A stretch of DNA of 64,000 nt from Thelephora terrestris (lineage: Eukaryota; Basidiomycota; Agaricomycetes; Thelephorales; Thelephoraceae): positions 1,475,250-1,539,249 of the forward strand of contig WIUZ02000010.1 in assembly GCA_015956445.1 (NCBI GenBank), in the 5' to 3' direction. The position numbers were made by a program, and so were the translations under genes. Position 1 is the first letter of the stretch; every line of letters begins with the position of its first letter. The notes under the pieces are model-generated. The model did not search any database. It was not told where the DNA came from and worked only from the letters and a program-made list of their open reading frames with translations. This document shows, piece after piece, positions 1 through 64,000 of the stretch.

Positions 1-3000
1 GAAGTACCCACCTTAACTTTGATCAGCTGGTCCTTATACCGCTTATTGACGTTCTCAAACTCTGCAAGGTCGTATTCCAGCGTCTGCACCTGATCTTTGA
101 GCGAGCTCAGTTCTCCCCCAATATGAGCGTACTGGGGACCGCGAGTGGTTAAATTTTTCATGAAAAGCTTAGAGATTAAACCGTGCGTACCTGGGATTGC
201 ATCTCCGTCTCCCTTTGTTTCTCCAGGTTGTACTTGACATCGAATTGTCTCCTCGCCTTCGCTGCCTCCTCCATATCCATTGCATCGATCTCCGCTTGCG
301 TAACTTCAATCTCCTTGGCCAACTTCCGTACCCGGATATTCTCCCGGAGATTTGTCATGGAAGCGTTGCTCTCGTTGACCTCTTTGTCGATTATTGCAAC
401 GGTATCTCGGGTGGATTCGATGTCCTTCGCAAGTTCGCTGATGCTGGATTCATGCTCGGTGATACGGTGTTCGCATTCTTTGAGCTGGCGACTCCGTTTC
501 TCCCGGATGTACCTTTGTACGGGCACAAGAGTGAGCCGTAGTAAGCAGAAGTCATGATTCCCATACATACCTATCGACCAGCTTATTGACGCCATCCAGC
601 CGGTCAACGCTCATGTTCAACTCCTGCGACGTGCGTTGGGCTTCAGAGATCCTCCCAGTCAACTCCGCATCCGCTTGCTGATACTCTTCATCGAGTTTCT
701 TGATCGGGGCTTGGGCGGCCTCAATCTTAGAATCGATTTCCTAAGGTAGGCGAGGTTCAGCGAGGGGGCGAGTAACGGAGATGAGTCAAGTGCTTACCTT
801 GAAGTTCTGGGAAGCTGTGGCAACTTCCGCCTTCATATCCTCGGCCTGCCTCTCGAGCATAGCTCGGTCCTTGACCTGACTTTGGAGGTTGACCTCGCGG
901 AGCTGCATATCACCGAAATCTTTCTCGTGGGTCCTCAGGGCATTGTGAGCCATCTCTTTCTCAGTTTGGAGCGTCTGACGTTCACGTTCATTGGATCGAC
1001 TACGCCCTACGATCAGCACAACAGATATGGTGATCCAAGAAGCGAAAAGGTACGTACAGATTGGCGGTCACCTCGTTCAGTTGGTTTTGGACGTCGTCGG
1101 CAGTCCTCGAAGATCCAGTTGCCTCAAGATCTGTTTCGAGATTCTTCACCTCTTGGCTGATTCTTTCGATGTCCTTGGTGGCCTTCGATACATTGGCAGA
1201 GTGATTTTTCATCGACGCTAGGTCCTTTAATTCCCTCTTGACATCGTTAAGCTTGGCCAATGCCTGCAAAAGGACATACGAAAGTATTTAGTAATCGAAA
1301 CGAGCGGCTGGTCCGGAAACAAAACGTACGCACATTGTTGGCGGCGTCGGTGAGCAAGGGGATTTCCTTCTGTTTCTCCTTGATGGACTGCTCCAGTTCC
1401 GGAATCTCACGCGCCACCAGTTTGTTCCTCGCGGCTTCAACGGGCAGAAGTTTCTGTACGTCCGTGAGTTCCATTTGCCACTCCTTAAGTTCCTCCTGCT
1501 CCTGTTTGATCCTCTCAGGAGAAGTCCGTTTCATTTGCTCTTGGAGCTGGTTGGAAAGAGGGAAGTGAGCGTTAAGTTCATTGGTAAGCAAGGGACACTT
1601 GCGTAGTTCTCAAAGACGACCATCTCCTCAGTGTTCAGGTGGCGATTGCAAGCCGTACAGGTTTTCTTGGTCTTGCCTGTCCGCAGAAGAGTCTCGTAGA
1701 TCTGACTCGCACCGATAATGGCGCCAGAGTCCCTGCGTGACGGCGTGGAGTGAGTGCTGATAAGGCTACAGGGGTTACAAGGCATACCTTCCACGCTGAT
1801 TGACTTCCTCGTTCGCTACTTGGCATGCTGCTTCCACAGTAGAGTTGGACCCATAAAGCTCCTCCTTGATTCCTTGTTTGATCTTCTTTTCCAGGGCTAT
1901 CGACAGGTCAACTCTGGTGGGGCAATGTAGTGAGCGACGCAAACCTTGGACTTCCTCTTTCTTCAGCTTCAACTGAGCCTTCATGTTTGTGAGCGTGGTC
2001 TCTACCTGTTGAAGGCTCTTGGTAGCTTCGGTGTGGGCGGCATCAAGATTTTCGTGCTCCCGCTCTTTCTCTCTGTCAAAATTCCGTGAACGAGATTAGA
2101 AGAGCGCAGGAGTACACCTTCGCAGGTATGACTTACGTCGAAACACGCTCCAGCTCCCTCTCCATTGTTTCAGCCTTCGCATCTTTACCCACGAGTTTGC
2201 GGAATTTTTGGTTGTTCACATCCAAGCTGAGCAAGATTCGGTCAGATAGACGAGACGAGGAGACCCCCTGGAACCCACATATTCTGTATTTCGTTTTTCT
2301 TGCTCTTCATTTCCGCCCTCTTGAGATCCAACCTGGCTCTCGAATCCGCCTGCAAACTCAAGGTTCTAATCTCTGCATTCAGATCCTCCCTCCGATCCTC
2401 CAACGCCCTCGCTTTGCTACTTTTCTCGGAAATTCTTTCGTCAAAATTCGCGTCTTTGATTTCCTGTCGAGCTCTGTCAAGGCGGCGTTTCTTCTCTTCG
2501 ATGTCGCCTCGTAGGGTCCGGATGTCGGTATTGAGAGAGGATGTCTGGTCAAGGGAGGATTCTGCGGAAGTTATTTTGGAGCGGAGGGTTGCCTATGGGA
2601 CCCAGAGTCAATGTAAACAGCACGTATCGAAGGACTATAGGGGAGGTCAGGGTCCTCACAATCTGGCTCTTCATTGAAGACTTCTGTTGTTTCAACGCTT
2701 CCAACTCCGAGTTCAGCTTCCTGGCCGTGACATTGTACTCATCCATCCTAGCGCGGCTTTCGGTCTGTGGTGGCGTCAGTGTCTTTCAGACGTGAACTGA
2801 AAGCGTAACATGACCTGCAGTCGTTCAGTTTCGGCATTCTGACTCCGTTGCAGATCACCAAGCCGGGAGAGGAACTCGAGCACTTTCTCTCTCTCAAGAG
2901 GCGAGTGGTCATAACCCTTTAGATGGTGTTTTGCTCCAATGGAACGGATGAGGGTTTCGCGTTCTTCTATCCGACGTGATTGTGCCTGGACGTCATGAAC

Positions 3001-4283
3001 TCAATACAAACCGACGAATAGGGGGGTCATGAGCATCAAATCACCGTCTCTTCCGCTTTGAGGCTACCGTGTTCGTTCACCGACTCCATGTGGGACTTTC
3101 GGACGCCGACCAATTCGTCCTCAAGATCTTGGAGATGGCCCGCCTCAGATCTTCGCTTCTCCTTTCGTTCAGCAATGTGCTTATCGAAGTTACTCAACCG
3201 TTGAACGATTTCTTCGTCGGTACCTGTAATGACGAGTGGTCAACTGGGTGAAAGGAAGCTCCACTATGCACGCCGGACCTGCGACCACCTGGAGATTCTC
3301 CCTTGCACTTGCAAGGTCTTCCTCATACCTCGACTTCTTCTCTTGCAAACTCTCAAGCTTCAGGTACATCTCTCGGAACTTTGTGCCTTGCTCGTAGAAC
3401 CTTTTGTTTGCTTGAACGAGTTCATCGTATTCGCGTTTGACCTCTTCATACTCCAACTCCTTGGTCGTGATCGTCGAGTTGAGATCCGAAATGCGCTTCA
3501 CAAGCTTGTCAGAGTGAGCCTTCTCGCGAGAGAGGGATTCGAGGCGTTCCTGCTCGGCCTTGAGCTCAGCGACTCGGTCTTTACGTAGGGACTTGATCGC
3601 ATCGAGTGCTTTGGTATACCTATGACTCGTCAGCAAATGAATGCACGAAAATAGTCCGATACTCTCACTTGGTGGCCTCGAAGATGTCGTCGAATTTCTT
3701 CTTGAGAGCGGAAGGTTCAGCCAGAGGCCAATACGAATCTTCCTGATGGCAGAATATCACGTTCTCTAGCACAGCCTTGGAAACCCCGAGCAGATGTGGA
3801 ATTTCCGCGTCCATCTCTGCACACTTTGTGGAAATAACCCCCCGCTAGAAGCAAGCCCATTCAGCAAACCCAAGGAGAGTCACGGGCAAGCCAGCTGACC
3901 TTGCCACTCTTCTCGCCATCGTTCGCGTTCGCTAGGATACTCTCCAGGGTCTTCATCGTCAACGCGCCTCCCTTCTTCACCGTGACGCTCAGGTTCCTCA
4001 CTGCGAGCATTCGCTTCCCACTCCCCGTGTTAAATCTCAGTTTGACCTGTGCCTTGACCTCCTTCTCGTTGGCCATCTTGGGGTCGTGAACAAACGCTCC
4101 ACCTCGAGTATTCGGAGGCTGGTCACCGGTGGTGGCATACTTAAGACATTCGATAATAGTGGTCTTGCCGCTGCCGTTGTGCCCAACGATCACAGTCACC
4201 GGGGAAAAGAATTCGATAACAGATATCTGCTTGTCGTCAAACGACCGAATGCCCCGAATTGCAAGCTTGTTCAGTGTAGCCAT
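1..4283 (-). CDS. RAD50: RAD50 DNA double-strand-break repair ATPase, C-terminus cut by window edge
   Basis: RAD50 is the SMC-like ATPase of the Mre11-Rad50-Nbs1 complex, which tethers and processes DNA ends in the nucleus. The N-terminal lobe is plain: the Walker A motif GHNGSGKTT lies in exon 1 (4283-3900), followed by the RAD50-typical [13 protein letters not shown]. Exon 2 (3844-3669) has [13 protein letters not shown], the Q-loop region. Later exons encode long coiled coils. The zinc hook CTAC (C-x2-C) sits at 1648-1659 between two coiled-coil arms, as expected. Introns of about 50-60 nt interrupt the gene roughly every 200-350 nt. The window ends just before the second ATPase lobe, so the signature motif and Walker B are missing only because of the edge. 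The start ATG faces that of the SET gene 163 bp away. Identity is very secure; exon limits in the coiled-coil part are approximate. Confidence 0.96.
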
Positions 4284-4446
4284 TGTCCACCGGAGGAAAG
4301 GTGACGACGCGGTCGAGGCGAGTCGCGAAGAGTCGCGAGGGCAAGGATTAATGAGGTCACATCACGTGCATGGCGAATCACCTTAACCTTCATCATGGCC
4401 ACAAACGCGTTCAGTCGCAGAGCCGGAGATATCCCACACTCCTATC
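4284..4446. promoter_or_regulatory. Divergent promoter between RAD50 and the SET/MYND gene
   Basis: Only 163 bp separate the two opposed start codons, so both promoters must lie here or overlap the coding ends. A run of CGCGAGTCGCGA-like palindromic sequence occurs near 4309-4340, and TCACGTGCATG (an E-box-like CACGTG) near 4361-4372. These could be shared regulatory sites, but that is inference. Confidence 0.45.
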
Positions 4447-5948
4447 ATGAACCCCATCGATATTCCCGATACCCTCAGGCTCGTTGACCATCCCATCGCG
4501 AGAAACACGGCGGTGGCGACGCGAAACCTTCCGATCGGCTCTGTAGTCCTTACGGAACCTGTTCTAACCTCCGTCCTGTTTCCCGATAAAACAGGTAGCC
4601 GATGCGATTATTGCCATCGCAGCGATCACACCGAGCCAGAGTTGAGGATTCGCAAATGCACTGGATGCGAAGTCCAATGGTACTGTGATGAACAATGTAC
4701 GTCAGGCTCCGCTTCAATCAAGGTGCATCTGAACATGGATACGGTTCACAGGTCAAAAGCTCCATTGGGATAGTAGTCATAGGCTAGTTTGCAAGGCCTA
4801 CCTCGATTTTGTCATGTCCAGAGTCTACTTGGCTCTCTCGGACGACCAGATGATGGATTGCCTAGTTTTGTCGCAACTGGTCGCGGAGATCACGCTTCGT
4901 CGACCAGAGTCCGCGACGGCCATTCTCACTTTCGAAAGTTTGTTACCCTCCCCTCATGAGTTGGAAGCGATCCCGGTGATCCCAATGAGGAGAGATCCTC
5001 CCCCTCTATCTCGGATCGCTGCGCTTTATCAGCGATTCCCAAACAATAATCACGTCATTCAAATCCATTTGAGACCCATAGGAGTTGCCATCCTGCCCCT
5101 TACGAGCCGCCTTTTGAATCACTCCTGCTCCCCGAACGCGGTGTTGAGGTACATCCTATCTGCGTCACAGAAGCCTCGGGCGGAGGTGGTGACTATCCGT
5201 GAAATAGCCGAGGGTGATGAGGTTAGATTATCGTCACTTCATCGACGATAAGGACGTCTCTTCACAAATAATTACCTCCCTAGGTGTCGATCCCGTATCT
5301 CGACCCCGCGATATCCTACCCAGAGCGACAAAGCCGACTCAAAGACATCTACGGCTTCGAATGCTCATGCAAATTGTGCACGATTCAATTGCCTATGAAT
5401 ATCCGCTCGATCGCTGGATCCGAGGTCCTGGGCCTTGTCAACGCACTTGAGCCTGCATTGCACCAGTTCGCATTCGGGGAGGGGATCACGGCCGATTTCC
5501 AATTGCCCGAAGAGCAGTTGTGTGTAAGGCTACCTGAGGACTTCCGGCTATTGATGGACGACCCCGTCCTTTCTGTCCTCACGACGAGTTTCAGCATTGC
5601 ATCCGACGAAGGTCCCTTCGAGATGGCTATGTCCACTGGGAAAACCATCTTTGCGATCTACTTGTGCATCTACCCACCTTGTTATCCCCAGATAGGTCCG
5701 TGAGCCGGTTGCAAATTTTCCTCTGCTGACTCTTTTAACTAGGCTTTCATCTGCTCGAGATGGCGAAGGTCGCGTGGAACGAGTACACGAAGGAGAACAA
5801 GCGGGGCGATGTCGAAACGGCCAATACCTATCTCACGATCGCGCGAAGGATACTTGACGTGTATGGAAGGGAGGGGGATAGTGGCGGGCCGCTGGATGAG
5901 GTGAATGAACTGTTGGAGTTGATCAGAACTAGCGAGGAACAAGAATAA
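4447..5948 (+). CDS. SET domain protein with MYND zinc finger (SMYD/Set6-like methyltransferase)
   Basis: Four exons (4447-4696, 4754 or two bases earlier at 4752-5221, 5284-5695, 5743-5948) join in phase to give about 445 residues. The first intron splits the codon of a MYND cysteine: exon 1 ends in CDEQ plus T, and the next exon supplies GT then QKLHWDSSHRLVC, completing the C-x2-C...H-x3-C finger. The SET core shows LLNHSCSPNAVLRY and GDEVSIPYLD, and the post-SET cysteines appear as FECSCKLC. SMYD-family proteins methylate lysines on histones or other proteins using S-adenosylmethionine; the substrate here cannot be told. Best acceptor for exon 2 is at 4752 (frame fits). It is divergent from RAD50, which says nothing firm about function. 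A terminal helical segment (exon 4) resembles the C-terminal repeat region of SMYD proteins. Confidence 0.87.
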
Positions 5949-6080
5949 GGTTTCTAGGAGAGGTGTTGAACGTGAGAAAGTGTTTCCCCATACGTCATAA
6001 ACAATCAGTATCGCGGTGTGTTCCTTCAGTTGCAACAACCAAAACCTGAGTGTCGCGCGCACTGGCCGCAGATTACAAAT

Positions 6081-8711
6081 ATGGCCTCTGATTCCCGCCC
6101 CTCATCCCGGCTTTGGTCTCCTCGTTCATCTCGTCACTTCTCAATGCCTAATCCAGAGGAACGAGGCACCACCGATGAACACGACTCTCGCACCCCACTC
6201 GACCGTACGATAGACAGGATCGGAATGGGTGCGTCAGAACAGCCAAAAAACGGTCGTTTATGATTGGAAAGCTAGATGAACAGCACTCCGTTTCTTCCCT
6301 CTCAAGGCACGTACCAATGGACTTTGTTATTTTTATGTGGCTTCGGTGAGATACCTTTGGCTCTCGACACAGATTCACTGTGAGCGTATTGATTCACGCG
6401 TGTCCGGGGCTGTAAGGCTGGATGGCCGACAACGTGCGTCGTGTTCTAGTCTCGTTCGTTTTCCATCGACTGACCTCCGTTGGGCTTGTAGATGTGGATG
6501 CAAGCGGTCGCTATAATTCTGCCACGAGTGCAAGATCAATACTCGAGTGCGCCTACCCGTAGTTGGTTTCACCTACCTGTCAGCTGACCAGAGATCTCCC
6601 AACTTAGTACCGGACAGTCAAATTGGCGCCCTATTCTCTTCGATGTTTGCGGGAATGATGATTGGCGCCATTGGTTGGGGAACATGCAAGTGGCCGTATT
6701 CATGACGTTTGGGGGCACTGGCTCTGACCTCATCTAGGTTCTGATCTCTTGGGTCGGAGTACGGCGTTCAACGGAACCTTATTGTTCACTTCCCTGTTTG
6801 GGCTCGCGGCGACCCTGACCACCTCGTTTTGGTCTCTGTGTCTCGCCCTCTTCTTGTTAGGGAGTGCCGTGGGAGTACGTGTTTCTAGAACGCCTCGATC
6901 CGAGAAACTCAAAATCCGCATAGGGATCGATGCCCACAGACGGTACACTGATTCTAGAACAGTTGCCAAACAACAAAAAATATCTCGTAACAGCACTCAC
7001 CGTCTTCTTCTCTATCGGAGCTGTGTTTGCTGCGGTCGTCGCTCTTATAATCATCCCAAGATACACATGTTTCGCTGCTGATTGCGATGTGGCCAAAGAC
7101 AACCTCGGCTGGAAGTACCTTCTCGTGTCCCTATGTGTTATCGTGTGTCGCCAGTTCTCATTCTCCATGATATTCCGCGCTGACCATTGCCGTATGTTCA
7201 CTCACAGACACTCTTGATGACTGTACTCCGTGTGATCTTCTTCCGCATTTACGAATCACCCCGGTTTCTTGTCGCCGCTGGCAGACCGACGGAGGCGATG
7301 GAAAATCTCCAATTGATTTCCAAATTCAACGGAGAGGAGCTAGACCTTAGCTTGAGAGACGTTCGGGACTATTTCGGAACACTCAGATCTCGAAGATCCC
7401 ACTCTTACTCTGCGACTTCCCCTGCACGCAACCGTCCGGAAGAGGAGCAATCATTCCTCCCCGCAACCAACTCCTCGGTAATTTTCAACGCAGATACCGA
7501 CGAAACGACAGAGGTATCGCGAAGCAAACCGAACTCACCAGATTATAACACAACAGGGGAGACGAGCACAATCGTGAACAACCCACATCCGTACTCACCA
7601 CTCGCGCTCGAGACTTCTAGCCTCCCAAACTCGGGAAGCCCTGTAAATTCTCCCTCTCAGTCGCATGGACGTGGTCATCAAAGACTTCACAGCGGCCTCT
7701 CGATCGCTGAGGACGATGAAGATGATGAGTGGAAAGTCACTCCGCGCTCCCCCCGTATTCCGCGCATCCCCAGAAGCCGTCGTTCATCGGTCGTCTCAGT
7801 ACATTACAAGTCCATGACCTGGTTGCCGCAGTTTATCAGGAAGCCGTTGTTGGCTTATATAGACAGAATCGCGCTGGTGCTGACCCCGGAGTGGATCTGG
7901 AAGACCTTGACAGTCTGGGCGATTTGGTTCTCCATGGCATTAGGTATCCCTCTTCAACATCTGACAAATTTGCCGCGATCTGATAAGATTTGTAGCGTAC
8001 ACGATGTTCAACGCTTTCCTACCCAAATTATTAGAGAAGCGGTTAGAGGGGATGAACCCCGAACCATCTCTTGGAAGGTCTGCTGCTGGAATCCGGTCTG
8101 CAGAGTCGTCATTGGAGGACAGCTTGTGGGATGTGGTGATATACTCCATCGGAGGCTGTCCGGGTGCTATTGTGAGTGCCCTGGTGATGGTACCGAACTC
8201 GGCTAAATGACAGTCCGCTTTGATACAGCTCGGCGCTTATCTCGTTGATTCTCCCTTTGGTCGACGGTGGTCATTGGCAGGGAGCACGTTCCTCACCGCT
8301 TTCTTTTGCGCAGTCTTCGTGAAAGTGGATAGCCCTCTATTGTTGAAAGCGAGTACCGTCGGAACTTCTTTGGCTTCGACCACGATGTGGGGGATTTTGT
8401 ACGGGTGGACCCCGGAGATATTCTCCACGAACGTGAGGGGTTCTGCATGTGGAATTGCTTCTGCTTTATCAAGAATGTGTGTTCCCCCCCATTACCCCCC
8501 ATTTTCGTGATGTGCAGTGGGTTTCTAACATCATGTTTTCCATCTCAGAGGCGGAATGATCGCTCCCATTCTTGGTGGGCAGTTGCTCACAATCAGCGTC
8601 TCCCTCCCCGTTTATACGAGCGTCGTGTCCTTCATCATCGCGGGGATCTGTGTTCTGTTTTTGAAGGAGGCAGAGAAACAGGAAGGCGAGGAAAGAGTCA
8701 TTCTTCATTAG
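6081..8711 (+). CDS. Major facilitator superfamily transporter, SVOP/sugar-transporter-like
   Basis: Eleven exons can be joined in phase: 6081-6228, 6307-6345, 6417-6433, 6492-6546, 6608-6685, 6738-6874, 6924-7142, 7208-7943, 7996-8171, 8229-8476 and 8549-8711, giving about 671 residues. The protein begins with a Ser/Pro/Arg-rich cytosolic tail, then GFGWLADNMWMQAVAIILP (first membrane segment), a second segment rich in MFAGMMIGAIGWG, and LLGRST (the MFS A-motif region). A long hydrophilic central loop rich in Ser, Asn and Asp separates two six-helix bundles, typical of fungal SVOP-like carriers. The second half has FGRRWSLAGS. Substrate unknown. Two oddities are a 17-nt exon and an intron with a GC donor (6686-6737, starting GCAAGT). 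It converges with the epimerase gene downstream. Confidence 0.88.
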
Positions 8712-8970
8712 TCTCCCTCATTACCAACAACGAGGCACGACATCGAGACACAGAACCATAAACCTTTTAAACCATTTCAAAGGTTGTAGATTGCACCGTG
8801 TTCCACGAGTTCGTTCTCCAGTTCTGTACGTTATACCATCACACCATAGATTTCACAATGGGATTCTCCCTCCATTCGCACCTCCCCGTAGGTTCTGCAC
8901 TGCCAACTGGACCACCTTCGGAATTTCAGGCTGCGGCGCATAACCTCTCTTACCCCTCTAACCCTCACAA

Positions 8971-10016
8971 CTACAACTTCACGGTGTTTTCCGGAGCAGT
9001 GGGCAGCTCGACGATGAGATCCGTCCCAGGGTACTCGGGAAGGTTCAACCCGAACTTCTCCTCCAAACTCTTGGGGACGAACCTCCCACCGAGAAAATGT
9101 CGACCCCTGTATTCCCAGACACCCTCCTTCGGAGCGGTCAAGCTGATGAGAACGTCCGGATCCAACGCGTCGACCTTCTTCTCACCGGAGCTGCCGGTAG
9201 CACCCGGACCTGGGAGGGGATCGGAAGGCCTGCCATCCTCAACGTCCCACCCCGAAGGTATGTCCACGGACACGATGGGAAGCTTGGATCGAGCCAAGAG
9301 CGGGAGAACCTCATCGAACGGCGCCCTCACGGGCGGTTTAAACGAGAACCCGAATATCGCGTCCATTATCACGTCCGAAGATTCCAGAGCGGTCTTCAGC
9401 GAGCCGAGGTCGGACGTGGTCGGGATTTGCATGTTGTCACATTGGGTTTTGAGTCTCTGCGGGTGTGTGAAGGGGTAGAGGGGTAGGGGAGGGAGTGAGT
9501 CGTTCGTGAGGTTTTCTTTGGGATGTGATGGTGAGGGAGGGTGAGCGAACCTTGTAGATTTCTTTGGAACCTGGCTTTGGGAGGAACACTGAAGGCTTGT
9601 ACCCGAAGAGCCCTAACGCGTTTATCCAGCCTTTAGCAAGGCGGTACAACAAGGAACCGAGAACCGTTTTACACACCCAGGTGCCTCGCAGCGACTAGCC
9701 CATCTCCGCCTTGATTCCCAGGTCCGCAACAAACCAGGACCCTCGGGTACCTAGTCCTATCATACACCCTCGCAAGCGCAACCGCGCACGCCTGACCAGC
9801 CAACTCCATCAACTGCGCAATCACAATCAGGCGAGAATCCCTGCGAGAAACTCGGGGACTGTATACTCACCTGGTCGAGCGAGTACGCTCCCGCAGCGCT
9901 CATCAACTCGTCGTCGATCTGTGCGCAGTTCAAAAAACGCGCTGAGCCTGATTGTTTTTTCACGGTATGTGATGTACCTGCTGGGCAACCCGGGCAGACA
10001 AGTAGCGTAGCGACAT
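8971..10016 (-). CDS. NNR1: NAD(P)H-hydrate epimerase (YjeF-N / NAXE family)
   Basis: This enzyme epimerises damaged R-NAD(P)HX so that the dehydratase can repair it. Five exons join in phase: 10016-9978, 9918-9871, 9812-9677, 9612-9551 and 9456-8971, giving 256 residues, close to yeast Nnr1. The start is chosen because [13 protein letters not shown] joined to IDDELM matches the family N-terminus (AAEIDKELM pattern). Next come LMELAG, then the nucleotide-binding loop [16 protein letters not shown], and the MDAIFGFSF segment whose Asp is the family catalytic residue, then [14 protein letters not shown]. Intact; nothing suggests decay. The N-terminal tail is too short to call a mitochondrial signal confidently. 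A longer exon 2 with an upstream acceptor is possible but breaks phase. Confidence 0.92.
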
Positions 10017-10318
10017 TTGGGAGTGCTAGTGAGTGACCGTCAAGTCTCAGATTCTGGTGTGGTGGAAGGGCCCAGGGGTCCTCAGTTGATTACGGAGTCA
10101 GTGACGCAGGCCGTTCCCACGACCGCTCCTTCTCACACGGGCTCAGAACACCGGGCTGGAAAAGCAACGCCCGCAAATCGGCCCTCATGATAATACGATG
10201 TACATACAACAAGCTCAATCAGGTTCGTAAAAGGAGCATAAAATAAGGATGGCAAATCTCTCATCGTCAATAGGAAGGGAAGAAAAGGGACAAGGAAGAT
10301 AACGTGAGCGCCTACACC
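10017..10318. other. Intergenic, no gene seen
   Basis: This 300-bp gap lies upstream of the epimerase start and downstream of the MYND gene stop. I see no open frame with splice support. It must hold the epimerase promoter and the MYND-gene terminator. Confidence 0.5.
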
Positions 10319-11542
10319 TCAGCCAACAGGCTTGGAGCAAACCCTTCGATGCTCCATCCAGTCTCTCCTCTGACAGTCCAAAGAGCAGTACTTGACCAAT
10401 CGACACTTGCTGCAAACCAATCCAGAGTTTTTCTTCGACTCGGTCTCCACGCTATTACAGTCCTCGACGCTGCCTTCGCTGCTTCCCTCGCTGAGTCGAC
10501 TCTCGCTATCCTCGTCAAAATGCACGTCGCAGTCGATCCAGTTGCACATGTCTTGTAGTTTGATCTTGCGAGCGCCGCCCCTGCCACCCCTTTTTAGGTC
10601 CAAGATCGTAGCGCCGTCTTGTCCCCAACGCGGGAAGCGTATCATCTCACAGTCCTCCGTGCAAGATGGATTAGGACACCCGCTCGGGAAATCGTAAAAG
10701 ATTTCTTCTGCGGGGACGAACGCGGGGTGGGTGAAGAAGATTTGGGAGTACGAGGTGGTCTGGTGAGAGAAAAGGATGATGAAAGGCGGGGTGTGCTCTC
10801 GTAGGATGGCACGGAAGGTGAGATCGATTTGGGGGAAACAGGGAATCCTGCGGTGCCGAGCCAGTGCGTGAGTCAAGCGCATGTCTGTGAACCGGTCAAG
10901 GGCTGGCGAACGGGAGTGTGGCGGGGGACTTACGCTCATAGAGTAGTTTCTGCTCCATGCTCGGTTTGAGCGTTCGGCCAAAGGTGTGCTTGCAGACGAG
11001 TTTAAAGTACTCGGTCACGTCGTCCATTTCTTCTCGCTTCAAATCAGTGACTATGATGAAGACGTCGTCGCATCGATGATCGTGCATTCCCCGCAGAAGC
11101 ATCAATTCCGGCAACTAAGAAGGGTTGGCCACAGTTTGAGCGGCGTGTAGAAACACAGGATCGGAAAGGAACGAGATCCCACCATTGTGAACACTACTGG
11201 CATCATCGAAAATCTCCTCTCCTGCATAGATTTATGGTGGTAAACATGGGTGGTCCACGTTCGGTCGAGGGGGATCAGGCGCCCAGTGTCCACGGTTCTA
11301 CAGAAGATGTTCTCTGGTACGAAGGCACCCTTGTTCCAAAGAAGCACTTGGCCCTTCTTCGCGGCGTTCGCGACGTGTTTTCTTTCACGAACTCGCTGAA
11401 ACCAATCCCAATATGAGTCGTTTCTGTGTTCGAGCCATTTATCGATGAGGAGATCCGTCGCGTCGCAATCGAGGGTCTTGCAGACGAGCTCAGACATCGA
11501 GAGGGTGGGCGCGTGTATTGGTGAGTAACGCTTCTGAGCCAT
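10319..11542 (-). CDS. MYND-type zinc finger protein, function unknown
   Basis: Three exons (11542-11183, 11114-10934, 10884-10319) join in phase to a 368-residue protein. The junctions are clean: exon 1 ends in ATG before GTGGGATC, and exon 2 ends in C before GTAAGTCC, completed by AC to give His. The only recognised domain is a C-terminal MYND finger, spaced C-x2-C...C-x3-C...H-x3-C: CSKCRLVKYCSLDCQRRDW then EHRRVC, followed by a short tail. A Ser/Glu-rich acidic stretch precedes it. MYND fingers bind proline-rich partner peptides; this family of fungal proteins with an uncharacterised N-terminal region is common in Agaricomycetes, but no role is known to me. No SET motif is visible, so it is not a SMYD paralogue of the gene at 4447. 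Confidence 0.8.
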
Positions 11543-12468
11543 CCTTCGTTCGCGTTGGGATTAATCCGGAGGTGAAGGGTCAGTGAAGAGATGAAAGAAA
11601 TTAGCAGATAACACAGGGGATGATTACGTAAAACGCGGCCTGCTTGACTGCGTACACGTGATCCCTTAGCCAAGGCCACCGCGACATTGAACCTGTGAGG
11701 AACCTGTAGAATCAGATGTGGCTCAAAATGCTGGACGTTGGCGTTGATATTTCATGAAGGCCGTTATCTGGCTTGAATGATTCCCGCACATCAAAGTTTT
11801 ACTTCAATTGGCCGACATCCGACCCTCGCCAGTCTTATATTTGCGGGTCACAATTTACATAAATTCAACGTCGATATCGAAAGCGCGCAGTGCCCAACGT
11901 GGTTATCTCGTGGCGAAGGCTGTGAGATAAGTTACATGAAATCGCTTGTAAGGTTACAGGTAAGGGTAAAGCACCCCGGGACCGATGACCGGGGTGGTCT
12001 GTGCGTCGTCAGCTGGCACGTCACGCATGATGCCCACATGCACTCAATAACTGCGGTCGCATCGTCGAAGGTGGTTCTCCACTCCTCTTCCTCGCGGGAA
12101 TTCCCCGTCTATGAAATTTTCCTGGCGAGGTCGTGACCAGTAGCAACGCCTTCTTTTTCCCCTTTATTCAACGGCTTATTCCACCCGCCGATGCGAAAGG
12201 CTCTCTCGAATATATGGTGCCGCGTCGTGGGGTGCAACTCACGATAGGATGCTCGGTGACGTCGACGTCCCGCCCCGTTGCGCTGTGGAGTCTGTGGACT
12301 CCGAGGAGGGGCTCGGGGTATCGATAAGTGAGTGTCGTGATTGTCAAGATGAAAGGCAGGTGTCCCGCTTAGTATTTTTAGAAAATCCTGGAATATAACT
12401 TACGATCATCACAGCCTTCACCGGCAGGGTGGCGTCCTTGATCCCCCCCTTTCCCACATTTTGAAACC
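11543..12468. other. Intergenic stretch, no gene recognised
   Basis: About 0.9 kb between the MYND gene start and the CYSTM-gene TATA box. Several short open frames exist on both strands but none has recognisable motifs or consistent splice support. Confidence 0.4.
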
Positions 12469-12480
12469 TATATATAATAA
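12469..12480 (+). promoter_or_regulatory. TATA box of the CYSTM-like gene
   Basis: The run TATATATAATAA is followed by a pyrimidine-rich leader (CCCCCCTCCCTGCCCCC) and then a likely 5'UTR intron (12571-12639, GTAAGT...CTCAG). The start codon lies at 12642. Spacing and composition fit a strong fungal promoter. Confidence 0.6.
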
Positions 12481-12641
12481 GTTCGTCATTCCTTGCGTTA
12501 TTTGAACTTTATCTGTCGTGCCCCCCTCCCTGCCCCCTCCTCCTACCAATAAACGTTTCCACCTTCCCTGGTAAGTAGGCGTACCTCGGTGCCTTGGTTG
12601 GGCCTAGTGGGCGTACCTGACGTTGATCATCGATCTCAGAT

Positions 12642-13119
12642 ATGGAGAACCAACCCAAGACCACCGTTCAGCAGCCCCGGAGCTCCATGGAGATGAGTGC
12701 GTCGAACTCACTCTCTATCCGTCCTTCGAGTGGACTTATAACCTCGTTGCCTTATCAGATGCCATGAGGCCCCCCGTCGACAGCCAGCAACAAGAAACCC
12801 ACGAGCATGGGAAAGCTCACCGCCTCCGCGGTGGAGGAGCAGGAAAGGTCCGTTGTCGCCCACACAAAGATACATCATGGACAGGTTCTCAAAGCGCGCA
12901 CAGGACTGCTTCCTCGCGGTATTTGGGTGCTTCCTCTGTTTCGGTAAGACCTTTCTCGGGACCGTTCCATTCGCCTCGTGTCTGATCCCTTTAACCAGAA
13001 TGCTGCGAGGGCTGCTGCGACATAATCGGTGACATCATCTGTAAGTGCTCCGTTTCATTCCGTTAGCATAAGTGAGATTCTTACCCTTGGCAGGCTGCCC
13101 GTGCGAGTTGATCTGTTAA
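12642..13119 (+). CDS. Small cysteine-rich CYSTM-like membrane-tail protein, 86 aa, five exons
   Basis: This gene is invisible as a single open frame. Exons 12642-12696, 12759-12847, 12895-12943, 12999-13040 and 13094-13119 join with correct phase at all four introns, each with GT donor and AG acceptor. The product starts MENQPKTTVQQPRSS, has a hydrophilic Gln/His-rich middle, a GGGAGK linker, and ends in a cysteine-packed tail: DCFLAVFGCFLCF, then ECCEGCCDIIGDII, then CCPCELIC and stop. That layout (glycine linker then Cys-rich hydrophobic tail) is that of CYSTM-type stress-tolerance proteins, short tail-anchored or palmitoylated proteins of the plasma membrane in fungi and plants. A probable 5'UTR intron ends two bases before the ATG. 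The family assignment is by pattern only; a different Cys-rich basidiomycete family is possible. Confidence 0.72.
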
Positions 13120-13328
13120 GCACGATTGTTCCACTACGACTCCACCACATGTCGGACTCTTTTGAATGTAATACATATCGACACTGATTTCTAACACCAC
13201 ATTGTCTTCTGTTAAGAGGGGACGTAAGCCCTCTGATTCATGAACCGAACAATGCTTGTGTGGGAATGGTGAGGTAAGAAGAATCGATTGAAGGCAGGAT
13301 GAGGGTACACAGATGCTGAACGTAACTA

Positions 13329-14168
13329 TCAGCATCTCAACCCCGTCGCCTTCGTGTTCATTATCAGCGCCACGATCAACCTGCGCGAAAGAAACTCTGA
13401 GTAAGTTAAAGCACGAGGGAAGGAGGGGTAACCGCGCACCCATACAATCCTAAAACCTCTGCGAAGATGAGAATAAGAACCATCGTCACGAACACCTTAG
13501 ATTCATACACGTATGCTCTCACGCACTGAAGAGAAGTGATGTAAATTTTGGGGAGAAGGCGGGACAGTGGGAATTAGCGACGCACCGAATCTCCAACGAA
13601 CCCGATGGCGTAACCGGCCGCTAGTCCCGTGAATCCACAAGCAAGGCCAGCTCCCAGATGGACGAACCCGGCAAAAAGAGGGTAATCAACCCTTGGGCTC
13701 ACTGTACGCGAACGGAAACGAAATCTGGTCACGGATAGATGGGAGGGTGGTGGGGAAGACACGCACGGTTTCCAGCTATCAGCACAGACACCACCAAACC
13801 GTATACGGCAATAATACCGGACATTACGACCGGAATCAGTGACTAGAAGGAAGCATTCGGTCAGTACCTGCGAGTTCCACGGTTCCTGCCCCCCGACCTT
13901 CATGATCAACTCCGGCTTGAACGTCCCGAGCCCGGATATCCCAATCCCGGCTTTTGTTGTACCAAATGCCGCCCCGACAGCTATCGATATCGCGAGGTGA
14001 GTTGTCGTCAGCGACGAAGCTGAGATGAGGGTAAAACTCACTGCTGAGCACCATCTATGGAAGCGCAGTTGAGCGACACCTCGAGTGCGGAAAGCAGAGG
14101 AGTTGACTCACCGCGGAGGCTACACCGGCAAACCCGAAGAATGGCGCGTACGGAGGGCAGGTAGACAT
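13329..14168 (-). CDS. VMA3: V-type proton ATPase proteolipid subunit c
   Basis: Subunit c forms the rotating membrane ring of the vacuolar proton pump. Seven exons (14168-14112, 14054-14042, 13980-13898, 13842-13767, 13701-13586, 13525-13440, 13380-13329) join in phase to exactly 160 residues, the usual length. Exon 2 is only 13 nt. Four membrane helices are visible: MSTCPPYAPFFGFAGVASA onward; VVMSGIIAVYGLVVSVLIAG; VHLGAGLACGFTGLAAGYAI; and VTMVLILIFAEVLGLYG. The last contains the conserved proton-carrying Glu. GTFKPELIMK follows helix 1 as in all family members. The C-terminus LIVALIMNTKATGLRC is slightly longer than in yeast. Identity is certain at family level; choosing VMA3 rather than VMA11 rests on length and on the lack of an N-terminal extension. 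Confidence 0.96.
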
Positions 14169-14371
14169 GGTTGTGTAGATGGGACGGCGGTCAGAACGAG
14201 TTTGCGCTCTTCAGCCAGTGGTAGCGGGAGAAGCGTAAGTTTACCAGATTAAGAAGTTCACAGGCCACAAACTTCAGTACCGTCACTCGTCCGAAAACCA
14301 GCTCTGTTTTCTGCCCGCATCTTTTATGAAATCTCGAGGCTCGTGAAACCCGAGTACGACGAAGAGTCGCC

Positions 14372-14920
14372 TTGAGCATCTTTTGTCAAGGACTTACGAA
14401 TTTCAAGCGTGTATTTTGCGAAATCGATCTGAACTTCTGTTCCCTACTCGCTGCTCCATCTCATTTTTCGTTCCTGCTACCATACCTCGAAGACCTCATC
14501 GTGCCAGGGAGTCAACATAGGAAACTAGCCTTCATGCTTCTAGGAGAAGTCTTGATCCTCCGTATGATCCACTTCGCTCCTGTCGTTATCCGACTGATCC
14601 AAAACCCGTATCTCGTCCCACTGCTTATTGAAAATATCTGGGGTGCCTGGGAGCATCGGATGACCCGAAGGCGTCTTGTACTACTCCTGGGATGCGTTGA
14701 GACCATCCGTCAGAGCGCTTCAGTCGATGGTGGCCTACGAATTAACGAACAACTCAAACAGCGCCTCGGAACACGGCATCCGTGTCCCACCATCATGCGT
14801 CGTGGCGGCAACGAGCCGAAGACAACGTCCTTGAACGCGGCAGGCTCTCCGCCCTCTTGCGAGGAGGGCGCTCGTTACAGAGCCGGGTTTCTACTGAAGA
14901 AGGCACTGTCGGAGCTTTGA
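14372..14920 (+). CDS. Unrecognised ORF with hydrophobic segments, possibly a gene fragment
   Basis: An uninterrupted frame of 182 codons opens about 200 bp upstream of, and divergent from, the V-ATPase gene. The translation has hydrophobic stretches (KLAFMLLGEVLILRMIHFAP and RRLVLLLGC) separated by charged segments, then becomes Arg/Pro-rich and unconvincing after about residue 120. I do not recognise a family. It may be one exon of a membrane protein or a decayed gene; no clear flanking exons were found. Confidence 0.3.
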   Translation: MSIFCQGLTNFKRVFCEIDLNFCSLLAAPSHFSFLLPYLEDLIVPGSQHRKLAFMLLGEVLILRMIHFAPVVIRLIQNPYLVPLLIENIWGAWEHRMTRRRLVLLLGCVETIRQSASVDGGLRINEQLKQRLGTRHPCPTIMRRGGNEPKTTSLNAAGSPPSCEEGARYRAGFLLKKALSEL

Positions 14921-15223
14921 AGGTCTCAATTACGCTCCTTGGCGGTATCATTCCACCCTTCGACATCCACTGAACCCTGGTGGTTGACACTCAGGTCTGC
15001 TTGGCTACGTCCGGTTCGGCCAATCTCATGTCTTGGGTGGTCCGACCCACAGTAGAACCATCGCTACAACGGCAACCTTCCAGAAACCCAGGTCAGAAGG
15101 TGGGTGTTTAAGCGCTGGTAAGGGAAGATTGATGTAGTGAGACCGGACATGAGATAAAGTCGTGAAGGGTGCCATGAGTCTCGCTTTGTGCTTTGCAAGG
15201 AGCCAAAATCGCGTGGAAGTCGA

Positions 15224-15610
15224 TGGGCTCGGGCTTGATAGTCCCGCCAAGGAGTGCAAGTGAAGCCGAAGTATCTCGAGGTTTCGACGTTGATCGCGGA
15301 TTCCGCGGAGACGTTGTGAACTCTTGCGGCTTGACTCGATAACGGCACCCTCCTCCCTGGAGAACGGAGGACCCGCGCATTCAAGACCATTGCTGTTGCC
15401 GTCAAAAGATCTCTATTCGGCCTGCGATTCGAAACCTTCAGCCAGTCAACTAATTCTTGAAAGCGGTCGCCCGAAAGATGTAAAGCAGTAACAAATAATA
15501 AACAAGAGAGCCAGGTGGTTGTTGCGAGCGAGATGGTAAGAGACGGAAGTCACGCTTCGACGCCCCACTCAACGGCAGAATCAAGTTTACCTCTGATCAT
15601 GTCAGTCCGC
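15224..15610. repeat. Direct duplication, copy 1 (diverged)
   Basis: This stretch aligns by eye with 16630-17005 in the same orientation. Shared landmarks in order are GCCAAGGAGTGCAAG, an ATTCAAG/CCGT block, a CAGC-AGTCA-C block, CGAAAGATGTA versus CGGAAGATGTAGTGCAATA, GAGCCAGGTGGTTGT versus GTCCAGGTGATTGT, and CCTCTGATCATGTCA at the end. Both copies could encode, on the minus strand, a SxASLALLG segment. Neither copy has a long frame now, so these are probably remains of a duplicated gene. Confidence 0.55.
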
Positions 15611-16629
15611 TGTCCCCTACCTAGTCGAGTCTGAACATGCATATGGTAAAGACGACAGAGAACCATATAATACGTCCTTACAGCCTGCATATGCAGGTGT
15701 GAAACTCGCACTTGACTCCGTCGATTTTCCTGCTTCTACCCCATCATCCGCGGATGAGATTCTTTCTTTCCCTCCCCGATGATCCTCGGCGAAGCTTCTT
15801 TAAATTTGTTCCCGCGGTACATGCGGAAAAATTCAGGGCTGAGGGGCACTCTTGGGAGAAAAGGCACGCATTTCTTGTCTTTTCGGTTCAACCCAAAGTC
15901 CTCGAGAGGTGGAAAAACTAGATCACAACCGCAGATGCATACAGGCCCAGAGAAATACCTGCAGGGTAACTGCCGGCAAGTACACACCCATTCCAAAGAA
16001 GGAAGCGGAGCGCTGGCACCAGAACGCCCAAAAATTGCACCAGAGGCTAGGTGGAGGCGTGTCTCTGTTGGGTGTGTTTTGAAAGAGGTGGTGAGAGACG
16101 CGACGAACAAGACAACGAAGTGTGATAGTCTGAAGGAGCGGCCATGGACCCGTCGAGAAGGTCGTTTCCGTGAACTTGTCTAGAATGAGACTTATTTGAG
16201 ATCAGTCACAAAACGGAATTTTTCCTAGGTTTGAGCCAGACCGGGCGCGTAAGGTGCAAGAAGCCATGGTCATTTTCCGCGGAGACTGGACTGACAGATG
16301 AAGGCTGAGGTTCAATGCATTGCGTTCAACGCAAGAGTCCGTTCGACCCGGCCGATCGCCCAAATCCATGAGGCAGACCAACCGCTCGCTGAGGTCTCGC
16401 TCAACAGATAGGGGAATAATCGCCACAACGTAGCCTTTCAATTTTTCGGTAGAGGGAGCTGGTCATGAAGGCAAGCGCTAGAGCGTTGGTGAGATCTGGA
16501 GGAACACGCGCACGCGGTGACACTGGACGCAGAAAATAAAACTGGGAAGAATGCCATTTGTCTGCTTTTCCGTTTCGCCGGTGTCGCCCCCAGAAGCCAA
16601 ACTTGCGGGGGGAGTGTATGATGATGAGC
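15611..16629. other. Spacer between the duplicated segments, no gene recognised
   Basis: About 1 kb with short open frames on both strands but no motif and no consistent exon structure. The minus-strand frame at 16202-16441 and its neighbour at 16401-16703 may be debris of the duplicated gene. Confidence 0.35.
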
Positions 16630-17005
16630 TTCACGCCAAGGAGTGCAAGCGAGGCCTTCGAGGTACCGGCGTCGAGTGCGGGCTTAGCGTAGGCGGTGTG
16701 CATACTTAGGGCTTGACCTCACGGCGAACGCCCTCCTTGGGAGAGAGCAACACCACCGGATTCAAGGCCGTCGTGTTTAGGTTGCTGCCGCCACAGGCAG
16801 GCCACTCATGCTGAGGTTCGAAGATTTCCAGCGAGTCAGCCGGTCCTGGGAAGCGGTAGTCCGGAAGATGTAGTGCAATAGGAAATATAAGGTGAGACAA
16901 ACATAGAGGTCCAGGTGATTGTCGCGAGCAGAACAACGGGAGATGGCGGGAGGAGCAAGTCATGTTTCGACGCGCTGTTTGAATCTGATCTCAATTTTGG
17001 CCTCT
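16630..17005. repeat. Direct duplication, copy 2 (diverged)
   Basis: Partner of the copy at 15224-15610, about 1.4 kb away. The end of this copy (CCTCTGATCATGTCAC) lies about 90 bp before the G-patch gene start, so the copy probably includes that gene's promoter region. The matching end of copy 1 has no gene behind it, which suggests a partial tandem duplication of a promoter-bearing segment. Confidence 0.5.
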
Positions 17006-17094
17006 GATCATGTCACCTCACTCCTCCTAATCCACCAGCTGACGAAACCCAGCTTCGACAACTACACAGTACTTGGCACATCCGATTCCTATCC

Positions 17095-18543
17095 ATGGCC
17101 ACAGTTGCACGCCACATTCGCTCATATTACGACCCTGAGACCGAGAAAGACGATCTGTTACTCGAAACCGGCCAAGTTCATGCATCCACTTCCTCCGGCC
17201 AGAGTCACGTTCGCACTGGCATCGGGTTTTCTTCCAGCGGAGAAGCATTGACCGTCGTTGGTGACGGTGAACAAGGGGAAGCTCCAGATCCTTGGCTGAT
17301 AGAACTTCCCTACCCACCACCGAAGTTCAATCCCCGGATCAAGTTCGTCGAGTCCGTACTCTCATACGAGGATGTGAATGATTACATCGAGCGCGGGTAC
17401 GAGTTTGGGTTATTTGCGCGACACTCTGGAAATGATAGAACCATGGACGAAGAACAGAAAGGAATTTCGGATTGGTATCGGAATCTGAGTCGGAAGAGCG
17501 TCAGTACGCCTGTCCCAGTTCAAAGGGTGAGCGCGGTGGCTGAAGGAATAGCGAAGACAGGTACATCAGGCCATCCCGTTTCTTTGCCTGGTGTTACCAA
17601 TGGCTTAATCATAGCTACCCAGCAGAATACATCTGGGCAATCGCTTGCGTCCGACTCCCCCTCCCAACGCCAAGGGGCTCTGCGACCCCCACCTCGCCCA
17701 AGTGATAGCTCCAGACGACAAATTGACTGGTTCATTTCTAACGTCACACCGCGCCCATCCCAAATCGTATCGGGCTCCAATGCATCCACACCTGAATCGA
17801 GACCACCGCCAACGTTGGCTGACATGCTAGCTCGTGACCCCCCACCGAGCAAGTCGCAGGAGCCTTATACCCCGCCCACTTGGATCATGCTACCTCCTTC
17901 GAATCCCGGATTCCGGATGTTACAGAAAAGTGGGTGGAACGAGGGCGAGCCACTTGGGCCATATGTCTGCAGGAAGCAGGACGTCGTTCGCCAGGAACAA
18001 CAACCTGTGGCTGGACCTTCGAACCTAGGGAAGAGGAGGGGTGCCCCGGAGACCAGGATCACGGAGGTCTCCATTGAAGGTTATGACGATATTGTGGAGA
18101 TTAAGAAGGAGCAAATTATAGACCTCACCGTCTCCGATGAGGAGACCACTTTTCCAAGTGACGAGGACCTCTCCGATGGAGACACTATGGAGCTAGACGA
18201 CGAAGCCGTTCAACCACTTAATCCTTCCACTGTGGATTTGGCCCTCACCTCCGCGCAACGTCAGTGGGAGGGCCATGGCGGGAAAGCCCTCCTCACGCCC
18301 CTCCCCACAGTGCTCAAATCCGACCGGCTAGGTATTGGACTGAAAGCCAGAACGGTTGGACCGTACAAAGCCTCACAGAAGCGAGTAACACACAACGCAG
18401 CGGCTGTGGCGGCTCACGTCAAGGCGAGCGAGGAGAGAAAGCTGTTTAAGCAGAGGGTTGGCAGGGGGTATAGAGGGTTTGCGAGAGCGGAGAAGCGCGA
18501 GAGTGAAAAGAGGAAGGATTTACTGGCTTACTTGAATCAGTGA
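17095..18543 (+). CDS. G-patch domain protein (GPANK1/GPATCH-like), single exon
   Basis: A 482-residue single-exon gene, unusual here because its neighbours are intron-rich. After an acidic N-terminal region comes FVESVLSYEDVNDYIERGYE and a long disordered Pro/Ser-rich stretch. Around residues 260-295 lies the G-patch core, NPGFRMLQKSGWNEGEPLG, in which the spaced glycines and the aromatic GW of the motif are clear. A very acidic stretch follows, then DRLGIGLKARTVGP near residue 410 and a basic C-terminus (KRVTHNAAAVAAHVKASEE, KRESEKRK). G-patch proteins activate DEAH helicases in splicing or ribosome biogenesis; the partner is not evident. The RLGIGLK plus basic tail arrangement recalls GPANK1-type proteins. 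Intact. Confidence 0.83.
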   Translation: MATVARHIRSYYDPETEKDDLLLETGQVHASTSSGQSHVRTGIGFSSSGEALTVVGDGEQGEAPDPWLIELPYPPPKFNPRIKFVESVLSYEDVNDYIERGYEFGLFARHSGNDRTMDEEQKGISDWYRNLSRKSVSTPVPVQRVSAVAEGIAKTGTSGHPVSLPGVTNGLIIATQQNTSGQSLASDSPSQRQGALRPPPRPSDSSRRQIDWFISNVTPRPSQIVSGSNASTPESRPPPTLADMLARDPPPSKSQEPYTPPTWIMLPPSNPGFRMLQKSGWNEGEPLGPYVCRKQDVVRQEQQPVAGPSNLGKRRGAPETRITEVSIEGYDDIVEIKKEQIIDLTVSDEETTFPSDEDLSDGDTMELDDEAVQPLNPSTVDLALTSAQRQWEGHGGKALLTPLPTVLKSDRLGIGLKARTVGPYKASQKRVTHNAAAVAAHVKASEERKLFKQRVGRGYRGFARAEKRESEKRKDLLAYLNQ

Positions 18544-19479
18544 GTGACTGTCCGCAGGAATAGGTTAGACAGCAAATATACGTATTCGCCGTAGAAGGGT
18601 GCCAGTTTCCGCATTTTGCGGTGTTCCTGACCTCCCACAGCAGTCAGGGTCCTTCGCCTTCCTTAACAGTCCACAAGTGGTCACCTAGATTTGAGTGTAC
18701 ACTATGTACATCCCACGGACAGTCACTCAGTGAGTGGCCCTCTGTAAAGCTATCTAGTCTACACCTGGATTCCATCAACTTTCAAGGTAACCACTGGCAC
18801 AGTGGGCAACAGGGTACTTTCTGAACTGGAATATTCCCTGCTTATATTCTACTAGATAGTTTCGAATATTCTGTGCAATTCCTAAATTAGTAGATATGCT
18901 GAAAAGTGGCAATAATCTACCACAGATTACACTCAGTCATCAGCAAACATGACAACCCGCTGTTTTACTGATTATTTTGCCTTATTTTGCCCTTTTCTCA
19001 ATCATTTGTGATTAAATAATATAGGTCAAAAAGTATGAGATCTGGAGGGTTCTAAATGGCGGGGAGCTGTTAAAAATAAGGTCAAATAAGCACAGTAATC
19101 AAATAAGCTGGTGCCTCTTTTCCTGATGTAGCTGGTTTTGAAACAGTTGGCACACATGAATTTTTTTGTGTTGTGATTATTAAATTCCTTTGTACAGGTG
19201 TTTCCCCTCAATTAAATCATGGTCTATATTTCTCACCTCTCATGCTGAACAAGGGCCAACAACATTCTACATGATGTTCCATGCTTATTTGATGGATAAA
19301 CACAGATAAACACAGATAAAGTTCCTTGCCACCTTTCTGATGAAGGTAAGACTAGGGTATGTCATGTAGTAGACAGAATATATCTCTACCTGCTCAACAG
19401 GGGATGCAATCTTGCTGGGCTTGGCATCAGATCACAGAGTGAACAGTCTGGAGTGGGAGGTTGGTCAGGAGGATGCATT
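18544..19479. other. AT-rich intergenic DNA, likely old repeat remnants
   Basis: From here base composition becomes AT-richer and no coding frame is seen. Tandem AAACACAGAT repeats occur near 19300-19318. GGTCAAA-type motifs near 19023 and 19080 resemble the arms of the small inverted repeat around 36.0-36.2 kb. Confidence 0.4.
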
Positions 19480-19685
19480 GGGAAATTTACATATATGCTG
19501 ATTGTGCTTTATGCTTAACTGTGCTGAAAATATGATAGAAATGGTGCTAAAGTGTGCTTGGCATGCTTGACAGAACCCTTCTGTGCTGTATTTCCAGCAT
19601 GCTTTCTGTGATTTACATGATAAAGCCTGCTTAAAGTCGCTTAACGTGCTGATTTCAGCATGATCAGAATATATGTAAACTTCCC
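19480..19685. mobile_element. Small MITE of about 206 bp with terminal inverted repeats
   Basis: The left end GGGAAATTTACATATATGC is mirrored at the right by the complement of GAATATATGTAAACTTCCC, giving ends of about 20-24 bp with a few mismatches. The interior is rich in GCTTAA and TGCTGA motifs in both orientations and has no coding capacity. GATGC occurs just outside both ends (left with three extra bases), which may be a trace of the target duplication. Superfamily unknown. Confidence 0.6.
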
Positions 19686-19799
19686 GATGCTGGAGTAAAA
19701 GGGTCCAGTTAATTGCCTGGTTGGCTAGGATTCAACTCCTAGTGTCTATATCATATACCAGTTTTCTTGTCTGTAACCTGCTACAATGAGGACTTTGAA

Positions 19800-20370
19800 T
19801 TGAAATTGTTCTCAACAAACCCACCAGTTTGCCCTGAGGTACCCCTTGGACAAAACCCCAAGGGTTCTTTCACAAATTGCATAGAATGTGTCCACCACAT
19901 GTTCTGAGCCACTCACCCAGAGTTCTTTCACAAATTACCCAGTGATTTGCCCACAACATGTTCAAACACATACACAGTGGGTTTGTTGAGAGTTTGTCAT
20001 AAAACTGGGCAAATCAAGAGTTTTTTTTTGATCACATCAAAGAGAACCTGGTGGGTATGTCACCGAGTATATTGTGAGCAAGTTTTGAAAGAACTTTTGA
20101 TGAGTGGCTGAGAACATGTGGTGGACACATTTGGTGCAATTTGTGAAAGAACCCTTGGAGTTTTGTCAAAGAAGTACCTCATGGGCAAACTGATGGGTTT
20201 TTTGAGAACAATTTCAAAACTTACCCAGTGATCAAAGTGTGGGCAAAGTGATGATTAAGTTTTGAATTTTTTCACAATGAACCCACTGGGTAAGGTCTGA
20301 GTAAATTGTTTAAAAACTCTCAAAAAACCCTTAATTTGCCTGCTGGGTAAGTAGGGGTCTGCCCCCAGTG
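19800..20370. mobile_element. CACTG foldback element, left end lost
   Basis: Two arms pair: TTGTTCTCAACAAACCCACC near 19806 and the reverse complement of its counterpart near 20195-20215, with the segment GTGTCCACCACATGTTCT mirrored near 20112-20131. The right end reads GGGTCTGCCCCCAGTG and stops at 20370, matching the CACTGGGG termini found at 32257, 37657 and 39312. No matching left terminus is present, so the element is truncated or older. Confidence 0.6.
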
Positions 20371-21029
20371 TCACGCTCCAAATGTTTGACTCAAAGGTGG
20401 TGGTGGTTAACAAGAGTTATACTCGAATACCACAGATACCAACCTTGTTTTCCCCTTGGCGAACCAGGTGCCATGAAAATGTGGTGATGGTGATGGTGTG
20501 ATGGACAGCCCAAGTAGATCCTGGCCAGCATTTTTCTAGGTGATCCTGGTCCAACATTTCATGCAACAACGTCCTCCAGAGTTCTTTCTTGACGTTGGTA
20601 TCCAACGCTCCATGATGACCCTTCAGGTGGTTCAACAACTTGTAGTTGACAATGGTCCGGAACCAGAGCTTGTCGTCCAAAGTCGTTGGACTGGGCGGAC
20701 TCCTGATCGTCATCTCCAGGAGCGCCAGATCTGTCACCTGGATCACTGCAAGAACCCATGAAGAATGAGATGCTTTGCCTAAACCAGCAAAGTATCTCTA
20801 CCTGCCTCTTGTCTCGTGGGGTACTGCTCATTTGGACCCAACACATAGTTCTTGTTGTTCTGGGCACGGTCATCGCCGCTGGTGATGGTGGTGGCGGTAT
20901 TGGCTGGTTGATAGGTGGTGTTGTTGATGAGAGACATGTTGGTAAGGAAGAAGGGAAGTTGATGGTGTTGCTGATCAAGGATGGCTCCAAGAAGGCGTCT
21001 TTCTTATAGCCCAGATTTGTCAGGAACAT
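20371..21029 (-). pseudogene. Family X copy 2, N-terminal half only
   Basis: Minus-strand frames here match copy 1 at 30216-30800. Shared features in order are SLISNT-NFP--LPTCLS-TT, a Pro-rich segment with IPPPPSPAAM, and, after a probable intron, a helical stretch in which KKELW-TL and HT-T-T-W--VRQGE/QEGD-KVG line up. The copy ends against the CACTG element at 20370 and lacks the coiled-coil and C-terminal parts. I do not recognise the family; it appears three times in this window in varying decay. It could be a host multigene family or a non-autonomous transposon gene. Confidence 0.45.
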
Positions 21030-21199
21030 GGTATTTTTAAACTTTTTATAACATGCTCTTTCTTCAAACTCTTCTTACCGTTTCTTATTGTTTGAATGCT
21101 TCACACTCCCTTTCCTTCATTCCCATCATTTGAACAACAGAACACGCAGTGTATTCAAGGCATATACGGAACGCTACACCAGCACAACAAAAGTCCAAA

Positions 21200-22849
21200 G
21201 CTATCAGAAGTCAATCCTATCTTCTACAGGCACCCAATGCTTGAGCTGTCCATCCCGGTTGAACCAACGTCCTCTCCTAGCAAGCATCTCTCCGAACATG
21301 GCGTCCCCATTCTCTGCGCTCAACAAAACAACTAGTTCAAGTTGATATGAAGAGACTCCTTCGAAAGGACCCACCAGCCGCCCAGATGTCACTGAACTTT
21401 GGAACACTTGGTTCCACATCTTCATCACCAGGTGACTGCTCAGTGAACAGGGGTTCTTCTGGGGGACCTCCGTGAAGACAGAGGATCAAGGCCCAGAGAG
21501 TTCCTGTGAAGGTGGGTCCTAGGTTGTACAGTGTCAAGGAACTCCAAGCAGCGACTGGGGAACAGTTGCGAAGAAAGTGCAAAGGTGGAGATACCAGAAG
21601 AGAGCTAGAGACAAAGCAAGAAAAGCAGAGAGATCGCGAGAGTTCCGAAAGAGTTCCGAGGGGTTCCGAAGGGAAGATTCGACAAGGGGACTAGAGCAAA
21701 GCTTCAGATTAGGAAGAGGGGAACATAGCTGACTGGACTTCAATAGGATGGAGCGCAATGATCTCCAGAGTAGCTAGTACAGGATATATATACTAAGGTC
21801 TGCTCTGAGAAGGATCCAGAGAAGAAAGGAGGAAAACTGTGAAATAGGGACCTATGATGCAATGGTGAAGTCATAGGGGAAGAGGAGAAAAGGGGAAAGT
21901 CGTCATGAAAGGGGAAAGGGGGGAACTAAGCAAAGGGGAAAGTCTTCTGGAGAAGAGGAAGCTCCGGCGAAGGGGAGGAAGCTCCGGTGAAGGGGAGGAA
22001 GCTCCGGTGAAGGGGAGGAAGCTCCGGTGAAGGGGAGGAAGCTCCGGTGAAGGGGAGGAAGCTCCGGTGAAGGGGAGGAAGCTCTGGTGAACAGGAAGCT
22101 CCAGTGAAGGAGAGGAAGCTCCGAAGAGGAAGAAGTTTTGAAGAGGAGGAGGTTCCGAAGGAGGTTGCAAAGGTTGCGAAGGAGGGGAAAAGGTTGCGAA
22201 GGAGGGGAAAAGTGAAGAGGAGGAATGAGGACTGAGGACAGCAAACCTCAGAATCCCACATCCCCAGAACTGGAGGCACTACATTGGCAGCGCTGTCGAC
22301 ATAGTTGAAGAGAGACCCTCTGTCTCCCTCATCGGAGGCCTGGGTGGGATCCTGTACTGTGAGTCGAGTGAGGTGCCTACGCTGGACCTCCGACTCGACC
22401 TGTCAGTTGGAACGGTTGACCTGGTATCGGAATCATCTTCCCTCATCTTGACCAGACTGGTCACCATCCGACTCAACTGGACGAGGATAAGGATAGGACC
22501 GAGGGTGCCGTGTGATGAGCAATACAGCGTTGGGAGCATTTGCAACGCTGACCCTTTACAACCGGACGTACCTTGGCAACCCTCGGAGCATCTTCCGCTC
22601 TGTCCACGACCATCTCCTCGATCGGCACCAACTGACTGATCGGCTGCATCGGGCAGCGCCCACAGTTCTCCTTGTTGGAATCAGCCAGAGTAGAAGCCGG
22701 AGCCGGAGTTGGGATAGGAGCCTCGTTCTCTACAGGAGGCATGGTGTAGGATGATGGATTAGGTGACAGGAGTACCACCTCATCGACATACTCCAACTCG
22801 AAGGGAACATCGGCTGAACCTTGGCCCACCAATCATGGTGACTTGTCGC
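21200..22849 (-). pseudogene. Family X copy 1, C-terminal part (3' side of the Gypsy insertion)
   Basis: The coding strand runs from the Gypsy insertion at 22849 downward. It carries LVGQGSADVPFELEYVDE, MPPVENEAPIPTPAPASTL, then a DSNKENCG...PISQLVPIEEMVVD segment, then RMVTSLVKMREDDS and, near 21390, GRLVGPFEGVSSYQLEL. All of these also occur in copy 3 (33645-32757) in the same order. Copy 1 contains a 20-bp minisatellite at 21961-22120. The other half lies beyond the retrotransposon at 29895-30800, so this gene was split by a single insertion. Function unknown. Confidence 0.5.
21961..22120. repeat. 20-bp minisatellite, about six exact units plus degenerate ones
   Basis: The unit GGTGAAGGGGAGGAAGCTCC repeats head to tail six times almost perfectly from 21961, then decays through 22120. 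In the minus frame it would read as a repeated Ser/Pro/Leu peptide, but all three minus frames are open across it because the unit lacks stops, so translation is not implied. Two 21-bp GGTTGCGAAGGAGGGGAAAA units follow near 22170-22212. Confidence 0.9.
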
Positions 22850-23185
22850 TGTGACACATCCACATGGGTTATGGATGGAAAGGCATCTTCGAGTAGCACA
22901 GATCCCCCCCTTCACCTCGTCCCATATCACACATTCACATTAGACACGTATATAATTCCTGTATTACACACGAGAATGCAGTTTCGGTTTTCCCCCCTTC
23001 GTCGAGTCGAGTCGAGTCAAGTCAAGTCAGTTTAAGTCTCAAGTCCAGCGGTTTCCACACTCAGTTCTCACTCTCAATAGTCGCTTGTCCCTACGGCAAA
23101 GTCGTCGACGCGTCCTCGGAACTCTCGCATTTCGAGCCGGTCCTCTGCCTACCCTTTTCCCCACTCCCCCGATACCGGCTCTTCA
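22850..23185 (+). repeat. 5' LTR of Gypsy element 1
   Basis: 336 bp, TG...CA ends. A TATA box (TATATAA) lies at 22949-22955, and a GTCGA/GTCAA pentamer run near 23000-23030. A short upstream frame begins at the ATG at 22974. The gag frame is already open within the last 100 bp of the LTR. Confidence 0.95.
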
Positions 23186-25766
23186 ACTGGAGCCCACGGC
23201 AAGGGGTTCCAAGCGTTCAACAAGTTTGCCGGACATCCTCCGCACTCGTCTTCGGTCTACAACTCAGCCCTCCCCCCAGTTTTCCCAACTTGACTCTAGC
23301 GGTTGCCCAGTCGACAGCCAAGGGAATCGTCTTTTCGAGGTCAAACGAGGTCGTCCAAACTGGTCAGCCCCTTCCGAGCAGCACACCAGGCATCTATCCC
23401 ACCCATCGTCCTCCACCCGTGTCACTCTTCCCCCCAACCCGGGTCCAATCAGAGTAAAAGTCGAGCCCGACTCATCAGATATCGACAAAGACTCCGTCGA
23501 ACGGCTGCTCTCGAGATCTCCTACTCCATCCTCTGAATCTTCTGTTACCCCGTCTACTATTCCCTCCACTCCACTCCCCGCCCCCATTCCTCCTTTCATT
23601 CCTATCCCTACGTCTACCTTCGCGTTCCCCAAACCCCCTACCACCCCTCTCAAAACCCCAACTCCTCCGATGTCTACCCGACACCTCCCGTTTCGGACCG
23701 AGTCCGGTGCGCCGAAGTGGGACGGCCAACCCGAGAATCTCGGGCAATTTTTTGCGGACGTTCAACGCGTCTGTGACGTCTGCATCGCCTCACCCAGTGT
23801 CAGCGATTACATAAATCAAACATTTAACTACCTCAATAACGAGCAATCGCTGATCCTAGAGCAATGCAAACCCGCTGCTCAAGCGACAACAACCTGGGAG
23901 ACGTTTAAGGATGACGTCTGGGCGTTGTACCCGGAATTTCGGCGAGACCAGCATTACACAATCCCAATGGTCGAATCACTGGTGTCCGCCTTCTCGTTAA
24001 TTGAAAGCCCGACAATCGAGGAATGGGGCGCCTTCATCCGCAACTTCACAGTCATGACTACGAAGCTGGTTACTGGTGGACACCTGTCTGACTTAGACAA
24101 AACCCGATACCTCCAGCGCGCCCTACACGAGAGGTTCTGGCAATCGGTTTTCGGCAGGCTGCAATCAGTCCACCCTAACCACGACCCCACCCTCCCTTTC
24201 TCCTTCAACGAGGTATCTGCGGCAATACTCTGGCTCGTCAGATGGAACGCAGGTGCAGCTGGCAATCGGCACCCTCCTCTCCCGCCACCTGTGTTTGCAC
24301 CAGGGTATCCCAACCCTCAGCCTCCTGCTTTCGCACCAGGCCACCTCGCCCCCCGGCCTCCTCCTCCCAATGACACGTCTATCCAGCTCCTCCCCTACCG
24401 CCCACCACCGTTGCTGACCGCACCGCCGCCGAACCCGCCCCTCCCGGTGATCAAAGCCGAACCCACCGATCACGTGTTCACGACAGACGAGATCTCACGT
24501 CTACGCCACATCCTTAACACACGGCAGGAACAAAGAGCCGATACCTTCCCACGAGGATGTATCTTTTGCGGGGACCACGGTCACTTCATTCGCGAATGTC
24601 CAGCGTCCACAGAGTACATCTCTGCAGGGAGATGTCGACGAAACACGATGGGACAAATTATTATGGGTGATGGGTCTCCTATCCCGAACGGCACTGGAAC
24701 AATGCAGGAGAGGATCGATCGCCACGCGACGATTGTCACCTCCGGATTTTGCGGACTAGCCGATGGGCTCGACTTCGAGACCTTCCACACATCCACCTCC
24801 AGTCACGATTCCCAGACACCCATGGAGGATTGGGACCCACTGGTCTTCAGGAACTGGGTTGATGACGTGATTGCGAGGGAAGGAGTTGCCGAAGTACTAG
24901 CCACCCTTCGAGGCGGAAAGGTCGTAGACAAACCAAAAGGGAGGGAGAATGAAAAGTCGACTCGTTTCAATACCTCTCCGACAGGTCCAACGCCATCCTC
25001 CTCCCGCATATCGGCCCCACAGCAGGAACCTCAGAGGTCAACCCCGCCCTCGAATGAACCCGCGTACCGATACCAGTCTCCGATTGGTTCCCGCTTCGAT
25101 CCCGCAAAGATGGCCGACCAACTTCTGAACGCCTCGATTACGGTCTCAATCGGAGATGTGCTGGCCGCCTCTCCAGACCTCCAGAAGGCTGTCGGGGAGC
25201 AACTTCGACGGAAACGGGTCCCTTTCGATGGTTCAAAGACCTCCACTTTCACCACCTTCGAAATTTCGGATCCGGTCCTATTCCATGATACTGGACACAT
25301 CTTGGGAGAAGACGGATTTCCCATCTCCAGGGAAGCGCTCGCGTTACGTGTCGTCCGTCCACAATGGGAAAACTCGGAACAAGTTTTCGACTGTATCCTA
25401 GACTCAGGATCACAGATCAACGTGATTAGGAAGGACATATGCGACGCGCTAGGACTCTCAGTCGTACCCGGAGAACGAGTAACTATGGAGTCGGCCGACG
25501 GTCGGAAGTCCGAGACTCTGGGGATGGTTCACAACGCGGTCATGTGCTTCCAGGGTATTCGGTTGCCGATCAAAGCACAAGTCATGAAGAACGCCCCCTA
25601 TCAGATCCTCCTGGGACAACCGTTCCTCACGCTCACTTCTCTTCACGCGCAACACTACCCCAATGGCACAGTCGAGGTCAAAATCATGGATCCTAGATCG
25701 GGTAAGGAATTGATCATCCCCACCTTCCCGAGAGGCCGTTCCCGCCCGGTGACCCAGGGTTTTTGA
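23085..25766 (+). CDS. gag: Gag with aspartic protease, Gypsy element 1
   Basis: The open frame spans 893 codons, but its first in-frame ATG is at 23670 (MSTRHLPFRTESG), 195 codons in; upstream the frame is open through the primer site and into the LTR without any ATG. The capsid-like region follows (WDGQPENLGQFFADVQRVC). A zinc knuckle CIFCGDHGHFIREC lies at about residue 492, followed by GQIIMGDGSPIPNG, a block common in basidiomycete Gypsy Gag. The protease active site DSGSQINVI is near residue 772, with ILLGQPF downstream. The frame ends in TGA right behind the slippery site. Gag packages the RNA into virus-like particles in the cytoplasm and the protease matures the polyproteins. The true N-terminus is uncertain. 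Confidence 0.92.
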   Translation: MSLRQSRRRVLGTLAFRAGPLPTLFPTPPIPALQLEPTARGSKRSTSLPDILRTRLRSTTQPSPQFSQLDSSGCPVDSQGNRLFEVKRGRPNWSAPSEQHTRHLSHPSSSTRVTLPPNPGPIRVKVEPDSSDIDKDSVERLLSRSPTPSSESSVTPSTIPSTPLPAPIPPFIPIPTSTFAFPKPPTTPLKTPTPPMSTRHLPFRTESGAPKWDGQPENLGQFFADVQRVCDVCIASPSVSDYINQTFNYLNNEQSLILEQCKPAAQATTTWETFKDDVWALYPEFRRDQHYTIPMVESLVSAFSLIESPTIEEWGAFIRNFTVMTTKLVTGGHLSDLDKTRYLQRALHERFWQSVFGRLQSVHPNHDPTLPFSFNEVSAAILWLVRWNAGAAGNRHPPLPPPVFAPGYPNPQPPAFAPGHLAPRPPPPNDTSIQLLPYRPPPLLTAPPPNPPLPVIKAEPTDHVFTTDEISRLRHILNTRQEQRADTFPRGCIFCGDHGHFIRECPASTEYISAGRCRRNTMGQIIMGDGSPIPNGTGTMQERIDRHATIVTSGFCGLADGLDFETFHTSTSSHDSQTPMEDWDPLVFRNWVDDVIAREGVAEVLATLRGGKVVDKPKGRENEKSTRFNTSPTGPTPSSSRISAPQQEPQRSTPPSNEPAYRYQSPIGSRFDPAKMADQLLNASITVSIGDVLAASPDLQKAVGEQLRRKRVPFDGSKTSTFTTFEISDPVLFHDTGHILGEDGFPISREALALRVVRPQWENSEQVFDCILDSGSQINVIRKDICDALGLSVVPGERVTMESADGRKSETLGMVHNAVMCFQGIRLPIKAQVMKNAPYQILLGQPFLTLTSLHAQHYPNGTVEVKIMDPRSGKELIIPTFPRGRSRPVTQGF
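23188..23205 (+). other. Primer-binding site of Gypsy element 1
   Basis: TGGAGCCCACGGCAAGGG begins two bases after the LTR. Starting with TGG, the complement of a tRNA CCA end, is diagnostic. The giant element at 41648-60154 has nearly the same site on the minus strand (TGGAGCCCACGGCGAGGG), so both lineages prime from the same tRNA. Confidence 0.85.
25757..25763 (+). promoter_or_regulatory. -1 ribosomal frameshift heptamer between gag and pol
   Basis: GGGTTTT in the zero frame reads G GGT TTT followed directly by TGA, the canonical X XXY YYZ arrangement. After a one-base slip, reading resumes with TTG ATA CTC, exactly the pol frame at 25763. No ATG exists at the start of pol, so frameshifting is the simplest expression route. 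Confidence 0.75.
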
Positions 25767-28700
25767 TACTCGATGATTCCTTCGGAGGAGACATTCATAA
25801 TTCCCTACCCATTCTTCCTCTTCGTCCTTGTACACCCGCACATTTCTCAAACCCTAATTTCTCCGCATCGTTTTGTTCTTCGCATTTCCCCACTTTAACA
25901 GATTCTAATGCATCCATACTTCCTGTACCTTCACTTCCCTTGTCCTGTTCTTCTTTGTTTATTAAGACTCTTGCTTCGCCTTTCAAACCAATAACCCCCC
26001 TTTCTAAACCCCCTTCCCCTAACCAATTTTCCGCTTATCACCTCCTTCGCTCCTCTTTTGCACGTCTTCCATTTCCCTTGCTCAGAACTCACCTATTCAG
26101 AAGCCTAGCATATAAGAAGGTTGAGAATAAGATCTGCCCAGTTGCAACCACTCTTCCAGATGAATACCGAATCGTCCGGCGAACACACCCCAGCCCACTC
26201 CACAACCTCCCTCCACTTCCGCATCACGCCCCTCCCTTCCTACCTGGCAAGCGCTTCACAGAGGAACGACGGCAGGCACTCGCCCTCAACTCTTCAGGGT
26301 TTCTCTGGCCCGAAGAAGAACGCCTTGTTACCCACCTCATCCTGATGCACGAGGATGGGTTCGCTTGGTCTGAAATGGAGAAGGGATCATTTAGTGACGA
26401 ATGGTTCGACCCAATTGTCATACCGGTCATCGAACATATCCCATGGGCGTTTAGAAACATTCCCATACCCGCCGGGATTCGGGACAAAGTCATCCAAATT
26501 ATCAAGGAGAAAACGGACGCCGGAGTCTACGAACCGACCAATTCGTCTTACCGCTCGCGGTGGTTCTGCGTCGTTAAGAAAGACGGAAAGTCCCTTCGAC
26601 TCGTTCATTCCCTTGAACCCTTGAATGCTATCACTATCAAGGATGCCGCCGTTCCCCCGCATGTCGAACCGTTGGCCGAATCTTTCGCGGGTCGGAGCGT
26701 CTACTCCTTGCTCGACCTCTACGTCTCCTTTGATCAGCGACGACTAGACCCCCGTTCCCGTGACCTAACAGCTTTCCAAACGCCGATCGGAGCACGTCGC
26801 CTGACATCCATTCCTCAGGGGTGGACAGGATCTGTGGCTGTACTTCAAGGAGACATGGCCCACATCCTCGAGGAAGAAATCCCACAAGTTACGGACCCGT
26901 ATGTCGACGACGTCCCGATCAAGGGACCCGCCTCCCGTTACATCCTTCCAGACGGCTCATACGAGGTCGATCCCGAGAACCCTGGGGTCCGTCGCTTCAT
27001 TCGGGAACACCTCCTTGATGTCAGCCGAGTTATCCAACGAGTTAAGGCATACGGAGGAACCTTTAGCGGCCCGAAAGCTCACATTGCCGTGCCCGACGTG
27101 GTCATTGTGGGACACAAATGTACCTTCGAAGGACGAGTCCCAGACGAGTCAAAGGTCCAGAAGATCCACGACTGGCCCATACCCCGGTCGGTCACAGAAC
27201 TTCGAGGCTTCCTCGGAACCTGTAGCGTGGTCCGCGTCTTTATCAAGGACTTTGCAAGGATAGCCAGACCCCTCACCCTTCTCCTGAAAAAGGATATACC
27301 CTTCGAGTTTGGAGAGGAGGCACTTGCAGCAATGGACCACATCAAAAATGCGATTGTTCACTCCCCCGCCTTACGCCCAATCGAGTATTCGTCTGACCGA
27401 ACCGTCATCCTTGCGGTGGACTCATCTAACATAGTAGTTGGGTTTATTCTTTTTCAACTGGGGGAGGATCAAAAACGGTATCCATCCCGTTTCGGGTCTA
27501 TAACCTGGAACGAGCGGGAGTCGCGTTACTCTCAACCCAAGCTAGAGCTATACAGCCTCTTCCGAGCCCTCAAGGCATCGCGGTCGCACATCATCGGAGT
27601 ACGAAATCTCGTGGTGGAGGTCGACGCAAAGTATATCAAGGGTATGATTGCAAACCCTGATCTGCAGCCGAATGCCACAATGAATCGATGGATCGCGGGC
27701 ATCCTCCTCTTCGACTTTACCCTGGTCCACGTCCCCGCATATCGGCATACCGGCGCAGACGGGCTTTCGCGCCGTCCCAGGGCGCCAGAGGACCCTATTG
27801 ATTTAGATGATCACGAGGACTGGATTGACGTAGCTAATGGTTTCACAATTTCATTTTCCGACTCGTATATACATCGTTCCCTATTGACTTCTCTTTTCGC
27901 TCGACCCCCTTCCCTTTCCTCTCACCCTCTGACGCGATGTAGTTCCCATTTTTCTCTTGCGGACTCCGTACTTTTCTCAGATGATCTTACTTCTTCTTAC
28001 ACTACCCCTTCCCTTCCTCTCAGCTCACCGTCACCACCGCCCCCGTCACCACCGCCCCCGTCACCACCTATCCCACGCTCGGAGAAAGCGATCACAGCGG
28101 ATCTACTGATATCTCAGATCGAGACGTTCTTGTCCAAAGGCGTCCCGCCCAACCTGCCCAAGCCAAAACTCGACAGGTTCATCAAGTCAGCCTCCCGATA
28201 CTTTGTCCACAACGATCGCCTCTGGAGACGTCAACCAAACGGGACTCACCAGGTCATTCCCCCACCACATGCTCGATACGATATCCTTGTCCAGGCTCAC
28301 GATGACCTCGGCCATAAGGGCGTCTTCATCGTTCGAAAGCGGCTACTCGAACGGTTCTGGTGGCCCATGCTGGAACTCGACGTCAAGTGGTTCGTCCAGA
28401 CCTGCCACGCGTGCCAACAGCGCCAGATGAAGAAGGTACTCCTTCCACCAACCATACCAGACCTCCCAACACTCTTTCGGAAGGCCCACACCGACACAAT
28501 GCACCTCCCGAAGTCAGCTGGACGCTCATACCTGGTGCAGGCAAGATGTGCACTCTCCGCGTGGCCTGAATGGCGTGGCCTTGCAAAGGAGACCGGCCAG
28601 ACCCTCGCAAAATTCATCTTTGAGGAGATCATCTGCCGTTGGGGCTCGCTCGCTGAACTTGTAACCGACAACGGCCCCCCTTTCCTTGCCGCCCTTGAAG

Positions 28701-29404
28701 TGCTGGAACGGCGATACAAAATTCGTCACATTCGCATATCCGGCTACAACTCACGAGCAAACGGAGTCGTGGAACGACAACATCTACCAGTCCGCGAGGC
28801 GCTCATGAAGATGTGCGAAGACCAACCCACGAAGTGGACCACCCACGCTCACGCAGTGTTCTGGGCCGAACGTGTTTCTATCCAACGTTCTACACACAAA
28901 ACCCCCTTCTACATCGTCCATGGAGTTGAACCAGTTTTCCCTTTCGACTTCGCTGAAGCCACCTACCTCGCCCCAGTGCACCAAGCCAAGACAACGAGCG
29001 AACTACTGGCTCTTCGAGCACGGCAACTTCAACGTCGAGAAGAGGACCTGGAGGAGATTCGAGAGAAGGTTCAGAAGGCGCGATATGAGTCAATCGCTCA
29101 ATTCATCAAAGACAACGAGCATACCATCAAGGACTACGACTTCAAACCCGGCGCGCTTGTCCTCGTTCGCAACTCTCGCATAGAGACGAGTCACAGCCGC
29201 AAGTCTCAGCCACGATACTTCGGGCCCTTTGTGGTGGTTCGCAGAACCTTCGGAGGATCATACATTGTGGCCGAAGTCGATGGATCCACATCAGATAAGC
29301 GGGTGGCAGCCTTTCGACTCCTTCCATACTTCGCTCGCAAATCAATTCCCCTCCCTCCTTCGACAATGGTGAACATTCAGGCAGATGAACCAGACGATGA
29401 CTAG
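25763..29404 (+). CDS. pol: Pol: reverse transcriptase, RNase H, integrase, Gypsy element 1
   Basis: The frame of 1,213 codons has no internal stops. After a Ser/Pro-rich leader comes FLWPEEERLVTHLIL, then the RT: VYEPTNSSYRSRWFCVVKKDG, LLDLYVSFD, and the catalytic PYVDDVPIKGP near residue 380. RNase H follows (LAVDSS, KLELYSLFRAL, VDAKYIKG) and ends with GADGLSRRP near 666. The integrase zinc domain HDDLGHKG...CHACQQRQ lies near 845 and the core has HTDTMH, VTDNGPPF (about 967) and NGVVERQH, so all three acidic residues are present. A C-terminal GPFVVVRRTFGGSY block resembles the integrase tail. The product copies the RNA into DNA and inserts it. Some usually conserved RT positions differ (QGWTGSVAVLQGDMAHIL), which might reduce activity. 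Confidence 0.95.
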   Translation: MILDDSFGGDIHNSLPILPLRPCTPAHFSNPNFSASFCSSHFPTLTDSNASILPVPSLPLSCSSLFIKTLASPFKPITPLSKPPSPNQFSAYHLLRSSFARLPFPLLRTHLFRSLAYKKVENKICPVATTLPDEYRIVRRTHPSPLHNLPPLPHHAPPFLPGKRFTEERRQALALNSSGFLWPEEERLVTHLILMHEDGFAWSEMEKGSFSDEWFDPIVIPVIEHIPWAFRNIPIPAGIRDKVIQIIKEKTDAGVYEPTNSSYRSRWFCVVKKDGKSLRLVHSLEPLNAITIKDAAVPPHVEPLAESFAGRSVYSLLDLYVSFDQRRLDPRSRDLTAFQTPIGARRLTSIPQGWTGSVAVLQGDMAHILEEEIPQVTDPYVDDVPIKGPASRYILPDGSYEVDPENPGVRRFIREHLLDVSRVIQRVKAYGGTFSGPKAHIAVPDVVIVGHKCTFEGRVPDESKVQKIHDWPIPRSVTELRGFLGTCSVVRVFIKDFARIARPLTLLLKKDIPFEFGEEALAAMDHIKNAIVHSPALRPIEYSSDRTVILAVDSSNIVVGFILFQLGEDQKRYPSRFGSITWNERESRYSQPKLELYSLFRALKASRSHIIGVRNLVVEVDAKYIKGMIANPDLQPNATMNRWIAGILLFDFTLVHVPAYRHTGADGLSRRPRAPEDPIDLDDHEDWIDVANGFTISFSDSYIHRSLLTSLFARPPSLSSHPLTRCSSHFSLADSVLFSDDLTSSYTTPSLPLSSPSPPPPSPPPPSPPIPRSEKAITADLLISQIETFLSKGVPPNLPKPKLDRFIKSASRYFVHNDRLWRRQPNGTHQVIPPPHARYDILVQAHDDLGHKGVFIVRKRLLERFWWPMLELDVKWFVQTCHACQQRQMKKVLLPPTIPDLPTLFRKAHTDTMHLPKSAGRSYLVQARCALSAWPEWRGLAKETGQTLAKFIFEEIICRWGSLAELVTDNGPPFLAALEVLERRYKIRHIRISGYNSRANGVVERQHLPVREALMKMCEDQPTKWTTHAHAVFWAERVSIQRSTHKTPFYIVHGVEPVFPFDFAEATYLAPVHQAKTTSELLALRARQLQRREEDLEEIREKVQKARYESIAQFIKDNEHTIKDYDFKPGALVLVRNSRIETSHSRKSQPRYFGPFVVVRRTFGGSYIVAEVDGSTSDKRVAAFRLLPYFARKSIPLPPSTMVNIQADEPDDD

Positions 29405-29558
29405 CATCCCTTACATCCTTTCTTTTCCCCTTCCGTGCTCAAACCCCAATTTTTTTTTTTTTTCCCTTTTTTTTTCCTTTCAGTTCTGTCCCTTCCCTTG
29501 CTCTCTTGATACCCCTTTTCCCTGCCCGAGGACGGCCAGAATTTAAGTCCCCGGGAGG

Positions 29559-29894
29559 TGTGACACATCCACATGGGTTATGGATGGAAAGGCATCTTCG
29601 AGTAGCACAGATCCCCCCCTTCACCTCGTCCCATATCACACATTCACATTAGACACGTATATAATTCCTGTATTACACACGAGAATGCAGTTTCGGTTTT
29701 CCCCCCTTCGTCGAGTCGAGTCGAGTCAAGTCAAGTCAGTTTAAGTCTCAAGTCCAGCGGTTTCCACACTCAGTTCTCACTCTCAATAGTCGCTTGTCCC
29801 TACGGCAAAGTCGTCGACGCGTCCTCGGAACTCTCGCATTTCGAGCCGGTCCTCTGCCTACCCTTTTCCCCACTCCCCCGATACCGGCTCTTCA
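29559..29894 (+). repeat. 3' LTR of Gypsy element 1
   Basis: Matches the 5' LTR along its whole 336 bp as far as I can read. The preceding 60 bp contain T-rich and CT-rich runs from 29447; no clean polypurine tract is seen, although GGGAGG stands directly before the LTR. Confidence 0.95.
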
Positions 29895-30800
29895 TCGCAG
29901 TGACAAATCTTGTCCTGCAAGGACTCAATCTGCGCAGTCAGGACAGCAACCTTGTCCTCGAGTTCATCAACCTAGAAAGTGTCAGCCTTCCTCATTTTGC
30001 ATTCGAGATGAGGAAAGCTACCTTATTGCTTTCATCCCTGATCTTCTTCGAGTGCCTATCCAGGCGATTGTCCCTCCTATCCAAGGCACCCCTCATGTTG
30101 TCATCCCAAATGCCCAAGCCTGCGACCAGTTCCTGATGGCTAGTTACCATCGGCCTTTGCTTCCTTCACCTCCCTCTCCAAACGCTTGACCTACGGAAGC
30201 TATGGTTAACGAGAGTCATACTCGGAACAACCTAGCAACCCACCTTGCTATCTCCTTCTTGCACCAGAGACAAGAGCAGGGTGGTGGACATAGTAGTGTG
30301 GCGAACTGCCCGAGGAACAGTTGCCCCGTGCTCCAACAGGTCTTGATCATAGATCCCTCGCTGAAGAGTATACCAAAGCTCCTTCTTGATTGGGTGTTCC
30401 AGCTCCCCAAAACAACCCCTCATTTGATGAATCACCTTCTCGGTGATTATAGAATGGACCCAGAGCTCGTTGTCCCAGGTCAACCCCATCAAATGAGGAA
30501 TCGTCTCCCGGAGATGTTCAGCATCCACTTGCTTGATGACCTCCAAGATCTAGAAGATATTAGACCTATCTTTTGACATTGAACTGTCGAAGGATGATCT
30601 ACCTGGTCATTGGAGCTGTACGGAACTCCCACCTCACAAGCATAGGTTTTGCAGGCAGCGGCACAACAGTCAATGCGGGAGATGGTGGAGATCCCATTGG
30701 CGACCTTGTAGGTATGGTTGTTGGGGAAAGACATGTTGGTAAGATGATGGGGAAGTTGCTGGTGTTGCTGATCAAGGATAGCTCCAAGAAGACGTTCTTC
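29895..30800 (-). pseudogene. Family X copy 1, N-terminal part (5' side of the Gypsy insertion)
   Basis: The coding strand starts near 30800 with a SLISNTSNFPIILPTCLS segment and a Pro-rich stretch, followed after a likely intron by EVIKQVDAEHLRETIPHLMG, KKELWYTLQRGIYDQDLLE and SLVQEGDSKVG. Nearer the insertion lies a coiled-coil segment (charged/Leu heptads) that ends LQDKICH at the TCGC target site. The continuation in copy 3 is LQDKLCHWNDQSPHLVGQG, matching LVGQG on the other side of the element. So one gene was interrupted. Several frames are needed, so it was probably already decayed or multi-exon. Confidence 0.5.
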
Positions 30801-30817
30801 TTATAGCCTAGATTGGT

Positions 30818-30963
30818 GATCCTTCACATGACCTACCTCAACGCACCTCATTGGTCCGGGTCACATCAACTTCCGCCACTGTACCATCATCGTTGGCTTA
30901 CTATATCAAGCTGACACCTCGGCCCGCGGGACGGCCTTGGAAGAACTTCATTCCAGAATGCCT
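30818..30963. repeat. About 150-bp repeat, copy 1, upstream of family X copy 1
   Basis: GATTGGTGATCCTTCAC...CATTCCAGA recurs with about 93% identity by eye at 32107-32256. It lies directly upstream of the family X start, so it may be the family's promoter. The second copy ends at the CACTG element at 32257. Confidence 0.75.
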
Positions 30964-32106
30964 AGAACATGCATGTACTAAAAATAGGTCTCATGACCTT
31001 GACAACCCCTTTTATGACCCTGATGACTCATTTATGACATCACGATTACGACCAACCCTGGACCCTGATCACACACGTGGGCACGGGGTATCCACACTTG
31101 GACACTGCACTTCTGATCGGCATGAGCTCCGATTGGTTGCTCTTTGGAAGCAGAGTAGGCCCTAGCCTCGAACGGCGGCCGAATAATATAATCCCAGGCG
31201 CGCATATTGAAACGACCAGGTCTTCACTAAGACAGGGCCATGGGCAAAACATACGGTCTTGCACGCTGCAAGTCTGGTTACTGCTGGTCTGTGGATATCA
31301 TACCACCTACCGACAACAAGGGATGTATCAAGTTCCTATCTCTAGCCAATTGCGGAAGCTAGCGACGGTTCCCATCTGACCCTTGGGTGTGGTCTAGACC
31401 CAGGTACGAACTTTCATGACCCCATGCCCCTATTTCTTTTAGGACTAGTGTTATCTTTACCCCTATGTTTCATGCGGACTATTGTTATCCCTTATGCATT
31501 CCTTCACACGCTAGCAAGGCCCTTTGTCCTTTATTCTCCCACGCGTCATACTTGTTCACTTCCCTTACTTAGTGGGCTCACACTCCTTATCTCCCTTTTG
31601 TTCTATCTTGATAAGGGTATATTAGGGTTACTGACGTCATGGCCACTCCATTAGTATAAGTAGCAACTGTGGCTGTATCATAGTACCTTAGTTTTGTTAC
31701 CTCAGGAAATCCTCTGCCCTTCTCAGCCCAGTTGCAGTTAAGGCCAAGTCAGAGTTTTCTGTTTGAACACAAGACATCACCATCTGCTCTCCCTCCCGCT
31801 CTGTGCGTCAACTGCGCCTCGTAACTATAGAACCCCAGCGTTCACCTTATAGAATATCTCGAGTGTCCAGTCGATCACCTGGTGGAGTCATCAATCCTGT
31901 TGTAAGGATAAACCCTTGTTTGATAAACCGAACAAAGTATGGTTTAGGTTGGGTTTCCTTTTAGGATTTTGACCTGACTTGCAGTGACCTCGGACAACCT
32001 ACCAGAAGAATAAAGGTGTGACCATCCTCTCACAACTAGTTGGACTAGTGAGTACTCTGCGGAGTTGGCTCAGTGCACTGGTAGTTGTTGGGGTAGAGTG
32101 GCCCTG
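30964..32106. other. Region with promoter-like motifs, possibly an LTR remnant
   Basis: No coding frame is convincing. A perfect CRE palindrome TGACGTCA at 31632-31639 is followed by TATAAG at about 31655 and a pyrimidine-rich stretch (CTCTCCCTCCCGCTCTG) near 31780, as in an LTR promoter. No paired LTR was found in the window, so a solo LTR is only a guess. Confidence 0.35.
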
Positions 32107-32256
32107 ACAAGATTGGTGATCCTTCACGTGACCTACCTCAACACACCTCATTGGTCCGGGTCACATCAACTTCCGACTTGCACTACCATCGTTGGCTTAC
32201 TACATCAAGTTGACACCTCGGCCTGTGGGACGGCCTTGGATGAACTTCGTTCCAGA
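32107..32256. repeat. About 150-bp repeat, copy 2
   Basis: Second copy of the 30818-30963 segment, in the same orientation. Its right edge coincides with the left terminus of the CACTG foldback element. Confidence 0.75.
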
Positions 32257-32756
32257 CACTGGGGGAAAGGGCACCTGGAATCAGTGATTACATCTTGATT
32301 ACATGGTGAGTTCATGTGCACTTTTCAATAATTGTAATCACTGATTCCTGGTTGATTACATTTCAAATGTCACCTTGACACGTAATCCAACCAATGTCCA
32401 CCAACACCATTCAAAATATTCTCAACAAATGTTTCTGGGATGTTTTTGACATGTCAGCAAAAATTATACTGCAATGTAATCAACATTTTCTCAATTGTAT
32501 CAGATGTAATCCAAATGCACTCAAAAACATAGAATGTTTTCATAATGTACTCACTGGGCACATTCGGGAAACATTGCTTGGGAACATTTTGAGGAAATTT
32601 CAAATGGAGTTGGTGGAATCAGTTGAATTACATGTCAAGGTAACATTTGAAATGTAATCAGCCCAGAATCAGCAATTACAATTATTGAAAAGTGCACATG
32701 AACCTGCTATGTAATCAAGATGTAACCGCTGATTCCAGGCGCCCTTGTCCCCAGTG
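32257..32756. mobile_element. CACTG foldback element, 500 bp, complete
   Basis: It starts CACTGGGGGAAAGGGCACC and ends GGCGCCCTTGTCCCCAGTG. Long arms pair imperfectly: GATTACATCTTGATTACAT and CACTTTTCAATAATTGTAAT on the left are mirrored on the right near 32667-32735. No coding capacity. No clear target duplication (AGA left, ATG right). Confidence 0.8.
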
Positions 32757-33645
32757 ATGTTGTCTCCATCTTCAGGATGCAGCTGAACTGCAAGTTCAAG
32801 TCAATACGAAGAAATGCCTTCATGGGGTCCCACAAGACGGCCTGATGCTCCTGCGTTGAGCAACTCCAGAATTGGATGACCCCTCAGAAGCAGAGTTGAT
32901 GTAGTTGGGAAGCAACCCACTGTCACCCTTGTTGGAAGCATGTCCGGGAGACCGGATGGCAAGACAAGTGAGGTGGCGGCGCTGGACTTTGGACTCAACC
33001 TGTCGGTACCCTCGGTTGACCTTGTAACGGAATGGTCTTCCTTGATCTTCACTAGACTCGTCACCATCCGAGCCCACTGGAAGAGAGTAAGGATTGAATG
33101 CAGCCATACGACCGACATGACTGAAAGGCTTACGCTTGCAGCGCTGACCAGTACAAGTTGGATGTACCTCAGTAAACATCTCTTCATCTCCAGGCCTATC
33201 CAAAGTCTCCTCAGCCTTGTCGACCGTGATCTCTTTGATTGGTACCAACTGACCAATTGGGTGGAGTTGACTGGGACTGGAAAATCCCCTTGGAGGACAC
33301 TGGACAGTTTTCCTTGTCAGATGCTCCCAAGGTAGAAGCAGGAGCAGGTGTGGGGAGTGGTGCCTGGTTCTCCACTGGAGGTGTCACATAGGATGTCAGA
33401 TTGGGAGAGGGAGCAGCCTCTTCATTGGCATACTCCAACTCAAAGGGAACCTCCACCGAACCTTGACCAACCAAATGTGGTGACTGGTCGTTCCAGTGAC
33501 ACAACTTGTCCTGCATGGATTCAACCATTGTCGTCAAGACAGCAGAAGTATCTTCAAGTTGATACACCTAGCGGACATTAGCATTTCTCATCAAAAGAGA
33601 AAAGCTAACTTGCTCACCCAGTTGCTCTCTTCCATAAGCTCCTTG
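32757..33645 (-). pseudogene. Family X copy 3, middle and C-terminal part
   Basis: Reading down from 33645 the frame gives YQLEDTSAVLTTMVESMQDK, LVGQGSVEVPFELEYANEE, VENQAPLPTPAPASTLG, SDKENC, then LVPIKEITVDKAEE and, lower, RMVTSLVKIKEDHS and GRLVGPHEGISSY. The order matches copy 1 exactly. It is flanked by CACTG termini on both sides (32756 and 33646) and has lost its N-terminal half. It preserves the empty target site of Gypsy element 1: GGTGACTGGTCGTTCCAGTG near 33478. The region also needs several frames, so it is a multi-exon gene or a pseudogene. Confidence 0.5.
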
Positions 33646-33745
33646 CACTGGGGGCAAGGGGGTACTTACCCAGTGGGTACATTGTGAGTTCATTGTGAGT
33701 TTTGAAACTGTTCACCCAGTCATTACCCACTGTCATTGTCATGAC
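33646..33745. mobile_element. CACTG element terminus, truncated
   Basis: CACTGGGGGCAAGGGGGTACTTACCCAGTGGGTACATTGTGAG matches in pieces the left end of the element at 39312. No right terminus is found, and similarity fades after about 100 bp. Confidence 0.6.
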
Positions 33746-33834
33746 TGCTACGCCCTTACCTTATTCATTTTTCACTTCATGGACACTCTTTTCTCACATT
33801 AACTAGTCCATTCATTCACCCTTTTCCCTTTCAT

Positions 33835-34263
33835 TCACACCAAACGACGACTATGAGCAACGAAGACAGAGACGCCACCGCCGAGAACAAACCGGGCTAA
33901 CCCACGACTCTCCCCCACGGACTGTACCCTGGAGCGACGGGAATGGATGACTACCTCCCAACCGAGCTGGCACCAAGTCTTGATGATCACAAGTGCAGCG
34001 TTCGGAGAAACCCAATTGTGATACGCCCCCTCCCCAAACCGCACAACATATGGATTCTTGGAGAAAGGCACAACCTGACAGACAATGGTGTTGAGGACAT
34101 GAGGAGGCCCAGCCAAGGACGGCTCTCCATCGGCAGAAAAGTGCACGTCTGGAAAAAACAGAGAATGATCAAGAGGAGGAGGTAAGCCCTCATTTAAAGG
34201 CAACCCGCAGTGCCACAGGACCCTGATACAATAAGCTAAGGCCCTATCTGAGCGCAAGACCAA
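33835..34263 (-). CDS. Unrecognised ORF, 142 codons
   Basis: An open frame with protein-like composition (LWHCGLPLNEG, PHVLNTIVCQVVPFSKNPYV, HNWVSPNAALVIIKTWCQLG) in otherwise repeat-rich DNA. No motif recognised and no partner exons identified. It could be one exon of a degenerate gene. Confidence 0.3.
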   Translation of the reverse strand: MVLRSDRALAYCIRVLWHCGLPLNEGLPPPLDHSLFFPDVHFSADGEPSLAGPPHVLNTIVCQVVPFSKNPYVVRFGEGAYHNWVSPNAALVIIKTWCQLGWEVVIHSRRSRVQSVGESRGLARFVLGGGVSVFVAHSRRLV

Positions 34264-34527
34264 TCAACCCGGATAAAGGACCTACGAGAAGACTGATAAG
34301 TTAACCACGATACGGAGAGAGCAGGAACGGCCATTGAGCGAAGGCCAAATGATGGACTGGAAGGATAGAGAACCTGCCCACTACAGAGGGCCGTATATAT
34401 ACAAATCAGAGAATCCATAGACGCTCATAGCACGGAGGACCAAAACATACAAAACATAAAAGAGTGGACTGGCAAGCTGGCAGCAGGCTGAGCAAACAAG
34501 GGGCCCACCAAGGAGGGGACATGGAAC

Positions 34528-35640
34528 ATGGAAGAAAAAAAAATAGAAGAAACCGGGCTGCGCAAGGAGCGGACCACTGCTGGGACACAAACAGCAAAAA
34601 CCACCGAAGGCCAAGAGGGAGAGAGTCGAGATGGAAAGGGGACAACAACCAAGGAGCGCCCAAAAGAAAGAACCAGGCACAAAAAGCCAAGCCCCACCAA
34701 AACAGACTACCACCAAACAAGAAGGAAGATGGAAATAAGCTCTGAGGGCCAAGGGAACAAACCGAGACAAAACTGGAATGACAGCCAACCAAGCGTACCA
34801 AAAAGAGCTGGGCATACATCAGAGGAGCCCCAAAAGAAGCAAAAAACAACACTAGGCGCGGAAAAGAACCCCCGGGTAACGCAAAACCGTGGCTGGGGAC
34901 GGGACTATATCACACAAGGCGGAGTAGAATCCAAACCGCGTGCAGAAGACAGGAGACCACCGAAATAAAACACATGAGGGGAAGAAAACAAAAAAAAAGA
35001 ATAAAACGAGAGAACCGAACGATAAGAAAAGTTGTGACTCCCCCTTCCCGCTATGAAATAAAAAACAAAACATCCACCCCACGGAACCACCACAGAGAAC
35101 CACCCAGCATGTCCTCAGCAGCAAACAGCGACACCAGACTAAACCCCGCTACCCTCGAGGCTACCCCTGACCTCGAACCCATGGTGGGAATAGAGGGCAC
35201 TAGTCCCTCCCACCCTAACAACATCAGAACCCCAGCAGCTCCCGCTGAGAACTCCCCCCCAGAATCACCCGCGGCCTTCAGGACCGGTCTGATCAACACC
35301 CGTTTCAGAATCCGGATCCCCGGACTGGGCGGGAGGCAGGGCACCTATGCCAACACCCTCAAGCAAACCACAGAACAAGCCGAGGAGGGACCTTCCCAGA
35401 ACCTCCCAGGGCAACCCAACCACCCTGCCATGACCGGAGTAGAGCAGCTTGAGCTACAACCCCCGCCCGGACCCATAAAGGGATTTAGCTCCAAACGAGT
35501 CCTCGAAAACCTGGATCCCCAGGTTCATGAGGTGTGGCAGAAGCGGACGGCTGATGCCGGTTTGTCCACTACCTGGATGGAGGGTATAACCTGAATGTCG
35601 CTCAGAACGTGCACATCATAGCCAGCGACTTGGAAAGTGA
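34528..35640 (+). pseudogene. Purine-rich reading frames, possible retroelement ORF1/Gag remnant
   Basis: Two frames follow one another: 34528-34968 (Lys/Glu/Thr-rich, basic) and 34974-35594, whose convincing start is the ATG at 35109 (MSSAANSDTRLNPATLEATP) with a disordered Pro/Ser-rich region, RFRIRIPGLGGRQGTYAN and VHEVWQKRTADAG. A +1 shift near 35560 continues as LDGGYNLNVAQNVHIIASDL up to the CACTG terminus at 35641. The disordered-then-folded layout recalls a gag, but no knuckle or other diagnostic motif is present. Confidence 0.3.
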
Positions 35641-36180
35641 CACTGGGGACAAGGGGTCAAATACCTGGTGGGTACATGCTGAAAACATTGTGATCACAGT
35701 CAACAAGTGATCACAATGTGCCCAGTGGGGGAAATTTGAATACATTCAAAATGTGCCTGGCCATGTGAGTCCAATGTGCCCAGTAGGCACATTTTGATTG
35801 TGATCACAATGTACCCATCAATGTGATCTCAATGCGCCCACTGGGGACATTTTGATTGCGATCACAATGTACGCATCAATGTGAACTCAATGTGCCTGCT
35901 GTGCACATTTTAATTGCTTTCACAATGTTCCCATCAATGCATTCTCAATGTACCCAGCTCATTACGTAATAGTTTCTTTCATGATCAGAGGCACCTGATT
36001 GGTCCACACTGTGGAATATATCAGATATCCTGAAAAATATTCCAATTATAATCTAGGTCAAATTATTTTTTATTTTTGGGGTATTCACTAGTTTAGAAAA
36101 TCTACCAAATATTTGACCTATTTGGGACATAAACGAGGGATATTCCGGGTTGGAATATCTTCTCATGCCCACTGTGTAGG
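35641..36180. mobile_element. CACTG element, right boundary unclear, with AT-rich inverted repeat inside
   Basis: The left end CACTGGGGACAAGGGGTCAAAT is clear and is followed by repeated ATGTGCCCA/CAATGTGATCAC units in both orientations. Between about 36003 and 36170 lies a smaller imperfect inverted repeat (GGAATAT...GGTCAAAT mirrored), which may be a separate MITE ending near CCCACTGTG. I cannot fix the right edge. Confidence 0.45.
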
Positions 36181-37656
36181 GGGCTAGTGGACTAGTGGGC
36201 TAGGGGGCTATTGAGACTATGGGGCTATTGAGATCAATGTCAGAGTGAAGAGCGAGGGGTTGGTGATGATAAGGTCGTTCAGGCAGAAGGGAAAAGAGGT
36301 GTGAAGAGGCCCAGGGGGTTTCTTGGTCATTCGGCTAGCTAGTACAGAGTATTTATGGGTAACGATAGCACGATCTATGTGAAAGAGATGGGAAAAGTCG
36401 CAAACAAATGGAGAAACTGTGGGAGAATAAGAACAAGTATATAGAAGGGGATAAACGAGAGCCTGACGTGAGGTAGGGGAACAGACGGGGCATCGGGAAG
36501 TTGGAACAATGTTGTAATGGGTATTACCGAGAGGAAGGAGTGAGCGTGCGAAACAGAAGGGGAAATCTACAAGCCTGGGATCAGAAGATTGAAGTCTAGT
36601 GGGAGATCGGGAGCAGTCTCAGGTGATTGGCGAGTGGGGGGATGGAACGACACATGTCTGGACAGAAGGAAACCAGACTGGAGGGAGGACAAGATAAGGG
36701 ACCAGGGGGTGTCGGCCAATCGCGACATCATGTGCCGTTCGGGGAGGACGGCCACGGAGGCAAAGATGTCGTGGGGATAGCATCCGTTGATGGGATCGCA
36801 GGAATGGTTTGTTGATTGGGACATCTGGCAGGTGTGATACATCTGTGACTGATTTGCAGGTTGTTGGTGTTGTGCGTTTGGTAGTTAGTGGGATAGGGGG
36901 AGTGGGGAGTGGGACAAGTGCTTGAATCAAAGGTCGCGCAAATATACGGCGGGTCAGTGGACCATCAACTGGACAACAGGTCTTGCATGTTAGCAGGCCC
37001 TGCCCACTGTAACACGTGCAACGATGGCTGACACGATCTGTGCGACTTGATGAAATTTGATTTTTTGCACGTGAGAGGTTGTGACGCTGGCGGCCAAGAT
37101 TAAATAGCCCAACAGAGAATCAGAGTGATTGAGAGACGAGGCCTTGAATGGCTGCCCCAGCAAGCTTTGGAGGTCCTGTGGAAATGGGTGGAACGGAATA
37201 AGACTAGTCCCAGCTTGCTCGTGTTGATATATTCCGTTTTTTTATTAGCAAATTATTCTAATACAATAATTTCTAATATGGTAATTCCAAATGGGGTAAA
37301 TGTCATACCACTGTCACATCAATGTCATTCCACAGTGGCCTCCCCTCAATTTTGTGTGTTCAGGTAATGATGCAAACTGCTGTAATTGGGTTGGCGTGCC
37401 ATCAATGACGAGGGGATGTGGAAGCACAAAAGATGTCAAATGTCAGATCCTAGGCGCCAGAGGAAATCATGAATGTGGCCGATCATTGTTACGAGCCATC
37501 CTGGGTCCGCCATCACAAGCAAAAACATAAGGGAACATATGTTATTACCATTAGCTTTACTTTGGTTTTACTAAAGTGCATGAAAAGTTCATAAAAATAG
37601 TACAAATTGTGTAAGGACTCCCAAGTGAGTTCGAATGATAAAGGGGTCATAAATCA
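36181..37656. other. Repeat-rich spacer, no gene recognised
   Basis: Purine-rich low-complexity DNA to about 36.6 kb (GGGGCTA and GGGGGCTAGTGG units near 36180-36230), then mixed sequence with only short open frames. No domain or splice pattern seen. Confidence 0.4.
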
Positions 37657-38581
37657 CACTGGGGACAAGGGCCCACTTACCGACCAGGTACTTTTTGAAT
37701 ACATTGTAGTTCCATGTCCGATGTACTAACACTTTGCTGGGCAAGAACAAGTTGAGTTCTTTCAGAATGTACTGAACAATGTAACTACCAATTCCCAGCT
37801 CAGTACATTGTGGAAACATTCAAAAAGTACTGAATCATATGACCAAAATGTCCCTGATCAGTAATCATTCAGTACTTTTTGATTGTCCCAAAGAAAGTGA
37901 CCAACAAGTACCTGTGCTGCACTCAATCAAAATTTACTGGGTCATGTGACCACAAAGTACCAAATTGGTGAATGCTGAGTACTTCTAGAATGTCCTGAAC
38001 CCATGTGTCCAAATTTTACACGAGTGGCTCAAAGAAAATGTGATCACAAAGTACTGAGATGAGGTAAATCCTGAGCACTTTTTGAAAGAAACCAAAATGT
38101 ACTGAATCATTCAAAAAGTACTGTGCAACAATTCAGTACATTTTGGTTTCTTTCAAAAAGTGCTCAGGATTTACCTCATCTCAGTACTTTGTGATCACAT
38201 TTTCTTTGAGCCACTCGTGTAAAATTTGGACACATGGGTTCAGGACATTCTAGAAGTACTCAGCATTCACCAATTTGGTACTTTGTGGTCACATGACCCA
38301 GTAAATTTTGATTGAGTGCAGCACAGGTACTTGTTGGTCACTTTCTTTGGGACAATCAAAAAGTACTGAATGATTACTGATCAGGGACATTTTGGTCATA
38401 TGATTCAGTACTTTTTGAATGTTTCCACAATGTACTGAGCTGGGAATTGGTAGTTACATTGTTCAGTACATTCTGAAAGAACTCAACTTGTTCTTGCCCA
38501 GCAAAGTGTTAGTACATCGGACATGGAACTACAATGTATTCAAAAAGTACCTGGTCGGTAAGTGGGCCCTTGTCCCCAGTG
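37657..38581. mobile_element. CACTG foldback element: perfect 925-bp palindrome
   Basis: The left end CACTGGGGACAAGGGCCCAC and the right end GTGGGCCCTTGTCCCCAGTG are reverse complements, and the arms (37657-38107 and 38131-38581) are symmetrical about one centre with no length change and no mismatch that I can find: 451 bp each around a 23-bp loop. Flanks show the 3-bp duplication TCA on both sides. Because of the symmetry the same spurious 55-residue peptide is read from both strands at its ends. Ends of CACTG type with 3-bp duplications fit the CACTA (En/Spm) superfamily, as non-autonomous members. Confidence 0.9.
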
Positions 38582-39311
38582 TCAGTGTTTCCACATTTCC
38601 CAGTCCAAGTTACAAACTCAGTTTGCTCTCCCCTTTTTATTCTCCTTTGCTCGTCTTTGCTCTCCCTGGCTACCCACATCTTCCAATGATTCACCCCCTT
38701 CAAATTCAATCTGCAAAAGAAGAAACTGAAACTGTACAGCTTCAACATGCCATTAATCTTCCATTCAACCATATTTTGGCTTGGATACTCCCCTCAACCA
38801 TTTGGTCCTTCATTTTCTGGGTCTGGCTTCACTTCACAGTTTAAGGAGCCGTGACCAAGTACCTTGAAGAAACAAACTGAGTCTCTGATCAGATTGTGAA
38901 GTACAAACACTGCATGCCTCTGGGATTTCAAGATTTAGAGGATTCCATGAACACTATTAGAAGGAGGTAGATCAGGTGTGTATACTTGATATCTTGAGCA
39001 CATTTGTTGACACAGTTCACAGCTGTGAATTTTGAATGATTCCATACAAGAAGATTGCTTGTGTTCATTTTGTGACAGCCATAAGTTCAGACACCAGTAA
39101 AGCACTTTCTGATGTTCGCAGTGACCTTTCATCCATCAGCAGTGAGCTAGATGTAAGTGCTTTAACTCAATGATATTTTCAAATCTTATGGATCCCAGGA
39201 ATTTGTGTTATTCATTCTGGATGCATGGGAACAGGCAAACCAGCAGACACTGTTGAATATTAGCATTTCGTGTTTCCTCTGTTCTGATCACTCCATAGTT
39301 TACATTTGTTT
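38582..39311. other. Spacer between foldback elements, no gene recognised
   Basis: About 730 bp of AT-rich sequence with short frames only. Confidence 0.4.
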
Positions 39312-39947
39312 CACTGGGGGCAAGGGGGCACTTACCCAGTGGGTGGGTACATTGTGGGTATTTTTTGAAAGATACCCATCAATTTGCCTGCATTTTACCC
39401 ACTGGGTATATGGTGGGTATTTTGTGAGCGAAAACCCTGGGTTCTTTCACAATCTACTTTTTAATGTACCCATCACAAACTTGAGCCACTTGTCGAGAGT
39501 TCTTTCACAAAATACCCACTGATCTGATCAATATGTACCCAGCGGGGTTTTTTCAAAGAACTCACAAATAACTAACGGTGTGGCTCAGTTTTACCACAAA
39601 CTCTTAAAGAACTCATCGAGTATCCCATTGAGTACATTGTAATTAGATCAGTGGGTACTTTATGAAAGAACTCTCAATGAGTGGCTCAGGTTTGTGATGG
39701 GCACATTGGAAAGTGAATTGTGAAAGAAACCAGGGGTTTTGCCCAACAAATACCCACTGGGTTCCTGAGTGGGTATTTTTATAAAGTACACACCATGTAC
39801 CCAGTGGGTAAAATGTGGGCGAATTGATGGGTATCTTTTAAAAAATACCCAGAAAGTACCTGGTGGGTAACGGCTGGGCAAATTGTTTCAAAACCCACAA
39901 TGAACTCACAATGTACCCACTGGGTAAGTGCCCCCTTGCCCCCAGTG
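39312..39947. mobile_element. CACTG foldback element, 636 bp, imperfect arms
   Basis: Starts CACTGGGGGCAAGGGGGCAC and ends GTGCCCCCTTGCCCCCAGTG, with 3-bp TTT on both flanks. Arms are full of TACCCA/TGGGTA units and pair with several mismatches and indels, so it is older than the perfect palindrome at 37657. Confidence 0.85.
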
Positions 39948-40385
39948 TTTGGCACCCGCTCAGACAATTTTTCATTGCTCCTCAGCTCTGTTTCATTCAA
40001 CTGAGGAGTATGTCCCTTTTATTTATCTTTCCTTCTACCTAAGGCTAACAACCACGTAGTACAGTTGGACTAACTTGCCATTAGTTCTCAACAGGTTGTG
40101 AGCCCTGTCTAACTGCTCATTACCTGATCTCTCTGGCAACAAACCTCATCCTCATCACACAGCTCATCTACCCACTTGCCCACCCACCATGTCCCTCAAT
40201 GAGTGGAAGATCTCGCCTCTCCAAGGGCAGACCAACTACCGAAAGTGGTCACTTGACGTGAAGGCCACTGCCCAGCTCAGAGGTTTTTGAAAGGCTGTCC
40301 TTGGCAAAAACACACCTCAACTGAAGCCTCAGAAATTGACAAAATTGAGCAGCGAGAACAAAAATTGGTTGGCCTCATCACAAGG
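39948..40385 (+). pseudogene. Ty1/Copia leader and Gag N-terminus remnant
   Basis: The ATG at 40189 opens MSLNEWKISPLQGQTNYRKW, the characteristic start of basidiomycete Copia Gag (a DUF4219-like KISPL-G--NY--W motif). A stop interrupts after about 30 codons and a frame change restores EASEIDKIEQREQKLVGLIT. It breaks off at another CACTGGGG terminus at 40386. Upstream, CAACAGGTTGTGAGCCCTG near 40091 could be the primer-site region. Protease, integrase and RT are absent. Confidence 0.65.
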
Positions 40386-41647
40386 CACTGGGGACAAACC
40401 CCAGTTTTCCAGCCCAGGACATCATAAATACATTGGATGGAAATAAAAAATGTGCCTGGCAATGACCCACCTGGTACATCATAAATACTGTACGCACACG
40501 ACCACTCCGGCCACAGCAATTGCCGGGAGTGATGACAAGCGCCGGCAGGTTTTATGATGACAGATGACCTGCTGGTTTGGCCGGCGGGTACAATGATGAT
40601 ACGAGGCGCCGGCAGGTTTGGTGGTGACGTGGCCTGCCAGCGGGTCGACAACACAGCCTCTGCCTTTGGCAGATTTTACCCTTGGTGCAATTTATTCTAG
40701 AATATAATACAAGATAGCTATGATGCAGGACAGCTAGTTGAATAATAGAATACACAAAAATGTAGCACAAAACTTGGAGAAATTTGGACACCAGAGGGGA
40801 GGGCTGTCAATCATCAATGTGTGATGCCATGCAACTTTTGTTCAACACATCATCTTCCTGCTCGAAACTCGCACAACACTTGAACAAAGAATTCTTCTTC
40901 CCCCCAAACAAACTGTATAAGGCTTCAAAATACATCCTATACCTCTTGGGGCTTGTTCAATACTCCAAAGAACCAAAAAACTTGGACCATCTGCCCTTAT
41001 CTTGCCTTACCTTGTGTTACCTTGCCTTATCTTGCCTGTTCTTTGAGCACAGTGCTGTTTTCTCTTGCCACCACTGGTTCTGCATCAGAGACCCATACTC
41101 AGCTTGCTCAAACTGAGTACCTAGGCTTGTTTTTCACCTCTTCAAGACCCTAAATCACTGTCAGTTTGCTCAACAACTTTGATTGTTGATCACCCATCCA
41201 ATAACTACCCCAGCACCCTCTGGTCCTACCTTGGACTTCTGTGCTCCCCTGGATATACTGTAAGATACTCCTTGTCTGCAAATTTAAGCAGATGATCAGC
41301 TAATTTTCATTCAATGCAGCTTGTCTTGCCCTCCAGTCCCCTGTTCAACCCAAACCACCCTTACCCCCACTCCACACACCCCTCAGCCCAACACCACATC
41401 CTCTCAGCCCTACCCTACACACTCAGCTCCATTCCCACATACTATCAGCAGCCTCACTCCCATATATTCAACCACAACCCACACCCCCTTAACTTCTCAC
41501 ACACACCGCCTACCTCTACCATGTCAGCTGAGATCATTGATCTCACTACAGAGGTTTTTCTGCCAGAGGAGATAAACAAGGGATGTATACCTCTTGATGG
41601 GCTATCTGTTCCTCATCTCTTCCAGTTTACACGGTACCTGCTGTCGT
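40386..41647. other. Non-coding or unrecognised DNA with a CACTGGGG terminus at its left
   Basis: CACTGGGGACAAACCCC at 40386 may be another element end, but no partner is found. GCCGGCAGGTTT and related CCGGC units recur near 40540-40640 in both orientations. From 41314 a Pro/His-rich frame leads into MSAEIIDLTTEVFLPEEI at 41521, which runs up to the LTR at 41648 and looks like the start of an interrupted protein of unknown type. Confidence 0.35.
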
Positions 41648-42779
41648 TGTCGAGTTTGCTTGGGTTGTAGTGAAGAGGTCTATAAGAACTCTTACTAGTC
41701 CTTCTTGGTTTACTTAGAAGCTAAGCGTTAACAACTAAGTAGGCTGGTTGAGAAGTCAGTTATCCCGACTATCAACTCCACAGGGTGGGCGGGGTTTCGT
41801 ACTTTCCGGCTCCTTGTCCTGATGAGTTCGCTGAAGGAGGTTGTAGGTCCTTCAGATGTGTTCAGAGGGGTTCAGTAACCTTTATCACTACTGCACGTAT
41901 ATTCCCTGGTCCAAACACCTAGTAAGAATGTAAAGGAGGTTGCTGATCTTGATAAGAATGGAGTTCCTGATCTACGCTGATGATCGGGAATGGAGATAAT
42001 GATGTGTGAAACTGATACAATCGAGGCTGTGTATGAGGCTGTGAAGAAGGCTGTGTAGAATGCTGTGCACTGTGGCTGTGTAAGTGGCTGTGCTGTGGCT
42101 GTGTTAAGGGGGTGGCTGTGCTAATACTTCTGAGGCTGTGCTGATATGTCTGAGTGGTTTTGATGATCTGTCAATATACTGCTGAGGTGCGTCCAAATGC
42201 TGCTGAGATACGTCTGATAACTTGATACTGCTGAAACTTGAGAACCTGTCTTGATAAGATAAACTTCTTGATATGTCTGAGATACTGATATGTCGGATAC
42301 CAATGTGGTACTATTACTAAATCTGTCTGTCACCTAGTCAGTCACTAGTCTGAGGTAGAATACTCTCTGCCTGAAGGGTCTGCCTTCAGCACTAACAGAG
42401 ATAAGGATATTGCTACGTCACAGAGTCAAGTGTACTAAGCTTATTCAGAACTCCAAACTTAGAACTTATTCACACAGAGGTGGGGCTCAAAATGGTATGT
42501 GATTACTGAAAATCACTCAACCACTCAGGCCTAAGGAGGTGAGGCAAAGTAGGGGTCTTGGTGAAAAGGGGTAGAGTAAAAGAGGGTGGGTTATAGAGAG
42601 AAGAGGGGATAGAGGGGGCAACTACTGGCCAGTGGCCAACAGCTGTTGGGTAGAGAGAGAGAGGGGTAAAAGGTTATGGGTGAGTTGCCTTTCCTTAGAA
42701 CTGGGGGTGAGTTCTTTATATACTTTTTCATGTGAGATTATTCTAGAACGTTCTATGGCCTTCTACTGTATTCTATGGT

Positions 42780-42862
42780 AATTAATGGAGTGACAGACGT
42801 CACAAGCGTGACAAAATGTCACAAAAGCGTGACTGGTGTCACATGGGGTGTGACGTTCCGTC
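42780..42862 (-). promoter_or_regulatory. GTGAC/GTCAC array in the LTR promoter
   Basis: GTGAC or GTCAC occurs about eight times within some 80 bp, including TGACGTC (CRE/ATF-like), in both orientations, 60-140 bp upstream of the TATA box on the transcribed strand. The other LTR has the same array near 59877-59950. Confidence 0.55.
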
Positions 42863-42865
42863 ACC

Positions 42866-42960
42866 TTCTAGAACATTCCGGCAAGTTCCAGGATGTTCCG
42901 GCGCATTCCAGGGTGTTCCTGAACATTCTATAACATTCTGTAACTTTCCATGAGTTTCTT
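42866..42960 (-). promoter_or_regulatory. TTCC array with 10-bp period, heat-shock-element-like
   Basis: It begins with TTCTAGAA, a perfect inverted nTTCnnGAAn pair, followed by ATTCC/GTTCC/ATTCT motifs at 10-bp steps for about eight steps, and TTCCTGAACATTC in the middle (three alternating units). Ten-base spacing puts the motifs on one DNA face. It lies about 150-240 bp upstream of the TATA box. The same array is at about 59951-60050 in the other LTR. HSF binding is inference. Confidence 0.55.
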
Positions 42961-42963
42961 GTC

Positions 42964-43019
42964 CTTATCTAATCTTATCTTATCTGATAAGACTGTTATC
43001 TAATCTAATCTAATCTTGC
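42964..43019 (-). promoter_or_regulatory. GATA-site cluster at the start of the LTR
   Basis: TTATCT/AATCT units repeat, with CTTATCTGATAAG as a central palindrome; on the transcribed strand this gives several AGATAAG/GATAA motifs near the outer U3 end. Such clusters fit GATA-factor (nitrogen-status) control, by inference. Confidence 0.45.
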
Positions 43020-43139
43020 TGTGGTGAATTATCATAAATAATGACATGGTTGTTCTCATGTCCGACATCCGCGGGGAACTTTTAAACGATCGTCCCTGAT
43101 CGCAATCATCCCAACTAGTCTAGAACAATAGTGACTTAT

Positions 43140-43670
43140 TTATGATAATGCACATAAGGTAGCTGCAATACCTTGAACAGCATAGTCTTGAGAAAAGTCA
43201 AATCCTATGTCTTGGAGGAGATATTCGATGTGCCGTACAAATGACTCGTCGGTTTGCCCTACCATAAGGCATATAGACCAGGGGGCGCAGCGATGATGAA
43301 TAAGGAATATTCGGTTATTGTTGTTTCCTAACTGATTGACCATTGTCCGTAAGCGGGTGCGTTCGCTTTCGTTACAATATAGGTAGCAGAAAAGTTCGAG
43401 AGGGGTTGTCCAGTAAGTATCCAATCCTTGTGGATTTACGTGGTAGTGGATGATTTGCATGTGAAGGAGAGGTAGGGTGTGATAGTGAGATGGTTTTGCC
43501 GTTGAAGGTGATGTGCTGGCAGACTCGGTTTGTAACTACGTCAACTCCTTTTTTTGGGTTGTGTGTGTGTGGGTCCAGTCGAGTTGAGACGCCGATTCTT
43601 GTGTTATGACAATTTCGTGGGTCCGTCTTTCATTATTTAGGTAGACGTTTTCCCACGATGTCATATGCAT
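43140..43670 (-). CDS. Small cargo gene A, family Y, about 139 aa
   Basis: Two exons (43670-43647 and 43535-43140) join in phase; exon 1 ends in SWEN, matching the QWRS and QWEL ends of exon 1 in genes B and C, so the intron place is shared. Exon 2 encodes QTESASTSPSTAKPS, then the family pattern: WTTPLELFCYLYCNESERTR (Trp-x-Thr, helix, Arg), FLIHHRCAPWSICL (Ile-His strand) and QTDESFVRHIEYLL. It is the most diverged intron-bearing member, has a longer C-terminal tail, and lies between gene B and the 3' LTR. Only 37 bp separate its start from gene B's stop. No known domain recognised; soluble and unlikely to be a membrane protein. Confidence 0.5.
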
Positions 43671-43707
43671 GGTGGGTTAGGTGAGGCGAAGTACATGTGT
43701 GTAATTT

Positions 43708-44128
43708 CTAACCAGCGCGGACTCGTTGTTCGGTGGCTAGCCTATTATTAATTAATTCTATGAACTCGTCGTCGCTGAGGTAAGTATTGAGGCATAATGG
43801 TGGGTTAAGGAGGGGGTGGACAATGTAGGTAGTGTCCCATCCTGTGAGCAGGACGTCTTCAGATATTCTTCGGAGGAGGCGTCTGGCGCTCTGGTTTTGC
43901 TGGAGGTATTCGAGGACATCTTCGGGGGTTGCCCAGTTTAATCCCATGTAGTCGACTACAAGGATTTCTTCGTAGAAATAGGGGTGGTGGTGTACCTTCC
44001 AGGGCGTTTCCCAGGAAAGGCTGAGCGCGCGTCAAAATTCTTGATAAAGAATACGTAAGAAAACGAGCGTACGTGCTTCTCCATTGGCGGGTGCAGGGGT
44101 CTAAAATAAAGCAGTGTTGTGTGTCCAT
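43708..44128 (-). CDS. Small cargo gene B, family Y, about 122 aa
   Basis: Exons 44128-44073 and 44020-43708 join in phase (GT donor GTACGC, acceptor CTCAG), giving MDTQHCFILDPCTRQWRS then TLSWETPWKVHHHPYFYEE and LVVDYMGLNWATPEDVLEYL. The core reads W-x-T-P-E-D-V-L-E-Y-L...S-A-R-R-L-L, then TTYIVHPLLNPPLCLNTY, then LSDDEFIELINNRL. It aligns with gene C nearly end to end: both have DP-T-QW before the intron, DYMG-x-x-W after it, and YIVHPL. Shared intron position and collinear motifs show descent from one gene. Function unknown. Confidence 0.6.
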
Positions 44129-44530
44129 GAGGGTACACCGTAGAGTAAGCAGTGTTCTGGGGGGGGATAAGAACTAGGGGAAGGGAGAAAGAGAAAGGAA
44201 AGCGAGAGGAACACGCTGGTGAAGCAATGCGAATGACAAATATTAAACGTGGGGAAGAAGGAAGCCATATACGTAATAAGTAATGATCCGGTGCCGAAAA
44301 GAAGGAGGCACCAGGGTCTCGATCGAAACATTGTGATATACTAAAATAAAGTTTGATGGCTTGGTGAACTGGAGAAGGGTGTCATCATCGGAAGTCCCAT
44401 GATGAGATGATGAAATGTATGAATGATGAAAAGTCCGTTTATTCCTTGGTTGAACGAACGAAGGGGAAGGGAATAATGGGGGGTCGTAAACATAGGGGTG
44501 GCAAGGTAGGGAATACCGTACATAGGGTAA

Positions 44531-44966
44531 TTAAACGTTCCCGGAGTACTTGTCTGCTACCCTCTTTAAAGTATCCAGCCGTATAGTAACCTTGTGTAAT
44601 ATACTTTCCTCGCTGTCATGGGGGCCAAGGACTAGGGGTACCTCGAAAAGGGGGTGGACGATGTACATTACTCCTGCTCCTTGATACATGTAAGTCCAAG
44701 CTTGACGTGAGATCAGTTTTCGGGCGCTCTTCTTGGTCTTTAAGTATTCCAGGGCTTCGACGTCAGTCTTCCAGCCCTGTCCCATGTAATCAATGAGAGG
44801 TACGGTGTCGTATCGGTTGTACTGGTCTGAGCTTGGTGGGGTAGGGTTGATACTGGGGCCGATTTGAGGTCAGAATGTCAAAATATTGTGCATAGCGTAG
44901 AGCTTACGCTAGTTCCCATTGATGTGTTTTGGGATCTTGAACGTAGTAAACCAATTTTACTCCCAT
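44531..44966 (-). CDS. Small cargo gene C, family Y, about 126 aa
   Basis: Exons 44966-44908 and 44852-44531 join in phase: MGVKLVYYVQDPKTHQWEL, then AINPTPPSSDQYNRYDTVPL and IDYMGQGWKTDVEALEYL. The second half has KSARKLISRQAW, VMYIVHPLFEVPLVLGPHDS and EESILHKVTIRLDTLKRVAD. The donor GTAAGC and acceptor CCCCAG are standard. About 400 bp separate it from gene B, enough for its own promoter. The conserved His-Pro pair in YIVHPL and the Trp-x-Thr motif are the best family markers. Not recognised as any transposon or host protein I know. Confidence 0.6.
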
Positions 44967-45227
44967 GATTTCCGATGTGTAGGTTTTCTGGGTGCGCTGA
45001 GTTGGAATATGAAAGGCGGCCACAAAGACGAAAATCGTGAGAGGTTGTTTTGTTGTGACGTGGCGTTCTGGGTTGGCCGATATATTGAGTCATCATGATG
45101 ACAACTCATCGTTCCTCCATTTTAATTTGATCGTTCTTTTGATGGCGTTAATATGGTGGGATATACGCATAGATTTAATGGGGGAGCAGTTTTGTATCTA
45201 GATAGAGGAGGGTTACCGACTATACAT

Positions 45228-45515
45228 CTAGATATATGACCACGGGTCAAGTATAGACAGCTGGTATTCGAATAGTTCCTCTATATAGTCTTCGGACGTA
45301 TTGGGGTAGATTGTGATAGGATAATGGAGGAGATGGTGTCTAAAATAAACGATGGCCTCCGTGTTGCCTTGCTCTTGTCGGACAGCCTGGAGTAGGGCGA
45401 GGCGGGCGTCCTTATTCTCGTAATAGTGTTTGAGGAGTTCCTTTTCCGTTTGGAAGTCGGCTTTGGTGGGAAAAGCAAGGATTGATCGGGAACGACGGAG
45501 GGTCTTGGTGGACAT
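45228..45515 (-). CDS. Small cargo gene D, family Y, about 95 aa, intronless
   Basis: Starts MSTKTLRRSRSILAFPTKAD and then follows the family core: FQTEKELLKHYYENKDARLA, AIVYFRHHLLHYPITIYPNT and SEDYIEELFEYQLSIL. The Trp is replaced by Phe and the His-Pro pair by HHLLHYP, but order and spacing agree with genes A-C. It lacks the upstream exon and has instead a basic N-terminus. It lies 460 bp downstream of pol; a TATATTAAAA run near 45637-45646 could be its promoter. Confidence 0.55.
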   Translation of the reverse strand: MSTKTLRRSRSILAFPTKADFQTEKELLKHYYENKDARLALLQAVRQEQGNTEAIVYFRHHLLHYPITIYPNTSEDYIEELFEYQLSILDPWSYI

Positions 45516-45974
45516 GGTAGGAAAAAACTTGAAGTGGGGGAAGGAGGGTTTGTTTGTCTGTTGAAACGACAGAGGTTGAATGAGGGGGTAATGACTGGAA
45601 TGTTTGGTAATGTACCAATGGAATTGTAGCTTTTAATATACGCGAGAGTGCCAACACGACTATGTGTTGACGAGAGTTGGTGAAGGTGAAAGGAGAGGAG
45701 GTGAACTGGAGTTTGAGTTCGCCGTCCGGAGCTCTATGTTGCCGTCTGAGCGCTCCGTGTTTTTTGATAAGGTTCGGTGATCGGGCGGTGATTACTCCAT
45801 TTAGATTAGACTGAATGACATAACTTTTGACATAATTCCATGCGTTTCTTTGATGGTGTTCTTCTGTTGGGCATACGTTGGCCTATCTTCATGTGTTTGG
45901 TGGAGGGAATTTCGTGTAAGGTGTTTGCATTGAGCATAGGGTAACGAATCTTGGAGAAGGAGGGAAAAGTGATT

Positions 45975-48900
45975 CTAATGAGCAGATGAATCCAAATCAG
46001 AGTCTTGGGTTGCTTCCTGGTTACTGTCATCTGATGGTTCCTGGGAGATATCACTGTCGTTTCCGTTATCTTCCATAATCCGATTTGCCCATTGGTCTAG
46101 GTTTTGTCTTTGTACATAAGGGATCAATCTATAGGCAGCTACGTGGTCCAATAGTTCACTGCCATCCATTTCTTCAAGGACGTATGATCCTCCTTGGGTT
46201 TGTCTCACAATGCGGTATGGTCCCATGTATCTGTCGGCTGTCTTCCTTTCGATAGACACACTATTCTCAATCCGATTGTTGCGTACTAGGACCAAGTCAT
46301 CTGACTGATACGACTTTTTCCTTATTCGTCTAGCGAACTTCTTCTCATAAGCCTTCTTTGATTGGAATCTAGACTTTTTAAGAATTCTGCGTGCTCTAGC
46401 CATGTCTTCTGGGAGTCTTAAGAGCTGACGTGCTCTGGCTTGTACTAGTTCATCTCTGGTCATTCCTGGTTTGAAGTCTGTTACTAGAAACGTGGCATCA
46501 GTGAGGTCTCCTGGTAACAAGGGATGGACTCCGTGTAACAAGTAGTATGGGCTATATCCTGTCGCTTTTCGAACCGTGATTCGATCAGCATAGTTAGCTG
46601 CTTGAACAAAGAGAGGCCATTTGGATAGGTCTCCTTTGCATAACTTTACTAGGGCTTCACGGATGTTATAGTGTCCACGTTCTACTGCTCCATTGGCTTG
46701 GGAGTTATAGGGAGAAATTTTGATGTGACGGATTCCATACTTCTGGAGAAGATCAGAGAATTCCTTCCCAAATGAGGGTCCATTGTCTGTTACTACTTCC
46801 TGAACTATCCCATAACGGAGGATAATCTTCTTGAGGAAAAAGCGAGCCATGACTTTGGCCTTATCTCTTGCTATAGCTTTGCATTCTGTGACTCCGGAAA
46901 GGTCGTCCCTACAACTGATGAGCCATCGTTTTCCTTTTGCGTGAGGCATGCTCATAACGTCCACATGTACTTTACTGAACAGGCTTGGGGGGTGGGAAAT
47001 TGTGACTGGGATGTGCATCTTCTTGGTACTTCTGATTTGACAGGTGTGACAACTGCGTACGTGTTCCTTGATCTGATCTTTCATACCAGGCCAGTAATAT
47101 CGTAGGGTAAGGTGTTGCTCCACTGCCCAGACTCCGTGATGGGCTATGTCTTCATGAGCTTCCCATAGAATTTCCTTCTGTCGTTCTGCTGAGAAGATTA
47201 CTACTTGAGGAGGTTTTCCTGGACGTTGCTTGTACATATGGGCCCCTTTCAGGTAGAAAGGTCTGGCTTTGCTGAGGAACAACTTCTTTTGCTTGGTTGT
47301 TCTGAACTTGGGCGTTTTCTTGGTGACTAGGTACCTGAGAATGTTGTCAAGGTCCTGGTTGGAGTATTGATGGGTGGTGGCAACTGCATACGAGTATTTC
47401 ATATTGTCGTCTAGGAAGGTGTTATCACCTAAGTTGGGGAGGGGAAGGGTGTGAGCTGGGGAAAAGGAGGGTATAGGGGTTATGAAGGAGGGTCTTGATG
47501 TTTGAGGAGGGTTGTGGACTTCACTTGCTAGTACCAAACTGTCGATCCATTCTTCTGCATCTGATTCAGGGTCGTCATCTTCTTCATCTGTGGCATGTCT
47601 TCTTCTAGATAAAGCGTCTGGTCCCTTGTGTCTGTGAGCTGGAACATGTACTAGCTTGAAGGTAAACTGCTGGATTCCATTTATCCATCGGTTCAATACC
47701 GCTGGCAGGGTGTCTGGGTGTGCTAACATTCCTCGTATACTTGAAGCGTCAACTTCCACAATCAAATTCTTGACACCAGATATATGGGCTCTATATCTGT
47801 GGAGGGCACGGAATAATCCATAGAGTTCTAACTTTGACTGTCCATACTTTAGACTATATCCTGTTAAAGGAATAGATCCATATCTGGCTGGAGCACGTCG
47901 TCCGTTTTCATCTTCCTGGGAAAGTATCATTCCAATTCCGTATTCGCTGGTGTCTACAGATAATATGATTGGCTTGTCACTGGTATAGTCAATTGATCGT
48001 AGCGCTGGGGCCTTGGATACTTCTTTCTTGAGACAATCAAAAGCTTCTTGCTGTTCTGGTCCCCAAGTGAAATCTACTCCTTTTCGGGACAGATGTACCA
48101 AAGGTTTGGCAATTAGGCTGAAATTTTCTATCCAAATCCGGACAGTTCCACATAGACCAAGGAATCCTCTAACCTCCTTTAGGTTAATAGGTACTGGCCA
48201 GGATTCAATTTTCTTGGTACGGTTGTCTACTGGTTGACGTCCCTTGGCACTGCACTTGTGTCCAACAATTTCTACTTCGGCTTGGCAAAGCTGCATCTTC
48301 TTGGCTGAAATGGTTCCACCTGCTTCTCCTATCCTATGAAGGATTCTGTTAACGTCATTAAGGTGTTCCCATATATATCGTCTGATTCCTGGGTTCTCTG
48401 GGATGGTTTCTTCCTTACCATCAGGTCCTTGGTACTTGGTTGGTGGTCCTTTGATTGGAATGTCGTCAATGAATACACCTGCTTTGTCTGGAATTTCGTC
48501 TTGTAGAATGAACATCATACAAGCTTGGAATTCCGCCGGAGCATTGACATATCCCATGGGTAATGAGGTTAATCTGAAAGATCCTAAAGGGGTGTGGAAA
48601 GCGGTCAAGTCTCTACTGTGGACATCCAATACTCTTGCATGGAAACCCCAATACATGTCTAGGACAGTATAAACACTTCGTCCGGCATAGGCTTCCACGA
48701 ATTCTTCTATAATAGGAGGAACTGCTGAATCTCTGATGGTTATTCCATTAAGGCGTTGGAGGTCATGAACAAGACGTAAACTGCCATCCTTCTTCAGAAC
48801 TGAAAACCATCTGGATCTGTAGACTGTGTGAGCTCTTTCATACACTCCAGCCTTAACCTTTTCCTTGAGAAGGCTAATAATCTGGTCATATTTGCTTTGG

Positions 48901-49520
48901 GCTAGAGGAATGTTCTTCTCAATCCAGGGTTCATGTTCAATAGTCGGAATTACGTAGTCTGAGAAATAGTCATTACGGAAGGTTCCTCTTTCACTTTCAT
49001 CAAAAGCAATGCTTCTTTCGTTTAGGCAGAGGACCTGTTGTAGTAGCTTCCGTTCCTCAGGCCACAATTCATCGTGCTTGTCTATGGCTAGTTCATCCAT
49101 TCGTTCAGCGGTGATCTTGGTGGTAGGGATAAAGTTTGAGGGATGATGGGGTAGGATAGGGAGGTTTTGTAGGGGATTACCTGGGATTTGTCGTTGAGGT
49201 TTTTGGTGTTCTGGGATCTGTATGGCCACTGGTCGGACTTTCTGGCTGACCTTCTTGTATTTGAAGACAGCGCAGGGTTTTTGATGATAGTCGGAGGGTG
49301 GATCGGATTCCAGGTCAGAATCATCTTCTTGAGTTAGTAGGTCAGGTAAACTATCTTCAAAGTCTGGGTCGGAGTCATTTTCACCAGAACTCGTGTCCTG
49401 GGCTAATTGCGATGGGAGGTCGGAGGGACTATTTGTTGAAGGGAGAATTGGTGGAGAAGATATAGGTTTGACCCATACCTTCTTTCTGGGAAGTACTGGT
49501 TTTGCGAACTTGTGGGTCAT
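45975..49520 (-). CDS. pol: Pol of the giant element: RT, RNase H, integrase, intact
   Basis: From the ATG at 49520 (MTHKFAKPVLPRKKVWVKP) an uninterrupted frame of 1,181 residues runs to 45975; the frame is open 18 codons further up without ATG. A disordered leader is followed by DELWPEERKLLQQVLCLNE and the RT (VYRSRWFSVLKKDGSLRLVH, LDMYWGFHARVLD, GVFIDDIPIKGP near residue 350), RNase H (LSVDTSEYGIGMIL, KLELYGLFRAL, GPDALSRRR), integrase zinc domain (HEDIAHHG...CHTCQIR) and core (VHVDVMSM, VTDNGPSF near 912, NGAVERGH). All catalytic acids are present. The RT site is FIDD rather than the commoner YxDD. It starts 6.5 kb after the protease and has a TATA-like TTTATATC with a CT-rich leader just upstream, so it may be expressed as its own gene. 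Confidence 0.93.
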   Translation of the reverse strand: MTHKFAKPVLPRKKVWVKPISSPPILPSTNSPSDLPSQLAQDTSSGENDSDPDFEDSLPDLLTQEDDSDLESDPPSDYHQKPCAVFKYKKVSQKVRPVAIQIPEHQKPQRQIPGNPLQNLPILPHHPSNFIPTTKITAERMDELAIDKHDELWPEERKLLQQVLCLNERSIAFDESERGTFRNDYFSDYVIPTIEHEPWIEKNIPLAQSKYDQIISLLKEKVKAGVYERAHTVYRSRWFSVLKKDGSLRLVHDLQRLNGITIRDSAVPPIIEEFVEAYAGRSVYTVLDMYWGFHARVLDVHSRDLTAFHTPLGSFRLTSLPMGYVNAPAEFQACMMFILQDEIPDKAGVFIDDIPIKGPPTKYQGPDGKEETIPENPGIRRYIWEHLNDVNRILHRIGEAGGTISAKKMQLCQAEVEIVGHKCSAKGRQPVDNRTKKIESWPVPINLKEVRGFLGLCGTVRIWIENFSLIAKPLVHLSRKGVDFTWGPEQQEAFDCLKKEVSKAPALRSIDYTSDKPIILSVDTSEYGIGMILSQEDENGRRAPARYGSIPLTGYSLKYGQSKLELYGLFRALHRYRAHISGVKNLIVEVDASSIRGMLAHPDTLPAVLNRWINGIQQFTFKLVHVPAHRHKGPDALSRRRHATDEEDDDPESDAEEWIDSLVLASEVHNPPQTSRPSFITPIPSFSPAHTLPLPNLGDNTFLDDNMKYSYAVATTHQYSNQDLDNILRYLVTKKTPKFRTTKQKKLFLSKARPFYLKGAHMYKQRPGKPPQVVIFSAERQKEILWEAHEDIAHHGVWAVEQHLTLRYYWPGMKDQIKEHVRSCHTCQIRSTKKMHIPVTISHPPSLFSKVHVDVMSMPHAKGKRWLISCRDDLSGVTECKAIARDKAKVMARFFLKKIILRYGIVQEVVTDNGPSFGKEFSDLLQKYGIRHIKISPYNSQANGAVERGHYNIREALVKLCKGDLSKWPLFVQAANYADRITVRKATGYSPYYLLHGVHPLLPGDLTDATFLVTDFKPGMTRDELVQARARQLLRLPEDMARARRILKKSRFQSKKAYEKKFARRIRKKSYQSDDLVLVRNNRIENSVSIERKTADRYMGPYRIVRQTQGGSYVLEEMDGSELLDHVAAYRLIPYVQRQNLDQWANRIMEDNGNDSDISQEPSDDSNQEATQDSDLDSSAH

Positions 49521-49574
49521 GGTGACTCTAATAATTTTTTCTATAAAATCACCTGTACCAACAGGTACCCACAA

Positions 49575-51323
49575 TGAACGGAAAAAAAAAGAAAGAGAAG
49601 AAAAAAAAAAGATATAAAGCGCAGGGGGGGGAGGGAAAAATAAAGGGCGGGTGGGAGGGATGTAGTCTAATTTAATTGAGGGAGAGAGCGAGCGAATTTA
49701 AACAGAAATTGAGGAAATGGCGCGTAGATCGGAGGGTGTAGCAGTCGTGGGAAAAAAAATTGAGGGAAGAATATGCCAGGGAAGAGGCGGAAAAATCGAG
49801 ATTGAGAAAAATGGGGAGGAACAAGAACGAGGCCGCGGGGAACTTTTTCGGAGTGAAGTTACCCTTAGATAAGATTAACTGTAGGAAGAAAAATAAAATA
49901 CCAGATAGCGTGCACCCGCGGGGAACTTTTCGAAGTCAAAGTTCACCGGTTCCGAAAGTCTTTCAGAGGAGAAACTTACCGGTAAGTTGATGGGTCGCAC
50001 ACTGATCAGTCGAGGGTAGAGGGAACTAGGCTAAATTTCTTCGAGTGATGCGCAGGTAGATAGCGGTGATAGTATCAAACTAAATAAAAAGTCCGGCGGG
50101 GACGCTTGAGACCGTACGCAAAGAAAAACTAGTAAGTAGGGGAGGGGCGGGCGTAAAAATAAATCAGGACACGAGGCGGGGAGACACGAGTGTATCGATC
50201 AACGGAGGCGGGGTAGAGTCCGGGAAAATTTAAACAAAAATACGACGCGCGGGGTATGTAGACGGCGGGGCGGCGGTCAAGCGACGGAAGGAGAAAAGGA
50301 AGTGGGAGTGGGGAAGTAGGTGGGAAGGAAAAATAAAGTCGGGAGGGAAGTGAACGCTCGAGGTATATGGAAAGAGTGGGCGGCGTATACGGGCGGTGAG
50401 AAGATAAGGTGGGGTCGATGGAAGGAAGAGGGCGGAGGAGACGGTCTTGAGGCGCGAGTTCGCAGAACTCGGCTGGTCGAGAGAGAGGAAGGAGGTCTTG
50501 AGAGGCAACGAGTCTTGACGTCGCGGAGGTTAGTGAGTCCGGGGAAAGGGGAGAGGCTCGCTGCTTGTCAGGACGAGGCTAGGAGGAAAGTAATAGACGT
50601 CAGAATATACGCGAGAGGCAATTTGAAACGGGGTGAGGGACGAGAGAGAGAAAGGGAGAGGGTATAGAAAACAGGCAAGATCTACTCAGCAGAAACCCGT
50701 TGTCCCTCCAAATTTTGCTAGACTTCAAGATGTTGGGGAGACCTGGGACTGAGAGGGTGCCGATTTGTGCGAAGAGGTGAGATTTGAGAGGGAGGGGAGA
50801 GAAAGGCAAGGGGAGTAGGCAAAGACGAGAGAGAGGAAAAGGAGAGAGGGATTGGTGCTGCTGGAGGCGGCCGTTCGGCGTGAAAATGGTTGGAAATTGT
50901 AGGTTGGGGTCGGCGGATTGAGAAAAGAGAGTTTTGAGGGAGGCAGGGGTAAAGGCGGAGGTGTCGAAGGTCGAGAGGCAAGGTGTGTTTGAGGCGTGAC
51001 GCGGTCGACGCGAGGAGTGTACCGGGAGTAAACGAGCGAACGGGAGACCACGCGGAGGGTGGCAAACGTCGTAGAGTTGGACGGCCAGTCGGTTCGCCAG
51101 GTTCCGAAGGGGAAAGAGAGAGATGGTAGAAGGCAGGAAGGAGAAAGGTGAGGGATGTGGGGAGCGGAGTGAAGACTTTTCGCTTACCAGCGGAAGACGG
51201 GTTCAGGAACCGGAGTTCGGATCAAAGGTTTGACCGAATCCGATCCGGGTGACTGAGATTAGAATAGACAAGTGTTTTGATGGCGCGCGCGATAATGAAA
51301 ACGTCAGAGATGGGGCTGGGAGA
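49575..51323. other. Purine/pyrimidine-skewed leader region before pol
   Basis: Very GA-rich on the plus strand (CT-rich on the coding minus strand), with GGGAGGG and GAGAGAGA runs. All long frames here are composition artefacts. CCGCGGGGAACTTTT-like motifs occur at about 49833 and 49918 and also just inside the 3' LTR at 43069, so this motif is repeated within the element. The minus-strand TTTATATC near 49610-49618 may be the pol promoter. Confidence 0.5.
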
Positions 51324-53667
51324 TTACGAGTTCGTTCTTACTTTAGAAAACACCGACCGATTATTGTTAACATAGGAAGGGTGGTTTGCATGGGTGGCGT
51401 AGCTTGCGTTCGAGTTGGCGGCGTTGTCCGGGTAAAGAAGGTGAAGGGCGACTTGATAGAGTTGCTGGTAACGAGTGGTGAGGGCGGTAATTTCGAGGCC
51501 GTGTTGCTTGAGTTGGTGTTCGACGCTGGGTCTGATGGCGAACTTGAGGGACGCGATCTCCGACATTAGGACACTGTTCATGTCGCCTTGAGCCTTGCGC
51601 TGATCCTCAACGGTTTTGGCGAGCTTCTTGACTTCGAATTCTAGCGCCAGAACTTGATCGAGCTTATCTTTGACAGATCTCAATTCGACGCGCAGGGTCT
51701 CGACTTTGACTTCGAGCGCTTTGATCTGATCTGTCAATTGTGACAGCTGCTTCCGTACCTCGTTTGCTCTTTCGTTTGAGTTCGCAGTTACGGACCGGGT
51801 CTCATAGCGGTGGTTTGCCCTCGGATTGTTCTTCCAGGACCTTTTCTTATCGGCTCGGACGCTGTTCTCCTGCTCTTCAACTCGTTCGACCTCCAGTTGA
51901 GTTCGGTGAGTAAAACATCCGTCTGTGTATACCTGATTTCGAGCTCCCTCAACCGTGTCGTTAAGTCGCTTGTCGTTCCCTCGATCCGTTCTTTGAGTAC
52001 CACGATCTGCTGTTTGACGTCTTCAAGGTCTTCAAATCCGGGTCCTGGCGCGGGCGTGATTGCTGAACCTTCGGTACGTTAGACGTAATCTCGGCAAGAT
52101 GATTACCAGAGTTTTCGAGAGTACTTCCGGGTGATTCTTCCTTGATCAGGGGTCGGATCGTGGCCGGTTTCAGGCTTTCTTCACGGCGCTTTGCTTCAAG
52201 GTAAGTTGCATGTGTTCCCTTCGGTTGACAAACACTTTCCTATTCTCCTCCCCAGTATTCGCGTTTGCTGCACTCCTCACATTGGTGTCCTTCGTCATTT
52301 CGTATGTCAACTGGAGGATTCCGAGTTACCGAAGCATTCGCGGACGTCACGGCGATTCTTCCGGCTCTGGAGGCGTTCGAGGTATGGTGCTAAAAATAAC
52401 TTAGATTTGCTTGAATTCGTTCCAGAGCCTGCTTCGTTTTCTACGGGTGACGAGGGCGGTTTCCTCGGTGCGGGGATCAAAGGTAGCAGGGTACAATCTT
52501 GACAACGAATTGAGTTCTGCTTGGTGATCCTTGGCGTCCGGCAGTTCTCGTGATCTTCGGAGAGTTCGTCGGTTTCGATGTCGTCCGGGGTAGTATAGCA
52601 TTGGTGGAGAATCTGGGGCGAGATCCATAGAGGGATCTAGAACTGCAATAGTGGGTTTCCGGGTTCTTCGATATCGACTGCGGATTCAATGTACTCATAT
52701 GTCGGTTTTTCTGGATTTTTAGACATGTCACTTGCCTGGATTATTCCGGCCGCAAACGACCTTGCTACGTGGACATCCGAGGTGGTCTTTTCGTTCTGAT
52801 TGGGCAAAGGTGGCTCGGGCTCTCCCAAAGCTAGTCATTTTTTCGTTATCTCGCGATTTTGGGATATACCAGTGATCGCTTACTCAATTCCCCAGATCGG
52901 GAGCTTCTTTGATGGACTTCTTTGTGGGGTCGACACTTCCTTCGACGTCTCGTAACTTGTCTAGGACGCTGTCCACGGTCATCGGTTCGTCGGCTTTGTC
53001 CTCGACTGGTACGCTCGGGAACCTGTACGGCGGCGCTGAATCAGGTAAGATAAATTGTGGGTAACGGACTGATCGTGAAAGGGGTATTGCGGGGAACTGC
53101 TAAGTTTCTTGGGGCTCCGGTCCGGCTGGCGCATTTGACGCGAAGACTTGGACATGCGCGTTAGCTACGCGGGACGTTGGCGGTGGCCTCGGCGGTTCAT
53201 TGAGGTTGGCCGAGCTTGAGGCGTAAAGGCGGACATAGGCTTGTCCCTGGCGTACGTATTGGGAGGGGCCTTCGCTCCTAGTAGCGTTGCGCCGAACGCG
53301 AAGAACGAGTGATCTCCGGGGGGTAACATACTCTCTTCTAACTGGACGAGGTGGGCCGCCGCTAACAGTCGGGAACTTGGTTTTCTGGAGATGGGATTTC
53401 GACGTCCATTACTTCTTCCATTGGCTGGTCGCCTTGCCCTGGTAAGTCGTGGTTCAGACTTGGTCGGACTAGGCTGACTACCCTTCGAGGGTCGTTTCGG
53501 GACTGCTGTTGAGGATTGTTAGCTGCAGGACACTTCCTACAACCACAACAACACTCACCATTCGAGGTGGGCTCCGTCTTGGCTGAATCTTGGGGTTGAT
53601 CTTTGAGTTTTGGTGATATTTTGTCCAAGGTGCGTTCGACCTCTTTATACCTTCTGGTGCTCCCCAT
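51324..53667 (-). CDS. Cargo: multi-exon gene for a coiled-coil protein
   Basis: The likely start is MGSTRRYKEVERTLDKISPK (53667), followed by Cys/Pro and Gln-rich pieces. Between 52.4 and 52.9 kb a protein-like frame gives SKNPEKPTYEYIESAVDIEE and then DDIETDELSEDH. From 52190 downward the exons are clearer: IRPLIKEESPGSTLENSG, a short intron, SAITPAPGPGFEDLEDVKQQ, then RLRELEIR, another intron, VERVEEQENSVRADKKRSW and a long heptad coiled coil (LTDQIKALEVKVETLRVEL and on), ending in VFSKVRTNS at 51324. Introns follow GT-AG rules. It is not a retroviral domain; it lies between protease and RT on the element's coding strand. Overall exon structure is incomplete. Confidence 0.45.
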
Positions 53668-53899
53668 AATTTTATTCCTTGGTGGTCCTATCCCTTTCTA
53701 GGTGTACAAAGGTTTCTACAGGGTCTCCACCGGTTTGTGCATGTTTCCGAGCCCTTTTTCCGTCCCATGTGGGCCTCAGACTCAGACGCGTGATCGGAAG
53801 TCCTGTGGGTCACTTCCTAATTTGGTAAGTGTTTCTTCTTCTGCTTTCTCGTTTCCTCGTCGGTGTCACTGACTTCTTTATCCTCCTTTCCTTGGTTAG

Positions 53900-56080
53900 A
53901 TTTCTCTGGATCCTGGGTTGAGGGCTTGTTACCTCCATTCTTCGCAGGTAGCACGCGTCGGACTTCGATTGTTCCGTCATCCAATTTACTAATTGTGTAA
54001 GTTCTTATTTCTTCATTCGCGACCCATCGGGTCCCTACTCAATTCATCTAGCACTCCTTCCAGCTCATCCTGCTCCATTACATTCCACATTACTTCGTGT
54101 CCCTCGGGGTGTTTTGCCCTTGAATTCTGAGCCGAAGACCCTTATCCGCTTTTTTCGGTACTGCAGGTTCCGACGGTTCCGGTACGTATGTTTGCTCTAT
54201 GTTGTTGTTGTCTGGATCGTAATTAAACGCATCCGGATATTCGCGCAGAATGTCCAATCCGGCTTCCCCGGGTCTTGTCGGTATTGTTCCCCATACACGG
54301 CATGGTTCCTCCGGGTGATGATTGACTACCCGGTTCCGACCGTTGCGTCATTCGGTGCCTGGCGCCTTTTTGACTTCTTGTTTTCGTCTTCGGTTCCTGT
54401 TCGGTGAGGTTCCCTTTCTTCCGTTATTCCTTGCACTGCCTTTGCATTTTCCGGGATGGCCGTGCCGTCTCTGGATCCCATACGGTCCATTCGTGATTGT
54501 TGTTGGGGTCATTGCTCTCTGCCGATAGGTTTCCTTTCGAGGTAAGTCTCGATATGTTAGGCCTGTATCTTTCGCGATCGGGTACCACTGTTCTTCATTC
54601 TCGTCTTCTTCGTCCGTGCTCAACTCCTCAAGTCCTATTCGGCCTGGATCGCTGGTCGTCTGACCCATTCCATTCTTCGTGAATTGTTTCAAGTTTCCCG
54701 TACCGCGTGGTAAGTCCCGATATGTTTTCTTCATGTTTCCTTGATCGGTTAACCTTGATTCCACAGAACTTTCTTCTTCGTCAACGCTGGTCCCTCGAGG
54801 TTATTCGGACTGGATCCGGGTCGTTTGACCCATCTCTTTCCATTCCCATCGGTCTCCATACGTTTCTTGTGTCAGTAAAGTTCGGATATGTCGTTTTTGT
54901 GTTTTCCGTGATCGGTAATTTTTTGTTGATTAGACCTTTCATCGTCTTCTTCGTCTGGCCCACCATAGCTATTGTGGGCTGGATTCCAGGTCGTCTGACC
55001 CATCCATGTCCATTCTTCTCAGTTTAGGAGGTTTTTCCATGTCGGTAAGTGCGGATCTATTGAATTCGGTCTCCCACTCGTTTACCCACTCATTGTCTGT
55101 GCTATCTAGTCGGCATTCTGGGTCCCTAGTACTGCTTCCGTTGCAAACACGCAGGCTTCTACGGCCACTGATCGTTCACGGCCTCCGGTTCTCCTTTGTT
55201 CCGGTGCTCCCTTCGTTCGCACGATTGCATGTACCTTCGGATTCGTCTCCTTGGGCCTTCTCGTAAGTCGTCTCGTACGCCGTGTTCGCGTTACCTTGGC
55301 GATGGTGACTGATTTTCTTCCTGTAGGTTCCATTTTCGTTTCCGGGAGGTTGGTAGGGTTGAGGCGGATCCGGTTCAGGGTAGCGAGAGTTTGAGAGGGT
55401 TGAGGGTTTTCCGGGTGGGGTGGCGTAGATACTTCGGTTTCGTATGGGTCAGGGTCGTTCGTTGCGGCCTATCTTCATTCTTTAAGTCTTCGCTACATAG
55501 CCTTGTCACGCTTCTGGTCGCGCATGCTTTCTTTCGTTCGAGTTCACACAATGCATTCCATTCTTCGTCGGAAGCTCCTTCCGGACCATTTTAATATATG
55601 TTTCGTACAGGTCCGAACTAATGGTATTTTCGTTCGACTGTTTATTTATATCTTCGTCCGAATATTCTTCCGTCCCCTTTTCGCGCGTGGTTTCCTCCAG
55701 CTTCCGTAGATCTTCTTCCGTCCCGATCCGTCCGATTTCATCATCTGTCTCGCTTCTTCTGTCGTCTTCATCAAGCACTAGCGCTTCGCGTCGTTTGCGC
55801 GGGCGTCGGTGGGTCTTCTCTCGCGATCGTTACTGGTGAGTAAATAAAATCATTTTCTCTTTCCTCCAGGGCTTTCCGTTTCGACGCCGGCCATATTACT
55901 TCCGATCACGAGGCTTCCTTCTTCTTCCTCGCTGTCCGGTACCTCGCCTTCTTCAATTTCTTTATTCCTCCTATTGCGTATACTCTTGCCTGGTAATCCT
56001 GTGGTTGATACCTATAATTTTTGTTGTTTCTTCATTGTCCCGAGATCCATATGTAGAGGGGAAGGGGTCTGATTTTTCGC
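53900..56080 (-). CDS. Cargo: acidic, repeat-containing reading frames (fragmented gene)
   Basis: Minus-strand pieces read as an acidic disordered protein: NKEIEEGEVPDSEEEEGSL near 55950, DEDDRRSETDDEIGRIGTEE near 55770, and, between 54.35 and 55.05 kb, about three tandem units of roughly 180-250 nt carrying MGQTTSDPGR or MGQTTWNPA followed by DEEDE acidic runs and YRDLPR. Units are in different frames now, so small indels have accumulated, or exons change phase. No known domain. The region directly follows the protease on the coding strand and replaces the expected start of pol. Confidence 0.35.
54540..55060 (-). repeat. Imperfect tandem repeats of about 180-250 nt in the acidic cargo region
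   Basis: On the plus strand each unit shows GGTAAGT or TCAGTAAA then CGGATATGT/CGATATGTT, a TTCTTCGTC block, GGCCTGGATC/GGATTCCAGGTCGTCTGACCCATCC and a CCATTC block. Three units are visible. The repeat is protein-coding in origin (MGQTT and DEED motifs). Confidence 0.6.
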
Positions 56081-56109
56081 CAACCTTTATTGGTAATAAT
56101 TCTCAAATG

Positions 56110-58629
56110 AGAATTCCTACCATCTTCTATCCAAGTGGCTTATGGTCTACACCCCATTCTCTTCCAAGCAGTAGCTGAAATCCTGCATTCTTTTTACGTA
56201 GAGATTTCCGGGTGCCATAACTCTTCCTTTTGTAGTCTTCATTGTCATCTCTGCACAAGGTATCATTCCTGCACATTGGGAGAGATTCCGTCAACTGACA
56301 TCATCGGAATCCTGTGTTCCTCGGCGTTGGACCAAGGTATGCCTGCTGCTTCTATTAACCTTTGATTAACAATGTTGAGTTGGGATCCACTGTCAAGACT
56401 CCAGTCATCATAGTCCCTGCCACATTGACTGGTATCTTGATCAATCCATCCCTGGGCACTGTTACCGTAGGCTCCACAAGGTCTGTTTCATCTTCTTGAT
56501 CATAGTCTTCTTCATCTTCTGATTGTTCCTGGACTACAGCTTGAAATGGTTGCTGTTCTTCTTTTCAATCACCTCGGCGAGGAGGCCAATTTTCTGCTGC
56601 GTTGGGACAGAGACCTCATGCCCTTGTTTCATTGCGCTCACAAGGCCTCGTCGCAAAGAAGGCGCAGCATCGATTGCTTCCTGTACAGTTAGGGTAATGT
56701 TGGTGTTTAGTATTTTAGTGGCAATTGCTGAACTGTCTGGCTTCTTGGTAGTCCTGGGATTAGTGACTTTGGGACCATTGGTTTGCTCCAAATGCGCCGA
56801 GTCCTTCCTATTGTAGTTAGTAGGCTTTGCAGTGACCTCCTGGTCAACCTCCATTGGAAGCAACTGGTTGTCCGTTTACCTTTAATTACGCCCTTGTTGG
56901 GGTTAGAGGCAGACCGGATGTTCCCCGTCTGGTTGCTGTTAAGATTGACGTGATTCTTGATTGGGTGCTGTGGCCTACCAGGACTCTTTGCTTCCCTGCT
57001 CCTGGGGCTTCTCATCCCTTGGGGTCGGCTAGGTAAGACTTGCTGTACCTTCTTTCTGTGTTCCTTGCTGATTTGGGTGGTCCTTTCAACACCAAAGCTT
57101 GACAGTGTTCTACCTCCCAGAGGTCCATCCTAATTCCGCTTCTTGTTCATCAGTATCAGCATCGTTCTTCATACCTATCCACTCCTATGTAGTTACACGC
57201 AGTTTCCAAAGTAGGGTTGTATGGCAAGGCTTCAGCATAATGGACTTCAGCTGCAACATGTTTAGTAATAGCTTGTATCCATGTCTCATTAGGTGCTCGG
57301 TAGATTCTTGAGTTGTCAGGCCACTGTAACCGTCCTGACGTTGGGTCCTTTACTATCTTCCCAGCTTTTACCAATTTGTTATTTCCTCACATGCCCTAAT
57401 GTGGTGACCTTGCTGTCCACAACCAAAACAGGTGTAGTTCTGTCCGATTGGCGTTGGGGCCTGTTGGCCATAGAGAACTTTGAGGAGGGGGTTGAGACAT
57501 TCTCTGGGGTGATGGATTGAAAGGTGGTCGATAGGAGGGATTGGTCCTTGTCGTGACTGGGGGTTGGTGATTGTTGGTTGCCAAAGTTCTGATGAGGTGG
57601 TAGATCCCTCTGGAATGGTCTTCTAGGTTGATTTGGTCTTGCTGAGTTTCGGTTAGGAGGAGGTTTCTACGTAATTCTGGAGATGTGGGTACTGCTGAGC
57701 AAAGTGTACATATTTGACCCAGTACTGGGGGTCATCAATCTTGAGGTTACTCAGGTCATCCACTAGCTGGTTGAAGTCTTCATCCTGCTTTCCTTTGTGC
57801 TTCTTGGTCTTGTGGGTAACTTAGGAGGAGATTAGGTGGAGGTCAGGCGGTGATCTTGTGTTGGATAAGAGGCTTTGGTTCATCTCTGATTCGTCTTCTG
57901 AGTTATATCCTGAGAGCTTAAATGGCTTAGTGGATTCCTCTTGGTCTGACCTCTCTTCTTCAGAGGACTGGTATCCCCTTTAGGTTGCCAGGTGCTGATC
58001 AAACTATAGGTTTAAGGACTGAATCAGCTCCTTCTACTATTCTGCAATGCTGAATGGCCACTGTCACATCTAAGTGAGGTGGAACCTTCTCATCTGGGCT
58101 TCAACTTGTCGCCTGAAGGAGCATTCAAACCTTCCCAGAAATATCTGTTGACATTCTCAGTGGAGATCTTCCTCATTTCTCTGGCACGTCCTACCAACTG
58201 AGGAATTTGATTTGATTTTCTTGAATCTGTCAGGGTGTCCATTCGACGTTTCTCCATTTGGTAGTGAAGGCTTCAATTTTTCCACATTCAGGGATCCTTG
58301 CTTGTCCCCAAAGAAGTAATCGAGCTCAACCCAATAGAGTTCCATAGTCCCTTTTGGCATGGGAAGGCAAGTTCGCAGCAGGTTAGCGATCCAGGGCTAC
58401 AGTATCGAATGAGTCCTTGATACTTTCCTTTGATGAGGGACGTCATAGCGGTTGCATAGGTGGTTATATTCCTCCAAGAAGGGCTCAAGGTATTGGCAGC
58501 TCCTGTGAAGGTTCTGGTGCACGTGATTGTTGGGGGCTGGTAATTCCAAGTAGGATTTGATTGAGTAAGGAGGTCTTCAACTCCATTGAAGGGATGTTGT
58601 TCGTTTTCTGTATCTGAGATATAAGTCAT
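56110..58629 (-). pseudogene. gag: Decayed Gag-protease of the giant element
   Basis: The start ATG at 58629 (MTYISDTENEQHPFNGVEDL) lies about 90 bp inside the primer site. Capsid-like sequence follows in shifting frames (GTMELYWVELDYFFGDKQGS). A zinc knuckle CFGCGQQGHHIRAC is at 57389-57430, followed by KIVKDPTSGRLQWPD, the counterpart of the post-knuckle block in element 1. At 56863-56534 lies the pre-protease segment (ITLTVQEAIDAAPSLRRGL), and at 56394-56377 the active site DSGSQLN, then LLLGREW near 56150. At least three frame changes or stops lie between these parts, so this copy cannot make full-length Gag. Order and motifs match element 1 closely. Confidence 0.8.
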
Positions 58630-58717
58630 GTTGGTTGATGTAGAGGAGATGGAGGGAGATGAAGGTGTGATGGTGGGGAATGGTGTTTGTGGTGATAAGA
58701 TGGTGGTTTTATTGAAG

Positions 58718-58735
58718 CCCTCGCCGTGGGCTCCA
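58718..58735 (-). other. Primer-binding site of the giant element
   Basis: On the minus strand, TGGAGCCCACGGCGAGGG begins two bases after the LTR (TC spacer). It differs at one position from the site of Gypsy element 1, supporting both the orientation and the common ancestry of the two elements. Confidence 0.85.
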
Positions 58736-58737
58736 GA

Positions 58738-60154
58738 TGTCGAGTTTGCTAGGGTTGTAGTGAAGAGGGTCTATAAGAACTCTACTAGTCCTTCTTGGTT
58801 TACTTAGAAGCTAAGCGTTAACAACTAAGTAGGCTGGTTGAGAAGTCAGTTATCCCGACTATCAACTCCACAGGGTGGCGGGGTTTCGTACTTTCCGGCT
58901 CCTTGTCCTGATGAGTTCGCTGAAGGAGGTTGTAGGTCCTTCAGATGTGTTCAGAGGGGTTCAGTACCTTATCACTACTGCACGATATTCCCTGGTCCAA
59001 ACACCTAGTAAGAATGTAAAGGGGGTTGCTGATCTTGATAAGAATGGAGTTCCTGATCTACGCTGATGATCGGGAATTGGAGATAATGATGTGTGAAACT
59101 GATACAATCGAGGCTGTGTATGAGGCTGTGAAGAAGGCTGTGTAGAATGCTGTGCACTGTGGCTGTGTAAGTGGCTGTGCTGTGGCTGTGTTAAGGGGGT
59201 GGCTGTGCTAATACTTCTGAGGCTGTGCGGATATGTCTGAGTGGTTTTTTGATGATCTGTCAATATACTGCTGAGGGTGCGTCCAAATGCTGCTGAGATA
59301 CTCTGATAACTTGATACTGCGGAAACTGAGAACCTGTCTTGATAGATAAATTCTTTGATATGGTCTGAGATACTGATATGTCGGATACCAATGTGGTACT
59401 ATTACTAAATCTGTCTGCACCTAGTCAGTCACTAGTCTGAGGTAGAATACTCTCTGCCTGAAGGGTCTGCCTTCAGCACTAACAGAGATAAGGATATTGG
59501 CTACGTCACCAGAGTCAAGTGTACTAAGCTTATTCAGAAGTCCAAACTTAGAACTTATTCACACAGAGGTGGGGCTCAAAATGGTATGTGATTACTGAAA
59601 ATCACTCAACCACTCAGGCCTAAGGAGGTGAGGCAAAGTAGGGGTCTTGGTGAAAAGGGGTAGAGTAAAAGAGGGTGGGTTATAGAGAGAAGAGGGGATA
59701 GAGGGGGCAACTACTGGCCAGTGGCCAACAGCTGTTGGGTAGAGAGAGAGAGGGGTAAAAGGTTATGGGTGAGTTGCCTTTCCTTAGAACTGGGGGTGAG
59801 TTCTTTATATACTTTTTCATGTGAGATTATTCTAGAACGTTCTATGGCCTTCTACTGTATTCTATGGTAATTAATGGAGTGACAGACGTCACAAGCGTGA
59901 CAAAATGTCACAAAAGCGTGACTGGTGTCACATGGGGTGACGTTCCGTCACCTTCTAGAACATTCCGGCAAGTTCCAGGATGTTCCGGCGCATTCCAGGG
60001 TGTTCCTGAACATTCTGTAACATTCTGTAACTTTCCATGAGTTTCTTGTCCTTATCTAATCTTATCTTATCTGATAAGACTGTTATCTAATCTAATTTAA
60101 TCTTGCTGTGGTGAATTATCATAAATAATGACATGGTTGTTCTCATGTCCGACA
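58738..60154 (-). repeat. Right copy of the 1.42-kb LTR (5' LTR in element orientation)
   Basis: 1,417 bp; TATA box on the minus strand at 59803-59811. It carries the same TGAC, TTCC and GATA arrays as the left copy. Differences from the left copy are scattered single-base changes and 1-2-bp indels. Confidence 0.92.
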
Positions 60155-60500
60155 ACGCCGGTGCGATGCATTTCCAGTAATGTGCCCCGCTCTCGGCATG
60201 CTTGCAGGCAACGGATAACTGATTCGTCACGGTGTTTACCTTTCTGCCAGCTCCATTCTTTGGGGAGTCAATCACGGTCAGATCTTTGATTGACACCCGT
60301 TCCTTTGATATAGATGTGAATGTTTGCTCATGATATTCTAAAGATTTCCTATACCTTCGCGTTGTTGTTCACCTCATCATCACCGACGAGGTCGATGACC
60401 TCTGCCATGCTCTCAGATAACTTCCTCTTCTTGCTTGTATGAAATGGAGGTATGTTCGGCAACTGTGCTCCGCCAGGTAAGCTCGATGCCATGATTGGAG
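60155..60500 (-). pseudogene. Two-exon gene truncated by the giant element
   Basis: Exon 1 starts at about 60492 (MASSLPGGAQLPNIPPFHTS) and contains KKRKLSESMAEVIDLVGDDE; an intron (GTATAGG...CAAAG) ends near 60304, and exon 2 gives VSIKDLTVIDSPKNGAGRKV then NQLSVACKHAESGAHYWKCI up to the LTR. The Cys/His-Trp-x-Cys pattern at the break recalls the start of a BED-type finger in hAT-like transposase proteins, but too little remains. The left flank of the element does not continue this frame. Confidence 0.45.
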
Positions 60501-61480
60501 TCTAATAGATATATTCTGCCCTCCTTTCCTGATTCGGTGTACCGGTTCTCGGCACTGGAGCAAAGGTTTTCAATCCAAAGGCAAATCCGGCCGTCGGATA
60601 GAGGACATTTTGCAAGGACTGAAACAACCGCGCAAATCCCTGGCCCTCGTTCAACTATCGGTACAATCCCACCCGTGTTGTGACGAGAACCAAAAACAAT
60701 TTCCAGCCTGCGGTTAATTGCGGAGGTTTCGTCACCGTAGTCCTCGATCTCCTCGCCACTGACGGAGAAGGAGTGTGAGTTGATTTTAGGTCGTGGAATG
60801 GAATTGAGTTTGGGAGGTTCTCTAGCAGATGCTGGAGGCGCGCAAGTTGTTTTTAGTATCCATTCGTCGGCAGGATATTTGGGCGGATGGTTGAGGAGTG
60901 GAACGTTGGATTTGTTTGGCTTCGGCAGAGTACTGCTCGATGCTTGGCTAACGGAGATCCCATCGGCCCGGGAACATATCTAATTGGCTGCTGACTATTT
61001 TACACTCTATTTGTACCTGAGCACGCACTCTCCTTCCTTGATTCGCGCAGTGGGCGGCCTTGAGCCGTCAGAATAGCCGATGTTAGTAACAGGCCGCCCG
61101 AACACTTAAATTTCCCCACGGTTAGTAACAGTTAGTAACTCTGTTACTAACAGGGCTGTTAGAAATTCGGCAATTCCGCACGGGACCCTAGGGCCCAACG
61201 TCCTCAAGACTACGGGCTTAACGAAGGGCGACACTGTCTCCGTCTACAGGCCTGCTGCCACTTTCTGGGCCTTCGCTCGTATTGGTGTCGTTCACTCCGT
61301 CGTCTTCGCTGGTTTCTCTTTTGAGCCGCTTCGAGGCCATATTACACAAGTCCCTTGTTTTGAAGTGCCCCGAGGTCGAGTATATTATTGTCCAGAGGAG
61401 GACTGGAAACACCGTTGCCTGAACCGAGGGACGCGATAAGTGGTGGCATGAAGCACCCCCAAGGTCTCCAACCACTCTCC
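60501..61480. other. No gene recognised
   Basis: Short frames on both strands without motifs. GTTAGTAACAG and its complement are clustered at 61082-61151 (listed separately). Confidence 0.4.
61082..61151. repeat. GTTAGTAACAG direct and inverted repeat cluster
   Basis: GTTAGTAACAG occurs at 61082 and 61121, overlaps GTTAGTAACT at 61131, and is mirrored as CTGTTACTAAC at 61141-61151. This could be a protein-binding site or the end of a small element. Confidence 0.6.
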
Positions 61481-61489
61481 GCCGGAGGT

Positions 61490-62270
61490 TATGTCCGCTG
61501 AAGACCCGTTGTCCATCCTTAATGTGAGCATTGGAAGGCTATCCTCCATTCATAAACTGTCGCTGACAGTGCTCCTCGACGTTCTTAGGCCTCTGGATTC
61601 ATCAAAAGGGTATCGTCCACGCCGCTGGTAGATGCCTTCTCCGAGCCGCGCTGACCGTCAAGTACGCCTTTGTTGTCCATCCCGAGGACAGGTTTGCGTG
61701 CATGACCGATGTCGGCTGGTCACTGGTCACGCGTAAGTTTTCTATCTTACGCCGCTGCATATTCTCGTCTCATATCTGATCAGAAACATCGCCTAAGGTC
61801 CTCTTCTCGACGGTGTCACCGCCACCGTCCTCGAGTCTACCCCTGTCTACCCTACTCCATCCCGTCATTGGCAAGTTGTCGAGAAGCACAAAATCACTCA
61901 ATTCTACACTGCTCCCACCGCCATCCGTCTCCTTCGTTGTCTCGGTGAACGCCACACCCAAGATGACCTCAGCACGGTCAGAGTGTTGGGCAGTGTCAGT
62001 GAACCTATCGACCCCGAAGCTTGCTTGGGATTGGTGTGACGAGCACGTCGGAAATAAGCAATGTGCCATCGTTGACACTCGGTGGCAAACCGAGACCGGA
62101 TCGTTTCATGATAACGCCATTCCCCGGCGCCACCGAAACAAAACCAGGATCTGCTACTCTGCTCTTCTTCTCCTCGACCCAGTGTCCGGACAAGGTCTGA
62201 GTAACTTCGCCTGCGCCCTCGGTGAGGCAGATCTCACTCCTTGTTTTCGGAGAAGGCGTTTCGGTACGCC
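61490..62270 (+). pseudogene. Acetyl-CoA synthetase fragment, disrupted
   Basis: Readable pieces in order are [28 protein letters not shown] and TDVGW (61610-61730); an intron-like gap; [20 protein letters not shown] and [38 protein letters not shown]; then after a frame change [20 protein letters not shown] and LLDPVSGQ. These are the adenylate-forming core motifs of acetyl-CoA synthetase (the enzyme activating acetate with ATP and CoA). The P-loop-like start and the C-terminal GDGA/RVDDV region are missing, and there are stops and frame changes, so it cannot be functional. Intact paralogues should exist elsewhere in the genome. Confidence 0.85.
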
Positions 62271-62830
62271 GAAGGACTCTCGCAGTCCCATGTTGTCGCT
62301 GATTTGGCGTAGATAGGCCTAGATGATGGGGAGGTGGCAGATAAGACGGGAACGTGGGATTCGTGGCGTTGTTCGCACCTCCATCCAACATGAAGCGCGC
62401 AGGCATCTAAGTCTCGTCTGGAAGACTCGACAGTAATGAACTCTCCTTCTCCTATTCGCATCGCCTTATTTTCTCTGCACTCAAGTTTCACTTCCTGAGG
62501 GTCGCTAGGCGTAACCTCCATCGACTCACAGATGCAGCTGCCACAAATTCTCCCAACATTGACGGCTGTCTGGTCGTCGTAAACAAACGGGTACGGAGGC
62601 CGTCGAAGGGGGAAGCTCTCCAGACGCATCCAAAAATTAGCCCTGGTGCGGTACCCACTCGCGCGCCACCGCGCTCCTCGAACAGGGCAGAGCACGATAC
62701 GCTAGACACCCGCTGAGGGTCCAGATCTGTCGCAGCCATGTCCTTGGGCTTTATCTTACACGCGGTTGGTTTGCGTCCTACCGCTCCCTTTGTAGGATGC
62801 GGGCGCTCCTGAAGCATCTATCCCAGGCAC
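62271..62830. other. No gene recognised between two pseudogenes
   Basis: Open frames on the minus strand exist, but they have no recognised motif and probably reflect GC composition. Confidence 0.35.
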
Positions 62831-63810
62831 CCCAGAGGTAGCCATTGCGGACTGATGTCCCCGAAGTAACCCCGGCATTGGGGTTCCGCCTTTTCTGCGT
62901 TCATCTCCATCATTCACGTCTCCTGGACCCTCAACTTACTTCGCTCCTCATCGAACTCCTCATCGAATTTCAGACGATCGGCAGATTGATCTTATTCGAC
63001 GGAGTCATGGTGCAACGAGGAAAGAAAAAGTCTTTCGTGCGTACTGGCTTCCTCCTGCTTTACCTGTGGATCCCAAAGGAAGCTCATCACATGCCTTCCA
63101 GCTGGCCCCGCCACGATGCACACGATTCATCAATTTCAGGCAATCCTAACCTCGGTATTAGCAAAAGGTTACAATCTTGCTCGAACCCGACTCAAGTTAC
63201 GGATGCTTCGATCCAGCCGGTCGTCGTGTCGTCTTGATCGACACTCCTGGCTCGACTATGCCTCGCCCTGCAAGACAGAGGGTGTCTATGTTCGCAGCAT
63301 GCCACACAAGTCGTAAGTTGAATTGAAACTCAGTCCGTCGCCAATAAAATCGGTTGAACCCTACGTAGGATGTATCGTGTTGTAATCGCATGTCACCATG
63401 TCCACGCCAACGAGGTAGAAAGCTCGCTGGTGTCCCTTACTTCCACCGATCTCCGACTCCAAGATTTCCAGGATGTTGACGTCGAGGAAGGAGTTTGGTG
63501 GTCCCGGAAGCTCTGTGGCTGCAGCGCTCCTGGGGCATCAGCGCGACGGGACCAGTGAAGCTCGAGGCTGGTAACGAGCGAGAGGCCAAGTTGAAGAATT
63601 CCTTCAAGGTCATTCTCGGAAGAGGCAACCGGGATAAGACGTCACGAGAGTAACGCTCTGTCGGCGGAGACTTAACCGCCTCATCTCCGGTAATCGCTCC
63701 TGATCACTGCAGATCGAGAACGAACTCGTCGATGAACGCAAGGATATCACCGCGACTGCCGCTGAACAGGGACTCAAACGCTCAAATCGAGACGCCGACA
63801 GGAGATGAGA
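62831..63810 (+). pseudogene. AIG1/TRAFAC-like GTPase, disrupted
   Basis: Pieces of a G-domain protein family common in Agaricomycetes appear in order: SGNPNLGISKRLQSCSNPTQ and VTDAS (post P-loop and switch I), GRRVVLIDTPGSTM (G3, DTPG) after a frame change, KLAGVPYFHRISDSKI (downstream strand) in a third frame, and finally LQIENELVDERKDITATAAE at about 63710-63770. The P-loop itself is not found and at least three frame changes are needed. It is a decayed copy of a multi-copy fungal gene family. Confidence 0.75.
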
Positions 63811-64000
63811 GCGCCTCGGGATGATACGGAGCATGCGGTAGGGGAAGGATGAAGCGACCGTGAAGGGACTTGACATGGGTAGATTCCAGGCATTGGGGCC
63901 TGACGAGCAAAGAGCTAGAACGACAGCAGGGATGGCATCCACTACAAAGGATGGGTCGACGAGCCTACGGACACGTCCGATCAATGCGCCGCATCAAAGG
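63811..64000. other. Right edge, no gene recognised
   Basis: Too little sequence to judge; short minus-strand frames are probably shadows. Confidence 0.3.

Follow-up and report, generated by a model that had tools for sequence, protein, structure and literature searches.

What are four small genes doing between the integrase and the 3' LTR of a retrotransposon, and do they belong to it? The question is raised by the window, the whole 64,000-nucleotide stretch analysed here (C2:1475250-1539249 within the 40.6-Mb genome of the ectomycorrhizal basidiomycete Thelephora terrestris). The minus strand of the window carries an 18.5-kb Ty3/Gypsy-type element with a cassette of four such genes, named A-B-C-D in element order. 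The extent given for this cluster in an earlier note on the DNA, from a first ATG at 45515 to a last stop at 43140 on the minus strand, is borne out. The features of the element are as follows.

58738..60154, minus strand: 5' LTR, 1417 nt, TGTCG...CGACA, aligned to the 3' LTR
58718..58735, minus strand: primer binding site, 18 nt complementary to the tRNA-Lys 3' end plus CCA
56266..58700, minus strand: gag/protease region with zinc-knuckle-, DUF4100- and protease-like pieces; frame broken in this assembly, Pfam matches below curated cut-offs
49916..49930, minus strand: internal copy of AAAAGTTCCCCGCGG in the pol leader (sequence match)
49833..49847, minus strand: second internal copy of AAAAGTTCCCCGCGG (sequence match)
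45975..49574, minus strand: pol, an ORF of 1199 aa with RT, RNase H and integrase; Pfam RVT_1, RT_RNaseH, Integrase_H2C2 and rve above cut-off
45228..45515, minus strand: gene A, 95 aa, no intron; slot 1, occupied by gene E in some other copies
44908..44966 (exon 1) and 44531..44852 (exon 2), minus strand: gene B, 126 aa, one intron; the basis for exon 1 includes NCBI model P0008 of another copy
44073..44128 (exon 1) and 43708..44020 (exon 2), minus strand: gene C, 122 aa, one intron; the basis for exon 1 includes NCBI model P0009 of another copy
43140..43460, minus strand: gene D, 106 aa
43069..43083, minus strand: AAAAGTTCCCCGCGG one base before the 3' LTR, at the polypurine tract position (sequence match)
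41648..43067, minus strand: 3' LTR, 1420 nt, with three perfect heat-shock elements at 42741, 42866 and 42916
42741, 42866, 42916 and 59830, 59953, 60003, minus strand: heat-shock elements GAANNTTCNNGAA, perfect matches

The assignment to Ty3/Gypsy follows from the two LTRs with TG..CA ends, the pol order RT-RNaseH-integrase and a tRNA primer site adjoining the 5' LTR. The gag pieces (zinc-knuckle, E = 8e-5; DUF4100, E = 0.007) are both under the cut-off and lie in a broken frame, to which assembly errors may contribute. Alignment of the two LTRs gives 7 substitutions but 19 one- or two-base gaps, 17 of them of one base. Indel errors in the assembly are therefore probable, and some of the broken frames (gag, C43 and one D) may not be real. 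Four of eight non-element matches to the primer-site pattern that were fetched were called as tRNAs by ARAGORN, with the anticodons mis-set by an intron; the Lys anticodons TTT and CTT were read by eye in two of them. Nine other LTR places were examined, eight of which are three elements and five apparent solo LTRs, while that on C37 is a 5' LTR followed by internal sequence. Target duplications of 4 bp were read by eye at all eight other insertions with two outside flanks. None was found at the two flanks of the window copy, the right flank of which (60155-60173) is identical over 19 bases to C59:31070-31088 (L092), whereas the left flanks differ. Together, these observations make it probable that the window copy arose by recombination or belongs to a duplicated segment.

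Several kilobases lie between gag and pol (49600-56200, minus strand), and the element is unusually long on that account. A 232-aa coiled-coil-like ORF is present at 51327-52022 (best Pfam match ATG14, E = 2e-4, under the cut-off), and a CT-rich leader with an acceptor-like site was noted by eye ahead of pol. The plus strand of the window holds a second Gypsy-type element at 23085-29404, in which the frames of both gag-protease (893 aa, DUF4100) and pol (1213 aa) are open. Its pol is approximately 41% like that of the cassette-bearing element, and there is no cassette match beside it.

With two mismatches allowed, AAAAGTTCCCCGCGG occurs three times in the window versus 0.19 expected; genome-wide there are 38 occurrences, compared with none for the reversed control. 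Twelve of these sites lie no more than 120 nt behind a D gene, at the position of the plus-strand primer, a further 22 are found up to 9.5 kb upstream in the element they share with D (those that were read stand in the pol leader) and four lie elsewhere. AAAAGTTCCCCGCGG has the appearance of a non-purine 'polypurine tract' that also occurs internally. The six perfect heat-shock elements (GAANNTTCNNGAA) in the window all fall inside the LTRs, three in each; 1.08 would be expected, and none of 100 shuffles reaches six. The element may be induced by heat or stress, as is ONSEN in Arabidopsis.

Genes B and C each contain a phase 2 GT..AG intron, of 52-55 nt directly after QWEL in B and of 51-55 nt directly after QWRS in C. 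Counting broken copies, the B intron was recognised in 14 of 15 copies (the C60 copy has no visible exon 1) and the C intron in all 16. NCBI gene models of two other copies in the same genome (on the contigs of C1 and C7) have equal spliced lengths (P0008, 126 aa; P0009, 122 aa), and the T. terrestris database proteins P0009 and P0024 are 97-99% like window genes C and A. Gene models vary among copies, and P0017, P0030, P0031 and P0032 fuse slot 1 with B. Three introns had been proposed from the window sequence; those of B and C are conserved, but the third, following an exon ending in SWEN before D, is not supported. In the 13 copies aligned at this point, TGG is found in two (the window and C59:12k), TGA in ten and a gap in one.

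The resemblance between the four genes that had been noticed in the window reflects real homology as judged by profile comparison and shuffling. Alignment with hhalign gave E = 1.1e-12 for A/E against B/C, 1.1e-4 for B/C against D and 3.5e-4 for A/E against D, and in each of the three comparisons none of 200 column shuffles reached the real score, which argues that A/E, B/C and D are one family. The predicted models of D and C, compared by order of elements rather than by superposition, each hold the order strand-helix-helix-strand-strand-helix. The family was described at the outset as matching none that is known, and this still holds for the databases searched. No Pfam match exceeded the curated cut-off for any of the 12 rows of A2 or the four accessory proteins (the best was RRM_PARP14_3 for A, with E = 0.0059), and PDB sequences and folds yielded no convincing match and none pointing to function. 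No transmembrane stretch was predicted in A-E using the 19-residue Kyte-Doolittle mean as the sole measure (the highest value was 1.41, in B, with A, C, D and E lower).

Across the genome, D was found at 29 places (31 rows, two of which are second pieces), with C, B, A or E matches at corresponding places. A clade integrase lies upstream of 21 of the 29 D genes; LTR sequence follows seven of the other eight, the eighth (C2:477k) not having been read on that side, giving 28 of 29 beside one or the other. The earlier note had held that matches occurring only as host genes unlinked to LTR elements would speak against it, and the outcome was the opposite. Among the matches listed, all 21 clade integrases (at least 72% identity) have a cassette downstream, the distance from integrase start to D being 2.4-6.0 kb in 20 and 13.5 kb in one. 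The listed integrase relatives at about 50% identity or less have no coinciding cassette match (by eye; 110 of 179 candidates were scored).

The cassette-bearing elements fall into three subfamilies with integrases that are approximately 82% identical. Group 1 (15 cassettes) has the order slot 1 (A, or E instead)-B-C-D, and groups 2 and 3 (seven cassettes each) have E-X-D, as read in C3, C60 and C45 for group 2 (D only in C3) and in C8 for group 3; the LTR behind the cassette was read for group 1 copies. In a tree of 25 selected rows, D forms one clade (support 100), B, C and X form a second (80) and E a third (73); the support for the placement of A is 48. Since these clades span the subfamilies, the paralogues are probably older than the subfamilies. 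The proposal of an accessory family that resides inside a Gypsy-type element and expanded by duplication is thus upheld, whereas the alternative raised alongside it, a host gene cluster trapped once between LTRs, is not supported, given the matching groups of E, X/B/C and D across all three subfamilies.

Some individual loci depart from this plan. A pol-bearing copy at C59:694971-699771 (merged loci L076, L044 and L014) has a 270-aa ORF between pol and A, and the approximately 190 bp upstream of A match the window. Insertions, seen mostly from coordinates, interrupt cassettes at C5:1119262-1130994 (about 12 kb, between B and C) and C2:474316-477585 (about 3 kb, between C and D). The locus at C1:159101-162262 (L024) has an 84-aa E-like ORF and a C-like gene that is broken, with no D or integrase match; it is either a remnant or the sole relative lying outside any recognisable element.

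No integrase match accompanies eight of the cassettes. In four of them (two on C1, one each on C5 and C56) the sequence breaks off at approximately pol codon 26 and resumes 49 bases beyond the pol ORF. Those on C23, C3:934k and C2:470k share a different form, in which the pol leader is followed by a C-like gene remnant and then by A-B-C-D, and the copy on C60 is an older relative of this form. The cassette genes are open in 26 of 28 cases in the seven closest pol-less copies versus 21 of 24 in six pol-bearing copies, a count that leaves out the frameshift-ridden C43 and in which D of C2:477k is judged from the genome search match alone.

For pairs with dS of at least 0.1, NG86 dN/dS is 0.00-0.18 for B, 0.13-0.44 for C, 0.13-0.51 for D and 0.15-0.83 for A, and for E it is 0.19-0.41 with dS saturated (rows dropped: C43 for C; C2:978k for A, truncated; C1:4567k for D, frameshifted; C1:159k for E, dS undefined). 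The A allele of C59:694k gives 0.57-0.83 against window-type alleles, and the ratio is 1.25-1.26 for two recent E pairs, each value resting on one or two changes. These values indicate purifying selection on B, C, D and E, and on the codons of the cassette for the most part. D and E nevertheless diverge about four times faster than integrase: between subfamilies, at dS of 1.6-1.8, dN reaches 0.48 in D and 0.60 in E, compared with 0.12-0.13 over the C-terminal 326 aa of integrase.

Divergence is also distributed unevenly along the cassette. D is 76-85% identical to the window in eight copies in which B is 95-98% identical. The window and C16 are 92-100% identical in all other segments but 85% in D and the stretch before it, and other copies differ in slot 1. 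In AU tests on 11 copies, the trees of the B-C stretch, C and D reject one another (p from 3e-3 to 2e-56); the SH test rejects five of the six pairings, the exception being the C tree on B-C data (p = 0.08). This pattern indicates that alleles are exchanged between copies, and template switching or gene conversion among related elements would give such a pattern. Copies that are otherwise nearly identical carry allelic blocks at D and slot 1, and pol-less copies have intact genes; both observations would also suit products that control copy number or superinfection by restricting rival copies, with allele exchange altering their specificity. D alleles diverge with dN/dS well below 1, however, and we regard this explanation as unlikely.

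Another explanation would be that cis-acting RNA or DNA signals are what maintains the 3' region, with the ORFs as passengers. Pol-less copies do retain the whole stretch, and the flanking non-coding DNA is likewise conserved between close copies. Against this stand the codon-level purifying selection, the high proportion of open genes in the pol-less copies and the 37-57% protein identity that D and E hold where synonymous sites are saturated, making it very unlikely that signals alone account for the cassette. Host genes of a symbiosis- or effector-like kind, captured as cargo and kept because they benefit the host, are a similarly unlikely explanation. Small intron-bearing proteins of no recognised family in a fungus of this lifestyle would fit, as would the locus on C1 with neither a D nor an integrase match, but nearly every D gene lies beside clade integrase or LTR sequence, and the matching groups across subfamilies imply long residence in the element. 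In addition, T. terrestris is the sole named species with relatives among 5.8 billion proteins, the others being from metagenomes. Env-like or particle proteins that aid particle formation or release, as ORF3/env does elsewhere, would occupy just this position, and the bdelloid TelKA2n keeps an env-like ORF while lacking most of pol (as described in part of PMC5408684), yet such a role is improbable for several paralogues of only 95-126 aa with no transmembrane-like stretch and with profile similarity to their own pol or to the neighbouring element's gag not above reversed controls.

Selection on the proteins, residence in the element, retention without pol, surviving introns, no membrane-like segments and fast divergence are together better fitted by regulators of the nuclear phase than by env, particle proteins or host cargo. 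We therefore give an even chance to the reading that A-E are element-encoded accessory (regulatory) proteins, resembling the accessory genes of complex retroviruses in where they lie, how long they are and how they evolve. New insertions continue to carry the introns; the template of reverse transcription would therefore remain unspliced, and the proteins would be made from spliced mRNAs. Pol could be supplied in trans, while the products of the cassette presumably could not easily be borrowed; as pol was lost and the cassette kept, the proteins would most likely act at the locus or transcript of the copy that encodes them. They might do so at an early nuclear step favouring that copy, either by letting the locus or transcript escape silencing or by exporting unspliced RNA, and, as host defences change, the paralogues and allele exchanges would be the element's response. 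A host-interaction factor, as suggested at the outset, is possible. We favour relief of silencing over RNA export: the former is a reasonable prospect, if short of an even one, the latter (or RNA handling) is doubtful, and another role (packaging, integration or one unknown) is quite possible. On the other side, pol-less cassettes could have been kept for cis-acting DNA, or the loss of pol could be recent, and exchange between copies blurs the histories of individual copies.

Complex retroviruses such as the lentiviruses have several small genes 3' of pol, spliced mRNAs, a tRNA-Lys primer and an internal copy of the plus-strand priming site. The Thelephora element resembles them in its small genes 3' of pol, the spliced mRNAs predicted for it, its tRNA-Lys primer and its internal priming-site copies; it differs in that no env was recognised, in that the small genes are paralogues of one another and in its fungal host. 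Plant LTR retrotransposons carry additional sense ORFs between pol and the 3' LTR (aORF-3S, env-like) with unclear function, which are similar in position, orientation and presence in most copies, and splicing is reported for barley Bagy2; compared with those covered in the cited part of the source, the Thelephora cassette has at least four small paralogues, two of them intron-bearing, no transmembrane stretch, allele exchange and a fungal host (PMC7264820). The LTR elements of bdelloid rotifers have acquired varied ORF3 genes 3' of pol with spliced messages, and the non-autonomous TelKA2n retains its ORF3 without most of pol, but these encode env, GDSL, DEDDy, TM or coiled-coil proteins and are set apart by description, so far as the cited part of the account goes (PMC5408684). 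Two analogies for the proposed function are CERV of Cer1 in C. elegans, an accessory protein from a spliced mRNA that is needed to export unspliced genomic RNA (PMC10309623), and VANC of the Arabidopsis VANDAL transposons, related element-encoded anti-silencing proteins with diverged targets (PMC5735166). As presented in the cited parts of these two papers, CERV is one protein rather than a paralogous set and VANDALs are not LTR elements, and the likeness is by analogy, not by sequence.

The literature listings contained no earlier description of a fungal cassette like this one, with introns, allele swapping and paralogues of an unrecognised family. Additional ORFs 3' of pol were already known, usually with unclear meaning; here, one genome offers 29 places, spread over three subfamilies, at which a paralogous cassette can be traced, and among them are natural swaps, copies that lost pol and alleles that are still intact. 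This makes it testable whether fungal retrotransposons, like complex retroviruses, need several regulatory proteins, and against which step of host control. Tentatively, fungi may harbour 'complex' LTR retroelements that arose independently of complex retroviruses, with a multi-gene, intron-bearing accessory region evolving by duplication and allele exchange in an arms race with host silencing, and with pol-less derivatives keeping the genes that act on their own copy.
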